DNA of 34,574 nucleotides, taken from the NCBI GenBank assembly GCA_947455705.1, contig CANGPO010000024.1, positions 1 through 34,574 of the forward strand, given 5' to 3'. Position numbers and translations under genes: made by a program. The notes under the pieces were generated by a model. It searched no databases, was not told where the DNA came from, and was given only the letters and a program-made list of their open reading frames with translations. Positions within the stretch are counted from its first letter, which is position 1. Every line of letters begins with the position of its first letter. This DNA is from Actinomycetota bacterium. GTDB lineage: Bacteria > Actinomycetota > Actinomycetes > S36-B12 > CAIYMF01. Shown in pieces: positions 1 to 34,574 of the stretch.

Positions 1-445
1 AAATCTCACTCGGCAGAACCACCCGAGCAAGGGCATCTGTGATTCGAGCCTGCGCCTCTTGTCCGCGGACACCATGCTGCTTGAGAGCTAACTTTGCTAA
101 ACGACCAAGCCTCATCGTTGGATTGAGCGCGGCCTGCGGACTTTGCGAGACGAGCGTGATCGACGTGCCGTGTACTCGGCGAAGTTGTGCCTGCGTCGCA
201 TCCACGACGTTGACACCATTAATCAGAACCGTTCCCGTCACCTGCGCGCCTGAGAAATCGCCTAAACCAAGGATTGCCAGCAAAGCGGACGTCTTTCCCG
301 AGCCGCTTTCACCGACGAGTGCCACGCACTCACCCTCGAATACATCGAGCACAGGCAGTCGTGAGACAACTCGGTCACCATAGGCAACTCTCATGTCTCG
401 AACCGAGATCAACAGATCGGCGTTGACTGGGCTTGTAACAGTCAT
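1..445 (-). CDS. Peptide-type ABC transporter ATPase (DppD/OppD-like), partial
   Basis: This is the ATP-hydrolysing subunit of a dipeptide/oligopeptide-class importer, acting on the cytoplasmic face of the membrane. The visible N-terminal part (about 148 residues) begins MTVTSPVNADLLISVRDM. It contains a Walker A motif (GESGSGKT, around residues 49-56) and a Q-loop region (SQSPQAALNP, around residues 98-107), both typical of DppD/OppD. The signature motif, Walker B and the C-terminal oligopeptide extension lie beyond the window edge. The ATG at 443-445 overlaps the TGA of the upstream permease by four bases (ATGA), which indicates translational coupling. It is the last visible gene of the leftward DUF917-HyuA-transporter operon. 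The family is certain; the transported substrate is not known from sequence. Confidence 0.93.
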   Translation of the reverse strand, partial: MTVTSPVNADLLISVRDMRVAYGDRVVSRLPVLDVFEGECVALVGESGSGKTSALLAILGLGDFSGAQVTGTVLINGVNVVDATQAQLRRVHGTSITLVSQSPQAALNPTMRLGRLAKLALKQHGVRGQEAQARITDALARVVLPSEI

Positions 446-1341
446 GATGTGAACCCCCGTCGCGGGTCCAACGCGGTACGCATACCTTCACCCAGCATGT
501 TGAACGCGAATGCGGCAATGAGAATCGCCAAGCCTGGATACAAGGAAACCCAGTACGCAGTCGTGAACAAATCCTGACCTTGCGAAACCATCAAGCCCCA
601 CTCAGCTGTCGGTTCTTGAGCGCCAAGCCCCAGAAACGACAACGCGGCAGCGGTGAGAATGATGCCACCGGCATCAAGTGACAACTGAACGATCACCGGC
701 GTCAAGGAGTTGGGCAGGACATGTCGGAACACCGCACGAGCGGGTGAGATTCCCAAGGCGCGCACAGCGTCCATGTAGGCCCGCCCGGAGATGGATGCCG
801 CAACTCCAGCGGCGAGGCGGGTGTACCAGGGCCACCATGTGACCGTAATGGCCAAAATGGCCGTCTTGAGGTCCGGCTCAAGGACGATACACAGCGCCAG
901 TGACAGCAACAACGCAGGGAAAGCCAGGAAGACGTCTGTCACTCTCATAACGAGATCGCGGATCCATCCACCCGCATAGCCAGCAATGACTCCAAGAGTT
1001 ACACCGATGATCACCGACAAACTCAGCACGCTGAACACGATGAGAAGGGACGTCCGAGCGCCGAACACCACGCGGGTATAGACGTCACGGCCTACTTGAT
1101 CAGTGCCGAACCAGTGTTGGGAACTTGGTGCTAGGAGAGAGTTGACGGGATCGACCCCGCCCTGTGCATCTTGCGGGTATGGCGTAATCCACGGCGCAAG
1201 GATGGCCATGACCACGATGACCAGTAGCACTACCGCACCTGCAACGAACATCTTCTGACCGCGGAGTCGCCCTCGCGCCAACGACAAGAAGGCAAACCTT
1301 TCGTCGTTCGGTATGAGTTCCTCTGGCGGGATGATCGTCAC
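442..1341 (-). CDS. Peptide-type ABC transporter permease (DppC-like)
   Basis: Inner-membrane permease of the dipeptide/oligopeptide importer, 299 residues, the usual size for DppC. After a short cytoplasmic N-terminus there is a first membrane segment (about residues 30-52), then the conserved HWFGTDQVGRDVYTRVVFG stretch typical of DppC. The EAA loop that contacts the ATPase is visible as MDAVRALGISPARAVFRHVLPN-like sequence near residues 188-210. Five to six membrane segments are expected. The start is GTG at 1339-1341, overlapping the TGA of the DppB-like gene by four bases (GTGA). The C-terminus overlaps the ATPase start in the same way, so the three genes form one coupled unit. Confidence 0.93.
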   Translation of the reverse strand: MTIIPPEELIPNDERFAFLSLARGRLRGQKMFVAGAVVLLVIVVMAILAPWITPYPQDAQGGVDPVNSLLAPSSQHWFGTDQVGRDVYTRVVFGARTSLLIVFSVLSLSVIIGVTLGVIAGYAGGWIRDLVMRVTDVFLAFPALLLSLALCIVLEPDLKTAILAITVTWWPWYTRLAAGVAASISGRAYMDAVRALGISPARAVFRHVLPNSLTPVIVQLSLDAGGIILTAAALSFLGLGAQEPTAEWGLMVSQGQDLFTTAYWVSLYPGLAILIAAFAFNMLGEGMRTALDPRRGFTS

Positions 1342-2354
1342 GACAACCTGACCCGCGGATCGATGAAGGTTTGCGCGATGTCAACCAGCAGGTTCGCGAT
1401 GACATACGCCAAGGCAACGATCAGAGTAACCCCAGCAACCGCAGCGGTATCCAGTGATCGAATGGACGCGACAGCGTAGTTGCCAAGGCCGGGCCAGTTG
1501 AAAATGGATTCGACGAGAAATGCGTTCACCAGAGAGTACGCGAACACCAAGGCGAGCAGAGTAAGTATCGGATTCAACGATGGACGAAACGAAAATCGTC
1601 GCAGCACCTGACCAGGAGCGAAGCCCAGAGCCCGCTCTAGTCGCGCGTGGTCAAGCGATGCCTCTTCAGAAACGGCAGCGCGCGTCATCTGCGTAACGAC
1701 GCCGATCGGATATGCCGCGACCACAAGCGCTGGAAGAATCAGATGGTGAAGGGTGCTCAGGAAGATCGGCCAGTTGCCGGTAATAAATGCATCCACGATG
1801 GTGATGTTCGTGTAAAGATGCAGCGGCGAGGTCGAATCCAGTTTCGAATCGTATTCACCAGCAACGGGAAACCAGCCAAGCTTTGTGGCAAACGTGTTTT
1901 GAACGATCAAGGCCAGCAGGAAGACGGGAAACGCCGCGGCGAACATCGAACCCAAACGCACAGCCCCGTCGACTGGTGATCCAAAGAAGCGAGCGGCGAG
2001 AAGGCCAAGCGGAATACCAATCAGAACCGCGAAGATCAGCGCGGTCCCTACAAGTTCCAGCGAGGCAGGAAATGCGATCGACAGGTCATGCGTGACTGGT
2101 AGTCGAGTATGCAGGCTCGTTCCCCAGTCACCTTGAACAAGGCCAGACATGTACATACCGAGTTGAGCAATGACCGGCTTGTCTAAGCCCAAGAGTTCCC
2201 GAGCCCTAGCAAGATCTTCCGGGCTTGCCCGGGGACCTGCGTATGCCGCTGCAGGATCCCCGGGCAGTAACCGAACAACTATGAACGTCAGAACCACTAC
2301 CCCGACGACGACAAGCGCAGCTTGCGCAAGCCGACGGACGAGGTAGCGCCCCAT
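1338..2354 (-). CDS. Peptide-type ABC transporter permease (DppB-like)
   Basis: Partner permease of the DppC-like protein, 338 residues. It starts MGRYLVRRLAQAALVVVGVV, the classic DppB N-terminus: a short basic stretch followed by the first membrane helix. The family motif RLLPGDPAAAY follows at about residue 30. An EAA-type loop (LDHARLERALGFAPGQVLRR) lies in the C-terminal half. The reading frame stays open further upstream to 2492, but that extension lies inside the binding-protein gene and is not DppB-like, so the ATG at 2352-2354 is preferred. This ATG sits one base after the stop of the binding-protein gene, which supports co-transcription. Confidence 0.93.
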   Translation of the reverse strand: MGRYLVRRLAQAALVVVGVVVLTFIVVRLLPGDPAAAYAGPRASPEDLARARELLGLDKPVIAQLGMYMSGLVQGDWGTSLHTRLPVTHDLSIAFPASLELVGTALIFAVLIGIPLGLLAARFFGSPVDGAVRLGSMFAAAFPVFLLALIVQNTFATKLGWFPVAGEYDSKLDSTSPLHLYTNITIVDAFITGNWPIFLSTLHHLILPALVVAAYPIGVVTQMTRAAVSEEASLDHARLERALGFAPGQVLRRFSFRPSLNPILTLLALVFAYSLVNAFLVESIFNWPGLGNYAVASIRSLDTAAVAGVTLIVALAYVIANLLVDIAQTFIDPRVRLS

Positions 2355-2355
2355 A

Positions 2356-3981
2356 TCAGGCCCCCGGTGCCATGTTGTAGACAAACGGAACGTTCGGGTA
2401 CGCCGGATTGTCAACGTAGTTCTGAACGGTTGACGAGTAGGCACGCTGGTAGTTCTGCACGTACAGAACCGATGCCACTGCATCCTGATCAATGATCATC
2501 TTTTGCAGCGTGGTGTATGCAGCCTGGGCAAGCGGTGGAGTGACAGCCGTCAACGCCGGAAGAGAATCGATCAGCTTGTCCGCAGCCGCGTTATTCCAGT
2601 ACGCCAGGTTGAAGAAGGGCGGGTCAGCGCTATGGAACATATTGATAAACCAGGTGTACGCATCCGCATAGTCCGGGTACCAATACATCACGAAGATGTC
2701 CTGACGCTTGGCTGTGTCCGCGGACTTAGCCCGATCCCACTGTGCATTCCATTGCAACGGCGTCGCCTTCAACTCAACGCCCAACTGCTGCAGCGCTGAG
2801 GTGAGCAAGGTTGCGAATAGCTGCTGATCGGCATCGCCTTCGGCATACGTCATCGTCAGCGAAAGCTTGTTACCACCGGGGCCGTAGCCTGCATCGGCGA
2901 GTAGTGACTTGGCTTCTTCGAGGTTCTGTTGTTGAACGATGTTTTGATTGAAACCCAACAGGCCCTTCGGAACGACGCCATTGGCCTGAACCACGCCACC
3001 CTTAAGTGCAGAAACAAGACCGTTGTAGTCGATCGCGTCACGCACTGCCTTGCGAACTCGGACGTCCTTCATCGGACCATCGGCGGTGTTGTACAGCGCG
3101 AGCAAGTTCTGGAACGAGGATGTCACCGATGTGGCGATTCCCTTGGTGTTCTGTGCCTCGGCGAAAATCTGGGGGTTCAAACGCCCCACCATCGACACGT
3201 CACCACTCTGGAGAAGTTGCCACGATGTGGTTACTTCCGGGACCACGCGGTACTCAACATTCTTGTAGTGAGTTCCGGTCCATCCTCCCCAGTAACCGTC
3301 GAATGCGGCCAGCTTGACCTCAGTTTCGTGACCCTTATCCCACAGGGCCACGGTGTACGGACCGGAGCCACCATCCTTGCCGGTTGCGACAAAGTCCTTG
3401 AAGGCAGTCGTGCCGCCAGCCTTTTCGTCATAGATGTATGCACCGTACGACGATGACGAAATGAGATCGATAGGAGCTGGGTAACTCAGATTGAATACGA
3501 CCGTGTTGGCGGAGGGAGTTTCAATGGTCTTAACGGCTCCCCAGATGTACGAGGCTCCACCTTGAAGCTTCATCGTGCGCTCGATAGATGCTTTTGCCAT
3601 GGCGGCATCAAGGACCGCACCGTCATGGAACTTCACCCCATCGCGCAGTGTGAACGTCCAGGTCTTACCGCCATTGGATTGCTGCCACGCAGTGGCCAAC
3701 AAAGGCTCGACCTTCTGCGTAGCCGGGTTGTACCGAGTCAGGGTCTCGTACACGTTCGGCATCACGATGCCCTCGTTCGAATAGGACGTTGCAGGGTCCC
3801 AGTCAGTCACGACTTCGAGGTTCTGTGCGTACACAAATGTGTCACTCACTGCCGTCGACGTCGACGGGTTGGCCGAGCTGTCAGAGGGCTTAACCGCACC
3901 GCCTGAACATGCAGCCAGAAGTGACGCCGCACTCGCAACTGCAATGAGTGCCCCGACAGTCTTATATCTCGTACTGCGCAT
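2356..3981 (-). CDS. Extracellular solute-binding lipoprotein, family 5 (peptide/nickel type)
   Basis: Substrate receptor of the importer, 541 residues, within the usual range for family 5 binding proteins. It has a lipoprotein signal peptide: a basic MRSTRYK start, a hydrophobic segment, then a lipobox ending LLAAC with Cys25 as the lipidation site. After a Ser/Thr-rich tether the mature protein shows family 5 features: the YNPATQKVEPLLATAWQ region and the WTFTLRDGVKFHDGA segment, both hallmarks of DppA/OppA-like proteins. The ATG is preceded by a good Shine-Dalgarno sequence (AAGGAG, plus-strand 3989-3994). Location between hyuA and the permeases suggests that its ligand feeds the HyuA/DUF917 enzymes. 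The ligand cannot be deduced. Confidence 0.93.
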   Translation of the reverse strand: MRSTRYKTVGALIAVASAASLLAACSGGAVKPSDSSANPSTSTAVSDTFVYAQNLEVVTDWDPATSYSNEGIVMPNVYETLTRYNPATQKVEPLLATAWQQSNGGKTWTFTLRDGVKFHDGAVLDAAMAKASIERTMKLQGGASYIWGAVKTIETPSANTVVFNLSYPAPIDLISSSSYGAYIYDEKAGGTTAFKDFVATGKDGGSGPYTVALWDKGHETEVKLAAFDGYWGGWTGTHYKNVEYRVVPEVTTSWQLLQSGDVSMVGRLNPQIFAEAQNTKGIATSVTSSFQNLLALYNTADGPMKDVRVRKAVRDAIDYNGLVSALKGGVVQANGVVPKGLLGFNQNIVQQQNLEEAKSLLADAGYGPGGNKLSLTMTYAEGDADQQLFATLLTSALQQLGVELKATPLQWNAQWDRAKSADTAKRQDIFVMYWYPDYADAYTWFINMFHSADPPFFNLAYWNNAAADKLIDSLPALTAVTPPLAQAAYTTLQKMIIDQDAVASVLYVQNYQRAYSSTVQNYVDNPAYPNVPFVYNMAPGA

Positions 3982-4044
3982 CCGTGATCTCCTTAATCTG
4001 ACTTCCAGGTACGTACATCAGTCTTTCGATCGCTTTCAACCTAG

Positions 4045-5607
4045 TTAAATCCACGACAGCGGGCCTGCTGCTTTGACGTTAACGCGAATAGCTGGTTCTG
4101 ACAGGTAACTCAGCGGTATTTCCACCAGTTCCACAATCTCAACTGAGTTCGGATCCGCGCCGGCTTGAACGGCACGCTGCTTGGCCATATCGCAGGCCCG
4201 GTCGATGGCATCTCGTCGACCCAATCCGTCGGGCACAATCGCATCCCAACGACCGCTGGCTAGGGCGATCGCCGCGCCAACGGCATTCGCCACATCTGCG
4301 TGATCGGGTCGGATCACCTGACTTGCTCCCGGAACCACATCTGGGACGAGGAATGCTCCGCCACCCACGACCACAAGTGGCCGCTCGGCCTTGCCGAGTG
4401 ACATGACGTCGACGGCATCACCGAACATGGCATCTGCGACGGCAAGCCCGCGGGCAAGTCGTTCGGCGTAACTAGCGCCAATGGACGACGAACCAAACGA
4501 TGCCCGACCACCGGCCACACCAGCATCACTCAGGGTTGCGACAGATCCGCCAAAGATCAACGCCTCGCTGCCGAGCCGGTGACCAACCGATTGCGGACCC
4601 ACGCGTTCGCCGTCATCGGAAACGAGAGTTCCGCCGCCGAGTCCAATACTGATCACGTCCGGCATCCGGAAGTTGGTGGCAACTCCACCGATCCGAACAG
4701 GCGCGGTGGATTCCCGCGGTAAGCCCTTAATGAGAACCCCGAAGTCCGTTGTCGTTCCCCCAACATCGGCAACGATCGCATCTTCGACGCCCGACAGCAC
4801 TGCCGCACCACGAATTGAGTTCGCAGGCCCTGAGCCAATCGTGAGGACGGGATATCTGGAGGCGTACTCCATCGCCATCAACGTACCGTCGTTCTGTGCG
4901 AAGAACGTCGCTGGTTGCATCCCCCGCTCGCTCAAGACCTGGGAAAGCGCGCCCGTCACGTCACGAGCGACACCGTGGAGAGCGGCATTGAGCACAGTTG
5001 AGTTTTCTCGCTCAAGAAGTCCGATCTGGCCAATCTCGTGACTCAGCGAAAGAGCTACAGATTCACCTAACACTTCACGCACAAGTTCCCCGACTTTGCG
5101 TTCTTCGTCGTGTACGACAGGGCTGAAAACACCTGTTACGGCAACGGCATCAGCGGTTCCCGCCACCGACTCGAGGAAACGCCGAATCTCGTCGAAGTCC
5201 GTTGGAGCAATCCGTCGACCGTCAATGAGGTAGCCACCTCGAGCGAGGAGTTCACCCGCAGAAATGGCGGCACGCAAGTCATCAGGCCATGCCGTCAATG
5301 GTGGTACCGCTGTGGTCGCTGGCGCCCCGATCCTGATCACTGCCACCTTGCCTAGGCGACGGCGTTCGACAATGGCATTCGTCGCTGCTGTCGTACCGAG
5401 CATCACCCGGCCGACCCGGCTCGGGTCGTTGATTCCCTCAAGGACGGCCGCTAACGCCGCGCGCATACCGCCGGTTACGTCGTCAGTTGTTGGTTGCTTG
5501 GTCCACGTAACGACCTGATCTTGTGCATCCAAAACGACGGCATCGGTGTTCGTCCCCCCGACATCGATGCCGATCCGAAGGTCTTTGGATTGATTAGATG
5601 AAGGCAC
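4045..5607 (-). CDS. Hydantoinase/oxoprolinase family protein (HyuA-like)
   Basis: Member of the ATP-dependent hydantoinase A/5-oxoprolinase superfamily, which activates and opens cyclic amides or carboxylates ketones. Here it is a 520-residue form. The actin-like ATP-binding fold is shown by IDVGGTNTDAVVLD (about residues 14-27) and later phosphate-binding elements VADVGGTTTDFGVL and GLGGGT. These correspond to the Hydant_A_N and Hydantoinase_A domains. No HyuB partner gene is in view; the neighbour is a DUF917 protein instead. The GTG at 5605-5607 is chosen because a strong GGAGGAGG sits six bases upstream; the frame is open further but without such a site. The gene overlaps the DUF917 gene by 14 bases. 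The true substrate is unknown; hydantoin, 5-oxoproline or another lactam are options. Confidence 0.9.
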   Translation of the reverse strand: MPSSNQSKDLRIGIDVGGTNTDAVVLDAQDQVVTWTKQPTTDDVTGGMRAALAAVLEGINDPSRVGRVMLGTTAATNAIVERRRLGKVAVIRIGAPATTAVPPLTAWPDDLRAAISAGELLARGGYLIDGRRIAPTDFDEIRRFLESVAGTADAVAVTGVFSPVVHDEERKVGELVREVLGESVALSLSHEIGQIGLLERENSTVLNAALHGVARDVTGALSQVLSERGMQPATFFAQNDGTLMAMEYASRYPVLTIGSGPANSIRGAAVLSGVEDAIVADVGGTTTDFGVLIKGLPRESTAPVRIGGVATNFRMPDVISIGLGGGTLVSDDGERVGPQSVGHRLGSEALIFGGSVATLSDAGVAGGRASFGSSSIGASYAERLARGLAVADAMFGDAVDVMSLGKAERPLVVVGGGAFLVPDVVPGASQVIRPDHADVANAVGAAIALASGRWDAIVPDGLGRRDAIDRACDMAKQRAVQAGADPNSVEIVELVEIPLSYLSEPAIRVNVKAAGPLSWI

Positions 5608-6721
5608 GAGCTGCCTCCTCCACTGGGACGTAATCAAGGTCGTATCCGAATGCCTGCGGTCCGACGACCTCAAGTCCCCGCGATGTTCGCCAGAGCGGAT
5701 CACACGCCCACGCCAACACGCTCACGCGTTGGCCGTAGCGAACGAGCTCTGTGGCGATCGCACCAGCGGTATGCATATCAACGACGGTGATCAAGTCCGG
5801 CACAGACGCCAGAACAACCCCGTCTTCAAAAGCCACCAGATTCTCGTTCTGGATCTCGAGCCGAACAATGCGATTGACGTCATCACCAATACCGTCAATG
5901 ACGACGCTGCCACGCACGAAGCCGCCACCTGTTCGGCGTTCAACCTCGACCACTTTCCCGGTGATGAGTTTCGCCGCTCCAAGCTCACCAACGAGGGCCG
6001 CGACAGGATCGGCGGCACCTTCAGTAACCCGACCAATGCGTATCGCTTGGCTTACTGTGCCTTCGATAATCGCGCCACGCATACGACCTGCACTAATGAC
6101 ATTGTCCGCCATTAACGCATAAGAGCCGGCTGCCACAGACACCATGCGCGAGATCGTTTCCGCCCACTCCCAGTCTGTGGGCCGCAGGATCGTCACATTG
6201 CCGATGACGTCCACCAGCCCAATGATCTCGATCGGTAGGCCGGCAACATTGGTCGAAACCATTTGAACTTCGGGGAATGCGCGTCCCATCTCATCGCCAT
6301 CGACAAGCGGTAATCCCAACTGGGCTGCTAGGGCGACGGGTACGACACCGTTACCGCCACCAATCTCAGAACTCATGACTGCCACGGCAGTTGCTCCGAG
6401 GGCTTCCTCTATGGCCTCCCTCATCAGATACGCCTCGTGGATGCCGTGAATCATTTCGTGACCAACGGTCGGCGCGCCGATACCACCAAGGGGAAGCACC
6501 AAACCATCATCTGGAAGCTCATCCAACGTCACCAACGGGACTGGTCCATGCTTTTCAAGCGCGCTGAGCGCGATCAGCGCACCAGATTCGACTTCGCCGC
6601 CGCCACCGGTACCCAAAACAGCGCAACCTCGAGCAAGGGCAGGTAGGTCGGCGACCGTTATCTCTCGAAGACGCTCAGGGGTTTGAGGCATGTCGTAAGT
6701 CAAGAACGCAACGGAGTTCAC
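5594..6721 (-). CDS. DUF917 family protein
   Basis: 375 residues if started at the GTG at 6719-6721. A second possible start is the ATG at 6689-6691, giving MPQTPERLREITVADLPALA, 365 residues. Neither has a clear ribosome binding site, so a leaderless message is possible. The glycine-rich AVLGTGGGGEVE block after the N-terminal helix is the family signature, and EIGGGNGVVPVALAAQLG and VDGDEMGRAFPEVQM are also typical. DUF917 proteins are usually encoded beside or fused with HyuA-type proteins. Their exact role is not established as far as I know; they are thought to work with the HyuA partner. It is the first gene of the leftward operon and diverges from the PucR regulator. Confidence 0.9.
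   Translation of the reverse strand: MNSVAFLTYDMPQTPERLREITVADLPALARGCAVLGTGGGGEVESGALIALSALEKHGPVPLVTLDELPDDGLVLPLGGIGAPTVGHEMIHGIHEAYLMREAIEEALGATAVAVMSSEIGGGNGVVPVALAAQLGLPLVDGDEMGRAFPEVQMVSTNVAGLPIEIIGLVDVIGNVTILRPTDWEWAETISRMVSVAAGSYALMADNVISAGRMRGAIIEGTVSQAIRIGRVTEGAADPVAALVGELGAAKLITGKVVEVERRTGGGFVRGSVVIDGIGDDVNRIVRLEIQNENLVAFEDGVVLASVPDLITVVDMHTAGAIATELVRYGQRVSVLAWACDPLWRTSRGLEVVGPQAFGYDLDYVPVEEAARAFI
5614..5621 (-). promoter_or_regulatory. Strong ribosome binding site deciding the HyuA start
   Basis: Minus-strand GGAGGAGG lies six bases before the GTG at 5605-5607, inside the last codons of the DUF917 gene. It fixes the HyuA start within the overlap and suggests translational coupling of the two enzymes. 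Confidence 0.8.
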
Positions 6722-6727
6722 CGCTAC

Positions 6728-6740
6728 GTGCTTACAGCAC
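6728..6740. promoter_or_regulatory. Palindrome between the DUF917 operon and the PucR gene, candidate operator
   Basis: GTGCT-TAC-AGCAC is a perfect 5+5 inverted repeat lying only seven bases before the GTG start of the DUF917 gene in the 71-base divergent region. A second small dyad, TTTG-CTCA-CAAA, lies at 6763-6774, next to the AT-rich stretch CTATATTTAT (6751-6760), which may hold the -10 elements. Such placement is what one expects for the binding site of a divergently encoded regulator, here the PucR-family protein. Binding is inferred only. Confidence 0.45.
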
Positions 6741-6792
6741 TAAGTTTGGCCTATATTTATGCTTTGCTCACAAAACACGATGGGCCGATCAT

Positions 6793-8277
6793 ATGGCGAC
6801 AGTCCGAGACCTCCTCAGGCACATCACCACGGCAGGGCTCTATCTGACGGCCGGCGCGGTATCCGACGTCGAGGTCACATCAGTGCTCATCGCCGAGACT
6901 TTAGATGCGATTGCCCAAGCACCGCCGCAGAGCTTGATCGTTTTGACCCCATCGTGCACTCAACAAAGCGCCTCGTATGAATTCGATGTCGCTGTTCGTC
7001 AGGCCGCCGCGATTGGCGTCGCCGGTCTTGTGTTCTCGGAGACAACAACGTTGTCCCACACAACAACCCGCCTGGCCGAGAGATCCTCGTTGGCACTTCT
7101 CGGATGCGCTCCCAGAACAGCAGTCGCCGATCTCGTCGTCACGCTCGATCAACTAACCCGAGGCGACTCCGGCACGATGATGAATAGGGCCCTTGCAACA
7201 CTTGCGGAGACCGGTGAACTACGCCCGGACGAACCACTCGATGAGATTCTGCTGCGCATCTCGAAGCGACTCGGAACACCGATCGCTGTGGCTGATTCCG
7301 GTGAGGCCGTTTACGTCAATGGCATGGTGCGCTACCACCTGCGAGTTGAAACTGACGATCACGCCACTCGACTCGCGTTGCCGAGCATTGCCGCAGCCTT
7401 GGGGCGGTGGCAGGAATCCCTTGACGCGCAACGCGATGCACCGGAGCAGGCACGGACCGAGGCACTGTCCGAAGTGCTCATTCGCGAAGGCTCGCCGATC
7501 CCTCCCCTGACAATCGACCGGCTACGAGCCACCGGGTTGTCACTTGATGCCACACATTTAGGCGTGTGCGTATCAGTTGGCCAGTCCGCATCCACATCCG
7601 AAGACGAGTTGCTCACAAAACGTCTCCAACGTGAGCGCCTACGCATGACAGCGTCGTACGAGTTAGCAACGTCAGATGGTTGGAGCATCGCAATCATCGA
7701 GGAAGACGTCATCTTGGTACGGACATATCCGCATAGCAGCGACGCAGTGGATCGCGTCGTGCCTGCGGAACTCGAATCACTGGTCGCAACACTGCGCCGA
7801 GACTTTGAATCGAACAACCTCTACTTCGGAGTGGGTACCGCACAATCTGGGCTCACCGGTCTCCAGCAATCCACCAAGGAGGCCCGAGTAGCGGCGGGTG
7901 CGGCCGCAACCGAAGGAACCGCTTGGGTGATGTCCACCTTTGACGCCACGGGGGTGAACCGACTACTTGCCGAAATGAGCTCATCATGGGCAGGTAGACG
8001 GGTGATTTCTGAACTGTTGGCCCCGTTGGACGCACTTGGGACGGGCCGATCACAGTCCAGCGTCGAAACGCTCGTTGCTTATCTTGATGCCCGTGGTTCA
8101 CTCGTGGAGGCAGGGCGAATCCTGCATCTTCATCCCAACGCGGTTGCCTACCGCATTCGACGTATTCGTGAGCTGACGTCCTGGGATCTCGATGACGCAG
8201 AGCGTCGCTTTGCCCTTCATGTCGCATGTCGGATCCGATTGATGCAATACACGCCGTCGCGACTCCCCCATGTGTAG
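6793..8277 (+). CDS. PucR-family transcriptional regulator
   Basis: 494-residue regulator with the usual PucR layout. An N-terminal PucR sensor domain (about residues 1-125) begins MATVRDLLRHITTAGLYLTAG. A central GGDEF-like CdaR-type region follows. The C-terminal helix-turn-helix (HTH_30, about residues 420-480) contains AYLDARGSLVEAGRILHLHP and NAVAYRIRRIRELT. PucR relatives control purine, hydantoin, amino-acid and related nitrogen-compound pathways. Its divergence from the DUF917-HyuA-transporter operon makes it the probable local regulator, responding to the imported compound or a breakdown product. The ATG at 6793 has no evident Shine-Dalgarno sequence. The gene converges on the kinase gene, with a 177-base spacer. 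Confidence 0.9.
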   Translation: MATVRDLLRHITTAGLYLTAGAVSDVEVTSVLIAETLDAIAQAPPQSLIVLTPSCTQQSASYEFDVAVRQAAAIGVAGLVFSETTTLSHTTTRLAERSSLALLGCAPRTAVADLVVTLDQLTRGDSGTMMNRALATLAETGELRPDEPLDEILLRISKRLGTPIAVADSGEAVYVNGMVRYHLRVETDDHATRLALPSIAAALGRWQESLDAQRDAPEQARTEALSEVLIREGSPIPPLTIDRLRATGLSLDATHLGVCVSVGQSASTSEDELLTKRLQRERLRMTASYELATSDGWSIAIIEEDVILVRTYPHSSDAVDRVVPAELESLVATLRRDFESNNLYFGVGTAQSGLTGLQQSTKEARVAAGAAATEGTAWVMSTFDATGVNRLLAEMSSSWAGRRVISELLAPLDALGTGRSQSSVETLVAYLDARGSLVEAGRILHLHPNAVAYRIRRIRELTSWDLDDAERRFALHVACRIRLMQYTPSRLPHV

Positions 8278-8420
8278 TAGGTGAACTGGCTATGTGCGCC
8301 TGCGATAAACAACATGAAGGTAATTACGCCAATGTGACTACGCTTTTTGATCACCCACATGGAGTGATGGACTCCCCCAAATGGGTTACTGACAGGCTCG
8401 GAACTTCACGAGTCCGGCAC

Positions 8421-8466
8421 GCAGAGTCAGGAGCGCAGAGTCAGGAGCGCAGAGTCAGGAGCGCAG
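8421..8466. repeat. 14-bp tandem repeat, 3.3 copies
   Basis: The unit GCAGAGTCAGGAGC occurs three times exactly (8421-8434, 8435-8448, 8449-8462), followed by a partial GCAG. The third unit contains the stop codon of the leftward PfkB kinase gene (TCA at 8455-8457), so the other units lie in its 3' untranslated region. This points to local slippage duplication of the gene end. Copy-number change downstream of the stop would not alter the protein. The rest of the 8278-8454 spacer contains only a weak hairpin (GGAGT-GATGG-ACTCC). Confidence 0.9.
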
Positions 8467-9315
8467 CTTGGCGACAAACTCGGCAAGCGGTATGCCCTTT
8501 TGCCTCTCGCTCATCGCCTGAATAGATAACGACGCATAGAGCACTGCAGCTTCAACCCGTCGCGAAAGCTCAAACCCTTGCAAGTCAGCCCAGATATACG
8601 CCGCTGTGAAGGCGTCACCGGCACCGGTCGGATCAGGTACCTCAATAGCAGGAGCCGCCACGTCGACGTGATGACCGTCAGCATCGAAAGCGATTGCACC
8701 CTTGTCACCACGTGTCATGACCACCGTCGTACCGAGCTCTGCCAAACGTCGTGTCGCGTCAACCGGATCGTCACTGCGCATCAGAGCACAGGCCTCACGT
8801 TCGTTGAGAAAGAACGCCGCGAGGTGCGTCAGCGGTTCACTCATTCTCCCAGCGAACTGGACCGCCTCAGGATCACCGACGATCGCGTACACCTTGGGGT
8901 GCGGGGCAAGTAGGGCGACGTTGGGCAGATTGGCAACTAGCGCCCGTGCTTCGATCGACGCCAGAGACTTCGTATCAGGGGCAGCATCTGGATTGATCGT
9001 GATGAAGCCGCGATCCCGTTGGGACGGTATAGCTACCGATATTGGCGTGGCATTGGTTTCCCGTCCGATCCACTGAACGCCGCTTTGTTCAACAAGCCTT
9101 TCAAGCACCTGACCAAGTTCATCAGTTCCGCGAGGCGCACTGATAGCTGAGCTGAGGCCGAGTTGATGACACGCGAAGGCAACGTTGGCTATTCCGCCCG
9201 GCGTCAGCGTGAGTCGTTTTGCTAAAACCTCTTCACCTGGTGCGGGTAGATGACTGAGCTCGTGGAAGATCAGATCGAGGAACGGCGACCCAACGCAGAC
9301 AACATCCACGTTCAC
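8455..9315 (-). CDS. PfkB-family carbohydrate kinase
   Basis: 286-residue sugar kinase of the ribokinase/PfkB family, cytoplasmic. The N-terminal signature region is GGIANVAFACHQLGL (about residues 40-54). The C-terminal signature is DPTGAGDAF (residues 228-236), with Asp234 as the expected catalytic base and the GAGD turn forming the anion hole. The start is GTG at 9313-9315, overlapping the stop of the GH4 gene by four bases (GTGA), so it is translated with that glycosidase. This suggests that it phosphorylates either the sugar released by the GH4 enzyme or a glycoside before cleavage. Exact specificity cannot be read from sequence. The last codons lie in the 14-bp tandem repeat. Confidence 0.92.
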   Translation of the reverse strand: MNVDVVCVGSPFLDLIFHELSHLPAPGEEVLAKRLTLTPGGIANVAFACHQLGLSSAISAPRGTDELGQVLERLVEQSGVQWIGRETNATPISVAIPSQRDRGFITINPDAAPDTKSLASIEARALVANLPNVALLAPHPKVYAIVGDPEAVQFAGRMSEPLTHLAAFFLNEREACALMRSDDPVDATRRLAELGTTVVMTRGDKGAIAFDADGHHVDVAAPAIEVPDPTGAGDAFTAAYIWADLQGFELSRRVEAAVLYASLSIQAMSERQKGIPLAEFVAKLRS

Positions 9316-10655
9316 GAGAAGATCTCCCGCAAATCGGGTTGGTCGTGCATATAGCCGTCAAAAATCTGTTGAGCTACCGACACCGACGGCACGAGCGGAT
9401 GTAGAGCAAGAGCCCGCACGGCCTGCGTCCGCGAGCCAGTGAGCGCCGCATCAATGGCGATCCGCTCTGCACCACGCACCTGCGCAATCAGCCCTTGCAT
9501 GTTGAGGGGTACGTCACCAATTGCTGTGGGTGTCACACCACCGCGGTTCACCACACACGGCACCTCTACGATCGCCTCCTCATCGAGGAACGGAAGAGCG
9601 GATCTATTAGGCACGTCGAGAATCATGACGCTGTGACCGTCGGAATACATGGCATCAACAACAGCCAACGCGAGCCCGCCGTAACCACCGGTATGACGCG
9701 CGGCGACCACCTCTTGTTGCTCGGTTTCGCGTCCGTCCCAAGCCTCGGCCATGTAGTTAGCCTCCCGTTGAGCCAAGGTGACTTCCCACTCGCTCAAAGC
9801 TGCCCCCGGCTCAACGTCCGAACCCTCATAAAAGTCACGCTGAGTCCGTTCGAGATATCGACTACGCGGCGTGCCAGCGCTCATCGCTTCGAACGCCTCG
9901 CGTTGGTTGTAGTAGTAGAACAGATACTCATTGGGGATCATGCCGGTGGCTTGAATCCATTCAGCCCCAAACAATCTGCCCTCTTCAAACGACGAAAGTC
10001 GGGGCGTATCGGCGATCAGCTCTGGCAAGACGTCGCGATTCCCAACCCGCATGCCCTTGAGCCAACCGAGGTGATTGATACCGAAGTAGTCGAACCAGAC
10101 GTGCTCTTGCTCATACCCTGCGGCTTGGGCGGATCGTCGACAAAGCTCAGACGGAGTGTCACAGATGCCGATGACGCGGTCGCCGAGAATGCGCCGCAAT
10201 GCCTCAGTTACCAACCCCACGGGGTTCGTGAAGTTAATGAACAGTGCGTTCGGAGCGTACCGCTGAACGTCTAAAGCGATCTTTGTCATCACCGGAACTG
10301 TCCGCAACGCGTAGCCGATCCCGCCTGCCCCGGCGGTCTCTTGGCCGATGACGCCACATGAAATGGCCACCGTCTCATCGATCACTCGACCCGGGATACC
10401 CCCAACGCGAATGGCACAGTAAATGACGTCTGCACCCTCCAACGCCTCGTCGAGTCGAGTCGTCGTGGTGACCTTCGTCGTCGTCCCCAAGACGCGCTTG
10501 ATGTCGGCGATGACCGCACCGATCCGCTCAAGCCTGGTTACGTCGACGTCGTACAGCACTACCTCGTCGTAGCTAACGGCCGTTCCACCCGAGGCAACTG
10601 CACGAAACATGGCAGGCGTGCGAAATCCGCCACCACCAAGCAAAACCAGCTTCAT
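9312..10655 (-). CDS. Glycoside hydrolase family 4 protein (6-phospho-beta-glucosidase type)
   Basis: 447-residue GH4 enzyme. This family cleaves glycosides by a redox/elimination mechanism needing NAD and a divalent metal. The N-terminus MKLVLLGGGGFRTP is the Rossmann NAD-binding loop. INFTNPVGLVTEAL (about 140-153) is a family motif. The metal ligands are visible as Cys165 in GICDTPSEL and His195 in GINHLGW. The gene is the first of a two-gene unit with the PfkB kinase. GH4 6-phospho-glucosidases usually act after PTS uptake, yet no PTS gene is in view, so the adjacent kinase may supply the phosphorylated substrate. Choice of glucosidase over alpha-glucosidase or galactosidase is tentative. 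The start ATG is at 10653-10655, with only a distant GAGTGAGG upstream. Confidence 0.88.
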   Translation of the reverse strand: MKLVLLGGGGFRTPAMFRAVASGGTAVSYDEVVLYDVDVTRLERIGAVIADIKRVLGTTTKVTTTTRLDEALEGADVIYCAIRVGGIPGRVIDETVAISCGVIGQETAGAGGIGYALRTVPVMTKIALDVQRYAPNALFINFTNPVGLVTEALRRILGDRVIGICDTPSELCRRSAQAAGYEQEHVWFDYFGINHLGWLKGMRVGNRDVLPELIADTPRLSSFEEGRLFGAEWIQATGMIPNEYLFYYYNQREAFEAMSAGTPRSRYLERTQRDFYEGSDVEPGAALSEWEVTLAQREANYMAEAWDGRETEQQEVVAARHTGGYGGLALAVVDAMYSDGHSVMILDVPNRSALPFLDEEAIVEVPCVVNRGGVTPTAIGDVPLNMQGLIAQVRGAERIAIDAALTGSRTQAVRALALHPLVPSVSVAQQIFDGYMHDQPDLREIFS

Positions 10656-10817
10656 AAAGTTCGAGCCTCACTCTTGACAGGGGCTACGTGCCCAATCCAA
10701 GAGTAGTGCCGCGCGGCTGACCGGAGCCTCGTTGCCCACCATGCTCATGTACATAAGCCGTGGTGGCCCGCAGTCGATGTGACCACGGACCACCACGAGG
10801 TGGATGTACACGACGAA

Positions 10818-11204
10818 CTAGGTGATGCACACCGCATATATGTCGGCAGTTTCGGTAGTCGTGGTGGTCTGCAGCGTGACGTCCCATAGCCGCGCATTGA
10901 CAGCATCAGGAGCCGACGTTGTGACGGCAACTGCGGACGAAACACTGAATCCGCCCCCAACAGCCACTTCACCAGTAGGACAGGTGACCGAAATTGCGTT
11001 AGTCCCACTGACTGGCAGGGCATTAGCTAGCGACGACACGATATGACGAGTCGAAGCAACTGTTGGCCCCGCAGCCCCCACCGCACCAGCCGCACCCGCA
11101 GGACCAGCAGGACCGGCTGGCCCCGCGCACTGACGCAGTGTCTTTGGCGGGTCAACTGGCCATCGCACGTGACGACACGCTGCCTCATATCCATCATCGA
11201 TCAA
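10818..11204 (-). pseudogene. Remnant of a collagen-like surface/secreted protein (5' end lost)
   Basis: The open frame encodes 128 residues. The part from about residue 26 (base 11129 downward) looks like the tail of an actinobacterial collagen-like protein. It has a short Gly-X-Y run (AGPAGPAGPAGAAGAVGAAG) and then a globular C-terminal domain with VTCPTGEVAVGGGFSVSS and a final IYAVCIT, whose two cysteines are typical of the family tail. The first 25 residues are unrelated to such proteins. The expected signal peptide, membrane segment and longer collagen region are missing, and no continuation was found in other frames up to 11470. It is best read as a 5'-truncated gene. A small intact protein cannot be excluded. 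The spacer to the left (10656-10817) holds only a possible hairpin, CGTGGTGG/CCACCACG (10759-10797). Confidence 0.55.
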
Positions 11205-11470
11205 GGAACCGTGGAAAAACGCCTAACCGCAGGCAGTTTGGCTATCCACCGCCAGAAGCAACCGAACGTTTATCTCGTCCGGCCATTCACCCACGATGAG
11301 CGGATCCGAATGGCTGAGGTGCATTCACGCAGAGATCATGCACGTCATCCTCGTGGTTACACCGTCGAGTTTCGAGAGGGCGCGGACTCAATCACGCTCA
11401 CCATCGATGCCGCTGGGCGACGCGACCGGCTACGCTCTTCTACGAACACCCCTGAACCTGAAGGATGCAC

Positions 11471-11863
11471 ATGTCGGTTTTCACTGACGTCGAAATTGCC
11501 TATCTGGGTACACAACGGCTCGCTCGGTTGGCGACCTCGTCTGCCAGTGCAACACCGGATGTATCCGCGGTCGTCTTCTCGGTTGACGGGGACACAATCA
11601 CTAGTGGCGGCTACGACATAACCAAGACCGTCCGATATCGCAATCTGCTTGCGAATCCACAAGCTGTGATCGTGATTGACGATCTACCCACCACAGATCC
11701 GTGGGCTCCCCGAGGAGTGAAGATTCGCGGCACCGCCATCGTTGAGCAAGGCATGCACGGCTTGTTCATTCGCATTACCCCGAAGACGATTTGGACATGG
11801 GGCCTGGACGAGTCAAAGGACGCCGAAGCGCGATTCGCTGGTGTTGCGCGTCGCGATGTTTAG
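11471..11863 (+). CDS. PPOX-class F420-dependent oxidoreductase family protein
   Basis: 130-residue split-barrel flavin/F420-binding protein, cytoplasmic. It begins MSVFTDVEIAYLGTQRLARL and contains ITSGGYDITKTVRYRNL and DPWAPRGVKIRGTA, which match the actinobacterial PPOX-class F420 family in layout and size. The C-terminal IRITPKTIWTWGLD is also typical. The ATG at 11471 is preferred because GAAGG lies six bases upstream; an in-frame ATG at 11465 is less well placed. Reaction and substrate are unknown; relatives reduce quinones, tetrapyrroles or xenobiotics. A LivH-like permease gene follows after 12 bases, so the two probably share a message. Confidence 0.85.
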   Translation: MSVFTDVEIAYLGTQRLARLATSSASATPDVSAVVFSVDGDTITSGGYDITKTVRYRNLLANPQAVIVIDDLPTTDPWAPRGVKIRGTAIVEQGMHGLFIRITPKTIWTWGLDESKDAEARFAGVARRDV

Positions 11864-11875
11864 CGATACACACGT

Positions 11876-12928
11876 GTGGTGACGTTCACTTCGGTCGAAG
11901 CAGCCGAAGCACGTCCATCCGTCTGGAGTCGTCAGCGCCTTGACACGACTCTCGGCATCATTGCCGGCTCGGGACTCCTGATCTGGATCCTAGTGAACCT
12001 GATCGCCACCCCCGGTCGCTTCGTAGATCTGGTATTGGCTGGCATGCGTGTCGGCTCTCTCTACGCGCTGATCGCACTCGGTTACACACTCATTTACGGC
12101 ATCATCGGGCTCATCAATTTCGCCCATGGCGACCTGTTCATGTTGGCATCGATATTCACCTCGATCCTGCTTGAGGTCCGCCTGGGTGTCGACGGATCGA
12201 GCCCTCGCGGATGGGCCCTTGCAGTCGTTGTGCTCGTGGTTGTCATGATTGTGTGCGCTGGGATGAATGTCGCCGCAGATCGCCTTGTCTTTCGACGCCT
12301 GCGCGGCGGCCCGCGCCTCACATCGTTGATTGCAGCCGTCGGCCTAAGTTTCATGTTCCAGTGGTTGGGCTTGCAGTTAAACGGATCGGGTCAACGCATT
12401 TGGCCCACCGTCATCCCCAACGGTGGTATCACCATCGGTTCGATCACTGTCGACTACTCCACGATCGTCGTCACCGCAATAACCATCCCCATCCTGATCG
12501 CGTTGACTGCATTCGTAACCCGCACTCGCCACGGGCAGGCGATGCGCGCCACCTCACAGGATGCCGACACCGCTCTTCTGATGGGCATCAACGTGAAGCG
12601 CACCATCGGGGTCACGTTCGCGATCGGTGGCGCCTTGGCCGGCGCCGCAGGCTTGCTGTACTTCGCCACCTTTGGAAATACCAACTACCTGGATGGTTAT
12701 CAGTTTGGGCTGATCGCCTTCACCGCCGCTGTTCTCGGCGGCGTTGGAAATTTGCCCGGAGCCGTACTCGGCGGATTCATCATTGGAATTCTGCAGGCAT
12801 TCAACGACGGCTTCACGTACGCCATCGGTCAACAATGGTCGCAGTCTGTGGTCTTCTCCATTCTCATTCTAGTGCTGGTGTTTCGTCCGCAGGGACTCCT
12901 AGGCGAGCGGCCTACCGAACGCGTCTAG
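11876..12928 (+). CDS. Branched-chain amino-acid-type ABC transporter permease (LivH-like), orphan
   Basis: 350-residue inner-membrane permease. The LivH hallmark GSLYALIALGYTLIYGIIGL followed by INFAHGDLFML lies at about residues 60-90, and a C-terminal GGVGNLPGAVLGGFIIGILQ near residue 290. Eight or so hydrophobic segments are visible. The length is somewhat above the usual 290-310 because of an N-terminal extension of about 50 residues, which includes an additional hydrophobic segment. The start is GTG at 11876 or the next codon. It is odd that none of the normal partners (LivM, LivG, LivF, binding protein) is encoded nearby; upstream is a PPOX protein and downstream a convergent hydrolase. 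It may use partners encoded elsewhere or be a leftover of a disrupted operon. Confidence 0.9.
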   Translation: MVTFTSVEAAEARPSVWSRQRLDTTLGIIAGSGLLIWILVNLIATPGRFVDLVLAGMRVGSLYALIALGYTLIYGIIGLINFAHGDLFMLASIFTSILLEVRLGVDGSSPRGWALAVVVLVVVMIVCAGMNVAADRLVFRRLRGGPRLTSLIAAVGLSFMFQWLGLQLNGSGQRIWPTVIPNGGITIGSITVDYSTIVVTAITIPILIALTAFVTRTRHGQAMRATSQDADTALLMGINVKRTIGVTFAIGGALAGAAGLLYFATFGNTNYLDGYQFGLIAFTAAVLGGVGNLPGAVLGGFIIGILQAFNDGFTYAIGQQWSQSVVFSILILVLVFRPQGLLGERPTERV

Positions 12929-13036
12929 GCACCTTGGCGCCACATCCCACGAACGAGTCGCTGTGAAGATTGAGCTATTGATGACACGAACCACGTCATG
13001 GGTGACAGGCAGCGGCGTCCATGAGTGCCAGCCGGA

Positions 13037-13834
13037 TTACGGCGTGAGGAAGTCCGTGATGCGGCCCGCAACCTGAGCACGATCTCCGCTGACGGTCAGG
13101 AAGTGACCCCCTGCGAGGACTTCAACCTCGACGGCCCCTGGCGCCATGCTTTGCTGGGTTGGGGTTACGTAGTTCACTGCGGCGAACGGATCCGACTCGC
13201 CAATCAGGAACAGTGAGCGAGTGTCGAGCCCAACCACGTCTTCTACGAAGGAGGCACCGGTCCACACCAAGAAGTATTGCTTGTATGCCTCTTCGTTCAT
13301 CGCAGCGAACGTGGCGTCGACAAGTGCGCGATAGGCCACCGGATCGGCCCCGAGAACTGGGTCAAGCCCGGCAATGATCATTCCCGGACCATCAGCAGCA
13401 TCGGGTCCCTTGGAGTAAGCGGCCATGTAGAGCGGGCCGGTCTCAGCTGTCGCACCACAATTCTCGACCGCGGTCGCGTCAAATCCCGACGGCATAACCG
13501 GGCAAATACCTACGAGTGAACCAACGCGATGGGGTGCCAGCGACGCAATCCGCAGACCGGCGGCACCACCGTAGCTGTGGCCAATGATGTCGAAGGCTTC
13601 CCAGCCCAACTCGTCCGCGACGGCCATCTGCTGCCGAGCGAGGTCGGTGATGTCCATGGCTGGCTCCTGGCCGCGGGCATCGCCATATCCGGAGTTATGG
13701 ACGATCGCGATATCGAACTGCTCAGGGTCGAAGGAATCAAAGAAGCCGTCAAAGACAGACGGTCCAAACCAGCCGTGCAGAACGAGCACTCGCTGTGGAC
13801 CGTGACCGATACGTTGCGCAACAACTGCAGCCAT
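13037..13834 (-). CDS. Alpha/beta hydrolase
   Basis: 265-residue single-domain alpha/beta hydrolase, with no signal peptide and so probably cytoplasmic. The oxyanion region is VLVLHGWFG (about residues 16-24). The nucleophile elbow is GHSYGG with Ser87. Asp215 in IGESDPF and His244 in AGGHF complete a plausible catalytic triad. The ATG at 13832-13834 has a good Shine-Dalgarno sequence (AGGGAG, plus-strand 13841-13846). It lies downstream of the glutamine-synthetase-like gene in the same direction, about 104 bases apart, so co-transcription is possible. The substrate (ester, lactone, amide or haloalkane) cannot be deduced. Confidence 0.88.
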   Translation of the reverse strand: MAAVVAQRIGHGPQRVLVLHGWFGPSVFDGFFDSFDPEQFDIAIVHNSGYGDARGQEPAMDITDLARQQMAVADELGWEAFDIIGHSYGGAAGLRIASLAPHRVGSLVGICPVMPSGFDATAVENCGATAETGPLYMAAYSKGPDAADGPGMIIAGLDPVLGADPVAYRALVDATFAAMNEEAYKQYFLVWTGASFVEDVVGLDTRSLFLIGESDPFAAVNYVTPTQQSMAPGAVEVEVLAGGHFLTVSGDRAQVAGRITDFLTP

Positions 13835-13938
13835 GACGTGCTCCCTATTCGACGATGTCCTGTGGCCGCAGCGTAACGCTCAGGGTGCAGGTGCGAAAGG
13901 GGAAACGCAAACCCAGAAGTTCTCCGTAACGAGGTGAA

Positions 13939-15321
13939 CTAGGCTCGCTCAAATCCTCGCTCAAGATCCCAACTCGTGACGGCTCGCCGAGAGGCGTCAA
14001 GTTCCGCATGAGCCAACGTCACGAGATGCTTATGGACCTGTGAGGTGAGTTCACGTGCGGCAAGTTCGCTACCTTCAAATGCGCGTACGGCATCACCGAG
14101 ATCCGCAGGAACAGCAGGGGCGTCGTGGGTGAGGTACGCATTTCCGTGAGTTGCCGGCGGCGCAGTGAGCCCCAATCGCATTCCTTCTAAACCAGCAATG
14201 AGCAACGCCGAGAAGGAGAAATAGGGATTCATGTCAGCACCGGGGAGCTTGAATTCGAAGTGAATCCCGTCACCCCTGTCTAGGGCGCGCACGGCACACC
14301 CGCGATTATCCCAACCCCAGGACATGTGAGTCGGGGCCATGCTGCCTGGCTGGAATCGACGATATGAATTAGCGAACGGAGCATGCATCCATGCAAGTTC
14401 CGGTGAGAATTGCAAAACACCGGCCAGGAACGCGGCACCGGCTTCACTCAGCTCGTCAATCCCGAAAAGCGAGTCACCCTGGTCGTCATATAGTGAAATA
14501 TGCGTGTGCGCACCCGACCCCGGATGATCCACATTCGGCTTAGCCATGAAGGTAACTGACTTACCTTCCAGACGGGCGATCGACTTCACACCATGCTTGT
14601 AGATCACATGACGATCAGCCATTTCCACAAGAGACGTCGGGTGGAAGTTCAGTTCCTGTTGACCCGGACCGTTCTCCCCCTGCGTGATCGCAACAGTTAG
14701 CCCCATCCCGCGCATTGACTGGCGAATCCGTCGCAGGAACGGCTCCTCCGCCGTCGTGACGAACACATCGCAGTCGCCGTGGAAATGCCACGCAGGGGTC
14801 AAGTCACGGTAACCGCCGGCAAAACCATCCCGATACGAGTCGGTGTACAGATAGAACTCAAGCTCGGACGCAATCAGGGTCGTAAGACCCAACTCAGTGA
14901 GCCGTTGCTCTTGACGACGCAAGATGGTGCGCGGAGCCATGCCCACGAGGTCACCGTCGGACGTGTACGTGTCAGCAATTACGTAGGCGGTTGCAGATTC
15001 CCAATCGGGACGACGGAGAGTGGCAGCGTCCGGTATCAGGTTGCCATTTGGATAGCCAGTGTGAGCACCCGTGACATCAAGTCCGCGTACCGGACTGTTC
15101 TCAATATTGGTGCCGAGATGAAAATTCGGGATAGGCAACCCGGTTTGGGCCACCCGCGGCCATTCAGCGATGTCTACACGCTTACCAATCAGGCGCCCGA
15201 TGTTGTCCGGAACGCAAACGACGACGGTCTCAACCCCGGCAAGCATTGCCTGCGACACAACTTCACCCGCAGGCAGAACCGATGTACCTGCCAGTGCGCC
15301 GTGCTGATGCAACGCCTTCAT
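13939..15321 (-). CDS. Glutamine synthetase family ligase (gamma-glutamylpolyamine synthetase-like)
   Basis: 460-residue ATP-dependent ligase of the glutamine synthetase fold. Motifs include the N-terminal beta-grasp VCVPDNIGRLIGKRVD, the metal-binding IASELEFYLY (catalytic Glu residues), ENGPGQQELNFH, FMAKPNVDHPGSGAHTHISL (the GAHTH nucleotide loop) and NRGCAVRALD. These features resemble PuuA/GlnA3-type proteins that glutamylate polyamines or other amines more than housekeeping GlnA. The start is placed at ATG 15319-15321 because ACGGAG lies five bases upstream. A longer frame from GTG 15376-15378 would begin at the foot of a terminator-like hairpin and lacks a good binding site. The neighbouring hydrolase may be in the same pathway. 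Amine specificity is inferred only. Confidence 0.85.
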   Translation of the reverse strand: MKALHQHGALAGTSVLPAGEVVSQAMLAGVETVVVCVPDNIGRLIGKRVDIAEWPRVAQTGLPIPNFHLGTNIENSPVRGLDVTGAHTGYPNGNLIPDAATLRRPDWESATAYVIADTYTSDGDLVGMAPRTILRRQEQRLTELGLTTLIASELEFYLYTDSYRDGFAGGYRDLTPAWHFHGDCDVFVTTAEEPFLRRIRQSMRGMGLTVAITQGENGPGQQELNFHPTSLVEMADRHVIYKHGVKSIARLEGKSVTFMAKPNVDHPGSGAHTHISLYDDQGDSLFGIDELSEAGAAFLAGVLQFSPELAWMHAPFANSYRRFQPGSMAPTHMSWGWDNRGCAVRALDRGDGIHFEFKLPGADMNPYFSFSALLIAGLEGMRLGLTAPPATHGNAYLTHDAPAVPADLGDAVRAFEGSELAARELTSQVHKHLVTLAHAELDASRRAVTSWDLERGFERA

Positions 15322-15326
15322 CTGAG

Positions 15327-15331
15327 CTCCG
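15327..15331 (-). promoter_or_regulatory. Ribosome binding site deciding the GS-like ligase start
   Basis: Minus-strand CGGAG sits five bases before the ATG at 15319-15321, whereas the upstream GTG at 15376-15378 has no such element. This favours the 460-residue protein. Confidence 0.6.
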
Positions 15332-15385
15332 TCCCATTCCACGCCGTGACGTGTCCCCGTCAACGCAACGATCGGCACAACAACA

Positions 15386-15428
15386 TTCCCACTGTCACCG
15401 CCCTACATTCTGACGGTAACAGTGGGAA
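15386..15428 (-). terminator. Probable intrinsic terminator after the beta-helix protein gene
   Basis: The 15-base arms TTCCCACTGTCACCG (15386-15400) and CGGTAACAGTGGGAA (15414-15428) pair with a single mismatch around a 13-base loop. Read leftward the stem is followed by TGTTGTTGT, a moderately T-rich tail. It lies about 70 bases beyond the stop of the secreted protein gene and just before the ligase gene, so it probably ends the former transcript. A role in the leader of the ligase gene is possible. Confidence 0.6.
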
Positions 15429-15500
15429 AGGTCCACTTCACTTTTATTGGGCCAAACGGGCCAAAGGGCCCAGCGAGTGTGACCGTATTACGTTGAATTC

Positions 15501-16937
15501 CTACGGTTGGACGGGTTGACCGTTGCCGTTGGTGTTGTTAGCCCATGTATTACTAGCAACATCAGACCACGATGCCACGGGCCCGTACTGACCACACTCT
15601 GGGAACAACGCCGAACCAAACACATTGTTCGTCACCGTCAGATGCGTATTCGGTAGCTCACCAGCAGACGGCGTGTAACCCGCGTACATGCAATACGCAC
15701 CACCATTGAGCAGGTTGTGATCGATCACCCAATTGTCATTCGGGCCAACCTCCGGATACATGCTGATCGCAGACGAACACAGATTCGTGTCACATGACAA
15801 CGAGTTATTCGAGATCGTCACATTCGAGATAGCACCCGACGAACCAATCGCCGACGCATGATTACCCGACTGATTATCAAACTGACCCACGAACGAGTTC
15901 GTGACCCGCATCCCATTCGTCGCCGAGATACCCCGCTGCGTACCGTGAATGTACGACGCGTTCACAACCAGATTCGAACCCGCATACACCGCACGATCCG
16001 CAGCAGCCCCAGGCTGACCCGTGATCTCCACATGATCCAGCGTCAAATTCGAAAACTCCGGATACTGACGAACCGCGTAATACGTCGTCGGCGCACTAAT
16101 CCGAGAATTCCGGATCGTCACATTACTCGCCGCAACCACAACATCAGACGCAATATCCGCACCATCAATCACAGTCCCATCCACCGTGATGTACGTCGGG
16201 CCCGTATACGGCCGCAGAGTTGTTCCAGTCAGACGCCATCCCGTCGTGGACGCGGATGGGAAACCAACCACAGACGAAGAAGGTGAAGGCGTCACAACCG
16301 GCGTAGGCGTCGGCGTCACAACCGGCGTAGGCGTAGGCGTCACGATGGGAGCCGCTGGCACTCCGATGACGACCGGAGCCGTGGCTACGAGCAGGTCAAC
16401 CACGTACAGGTAACCAGACTTGGCTGTCGTGGGAGTAGCTCCAGTGCCCGAAGCGTAAAGGCCATTAACACCTCGTACATACACGCTTGTCGGGAACACC
16501 GACGTACGCACCACAAGTCGATTCGGTGCGGACACCGATGCAACCACGCTCTGCCCGGATATGAGATTCACTGACGTCGCAAACGTTGCGTTAACCCATC
16601 CGCTGGAGGCCACCGCCGACATCGGCATCGACACACGAGCCAGCACACGCCCGGTCGATGTTGAAAGCTGCGCAGTTCGATTCGAGCCATCGGAGGTTGA
16701 TGCACGCCATACGCGAATACCTGTAACGGTAACCGCCTTCTTCGTCACCAAGAGGTTGCCAACGCTCAGCGGACTCGCCATCTGTGCTACGACTCGACCG
16801 GAGGGTTGAGAGGGAAATAGGGCACCGACGCTGATCGTCGACGCTGGTTGCACAGGGGTAGTAGCCGATACCGCTTGGGCTGGCCCTGCAACCAGCCAAC
16901 TGAGGATCATGACGAGGAACGTGCTCAACAGCTTCAT
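15501..16937 (-). CDS. Secreted DUF4082 and right-handed beta-helix protein
   Basis: 478-residue exported protein. A Sec signal peptide covers about residues 1-22 (MKLLSTFLVMILSWLVAGPA, then QA). Residues about 35-184 fit a DUF4082 domain (VTGIRVWRASTSDGSNRTAQL, SGWVNATFATSVNL, NGLYASG). A Pro/Thr linker (about 196-222, VVTPTPTP repeats) leads to a C-terminal right-handed parallel beta-helix (about 250-465) with repeated strands such as VTIRNSRI, LTLDHVEI, VTISNNSL and LTVTNNVF. Beta-helices of this sort are found in polysaccharide lyases, hydrolases and surface adhesins; catalytic residues are not recognised here. The frame stays open to 17129, but the ATG at 16935-16937 is chosen because it directly precedes the signal peptide. 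No good ribosome binding site is seen. Confidence 0.85.
   Translation of the reverse strand: MKLLSTFLVMILSWLVAGPAQAVSATTPVQPASTISVGALFPSQPSGRVVAQMASPLSVGNLLVTKKAVTVTGIRVWRASTSDGSNRTAQLSTSTGRVLARVSMPMSAVASSGWVNATFATSVNLISGQSVVASVSAPNRLVVRTSVFPTSVYVRGVNGLYASGTGATPTTAKSGYLYVVDLLVATAPVVIGVPAAPIVTPTPTPVVTPTPTPVVTPSPSSSVVGFPSASTTGWRLTGTTLRPYTGPTYITVDGTVIDGADIASDVVVAASNVTIRNSRISAPTTYYAVRQYPEFSNLTLDHVEITGQPGAAADRAVYAGSNLVVNASYIHGTQRGISATNGMRVTNSFVGQFDNQSGNHASAIGSSGAISNVTISNNSLSCDTNLCSSAISMYPEVGPNDNWVIDHNLLNGGAYCMYAGYTPSAGELPNTHLTVTNNVFGSALFPECGQYGPVASWSDVASNTWANNTNGNGQPVQP
16291..16343. repeat. 24-bp tandem repeat encoding the Pro/Thr linker
   Basis: Two 24-base units (16291-16314 and 16315-16338) differ at one base and are followed by a partial third (GTCAC). 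On the minus strand each unit encodes VVTPTPTP of the interdomain linker. Its length being a multiple of three allows linker length to vary without a frameshift. Confidence 0.85.
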
Positions 16938-17472
16938 GACTATGTTTTCGTCAAGAAGAACTGCGCGACTGCACTCACAAACAGGTGATGAGCTAGTCAT
17001 CCGAACGATCGGTAGTCCCCTAATTCGGACCGTACATGATGCCGATACGTAAAGGGGATGCTGCGCAGCTATCGGAGATCTGTCGTCGGATACACAAAAG
17101 AGTCGGGCCGAAGTAAGTCGCTTCCCCACGACTCAACTTCGGCCCGACTGCCTAACCGAACACTTCGATCATTGATGCTCTTAAGCCAATGATTCTCAAG
17201 TGCTCAAATCTCGAAAATGCTTACCAGTGTTGATCATTAAGATCTACCTCACTGCCATGCTCACTCTCGCTCACAATTATCCGGATCAGTCACGTCGAGA
17301 GGTCACACGACACGCCGAATGAACCGCGGTGTTACCGGCTGCCATGATGTGTCGATGAGCAGAGAACTCACACACCACCTCACGACGAGCCAGTCAACGC
17401 CTGAGCCACCGGAGAAATCTGCCTGCTTACGCATCTGTTCAACGTCGTCGACAACTCGAAGGTCAGCTACTC
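16938..17472. other. Intergenic region between divergent beta-helix and membrane-protein genes
   Basis: 535 bases without a convincing gene. It should hold the promoters of both divergent neighbours, but no clear -35/-10 pair could be picked. Visible structure is the long hairpin at 17101-17149, a 10-base palindrome GCTGCGCAGC near 17063-17072 and a small dyad CGGT-GTT-ACCG near 17327-17337. The segment 17150-17290 is relatively AT-rich. No tRNA-like fold was recognised. Confidence 0.6.
17101..17149 (-). terminator. Long hairpin with leftward T-tract, terminator-like
   Basis: Arms AGTCGGGCCGAAGT (17101-17114) and ACTTCGGCCCGACT (17136-17149) are perfectly complementary. An inner stem AGTCG/CGACT (17116-17120 with 17129-17133) closes an eight-base loop, CTTCCCCA. 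Read leftward, the stem is followed by CTTTTGTGT, giving an intrinsic terminator in that direction. No leftward gene lies to its right before the rightward membrane-protein gene at 17473. It may be an attenuator in a long leader of the beta-helix gene or the end of a short non-coding RNA. Confidence 0.7.
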
Positions 17473-18270
17473 ATGATTGAGCTCACGCCTGGAAAGACAT
17501 TGGCAGCGCATACGTTCTCGCTCAGCAAAATTCAGTTTCGCATTGTTTGTTTTGCCTTTGCCGCCAATCTGGCATTCATTCCCTCGATATCGGCTCACCT
17601 GACGTATGGCACGTGGGGTGGACGCTCGACGGCGACGCACTTACCTGACACCCAAGAGTCCTTCCTAGGGTTCTCTGTTTCTTCCTACACGTTGATTACG
17701 TGGCATGCGGCAGCCGCGTTCTTGTTCGCCGTCGCACTGTTCACTCAATTCATCCTGACCCATCGCAGAGTGAAAGCCGATCGCGCGATCGCCGCCCACA
17801 GGACACTCGGCCCGATCATTCTGTTCACCTTGTGGCCGGTGTTCACAGTGTTTGCGTTTTCGATGAGCTTGCGTGTGATTCAAACCCCGTTCAACCAGGT
17901 GATGTTCACCGTACTTCCAGTGATGATCATCTTCGCTGTGGTTCGTGCACTGGTAGGTCTGCGTCGTGGTGACCGAAATCTACATGCCGATTCGATGTTC
18001 TTGGCGTTCCTCCTTCTAGAGTCGGCGCCGGTCTATCGCATCGTGATGTTCGTGTTTGCAAAGTTAGGCGGCCAAACCCTGGCAGCGAATGGTGAACCAG
18101 TGAACGCCGGTGCGCTGTTTCGCACATTGATTGTGCTCGCACTACTCACGCTTGGATATTGGTCGTGCCGTCGACTGCGCCGCAACCTGCTCCCGCTAGT
18201 TCTGATCGGGTCTGTGCTGGCGCTCTCACTAGCCCTGCTTCCCTGGTCGCTCAGTGGGGCCCCGAGCTGA
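17473..18270 (+). CDS. Uncharacterised multi-pass membrane protein
   Basis: 265-residue integral membrane protein with about seven hydrophobic segments (roughly residues 21-41, 72-95, 112-134, 143-162, 173-195, 212-232 and 238-258). A histidine in the second helix (TWHAAAAFLF) and another in the following loop (AIAAHRTLGP), with arginines between, recall DUF2306-like or cytochrome-b561-like membrane proteins, but the match is not firm enough to name a family. The ATG at 17473 has GAAGG about ten bases upstream. It stands alone, divergent from the secreted beta-helix protein and convergent with nrdJ. No function is proposed. Confidence 0.75.
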   Translation: MIELTPGKTLAAHTFSLSKIQFRIVCFAFAANLAFIPSISAHLTYGTWGGRSTATHLPDTQESFLGFSVSSYTLITWHAAAAFLFAVALFTQFILTHRRVKADRAIAAHRTLGPIILFTLWPVFTVFAFSMSLRVIQTPFNQVMFTVLPVMIIFAVVRALVGLRRGDRNLHADSMFLAFLLLESAPVYRIVMFVFAKLGGQTLAANGEPVNAGALFRTLIVLALLTLGYWSCRRLRRNLLPLVLIGSVLALSLALLPWSLSGAPS

Positions 18271-18310
18271 CGATCTTGCCCAGCAACGACGCGAACATAA
18301 CATCAGCAAT

Positions 18311-18354
18311 ACATAGTGATGGCCCCCTCGAAATCGAGGGGGCCATCACTATGT
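18311..18354. terminator. Bidirectional terminator between the membrane-protein gene and nrdJ
   Basis: A perfect inverted repeat with 21-base arms (18311-18331 and 18334-18354) has only two unpaired central bases. The core is GGCCCCCTCGA/TCGAGGGGGCC. It sits in the 94-base gap between two convergent genes, so it can end transcription from both sides. T-tracts are weak, as is common in high-GC actinobacteria. Confidence 0.85.
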
Positions 18355-18364
18355 CACTCGAGGT

Positions 18365-21229
18365 TTAAGAGCAACCGCTTGTTGAGCCGCAACCCTCACA
18401 TACGTAACACGAGCCAGCCGGGCGCATCTTGATCCCGCAGGTCATGCACAGTGGAGCATCTGCCGTCTTGCCAGTGATGGCTTCGAGCAACTCAGCTGAT
18501 GAGTGTGCCTGGGCCGGTGCCAGTGTCGACCCCATTGGCGCATCCTCAGCGGAGACCGGGCTCTCAACCACGGCCGACTGCGCGAGGCTTTCCAACTGCT
18601 CTTCGACAGCTTCGGCGATGACCGAGGTCGGTGCTGTGTTGTACGAACCGGCGACCTGCTCTGCGCGTTCCTCAGCGGTGAAGATACCGAGCGCTGAACG
18701 CTTTTCGTAGGGCAGGTAGTCCAAAGCCAGACGACGGAAGATGTAGTCCATGATCGACTGCGCCATGCGAACATCGGCATCGTCGGTCAGGCCCGCAGGC
18801 TCAAATCGCATGTTGACGAACTTCGACGCAAACGCCTCGAGAGGAACGCCGTACTGCAGTGCGATCGAGATCGCGATGGAGAAGGCATCCATCACACCGG
18901 CAAGCGTGGAACCCTGCTTACCGAGCTTGAGGAAGACCTCACCCAGACCGTCATCGGGGTATGAACCCGCGGTCATGTATCCCTCAGCACCACCGACGGA
19001 GAACGAAATCGTCTGCGACGGACGAACCTTGGGCAGACGCTTACGTACCGGACGGTATTCAACAACGGTGGCCGCTGCTGTCTCGACCGGCGCATCAGCC
19101 TTGGCTGCCTTACCGTCAGACAGCGGCTGGCCAACCTTGCAGTTATCGCGGTAGATCGCCAGAGCCTTGATGCCCATCTTCCACGACTGGAAGTAGATCT
19201 CTTCAACCTCTTCGATCGTGGCATCTTCGGGCATGTTGACGGTCTTGGAGATTGCACCTGACAGGAACGGCTGGCAAGCGGCCATCATGCGCACGTGACC
19301 CATCGGCGTGATGGAGCGCGCACCCATCGCAGTGTCAAAGATGGGGTAGTGCTCGGTCTTCAGACCAGGGGCATCAATGACGTGGCCCTTATCTGAGATG
19401 AACTCCACGATCGCTTCGACCGTCTCTTCTGCGTAGCCAAGCTTGCGCAGTGCACGCGGAATCGTTTGGTTGACGATCTGCATGGAGCCACCGCCAACAA
19501 GCTTCTTGAACTTGACGAGCGAGAAGTCAGGCTCGATACCGGTGGTGTCGCAGTCCATCATGAAGCCGATGGTTCCGGTTGGGGCCAAGACCGAAGCCTG
19601 GGCGTTACGCCATCCCGACTTCACACCGATCTTGTTACCGTCTTCCCACGCCTGGCGGGCTAGGCGAAGGACGTCACCATCAAGGCTCGTCACCGTGCGG
19701 ACCGAGTCAGTGGCAGCAGCATGCTTACGCATGACGCGCTGGTGCGCCTCTGCGTTGCGTGCGTAGCCCTCGTAAGGACCAACAACCGCGGCAAGCTGCG
19801 CCGAGCGCTTGTAGGCAGTGCCGGTCATCAGGCTGGTGATTGCACCAGCAAGGGCACGTCCACCATCTGAGTCGTAAGGAAGACCCGTCGCCATCAGAAG
19901 AGCACCAAGGTTCGCATAACCGATTCCAAGCTGGCGGTACTTGCGTGTGGTATCGCCAATTGGCTCGGTTGGGAAGTCCGCGAAGCAGATGGAGATGTCC
20001 ATGGCCGTGATGATGAACTCGACGGCCTTGGCAAACTTCACCGCGTCAAAGGTCTCGTCATCCTTGAGGAACTTCAGCAGGTTGAGGCTGGCCAGATTGC
20101 AGGACGAGTTGTCCAACGACATGTACTCAGAGCACGGATTTGACGCCGTGATTCGGCCCGTCTCCGGGTTGGTGTGCCAGTCATTGATCGTGTCGTCGTA
20201 CTGAATACCGGGATCGGCGCACTCCCAGGCCGCCTTGCAGATCTTCTCGAAGAGTGTCTTGGCATCGACGGTCTCGATGACCTCACCTGTTGCGCGGGCG
20301 CGCAGACCGAAGTCGCGACCCTCTTCTACTGCGCGCATGAACTCATCGCTCACACGGACGGAGTTGTTGGCGTTCTGGTACTGGACGCTGATGATGTCCT
20401 TGCCACCAAGATCCATGTCGAACCCAGCATCGCGAAGCACGCGGATCTTGCGCTCTTCGGCGGCCTTGGTCTCGACGAATTCCTCGATGTCGGGGTGATC
20501 GACATCCAGAACAACCATTTTCGCTGCGCGGCGAGTGGCTCCACCGGACTTGATCGTGCCAGCGGATGCGTCGGCACCGCGCATGAACGAGACCGGACCA
20601 CTTGCCGTGCCACCCGATGACAGCAGTTCCTTCGACGAACGGATACGACTGAGGTTGAGCCCAGCACCCGATCCACCCTTGAAGATCAAGCCTTCTTCGC
20701 GGTACCAGTTCAAGATGGCATCCATCGTGTCGTCGACAGCGAGGATGAAGCAGGCCGACACTTGCTGTGGGCTTGTGGTGCCGACGTTGAACCACACAGG
20801 CGAGTTGAAGGAGAAGATCTGGTTCAGCAGCATCCACGTGAGCTCATGCTCGAAAATCTCTGCATCTTCTTCAGTGAGGAAGTATCCGTAATCCTTACCG
20901 GCCTTGGCGTAGGTAAGAACAACACGATCAATCAGCTGGCGCAGGCTGCGCTCACGTGCCTCGGTACCCAAGGCGCCGCGGAAGTACTTCGTCGTGACGA
21001 TCGTCGATGCATTCACAGACCAGAAGTCGGGGTACTCAACACCACGCTGCTCGAAGACGGTCTCACCAGTCTTCCAGTTCGTCTGGACGACATCGCGGTG
21101 CTCCCAGTTCACCTCGTCATAAGGGTGCACACCTGGCGTGGTGTAGATGCGCTCCATCGTCAGTCCGGCAACCTCTGGACGTGCCTTCTTGGCTGCCGTG
21201 CTGCGTGCACTTCCCGCTGTCTCGGTCAT
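18365..21229 (-). CDS. nrdJ: Adenosylcobalamin-dependent (class II) ribonucleotide reductase
   Basis: 954-residue enzyme that reduces ribonucleotides to deoxyribonucleotides using coenzyme B12, with or without oxygen. Conserved features are FNSPVWFNVG, the redox Cys160 in SACFILAVDD, the thiyl-radical Cys366 in NPCSEYMSLD with the second redox Cys377 eleven residues later (the spacing seen in class II enzymes), and LAPTGTIGFMMDCDTTGIEP. The C-terminus has a zinc-ribbon-like CMTCG...CYVCEGCG, normal for actinobacterial NrdJ, which includes the shuttle cysteines. The ATG at 21227-21229 (MTETAGSARS) is preferred because AAGGAG precedes it; an upstream ATG at 21248 would add seven residues encoded across that site. 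It is the second gene of the nrdR-nrdJ unit and ends at a shared terminator. It is probably repressed by NrdR. Confidence 0.97.
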   Translation of the reverse strand: MTETAGSARSTAAKKARPEVAGLTMERIYTTPGVHPYDEVNWEHRDVVQTNWKTGETVFEQRGVEYPDFWSVNASTIVTTKYFRGALGTEARERSLRQLIDRVVLTYAKAGKDYGYFLTEEDAEIFEHELTWMLLNQIFSFNSPVWFNVGTTSPQQVSACFILAVDDTMDAILNWYREEGLIFKGGSGAGLNLSRIRSSKELLSSGGTASGPVSFMRGADASAGTIKSGGATRRAAKMVVLDVDHPDIEEFVETKAAEERKIRVLRDAGFDMDLGGKDIISVQYQNANNSVRVSDEFMRAVEEGRDFGLRARATGEVIETVDAKTLFEKICKAAWECADPGIQYDDTINDWHTNPETGRITASNPCSEYMSLDNSSCNLASLNLLKFLKDDETFDAVKFAKAVEFIITAMDISICFADFPTEPIGDTTRKYRQLGIGYANLGALLMATGLPYDSDGGRALAGAITSLMTGTAYKRSAQLAAVVGPYEGYARNAEAHQRVMRKHAAATDSVRTVTSLDGDVLRLARQAWEDGNKIGVKSGWRNAQASVLAPTGTIGFMMDCDTTGIEPDFSLVKFKKLVGGGSMQIVNQTIPRALRKLGYAEETVEAIVEFISDKGHVIDAPGLKTEHYPIFDTAMGARSITPMGHVRMMAACQPFLSGAISKTVNMPEDATIEEVEEIYFQSWKMGIKALAIYRDNCKVGQPLSDGKAAKADAPVETAAATVVEYRPVRKRLPKVRPSQTISFSVGGAEGYMTAGSYPDDGLGEVFLKLGKQGSTLAGVMDAFSIAISIALQYGVPLEAFASKFVNMRFEPAGLTDDADVRMAQSIMDYIFRRLALDYLPYEKRSALGIFTAEERAEQVAGSYNTAPTSVIAEAVEEQLESLAQSAVVESPVSAEDAPMGSTLAPAQAHSSAELLEAITGKTADAPLCMTCGIKMRPAGSCYVCEGCGSTSGCS

Positions 21230-21299
21230 AAAACTGCCCCGCTCCTTCATCTGGTCATTCAGCTCTGTCGTTCAGTGATCTGGTGGATGGTTCGTTCTT

Positions 21300-21350
21300 G
21301 TCGTACTCGTATGGGGTCGTGCTCGTGTGTCTAGTCGTGCTCGTGTCTAG
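21300..21350. repeat. Imperfect tandem repeat in the nrdR-nrdJ spacer
   Basis: GTCGTGCTCGTGTGTCTA (21316-21333) is followed directly by GTCGTGCTCGTGTCTAG (21334-21350) and preceded by a more diverged copy, GTCGTACTCGTAT (21300-21312). These 17-18-base units fill part of the 137-base spacer. They may be slippage products. No fold resembling a cobalamin riboswitch was recognised here. Confidence 0.6.
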
Positions 21351-21366
21351 AGGCGTGTGGTTCGGC

Positions 21367-21912
21367 CTAACTCGGAGGTGTACTCCCATGAGAGGCCGTG
21401 GCTAGATCTCGAAACTCGTGATCATCATCAGAGGCCATCGGACCATCAGCGTCATTCGCGCTGAGATCTCGTTCGGCGCGCAGGAGTGCAATCTCGGCCT
21501 CAAAATCCTCAAGGTTGGTAAAGGCTCGGTACACCGAGGCAAAGCGTAGGTAGGCAATTTCATCAAGTGAACGCAACGGACCCAAGATGGCCATTCCGAC
21601 CTCGTGGCTGGCGAGTTCGGCCGACCCCTTCGCCCGCACGGTCTCCTCAACATCTTGGGCCAGCAGAGCAAGGTCGTCATCACTTACTGGCCGCCCCTGA
21701 CATGCCTTACGAACACCGGAGATGACCTTGGAACGACTGAACGCCTCACTAGCTCCCGAGCGCTTCAGCACGGTAAGTGTCACGGTCTCGGCCGTCGTGA
21801 AGCGCTTTCCGCACTCCGGACACTGACGCCGACGGCGAATCGCGGTGCCATCTTCAGCGGCACGGGAGTCGACCACACGTGAATCACTGTGTCGGCAATA
21901 GGGACAGTTCAT
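21367..21912 (-). CDS. nrdR: Transcriptional repressor NrdR
   Basis: 181-residue zinc-ribbon/ATP-cone repressor of ribonucleotide reductase genes. The zinc ribbon is [17 protein letters not shown] with the second pair in [10 protein letters not shown] (residues about 3-40). The ATP-cone region begins [20 protein letters not shown] (about 45-140) and senses ATP/dATP. The C-terminal tail past about residue 150 is acidic and longer than in the shortest homologues. The start is ATG 21910-21912, giving the canonical MNCPYC N-terminus, with AAAGGGGG upstream. It leads the nrdR-nrdJ operon, an arrangement well known in actinobacteria, and probably controls itself and nrdJ through the palindromes at 22027-22071. 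Confidence 0.96.
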
Positions 21913-22026
21913 CGGATCGCCCCCTTTCACTGTGTCGTCGACCGATTTGTACGGTTTTGCCGTCCATCATCGCGTTCATTGTGGATAGAACTGTTGATGA
22001 CTTGGGGAGAACCTTGGGATCGGCAA

Positions 22027-22039
22027 CCACAATCTGTGG
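22027..22039. promoter_or_regulatory. NrdR-box-like palindrome 1
   Basis: CCACA-ATC-TGTGG is a perfect dyad centred at 22033, 115-127 bases upstream of the nrdR start. Its centre is 32 bases from that of the second dyad, the three-helical-turn spacing known for tandem NrdR boxes. The half-sites only partly follow the family consensus, so the call rests on placement, pairing and spacing. Confidence 0.5.
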
Positions 22040-22058
22040 ATTACTTACACCCGTGTAA

Positions 22059-22071
22059 CTACTAGATGTAG
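22059..22071. promoter_or_regulatory. NrdR-box-like palindrome 2
   Basis: CTAC-TAGAT-GTAG (minus strand CTACATCTAGTAG), centred at 22065. The ACATCTAGT core read on the minus strand resembles NrdR boxes. It pairs with the dyad at 22027-22039 to form the probable operator of nrdR-nrdJ. A separate dyad, TTACAC-CC-GTGTAA, lies between them (22045-22058). Confidence 0.5.
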
Positions 22072-22246
22072 GGGAACCGTAGACGCCTGAGCCCAACTTC
22101 GCAAGGCCTACGCATTAATTCGGCGTGTCGGACCCGTTCATGCAGGTCAGGAGTCGGATCAGCGTCACCACAGACCGTTTTGATCGGACGCACAATGGCC
22201 ACTTATGCGCGACCGAAGGCAGATCTGCCTCACGTCCTAGACGGAT

Positions 22247-22675
22247 TTAGCCGGCAGCTGGCACAACGAGTCGCTGCCCGGGATGCACTGTCGAGGCCTG
22301 CGCTCCGGTGAGCGAGTTGAGCTGGGCGATCCGCTCGATCGTGTCGCGCGGATCGTCATTGGGGGCCACCTGTGCGGCGAGCCCCCACATCGTTTGCCCG
22401 GGCTGAACAATCACGATCGACGTTGCCGCAGCGCTTCGCACTGAGCTGGCCTGGCTGGCGCTGATATGACCAAAGACGGCAGTGCTGGCAGCGATCGCTA
22501 GGGCCAGCACGAACAAGAGTGTGCGTAACAGGCGACGCCCACGCGTGGTCAATCGGATGGACGATGACACGGCAACATCGTTACGACGCTGCGAGGACGA
22601 CGGCGTTGAAACGACATGACACTGGCGCTGGCGCTGCGCGCCTGCAACTCGCGGTGAGATCGTCATTGTGGCCAT
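22247..22675 (-). CDS. LysM-domain membrane protein beside lexA (SOS division-inhibitor-like)
   Basis: 142-residue protein with a basic cytoplasmic N-terminus (1-47), one membrane helix (about 48-70, LLRTLLFVLALAIAASTAVFG) and an extracytoplasmic LysM peptidoglycan-binding domain (about 86-138: IVQPGQTMWGLAAQVAP, then IAQLNSLTGAQASTVHPGQRLVVP). The position, divergent from lexA and upstream of nrdR, is that of mycobacterial Rv2719c (ChiZ) and functionally similar corynebacterial DivS-type genes, which are SOS-induced and slow cell division. Two LexA-type sites lie 27-57 bases upstream of its start, fitting SOS control. The ATG at 22673-22675 has AGAGGAGC upstream. Enzymatic activity is not claimed. 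Confidence 0.85.
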   Translation of the reverse strand: MATMTISPRVAGAQRQRQCHVVSTPSSSQRRNDVAVSSSIRLTTRGRRLLRTLLFVLALAIAASTAVFGHISASQASSVRSAAATSIVIVQPGQTMWGLAAQVAPNDDPRDTIERIAQLNSLTGAQASTVHPGQRLVVPAAG

Positions 22676-22701
22676 GGGACTAGCTCCTCTTATGTCTGAA
22701 C

Positions 22702-22715
22702 CGAACGTGTGTTCG
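22702..22715. promoter_or_regulatory. LexA box, perfect
   Basis: CGAACGTGTGTTCG fits the Gram-positive/actinobacterial LexA operator core GAAC-N4-GTTC exactly. It lies 27 bases before the LysM-protein start, where bound LexA would block that promoter. Confidence 0.88.
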
Positions 22716-22716
22716 A

Positions 22717-22732
22717 TCGAACGTGTATCCGA
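22717..22732. promoter_or_regulatory. LexA box, degenerate
   Basis: TCGAACGTGTATCCGA keeps the left half-site and the same GTGT spacer as the neighbouring perfect box but has ATCC in place of GTTC. It lies one base away from that box and may be a weak secondary site or the remains of a duplicated operator. Confidence 0.4.
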
Positions 22733-22768
22733 TTTCTATCAGGTCCGACGCGCCGTGTCTAGCATTAA

Positions 22769-22782
22769 CGAACACATGTTTG
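22769..22782. promoter_or_regulatory. LexA box, one mismatch
   Basis: CGAACACATGTTTG differs from GAAC-N4-GTTC at one base. It sits midway between the two divergent promoters. Confidence 0.5.
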
Positions 22783-22828
22783 AAACACTTGTCCGAAACC
22801 GCTACCGTGGTGCCCGATCCTCCCGAAT

Positions 22829-22842
22829 GGAACTCATGTTCG
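22829..22842. promoter_or_regulatory. LexA box, perfect core, lexA side
   Basis: GGAACTCATGTTCG has a perfect GAAC-N4-GTTC core, about 150 bases upstream of the lexA start. It is the best candidate for LexA autoregulation and would imply a leader of roughly 100 bases. Confidence 0.8.
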
Positions 22843-22952
22843 ATCCGGAGCCGTGCACACCTGCGGTTTCCCGGTAGTTGAGCACAGATCTGAGTCTGCC
22901 GAGGGGGTCTGACAGCCGCGGTTCGTACCGCGCGTCAGGGGTGGAATAGGCA

Positions 22953-22973
22953 CCGTGGCGTGAGATGCCACGG
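22953..22973 (+). promoter_or_regulatory. Hairpin directly upstream of the lexA ribosome binding site
   Basis: CCGTGGC-GTGAGAT-GCCACGG is a perfect seven-base GC-rich stem ending eight bases before the AAGGAG of lexA. It may influence translation or message stability. A second dyad, CGCGGT-TCGT-ACCGCG, is at 22917-22932. An in-frame ATG at 22965 lies inside the hairpin loop and stem, which argues against its use as start. Confidence 0.5.
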
Positions 22974-22991
22974 GAGACACGAAGGAGCAGC

Positions 22992-23777
22992 ATGTCCAAC
23001 GATGAGAAGTCTGTCGATGACAAGACCAGCCCTCGCGGGGTCGATGAGGACGCGCACGACGCACCACGTCGCAAAGCTGGCCGGCCGAAGGTCGTCGAAA
23101 TCCCGATACCTGAGGGGCTTCCTGATGCTGATGGCCTCACCGTGCGTCAACGCATCATTTTGGACATGATCCGCACCGCGGTGGAGAGTCGTGGCTATCC
23201 ACCGTCAATGCGCGAGATCGGCGAAGCCGTGGGGCTCACCTCTCCCAGCAGCGTTGCTCATCAGCTCGCAGCTTTGGAAAAGAAGGGCTACATCCGGCGC
23301 GATCCTCGTCTGCCGCGCGCGATGGAGGTTGTTCTCCCCGGTGAACTTTCCGACAGTGGCGATGGTGCACTCGATGAGACCGGCTCTGGCGATGAACGGC
23401 CCACCGCGGCCTACGTGCCCGTTATTGGGCGCATCGCAGCTGGTGGCCCCATCCTTGCCGAGCAATCCATCGAGGAGGTCTTCCCGCTCCCCCGTTCCAT
23501 CGTTGGCGATGGAGAACTCTTCCTACTCAAGGTCGTTGGCGAATCCATGATCGACGCGGCGATTTGCGATGGCGACTGGGTTGTGGTGCGCAGCCAGCCC
23601 GATGCAGTGAACGGGGATATCGTCGCGGCAATGTTGGACGACGAGGCCACGGTCAAGACCTACCAGCGCAAGGACGGTCACGTCCGACTGCTGCCGGCGA
23701 ACGTCAACTACTCACCCATCGACGGCGACCATGCACGAATCGTCGGCAAGGTAGTTGCAGTTCTGCGCAAGCTCTAA
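22992..23777 (+). CDS. lexA: SOS repressor LexA
   Basis: 261-residue repressor-protease of the SOS response. The winged helix-turn-helix (about residues 50-115) has [20 protein letters not shown] as recognition region. The self-cleavage site is Ala150-Gly151 (GRIAAGGP), and the catalytic dyad is Ser185 (VVGESMID) and Lys222 (ATVKTYQ). An N-terminal extension of about 45 residues rich in charged residues precedes the helix-turn-helix, as in other actinobacteria. The ATG at 22992 ([10 protein letters not shown]) has GAAGGAG four bases upstream and is preferred to the ATG at 22965. It diverges from the LysM protein across four LexA-type sites, so it is presumably self-repressed. Confidence 0.97.
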
Positions 23778-23790
23778 GGTCTCATTGCTT

Positions 23791-23858
23791 CATGAAGTGA
23801 GCACGGATGTCACGGCGGCTCAGACGCCGAAAACCATTGGCATCCGTGCTCTTTCATG
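23791..23858 (+). terminator. Nested hairpin terminator after lexA
   Basis: Left arm CATGAA-GT-GAGCACGGATG (23791-23809) pairs with CATCCGTGCTC-T-TTCATG (23841-23858). Between them a second stem, CGGCG/CGCCG, forms an inner hairpin. It lies 13 bases after the lexA stop and in the gap before the convergent helicase gene, so it may act in both directions. Confidence 0.75.
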
Positions 23859-23889
23859 TCTTCGACAGCAACGACGACAACCTCGACGC

Positions 23890-25935
23890 TTAGGACTTCC
23901 CCTCGGCAAGTTCATCGAGTCGAATCAAGCTCTCGCGAACACGTTCACCATCGGTGGTAAACCAAAAAGGTGGAAGTGATCGACGCAGATAATCTCCATA
24001 ACGAGCCGTGGCCAGCCGGGGATCAAGAATCGCCACCACCCCACGATCGGTCGATGAGCGGATCAGCCGCCCAACCCCTTGAGCCAGAAGCAACGCCGCC
24101 CGCGGCACCGAAATCGACGTGAAGCCGTTCCCACCTGATTGCTCGGCCGCTCGTGATCTCGCCGCAATCAATGGATCGTCGGGTCGCGGAAACGGAATGC
24201 GATCAATCACCACGAGATGGCAGGCCTCACCTGGTACATCCACGCCCTGCCACAGCGACAAGGTTCCCAGTAATACCGAACGCGGTGCGGCGGAGAATCG
24301 CGAGACCAAATCCGCCACTGAGTCTCCACGTTTCTGCACGAGCACCTCAACGTCCGGTGGAACGATGCCACGATCCAGGAGTCGATCAGGTAGGCCTTCG
24401 GCTAAGAACTCAGCAGCCCGCTCAACCCCCCGCCACGATGAGAAAAGTGCCAGGGTGCGCCCACCAGCGGCGGCAATGAGATCAGCGAGTTCTTCCATGG
24501 CAGCGGTGTCTGTACCGTCCCGGCCCGGCGGTGGAATTGATGCAGCAACATACAAAATCCCTTGCCGCTCATAGGCAAAGGGAGACCCCACGTCAAGGGA
24601 CGTCCATGCTCCCAGCGCTGAGGTACTCCCATCGGACGCAAGCCCAAAGCTTCGAGCCATCGGTTCAAACGAGCCACCGAGTTGCAGTGTCGCCGACGTG
24701 ACGACCACACGCGATACGTCGAAGAGTTGGGTGCGAAGCAATCCGGCCACCGATAGTGGTGCAATCCGAAGGGTTGGTGAACGCCGCTCCCCGGGATCGA
24801 GCCATGCGACGGCCTCATCGTCAAGGGATAGCAACGCACCTGCGACGTCATGCACCTCACTCAAGAGCCCACGCGCTCGCTGACGAGCCGCCAATGCCTC
24901 CGGATCATCTTTACTCGACGAATCACTTGCAAGGGCTGTCAGGGCCGCGTGGGTGGCATCGCGCACGGCTGCGAGCGATAACAGCAGTCCACCGGTTATC
25001 TTCTCGACCCGCACCGGGCCAAGAAGACCCTGTGTCATCACTTCCAGTTCGATACCTAAGCCCTCTGCTGCCGATTCGAGTCGGTCTGCAATGTCCGCGT
25101 CAATCAGACGTCGGGTCCGTGACAAAGCACGATCAACATCTGCCGCTGCCAGTTCACTGGTAACCGCAGCAGTCGCGCGATCGACGAGTTCGTGTCCTTC
25201 GTCAATGACAACCGCATCATGTTCCGGAAGGACGGGAACGTTATCTAGCGTGTGGATCGCGAGCATGGCGTGATTGGTAACGACGATGTCGGATTTAGTT
25301 GCACGTTCACGGGCGGCCTCGGCGAAGCACTCCTGGCCGTACACGCACTTGGCCGCTCCCACACACTCACGACCAGAAACCGAGACCCCGCGCCAGACTC
25401 GACCATCCACCGAGAAGGGCAGATCATCGCGATCACCGGTTTCCGATTCATCTACCCATTCGCGCAAGGCCTTAGCCTGCTTACCCAAAGCCGTTGTTGG
25501 GGCAGCGAAGAGTGCATCATCGTCTGAGTCTTCACGATCATCGGCACCGCGATGGAGCCGATCGAGGCACACGTAGTTGTGTCGGCCCTTAAGTACCGCG
25601 AAGGCCGGTCGCCGACCAATCACGGGCTCAAGCGCATCCGCCAGCCTCGGCAGGTCGCGGGAAATCAATTGGTGCTGAAGGTTGAGTGTGGCGGTTGCGA
25701 CGATCACGCGGCGCTCAGGCGAGGTCGCGTGCAGAACGCTAGGAACGAGATAGCCCAATGATTTTCCGGTGCCCGTGCCAGCTTGTACGAGAAGATGTCC
25801 CGCACCTGACAAGGTCCGAGCCACCGCTTCGGCCATCTGCACTTGGCCCGGCCGGTCTTCACCACCGATTGCTTCGATGGCCGCCGTGAGTGCGCTCCCA
25901 ACATCGGTTGCTACCTCGTCGGCTGATTCCTTCAC
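23890..25935 (-). CDS. dinG: DinG-type ATP-dependent DNA helicase (XPD/Rad3 family)
   Basis: 681-residue superfamily 2 helicase acting 5' to 3' on DNA in repair and in resolving R-loops or replication conflicts. Walker A is GTGTGKS (53-59) and the DEAH-type box is DEGH (245-248). Four cysteines at 123, 191, 197 and 203 fit the iron-sulfur cluster ligands of XPD-like helicases. The C-terminal motif VI region is QGVGRLIRSSTDRGVV. No exonuclease domain is present. The only good start is GTG 25933-25935, without a clear ribosome binding site. The position next to lexA is conserved in actinobacteria. No LexA box was seen in the 100 bases upstream, so SOS control is not supported by the sequence. 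Confidence 0.92.
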   Translation of the reverse strand: MKESADEVATDVGSALTAAIEAIGGEDRPGQVQMAEAVARTLSGAGHLLVQAGTGTGKSLGYLVPSVLHATSPERRVIVATATLNLQHQLISRDLPRLADALEPVIGRRPAFAVLKGRHNYVCLDRLHRGADDREDSDDDALFAAPTTALGKQAKALREWVDESETGDRDDLPFSVDGRVWRGVSVSGRECVGAAKCVYGQECFAEAARERATKSDIVVTNHAMLAIHTLDNVPVLPEHDAVVIDEGHELVDRATAAVTSELAAADVDRALSRTRRLIDADIADRLESAAEGLGIELEVMTQGLLGPVRVEKITGGLLLSLAAVRDATHAALTALASDSSSKDDPEALAARQRARGLLSEVHDVAGALLSLDDEAVAWLDPGERRSPTLRIAPLSVAGLLRTQLFDVSRVVVTSATLQLGGSFEPMARSFGLASDGSTSALGAWTSLDVGSPFAYERQGILYVAASIPPPGRDGTDTAAMEELADLIAAAGGRTLALFSSWRGVERAAEFLAEGLPDRLLDRGIVPPDVEVLVQKRGDSVADLVSRFSAAPRSVLLGTLSLWQGVDVPGEACHLVVIDRIPFPRPDDPLIAARSRAAEQSGGNGFTSISVPRAALLLAQGVGRLIRSSTDRGVVAILDPRLATARYGDYLRRSLPPFWFTTDGERVRESLIRLDELAEGKS

Positions 25936-26035
25936 TGCACGATCAAACCACTAGTCGCCCAGCGGCGGATCAGTGATCCCCATCCGGAGTCGTACATCAT
26001 CTGGAAACGTGGATCCCCAGTCGCGCGGCGACATG

Positions 26036-28885
26036 TCATGAATCGGCGGCGAAGTCCAAGCGCACCTGCTGAGCAAACGCCGATGAGTCGTCAAGTCCAT
26101 GCTCCCCCTGCCGGTCTAGGGCGGCGAGCAATTCACCTAGCGGAAGTGCCTTATCGAACAGCCAGCCCTGGGCATAACGGGCTCCGGCTTTGACGATCGC
26201 ATCGAGTTCAGCTTCGGTTTCAACACCCTCAACAACCGGTGGTCGATTCAACGCTTCACCCAACACCACGATCGCCTCAGTGAGTCGCTCTAGGTTGGGC
26301 TTGACGTCTATACCTTGGACGAACGATCGATCGATCTTGATGTAGTCGACCGGGAAATGTGCCAGGTAGCCAAGTGACGAATAGCCCACACCAAAATCGT
26401 CAATCGCGATCTGCAAGCCCAAGGCATGGATGCGCTCCAAGACCGTTGTAGCTTCCTGGACACTGGCAATTGACGACTCGGTCACTTCCACGGTCAGGTG
26501 TGATGGTGGAGCGCCATGTTGATCGAGAGCAGCACCGATATCGGTGAGTAACTCAGGAGTCAGTTGATCGGCGGACACATTGAAACTCAGGTTGAACGTA
26601 TCGTCGTAAGGGTGCTCTTTGGTGATCGCAGCCAATGCGGCGACCGCGCGGTCCACTGCCAGGGCACGAAGTTCGCCACCAAGCCCAAGATCGTCGATCT
26701 GCTCGATGAACTCATAGGCTGAGAGCATTCCACGTTCCGGATGCCGCCAACGCAAGAGAGCTTCTGCCCCGGTAATCCGACGGGAAGGCAACCGCACAAT
26801 CGGTTGGAAATACATGACGAACTCATTGTTGGCAAAAGCATGCCGCAGTTCATTTTCGACCTGAACCCTGCGCAACAGGGCATCATGCATATGGTGCTCG
26901 AAGCGAAGAAGTTCAACATGCGAACTCGTCCGCGAACGAGATAGGGCCAGGTCTGCATTGCGCAGGAGTTCCTCTGCACCTTCGTGTCCTCGGTCGTTGA
27001 CGCTGTAGCCCGCACTCGCTGAAAGCGGCACCACACTGCCGTCACTCAAAATGAGTCCGGCGATGAGCCGTTGGATCCGTTCAAAGATCAGTGCCGCGGA
27101 GCGATCGATCTGATTGCCCACAACCAGAATGGCGAATTCGTCACCACCAACGCGCGCAACAACATCCCAAGGTCGAACACATCGCACAAGACCGTCAGCC
27201 ACGAGCGAGAGCACCTCGTCACCAAGGGCATGGCCAAGTGAATCGTTAACCTTGCGAAAGCCGTTCAGATCGATCGCAATGACCGCGACGGTATCGGGCT
27301 CGGATTGCGTGAGGGCTCGGTTGATCTGACGGCGCAACGCCGCCAGATTCGACAAACCGGTCAGTCCATCCGAGTCGGCTTGCACATCGAGCAGTTCGCG
27401 CATTCGCCGAGTATCGGTGATGTCTCGAGAGGTCACCACGAAGCCGGACACCGGTCCCTTGGAATCAACAACGCACGAAATCGTGGATTCGGTCAGGATG
27501 TATCCACCGGCCCGCGACAACAACCCGATCTCCAGGGTTAACGGACGAGATTGATCACGTCCGGCATTCACAAAGGCTGCCGACAGCGCGTCCCGATTCT
27601 CGGCCGCAACCATTTCCATGAATGGGTGGCCCATCCAGGCTGTCGGTGGATGACCCAGAACCCGCGTAACCGACGGAGTCTGATAGCCAACGTTGCCTCG
27701 CACGTCCACCAGAGTCACCACATCGCTTGACTCGCTGACAAGCGACCTGAACCACTGCTGATCCGTGCTCTCGGTGAGGTCACGATGGGCGGCCGCCTGT
27801 GCGAGTTCTTCCATCTCGCGTCCGGTGATCTCGCGCAGTGCAACCAGAAGCACCATCAGGAGCAGCATCGCGGCGAATCCCACAATGATGGCGAACGTCC
27901 CAATGGTGTTTCCCACCGCCAACTCGTAAAGGAATAGGGCGACGGCCAACAGGGGCGGAAGCAAAGGAATCGCGCGAGCCCATCGTTCGCGTTGGCGAGA
28001 TTGATCGGCGGTCTCACCCTCATCGGAGGCTCGGACTGCCGCAGCGATCGCGCACCATCCGGCCACGCATGTACCTATGACGCTGAGGACAAAAGCAGAG
28101 TCGAAGTAGTCACCACCGTGTTCAGCTCCGATGAGATCAAAGACGATGAACCCCATAACCCACATGGCCCACAACCACAATTGCTTGGCAGGCAAGATGG
28201 GCACGAACCGGTTTCTTGACACCAACCAGATAACTCCAGCAGCGGCAATTGCTTGGGCAAGAATCACAGCTGCGATAAACCATGGCCGTTCAGTGGCGGC
28301 GAATTCATCGTCCCGAATCTGCGCGAAGATCGCTAAGAACGCGAGCAAGGCTACGAGCGAATCGATCATGGCGATGCGACGCTCATGCTCGGTGATGACG
28401 ACGTTTGTGCGCAGGTGAACTAGAGCCACCACATAACACGGAGCCGAGGCGAACATGCCGAACTGCAACACCTCGTCGCGTATTGCGATTCCCTGCAACG
28501 CGGCCAGCAACAGACCTGCTGCTGGGACTCCGTAAAGCAGCGCAAAAGCGGCAGCCAGCCAGCGAAAGCCTCGTTCGCGCGTGACAATTGTCTCGCGGTG
28601 CGCCCGATCGAGGAGAGCAAGGACACCGGAAACGGCGGTCAGGAAAACCACAACGCCCAAGATGAATTCGCCACGTAGGTTCGTCTGATCGCGTAAGACG
28701 ATCCATCCGCAGACGATCGACAGCACAAGACTGGCCAGACCAAAACCGGCCAAAGCCTTGCGGAGCTGTGGCGAAATCCCCGTCGCCACCGACGCAGTCA
28801 CGCGATGATCCTCCACCCTCGCAAAATGCATATCCGCGCGGCCCCCGCCTACCGCAGAACACTGCCTAGTGTGCCGTAAGCGCAT
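26036..28885 (-). CDS. Membrane PAS-GGDEF-EAL cyclic-di-GMP protein
   Basis: 949-residue signalling protein. About eight to ten hydrophobic segments occupy residues 45-350, followed by a PAS domain (about 378-495), a GGDEF domain (about 505-665) and an EAL domain (about 680-935). The diguanylate cyclase signature GGDEF (580-584) is intact, as is an upstream inhibitory-site-type RxxD (RPWD, 571-574) at the normal spacing. The phosphodiesterase signature EAL (708-710) is intact, with IDDFGVGYSS and IKIDRSFV further on. Both activities are therefore possible. The membrane part and PAS domain presumably sense a signal. The start is uncertain: ATG 28883-28885 is used, while ATG 28829-28831 (MHFARVED) is also possible. 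It is flanked by housekeeping genes and appears monocistronic. Confidence 0.92.
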   Translation of the reverse strand: MRLRHTRQCSAVGGGRADMHFARVEDHRVTASVATGISPQLRKALAGFGLASLVLSIVCGWIVLRDQTNLRGEFILGVVVFLTAVSGVLALLDRAHRETIVTRERGFRWLAAAFALLYGVPAAGLLLAALQGIAIRDEVLQFGMFASAPCYVVALVHLRTNVVITEHERRIAMIDSLVALLAFLAIFAQIRDDEFAATERPWFIAAVILAQAIAAAGVIWLVSRNRFVPILPAKQLWLWAMWVMGFIVFDLIGAEHGGDYFDSAFVLSVIGTCVAGWCAIAAAVRASDEGETADQSRQRERWARAIPLLPPLLAVALFLYELAVGNTIGTFAIIVGFAAMLLLMVLLVALREITGREMEELAQAAAHRDLTESTDQQWFRSLVSESSDVVTLVDVRGNVGYQTPSVTRVLGHPPTAWMGHPFMEMVAAENRDALSAAFVNAGRDQSRPLTLEIGLLSRAGGYILTESTISCVVDSKGPVSGFVVTSRDITDTRRMRELLDVQADSDGLTGLSNLAALRRQINRALTQSEPDTVAVIAIDLNGFRKVNDSLGHALGDEVLSLVADGLVRCVRPWDVVARVGGDEFAILVVGNQIDRSAALIFERIQRLIAGLILSDGSVVPLSASAGYSVNDRGHEGAEELLRNADLALSRSRTSSHVELLRFEHHMHDALLRRVQVENELRHAFANNEFVMYFQPIVRLPSRRITGAEALLRWRHPERGMLSAYEFIEQIDDLGLGGELRALAVDRAVAALAAITKEHPYDDTFNLSFNVSADQLTPELLTDIGAALDQHGAPPSHLTVEVTESSIASVQEATTVLERIHALGLQIAIDDFGVGYSSLGYLAHFPVDYIKIDRSFVQGIDVKPNLERLTEAIVVLGEALNRPPVVEGVETEAELDAIVKAGARYAQGWLFDKALPLGELLAALDRQGEHGLDDSSAFAQQVRLDFAADS

Positions 28886-28966
28886 GCTCGGATGCAGTTT
28901 TTAGGGTCGATCGCCAGGCGTTACCACTCTCAAAACGACCGGACCACCTAGCCGTGACACCCATAC

Positions 28967-30451
28967 CTACTCGTGGGCAGGCGAACGCGTCGAAACGGCG
29001 GACTCCGTCAAATCGCGGGCTAGGCCCTCGCTCACCCTGCCCACAACCCGAGTACCCAACTCGCCATGCTCTACCACGTCTAGCTCACCCTCACGGTACG
29101 CGCGGGCTACCAAGTCACCACGGTCGTAGGGAACGACCACGTCGACCTGCGTCGGTGCGTGTGGGAGTTCGTCTTCAATGAGCGACAGGAGTTTGTCGAT
29201 ACCGTCCCCCGTGCGAGCACTCACCGCGATCGAATGTGGCTCACGTCGCAGCAGCCGCGATAGGACGTCAGATTCAGCAGCATCGGACTTGTTCACGACA
29301 ACGAGTTCCGGCACGTCCTGCGCCCCGATGTCAGCCAGTACTGCGCGCACCGCAGTCAACTGCGATTCGGGCTCATCGTCGCTGCCGTCAACTACGTGAA
29401 CGATCAAATCAGCATCCGCGACTTCTTCAAGAGTCGACCGGAACGCTTCAACCAACTGATGTGGGAGGTGTCGAACGAAACCGACGGTATCGGTGACCGT
29501 CATCTCTCGCCCACTGGGTGTCACAGCCTTGCGCACTGTCGGATCCAGAGTGGCGAAGAGTGCATCCTCAACCAAAACCCCCGCGCCGGTGATCTGGTTA
29601 AGCAGGCTGGACTTGCCCGCATTCGTATAGCCGGCAATCACAACACTGGGCACCCCGTGGCGCTTGCGATCTCGTCGCTGCGTGTCGCGAGCGGTCTTCA
29701 TTTCCTTAATTTCACGACGAAGCTTGGCCATCGATGCGTTAATCCGTCGACGATCTGTCTCAATCTTGGTTTCACCGGGTCCACGGGTACCGACACCGCC
29801 GGTGCCGCCGCCGCCCATGCCACCGGCCTGACGCGAGAGCGACTCACCCCAACCACGCAATCGCGGAAGGAGGTACTGCATCTGCGCAAGTGAGACCTGA
29901 GCCTTACCCTCTCGGCTGCGGGCATGCTGGGCGAAGATATCGAGGATCAGCCAGGTGCGATCAACAACCTTGACCTTCACCACATCTTCCAACTGGCGAA
30001 GCTGACCAGGTGACAGCTCGCCATCACAAATCACGGTATCGGCAGCGTTTGCCACCACGATGCTTCGAAGCTCCTTGGCCTTACCTGATCCGATATAGGT
30101 AGCAGGGTCCGGGCGATCGCGGCGCTGAATCACCGCATCAACGACAACTGAACCCGCAGTTTCAGCCAGCCGTGCGAGCTCTTCGAGGCTCCGCTCAGCA
30201 TCGCGCACCGTACCTTCGGTCCAGACACCGACGAGGACGACCCGTTCGAGACGGATCTGCCGGTACTCGACCTCGGTGACGTCATCGAGTTCGGTTGAAA
30301 GTCCAGACACGCGACGAAGGGCCGCGCGGTCAGACAGATCCATTGATCCCGTTGTGGGGTCGTGCGCAGCGTCAGCGGAGTCGTAATACTGACCAACGAC
30401 AACGTCATCAACGTCATCGTTGGGATTGGGGTCGCGCTCGTTAGATGTCAT
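28967..30451 (-). CDS. hflX: Ribosome-associated GTPase HflX
   Basis: 494-residue GTPase that binds 50S or 70S ribosomes and splits stalled ones under stress. The N-terminal HflX domain (about 65-235) includes YIGSGKAKEL and the Gly-rich linker GGMGGGGTGG followed by GTRGPGETKIETDRR. The G domain has G1 GYTNAGKSS (274-282), G3 DTVGF (321-325) and G4 NKSD (about 378). A C-terminal extension follows, with PYDRGDLVARAYREGELD. The length is slightly above average owing to a 60-residue acidic N-terminal region. It lies downstream of dapF in the same direction (99-base gap, which contains the small hairpin CCACTG-GTTTTGT-CAGTGG at 30487-30505). Confidence 0.97.
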   Translation of the reverse strand: MTSNERDPNPNDDVDDVVVGQYYDSADAAHDPTTGSMDLSDRAALRRVSGLSTELDDVTEVEYRQIRLERVVLVGVWTEGTVRDAERSLEELARLAETAGSVVVDAVIQRRDRPDPATYIGSGKAKELRSIVVANAADTVICDGELSPGQLRQLEDVVKVKVVDRTWLILDIFAQHARSREGKAQVSLAQMQYLLPRLRGWGESLSRQAGGMGGGGTGGVGTRGPGETKIETDRRRINASMAKLRREIKEMKTARDTQRRDRKRHGVPSVVIAGYTNAGKSSLLNQITGAGVLVEDALFATLDPTVRKAVTPSGREMTVTDTVGFVRHLPHQLVEAFRSTLEEVADADLIVHVVDGSDDEPESQLTAVRAVLADIGAQDVPELVVVNKSDAAESDVLSRLLRREPHSIAVSARTGDGIDKLLSLIEDELPHAPTQVDVVVPYDRGDLVARAYREGELDVVEHGELGTRVVGRVSEGLARDLTESAVSTRSPAHE

Positions 30452-30550
30452 GTGACGTCCAGACTGTCACGCGTCGGCGATCCGCACCACTGGTTTTGTC
30501 AGTGGCGCAGATACAAGGTCGTAACCCAGCCATCACGGCGGTTTTTGACA

Positions 30551-31468
30551 TCATTCGGCGGATGTCGCACCGATGACAACCGTGGCTACGAGCATGGCCG
30601 GCCCGCGCAGGAAGAGATCGTGATGGGAATCGCGACGCACTGTTACGGTGCCCCCCGGTGATTCAACCTGATACGCCACCACATCCGCAGCGTCGTCACG
30701 TTGCGCTGCCGCCCACATCGTGGCGCACGACCCCGTGCCACAAGCCATTGTCTCGCCGACACCTCGTTCATGTACTCGGAGCATGAGGTGTCGCTGGCTC
30801 ATGCGGATCACAAATTCAACATTGGCTGAATCAGGAAAGACAACGGCCGGCTCGATGACGGGTTTGGTCGATAGATCGAGAGTCGCGAGAACGTGAGACG
30901 GGTTTTCACCATCGTTGAGGCCATCCTCGACAAACACCACGCAGTGCGGGTTGGACGTGAACACCGGAGTGCCGGTCCAGCCCCGATCCCTAACCCTCAC
31001 AATGGGCAACTCGGCCAGCGCTGGCGTCGTTGCCGGGCCCATATTGATCTCAACGTCACCGTCGTCATACATCTGGATGTGGGTGACTCCCCGTCGCGTC
31101 GCAATTGCAAACGCATCGGCCGTCTCTAAGCCAGCCTCACGAAGGTATCGAGCGAACACGCGGGCTCCATTGCCGCACATTTCAGCCAACGAACCATCGG
31201 CATTTCGGTAGTCCATAAACCACGTTGCTGACCCACCCTGATCCGCAACCTCACTAGACAACACCGTCGGCGCAACCCGCAGGACGCCATCACCACCAAC
31301 ACCTCGATGACGGTCACAGAGCGCTCGCACTTGATCCGGTGTTAGGTCCAACGAGCCCTCTGGATCCGGAACTATGACGAAATCGTTACCCGTTCCGTGG
31401 CCTTTGATCACGCGCAATCCAGCCAGGCTCGCCAACGCGGCGTCGCGAACGCTATGCGTATCAGTCAC
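30551..31468 (-). CDS. dapF: Diaminopimelate epimerase
   Basis: 305-residue enzyme converting LL- to meso-diaminopimelate for lysine and peptidoglycan synthesis. The two catalytic cysteines are Cys98 in EMCGNGARVFARY and Cys243 in MACGTGSCATMW. KGHGTGNDFVIV at residues 22-33 is the N-terminal family motif. Slightly longer than the usual 275-290 because of an N-terminal stretch of about 18 residues. The start is GTG at 31466-31468, nine bases after the stop of the GT4 gene, so it is probably translated from a GT4-dapF(-hflX) message. A start closer to LRVIKGHG is possible. Confidence 0.97.
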   Translation of the reverse strand: MTDTHSVRDAALASLAGLRVIKGHGTGNDFVIVPDPEGSLDLTPDQVRALCDRHRGVGGDGVLRVAPTVLSSEVADQGGSATWFMDYRNADGSLAEMCGNGARVFARYLREAGLETADAFAIATRRGVTHIQMYDDGDVEINMGPATTPALAELPIVRVRDRGWTGTPVFTSNPHCVVFVEDGLNDGENPSHVLATLDLSTKPVIEPAVVFPDSANVEFVIRMSQRHLMLRVHERGVGETMACGTGSCATMWAAAQRDDAADVVAYQVESPGGTVTVRRDSHHDLFLRGPAMLVATVVIGATSAE

Positions 31469-31477
31469 GACATCAGC

Positions 31478-32611
31478 CTATGCGAGTTGCGCCGCGCGCG
31501 CGTAAGCCTGCTGGACCATATCCAGCACGTTAGGCCACGATTCGATTGGCTCGGTGGTCCGATTGTGGTCGGCGATCTGCACACGCACCTCGGCGTCGAT
31601 CGCAAGGCGAGCAATATTTGCCACCATCTGGTCATCACTCGTGGCCAGTAATCCTTCAACGCCGTCGCGAACGAATGATGCGATACCCGTAGACGCGTAG
31701 GCCAGCACTGGAAGGCCGGCCGTGCGAGCTTCAAGAGCGGCGATACCAAAAGATTCCAGTAAGGCGGGGGCGACAAACCCGTCACTTGAGGCCAGGGTGG
31801 AGCGAACCGCATCTGGGGTGAGCCGACCTACTAGATCCACACTGCAATTCGTCAGCGATGTGTCGATTGCTCGTCGCACCCGTGACTCGAGGGGCCCGTT
31901 CCCCACCACGACGAGGCGAATCCGGTGACCTGACGGAAGTTGACGAGCGGCCCGCTGCGCCATGTCTACGAGGGGAACAGCGCGCTTGCGCGGCGCCAAT
32001 CGCATCACAGCAACCAGACGCAGTTCGCGCGGATCACCCGCAACCGGCTGAACTCGCCACTGCTCCACATCAATACCGTTTGGCACCAATGTGACTGGAA
32101 CACCCGGGCCAACGATGCGTCGGATGGGGTCGGCAGCGGCATCACTCACCGCGGTCAATGCCACACCCCACGACCTCCACGCGGTAACGGAGTCTGCGAA
32201 CTTAGCCAGCGGGCTGAACACTCCACCCCAAACACCATGAATAGTGATGACTGTGGGCAGCCCAAGTCCGCGTGCCACTTTCGCGGCTGGATATGCGAAC
32301 GGTGACACGACGCCGCCATGCACATGCACTGCATCTGCACCAGCGGCGACCCCACCGGCACCTAAAGCGGCCCGAACCTCTTTCACAACACGAGGATGCA
32401 CTGGCAGATCAGCCGGCATTCGGGCCGTTACCCGATGAACGTGCACTCCGTCGAGCAGCTCCGTACCGTTGCGCACGGATGGACTTGGTGTCGCAGTGAT
32501 GACATGCACATCATGACCCTGCGCGACTTGGCGCATGGCCAACGCCCGCACCTGCGTCTCAATCCCACCGAGTCGCGGCGCGTAACAGTCACTGATGTGG
32601 ACGATCCGCAC
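31478..32611 (-). CDS. Glycosyltransferase family 4 protein
   Basis: 377-residue retaining GT-B glycosyltransferase, cytoplasmic or membrane-peripheral. The N-terminal Rossmann half opens with VHISDCYAPRLGGIETQVRA, the typical Gly-rich acceptor loop. The C-terminal half has LVVVGNGPLESRVR and the nucleotide-sugar EX7E-type region APALLESFGIAALEA. The start is placed at GTG 32609-32611, immediately before the first beta strand; an upstream ATG at 32672 would add 21 unlikely residues. It diverges from a PIG-L deacetylase and leads directly into dapF. The pair resembles mycothiol-type GT4/deacetylase couples in kind, but it lacks the specific MshA N-terminus, so donor and acceptor are left open. 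Confidence 0.88.
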   Translation of the reverse strand: MRIVHISDCYAPRLGGIETQVRALAMRQVAQGHDVHVITATPSPSVRNGTELLDGVHVHRVTARMPADLPVHPRVVKEVRAALGAGGVAAGADAVHVHGGVVSPFAYPAAKVARGLGLPTVITIHGVWGGVFSPLAKFADSVTAWRSWGVALTAVSDAAADPIRRIVGPGVPVTLVPNGIDVEQWRVQPVAGDPRELRLVAVMRLAPRKRAVPLVDMAQRAARQLPSGHRIRLVVVGNGPLESRVRRAIDTSLTNCSVDLVGRLTPDAVRSTLASSDGFVAPALLESFGIAALEARTAGLPVLAYASTGIASFVRDGVEGLLATSDDQMVANIARLAIDAEVRVQIADHNRTTEPIESWPNVLDMVQQAYARAAQLA

Positions 32612-32705
32612 GACCTGACTGTATCCCCCGAGCAAAATTTCAATCAGGACGCGAGACTTCAACACGCAGAGCACCTACGCAGCTGGCCGGATGCGACAAT
32701 GCACC

Positions 32706-33494
32706 ATGCCCATGACGTCCGCGCGCACTCTGGTCTTCGTGCACGCCCATCCGGACGACGAGGCGTTACTCACGGCGGGGACGATGGCGCGGGCAGCTCG
32801 TGAAGGACAGCGTGTCGTCCTCGTCGTGGCAACCGATGGGGCGGCCGGACTGGCCGCAAGCCACCTGACCGATGATCTGGCCCAAATCCGGGCAGCTGAG
32901 TTGGACGAGAGTGCGCGGATTCTCGGTGTCGCGAGAACGATCCGACTGGGGTACGCCGATTCCGGGCTCCATGGCGATGAGCAGCAGCAGGCCGACGGTC
33001 CCCTTCCGCTTTGCCAAGCGCCAGTTGAGGAGGTTGCACAGGAACTTGCGCAGATTCTTCGCGACGAGCTGGCCGATGCACTCATCACGTACGACCCCAA
33101 CGGCGGCTACGGGCATCCCGACCACATTCGCGTCCATCAGGTTTCCATTCGCGCCGCCGAACTCGCAAACACACCACAGGTTTTCGAGGCCACGGCACCA
33201 CGCGATCTCATCGTCAAAGCCCTCAAGCTTGTATCGACGTTCTATACGTTTCCACCAGAGTTCGACCCCACGTCGTTCGAACGTGCCTTCCGTGCACGTT
33301 CAGAAATAACCCACCGTGTGAACGTTCGCGACGTCATCGACCAGAAGCGCGCATCTATGCGTGCACATTCATCACAGGCCACCGCAGACTCCGGAGATCG
33401 AACCCTGGCGGCATTCTTACGTATTCCTAAGCCGGTTTTCACGTATGTCTTTGGCACGGAGTATTACCTTTTGCGCCCAGCGTCGAACGATTGA
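32706..33494 (+). CDS. PIG-L family deacetylase (LmbE-like)
   Basis: About 262 residues; a zinc-dependent N-acetyl-sugar deacetylase-type protein. Zinc ligands are in AHPDDE at the N-terminus (about residues 15-20) and in GYGHPDHIRVH (about 140-150). The stretch TYDPNGGYGHPDH is close to that of mycothiol enzymes MshB and Mca, but the N-terminal half (ATDGAAGLAASHLTDDL, LGYADSGLHGD) fits the general actinobacterial PIG-L group better. Starts at 32691, 32706 or 32712 are possible; none has a convincing ribosome binding site. It diverges from the GT4 gene across about 94 bases and ends 16 bases before the convergent miaA. A joint role with the GT4 protein in making or remodelling a glycoconjugate is inferred. 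Confidence 0.88.
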   Translation: MPMTSARTLVFVHAHPDDEALLTAGTMARAAREGQRVVLVVATDGAAGLAASHLTDDLAQIRAAELDESARILGVARTIRLGYADSGLHGDEQQQADGPLPLCQAPVEEVAQELAQILRDELADALITYDPNGGYGHPDHIRVHQVSIRAAELANTPQVFEATAPRDLIVKALKLVSTFYTFPPEFDPTSFERAFRARSEITHRVNVRDVIDQKRASMRAHSSQATADSGDRTLAAFLRIPKPVFTYVFGTEYYLLRPASND

Positions 33495-33510
33495 GTGCGT
33501 GACTCGACGC

Positions 33511-34428
33511 TCAGCCAGCGGCGTGGACGACCGCGAGAGCCCGATCAAGAACATCCGGATCGTCGTAGGGAATCCATTCGATACGCACATCACGTCGAAA
33601 CCACGTGTCCTGGCGACGTGCAAATCGTCGAGTAGTGCGTTTGGTGTGTTCGATGGCTTCGTCTTGTGTCCATTCACCTTCGAGGAACTTCAGCGCCTGC
33701 GCGTAGCCAAGGGCGCGCCTTGCTGTTACCCCGTCACGCAATCCGAGAGCATCCAGGCGAGCAACCTCTTCAACGAGCCCCTGATTCCACATCCGATCAA
33801 CCCGCTGGTCAATGCGTCGATCGAGCTCATCGCGCGGCACATCGAGCCCAACCTGCACTGTCGGATACACATCTGCGGGCACGGGGAGCGTAGCTACGAA
33901 TTCCTGGCCTGTGACCTCAATGACTTCAAGGGCTCGCACGATCCGACGGCCATTCATAGGCGAGATCGCATCGGCCGATGCAGGGTCTTGCTCACTGAGC
34001 CGAGCATGCAAAACCTGCGGTCCGACGGCCTCGAGTTCAGCCTCGAGACGCGCGCGGATGGTCGGGTCGGTTCCGGGGAATGCCAGATCGTCGACGACCG
34101 CTCGAACGTACAGTCCTGAGCCGCCGGCCAGAATTGGCGTCAGCCCGCGGGAGTGAATATCGTCCACGACCAGCCGCGCGAGGCGCTGATACTCCGCCAC
34201 ATTGGCCGTCTGGGTCACCGGCCACACATCGAGCATGTGATGCGGTACGCCCTGACGTTCATGTGGTGCAAGTTTCGCGGTGCCTATATCCATCCCCTGA
34301 TAGAGCTGCATCGAATCGGCATTTATCACCTCGCCGCCTAGGGATTGCGCCAAGCCGATGGCAAGATCAGATTTCCCTGATGCCGTCGGGCCAACGACCG
34401 CGACCACAAGATTGCTGGTCAGAGTCAT
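33511..34428 (-). CDS. miaA: tRNA dimethylallyltransferase MiaA
   Basis: 305-residue enzyme adding a dimethylallyl group to adenosine 37 of tRNAs that read codons starting with U. The P-loop is GPTASGKS (13-20). NADSMQLYQGMDIGTAK (36-52) is the substrate-binding signature, and GGSGLYVRAVVDDLAFPG is also diagnostic. RRIVRALEVIEVTG and the C-terminal ARRQDTWFRRD complete the family pattern. The start is ATG 34426-34428 without a strong ribosome binding site. In related genomes miaA sits directly before dapF; here two sugar-related genes lie between. Confidence 0.97.
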   Translation of the reverse strand: MTLTSNLVVAVVGPTASGKSDLAIGLAQSLGGEVINADSMQLYQGMDIGTAKLAPHERQGVPHHMLDVWPVTQTANVAEYQRLARLVVDDIHSRGLTPILAGGSGLYVRAVVDDLAFPGTDPTIRARLEAELEAVGPQVLHARLSEQDPASADAISPMNGRRIVRALEVIEVTGQEFVATLPVPADVYPTVQVGLDVPRDELDRRIDQRVDRMWNQGLVEEVARLDALGLRDGVTARRALGYAQALKFLEGEWTQDEAIEHTKRTTRRFARRQDTWFRRDVRIEWIPYDDPDVLDRALAVVHAAG

Positions 34429-34533
34429 GCGACAGTCCGAATTGACCTGCTCGGAAGGACGCGAGTGGGCAGGACGCTCATGATGACTTAGGTTAGGACA
34501 TGAAGCCCCTTCGACATTGCACTAGGAGTACTT

Positions 34534-34574
34534 ATGACGAACATGGATGAAGCAAAGGACGCTGTCAGCGGTCT
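34534..34574 (+). CDS. Start of a small unidentified gene, cut by the window edge
   Basis: An ATG at 34534 is preceded by AGGAG five bases upstream and begins MTNMDEAKDAVSG. Only about 13 codons are visible. The charged, helical start is like that of small actinobacterial stress or antitoxin-type proteins, but no family can be assigned. It diverges from miaA across about 105 bases. Confidence 0.6.
   Translation, partial: MTNMDEAKDAVSG

Follow-up and report, generated by a model that had tools for sequence, protein, structure and literature searches.

A DUF917/short HyuA pair beside HyuAB and a peptide-class importer: a candidate cyclic-amide operon in a freshwater actinobacterium

What might a DUF917 protein do next to an ATPase of the HyuA family, and can a gene cluster that also encodes an importer tell us what the two act upon? 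Pairs of DUF917 and HyuA are frequent among bacteria and are also seen in archaea, yet the literature searched contained neither biochemistry on the pair formed by DUF917 and a short HyuA nor a tested joint function. The question is raised here by a stretch of 34,574 nucleotides (the window), which corresponds to an entire contig (C24) of a freshwater actinobacterium and carries such a pair together with transporter genes and a divergent regulator.

Gene content and continuity of the operon

A preliminary description of the window listed six coupled genes facing a regulator of the PucR family. The named genes are real and correctly placed (each has the expected Pfam domains, and the divergent PucR/CdaR-type gene is where it was reported), and the overlaps and gap given for them are exact (Table 1); a 63-base gap between the HyuA and binding-protein genes had gone unmentioned. 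The operon is nonetheless longer than six genes. Coordinate 1 is the end of the contig and lies inside an ATPase gene, whose fragment in the window includes a Walker A motif (GESGSGKT). The last 44 bases of another contig of the same genome (C99) match the first 44 of the window exactly, and this 44-mer occurs in the 2.98 Mb assembly solely at the ends of C24 and C99. Joining the two completes a first ATPase of 266 aa, equal in length to its counterpart in a close relative (G013), after which C99 encodes a second ATPase, a full-length HyuA (676 aa) and HyuB (578 aa), with a 4-base overlap at each gene boundary. The result is a run of nine genes, i.e. DUF917, short HyuA, binding protein, two permeases, two ATPases, full-length HyuA and HyuB, which is found in identical order on a single contig in G013. 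Judged by sequence overlap and synteny, this is a nine-gene operon split by a contig break. No further catabolic genes were seen past HyuB in G013, on C99 or in the Streptosporangiaceae downstream stretches that were read.

Table 1. Features of the operon and its regulator (window coordinates unless a contig is named)
Feature	Position	Strand	Domains and remarks
First ABC ATPase gene, 5' part	1..445	-	Cut at contig end; overlaps permease C by 4 bases
ABC permease C, 299 aa	442..1341	-	PF00528 + PF12911 OppC_N; overlaps permease B by 4 bases
ABC permease B, 338 aa	1338..2354	-	PF00528 + PF19300; 1-base gap from binding-protein gene
Substrate-binding protein, lipoprotein-like signal, 541 aa	2356..3981	-	PF00496 SBP_bac_5
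Short HyuA, 520 aa, GTG start	4045..5607	-	PF05378 + partial PF01968; overlaps DUF917 by 14 bases
DUF917 protein, 365 aa, first gene of the operon	5594..6691	-	PF06032 + PF20906 (S-Me-THD-like N and C domains)
Short palindrome GTGCT-TAC-AGCAC	6728..6740		Between regulator and operon; possible operator (weak)
Divergent PucR/CdaR-type regulator, 494 aa	6793..8277	+	PF13556 HTH_30 + PF17853 GGDEF_2
Remainder of first ATPase, second ATPase, full-length HyuA, HyuB	contig C99 (L038 4032-9159)	-	C24/C99 join

The transporter has the make-up of a Dpp/Opp (PepT) ABC importer, with an SBP_bac_5 binding protein, two BPD_transp_1 permeases with OppB/OppC-type N-domains and two ATPases, the count of ATPases resting on the C24/C99 join and the other domains on Pfam. 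Neither the binding protein nor the permeases reach an NCBIfam equivalog cut-off, and the sequence relatives of the binding protein in the PDB bind peptide, opine, haem and nickel. Since binding proteins of the PepT class take nickel, haem, opines and peptides, the importer leaves the substrate unfixed.

As for the regulator, the C-terminal HTH_30 domain and the GGDEF_2 domain of the PucR family both score above cut-off, while the N-terminal PucR domain (PF07905), found in L116, was not reported in the protein of the window at E 0.001. A divergent PucR gene is also present in G013, L020, L021, L025, L059 and L180. A repeat finder gave no inverted repeat of at least 7 bases between the divergent genes, the arms of the palindrome in Table 1 being shorter than its minimum; the pattern GTGC-N5-GCAC recurs in G013, inside a conserved block.

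The two HyuA-containing enzyme pairs

Full-length HyuA has the ATP motifs of its family (DVGGTFTD, DVGGTSFD and GAIPGP), and HyuB keeps the Asp-His-Asp-His metal residues (in ALDFA, THPQDA and KAHWLD) described for CapB, the hydrolase subunit of caprolactamase (PMC8453981). The nearest solved relatives of both proteins are N-methylhydantoinase and caprolactamase. With 384 and 208 bits against cut-offs of 1000 for the caprolactamase models NF050156 and NF050157, respectively, they stay below the level set for CapAB equivalogs.

Short HyuA (about 520 aa) is without the C-terminal part of HyuA, the match to the Pfam Hydantoinase_A model ending at position 174 of 291. Both its sequence and its fold resemble those of CapA and N-methylhydantoinase, its structural model aligning with CapA of caprolactamase (6yra_A) with a Z score of 28.9 over 494 residues. 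This ASKHA ATPase fold comes with both phosphate motifs of the D-x-GGT-x-x-D pattern (DVGGTNTD and DVGGTTTD), but the canonical GxxPGP adenosine motif is lost (GHRLGS in its place, and G-Y/F-R/E-L/I-type sequences across the family). Because this motif and the C-terminal parts of HyuA are gone, use of ATP by short HyuA is not assured.

The view that DUF917 has no firmly assigned role, taken in the preliminary description, is out of date. Pfam now names the former DUF917 S-Me-THD-like (158.7 bits for PF06032 and 222.2 for PF20906, against cut-offs of 27), and NCBIfam links the family to thiohydantoin desulfurases, which, going by name, are its only characterised members. The protein of the window falls far below the curated cut-offs for S-methyl thiohydantoin desulfurase (NF058532, 99.8 bits against 450) and thiohydantoin desulfurase (NF058529, 64.4 against 440). 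An AlphaFold2 model (pLDDT 91) has a sole fold match in the PDB, 2o3i (Z 36.4; the next row has Z 4.9), and since that protein is uncharacterised, the structure yields no catalytic lead. E109, D131, N282, E283 and D299 are kept in all DUF917 proteins compared; R252, Q281, T314 and Y319 are conserved in those paired with short HyuA and differ in the four unpaired proteins compared.

This pairing is nearly invariant. Of the 90 loci examined, 89 have DUF917 and short HyuA side by side (31/31 where DUF917 is at least 55% identical to that of the window, 58/59 of the others), and the DUF917 proteins lacking such a neighbour are divergent (26-31% identical). In 28 of the 31 closer loci the importer adjoins the pair, which supports the tie between uptake and catabolism drawn in the preliminary description; the refuting outcome named there, transporter genes failing to accompany the enzymes in related genomes, is not what was seen. 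The whole set of nine genes is found again, in four different arrangements, among Actinomycetota and in a Bacillota (L180 and Mesobacillus harenae have the same genes in other orders), and a HyuB 71-72% identical to ours adjoins the operon in nine Streptosporangiaceae genomes. The two enzyme pairs are separable, because Nonomuraea has the operon without HyuAB, while plasmids of Allorhizobium and Agrobacterium carry HyuAB and an importer with no DUF917 within 9 kb. The operon ends after the importer in several members of the order to which the window belongs.

What the operon might do

On balance, we favour a reading in which the operon would serve the regulated uptake and degradation of a cyclic-amide compound through two enzyme pairs, full-length HyuA and HyuB being a classical ATP-dependent cyclic-amide hydrolase. 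Under the control of the divergent PucR-type protein, the Dpp/Opp-type importer (binding protein, two permeases and two ATPases) would take up the compound. Full-length HyuA would phosphorylate the amide as a lactim, which HyuB would then hydrolyse at its metal site; the mechanism proposed for CapAB likewise has a hydrolase subunit attack a lactim activated by a HyuA-type subunit (PMC8453981). In parallel to HyuAB, or in succession with it, short HyuA may activate a ring carbonyl at the expense of ATP, and DUF917, whose fold is unrelated to that of HyuB, may hydrolyse the activated ring, which is the most likely role for this pair beside classical HyuAB. Family assignments and gene neighbours, i.e. 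HyuA/HyuB, NCS1 permeases, Asp/Glu/hydantoin racemases and an M19 dipeptidase, fit cyclic-amide catabolism. Hydantoins and cyclic dipeptides lead as candidate substrates, each of them tentatively; a compound of some other kind is a slightly fainter prospect, and other lactams are rather improbable.

A narrower version of this reading has a cyclic dipeptide containing proline or hydroxyproline imported whole, its diketopiperazine ring opened by HyuAB and/or HyuA-DUF917, and the products finished by peptidases and a hydroxyproline pathway. It draws on the Allorhizobium and Agrobacterium vitis plasmids, where HyuB relatives (55% identical) are accompanied by a trans-3-hydroxy-L-proline dehydratase (626 bits, cut-off 550) as well as an importer of the PepT type, on the proline-racemase-family genes of the genome of the window, which have as neighbours DHDPS/aldehyde-dehydrogenase genes and genes resembling those for pyrroline-2-carboxylate reductase and aminopeptidase P, on the M19 dipeptidase found with the pair in L026-L030, and on the enrichment of DUF917 in cyclodipeptide-oxidase clusters (PMC11055893). 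We nevertheless consider it unlikely: the operon itself contains none of these accessory genes, the hydroxyproline correlation is drawn from few genomes, and PucR and NCS1 partners point equally to hydantoins. A link with cyclodipeptide oxidase was rejected, since 16 of the 17 genomes with the operon lack cyclodipeptide oxidase B (PF19585).

Less probable still is a desulfurase role for DUF917, acting on a thiohydantoin or S-methyl-thiohydantoin to give a hydantoin that HyuAB opens; the operon would then serve to degrade a thiohydantoin, for example one arising from the breakdown of ergothioneine. The family names suggest this, and HyuAB in the same operon would provide the next step. Against it stand the low scores of our protein and a search of 396 genomes of the phylum, in which no member exceeded the NF058532 cut-off. 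It is also hard to see why a desulfurase would need a constant short HyuA partner, no short HyuA lies near the closest desulfurase-like protein (L181), and HyuAB is missing from many relatives of the operon. An ergothioneine-type route was set aside, the desulfurase models being far below cut-off; urocanase-family genes are present, but also in control genomes, and hence uninformative.

The preliminary description had taken HyuB to be absent and DUF917 to replace it, a single HyuA/DUF917 enzyme handling the imported compound alone. Such a gene content is true of Nonomuraea and of several members of the order of the window, but HyuA and HyuB are both in the operon of the genome of the window (unless the C24/C99 join is wrong), of G013, of the nine Streptosporangiaceae, of L180 and of Mesobacillus, which makes this reading very improbable. 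With HyuB present, its supposed absence gives no reason to think that DUF917 replaces it; the idea that DUF917 is a hydrolytic partner of HyuA survives on other grounds, because DUF917 so regularly lies beside a distinct short HyuA. Finally, it is scarcely credible that the operon degrades a ketone with HyuAB as an ATP-dependent carboxylase of the acetone/acetophenone type, since, despite the common superfamily, both subunits score better against caprolactamase than acetophenone carboxylase (HyuB 208 against 61 bits for the beta and delta subunits, HyuA 384 against 246), N-methylhydantoinase and caprolactamase are the closest solved relatives, and a peptide-class importer would be poorly suited to a ketone.

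Returning to the pair of DUF917 and short HyuA, it may constitute an undescribed family of two-subunit ATP-dependent cyclic-amide hydrolases, widespread in bacteria and reaching into some archaea, where a protein of unrelated fold takes the place of HyuB, a prospect that we hold with less confidence than the cyclic-amide reading of the operon as a whole. The operon would then set side by side two non-homologous solutions to the same chemistry. As the pair stands next to classical HyuAB and a dedicated importer, the ligands of the binding protein could name the substrate of both.

Comparison with known systems

The plasmids of Allorhizobium ampelinum S4 and Agrobacterium vitis encode a HyuA 48% identical to full-length HyuA, with a binding protein, two permeases and two ATPases; they have no short HyuA within 9 kb either, and an extra Ldh-family oxidoreductase accompanies the dehydratase. 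A literature search for an agropinic-acid precedent gave only unrelated beta-lactam papers. Cyclodipeptide-oxidase neighbourhoods are enriched in hydantoin-type racemases and dipeptide ABC transporters as well as DUF917 (PMC11055893), but differ from the present locus in that PF19585 was not found in the genome of the window.

The same adjacent pair, with a DUF917 40-50% identical, is found in Paenibacillus, Brevibacillus, Kribbella and others together with an NCS1 'cytosine' permease and, in some, a PucR regulator as here. In this comparison group the single-protein NCS1 permease replaces the ABC importer in 37 of 59 loci, and HyuAB is present in only one of the 59. CapAB of Pseudomonas jessenii and N-methylhydantoinase/5-oxoprolinase have domains, ATP motifs and metal residues in common with full-length HyuA/HyuB, and the ATPase fold in common with short HyuA; unlike CapAB, our HyuA/HyuB score below the equivalog cut-offs and share their operon with an importer and with another HyuA, the short one that is paired to DUF917. 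The desulfurases of NF058532 and NF058529 have the same Pfam domains as our DUF917 and belong to the same overall family; our protein differs from these desulfurases in its scores, far below both cut-offs, and in its short HyuA neighbour. Should the pair function in the way outlined above, thiohydantoin desulfurases would represent a single branch within a broader hydrolase family whose members act on activated ring carbons.

A nine-gene operon across a contig break

The window spans the whole of contig C24 in a 2.98-Mb draft assembly of 154 contigs, whose host, going by the labels of its nearest named relatives (the MAGs Umea2p1_bin-0293 and Umea_bin-04446) and of an order-mate (acSTL), would be a freshwater actinobacterium of that lineage. 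On recomputing, the gene overlaps and 1-base gap of the preliminary description proved exact, 63 bases separate the short HyuA and binding protein genes, and a Pfam search of the regulator shows no N-terminal PucR domain.

Features of the window in and around the operon
Feature	Position	Strand	Remarks
Operon part in window	6691-1	minus	
DUF917	within 6691-1	minus	365 aa
HyuA-like protein (short HyuA)	within 6691-1	minus	520 aa
Binding protein	within 6691-1	minus	541 aa; signal lipoprotein-like
Two permeases	within 6691-1	minus	
ATPase	down to 1	minus	start of gene only
Regulator	6793-8277	divergent from operon	PucR C-terminal HTH and GGDEF_2 domains
PfkB-type kinase and GH4-family glycosidase	8455-10655		adjoin regulator; 4-base overlap
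Open frame	11043-11621		192 aa; no Pfam match; upstream of branched-chain/sugar-type permease gene
Glutamine-synthetase-family protein (PF00120) and adjoining alpha/beta hydrolase	13939-15378 and 13037-13834		
DUF4082 protein	15501-17129		542 aa; DUF4082 its sole Pfam match

That description had ended the operon at the left edge of the contig and had declared HyuB absent, both of which need correcting. In a close relative of the same genus (G013), whose DUF917 is 94-95% identical to that of the window, the operon continues with genes for a further ATPase, for HyuA (676 aa) and for HyuB (578 aa), and these continuation genes are carried in the window's genome by contig C99 (HyuB 93% and HyuA 87% identical to those of G013). 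The first 44 bases of the window are the last 44 of C99, a 44-mer with no other occurrence in the whole assembly, and once the two contigs are joined the ATPase gene reads through without interruption to 266 aa, as long as in G013; five 4-base overlaps follow in succession from permease B through HyuB. With gene order, frame and length in agreement, this join, which we infer from sequence and not from reads, makes HyuB part of a nine-gene operon. The kinase and glycosidase genes beside the regulator are kept in G013 and were not seen near the operon in other relatives.

HyuB lies directly downstream of the operon in nine Streptosporangiaceae genomes (71-72% identical), while Nonomuraea and several members of the window's order have the operon without it, any HyuB present there being elsewhere and about 37% identical or less. 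Three further arrangements contain all nine genes. In Streptosporangiaceae a PucR gene separates HyuA from the second ATPase, HyuA-HyuB come first at locus L180, and they sit between the DUF917 pair and the importer in Mesobacillus harenae (Bacillota). Recurrence of the association in different gene orders argues for a shared function. The DUF917 pair and HyuAB are separable, since Nonomuraea carries the former with the importer, and Allorhizobium and Agrobacterium vitis plasmids the latter, with no DUF917 within 9 kb. A second HyuA/HyuB pair of the window's genome (L039, G000:C18, 235-10712), 31-36% identical to that of the operon, adjoins a branched-chain/urea-type ABC importer.

The DUF917/short-HyuA pair

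The most interesting element of the operon is the DUF917/short-HyuA pair, for which no report of a joint function was found among the open-access papers searched. DUF917 is patchily distributed, occurring in 5 of 17 genomes of the family and 15 of 166 of the order. Our sample of loci (80 from a genome-contig scan and ten more) was picked by similarity, and its counts describe one part of the DUF917 family, not the whole. Short HyuA is encoded at most 300 bases from DUF917 on the same strand in all 31 loci whose DUF917 shares 55% identity or more with that of the window, and in 58 of the remaining 59. Every DUF917 protein that lacks a neighbouring short HyuA is a divergent one (26-31% identical), namely L031 and, from a separate family search, L181 and L182. 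At L181 (G442, 3758-9991), the genes around a desulfurase-like DUF917 include AroM, an IclR-like regulator and an FAD-dependent oxidoreductase. Of the 31 close loci, 28 have an ABC importer beside the pair; in 37 of the 59 others an NCS1 permease (cytosine/allantoin/hydantoin class) takes its place. Some actinomycetes and Anaerolineales (L089, L093, L110 and others) have two to five DUF917 copies per short HyuA, which suggests heteromeric or diversified DUF917 subunits.

The predicted DUF917 fold is confident (pLDDT 91), and its one clear PDB relative is 2o3i, which comes from structural genomics and has no assigned function. Eight residues (E109, D131, R137, P140, N282, E283, P298 and D299) are common to every DUF917 compared, and R252, Q281, T314 and Y319 are near-invariant only in those with short HyuA (the unpaired sample being four proteins). 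Short HyuA (predicted structure, pLDDT 89) retains the two phosphate motifs, which nearly all of its 88 relatives also have, and its canonical GxxPGP adenosine motif is replaced.

Substrate clues and putative chemistry

Other DUF917 pairs have NCS1 permeases, PucR regulators and hydantoin-type racemases as neighbours, which point to hydantoin-like rings. Cyclic dipeptides are suggested by the M19 dipeptidase adjoining the pair in L026-L030, by the importer being of the PepT class and by cyclodipeptide-oxidase clusters, in which DUF917 is enriched (PMC11055893). A hydroxyproline-containing cyclic dipeptide is an attractive but weak guess, because the Allorhizobium HyuB (55% identical to the operon's) is found with a trans-3-hydroxy-L-proline dehydratase, and proline-racemase-family genes of the window's genome lie next to pyrroline-2-carboxylate-reductase-like, aminopeptidase-P-like and DHDPS/aldehyde-dehydrogenase genes. 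Two loci of this genome are likely hydroxyproline-degradation clusters: L197 (C29, 3666-8341; DHDPS/aldehyde-dehydrogenase fusion, D-amino-acid-dehydrogenase-like and epimerase genes) and L198 (C77, 1713-5068; proline-racemase-family, pyrroline-2-carboxylate-reductase-like and aminopeptidase-P-like genes). The preliminary description holds in part as observation, and its interpretation is partly supported.

In the scheme proposed for caprolactamase, HyuA-type CapA activates the lactim with ATP and CapB hydrolyses it at a metal site (PMC8453981). Because the pairing is constant, the simplest reading is that short HyuA would produce an activated ring carbonyl, which DUF917 would hydrolyse. DUF917 proteins named as desulfurases in NCBIfam, which would hydrolyse at a ring carbon pre-activated by sulfur, would fit the same chemistry. 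That the window's DUF917 is itself a desulfurase is disfavoured by its scores against the two models (99.8 for a cut-off of 450, and 64 for 440). The DUF917/short-HyuA pair and HyuAB may act either side by side or one after the other. In the latter pair, full-length HyuA keeps its ATP motifs and HyuB the Asp-His-Asp-His residues described for caprolactamase (PMC8453981), both scoring higher with caprolactamase than with carboxylase models, yet under curated cut-offs. The short HyuA model itself matches CapA over 494 residues (Z 28.9), stopping before the CapA C-terminus, and the operon is a putative variant among cyclic-amide utilisation operons.
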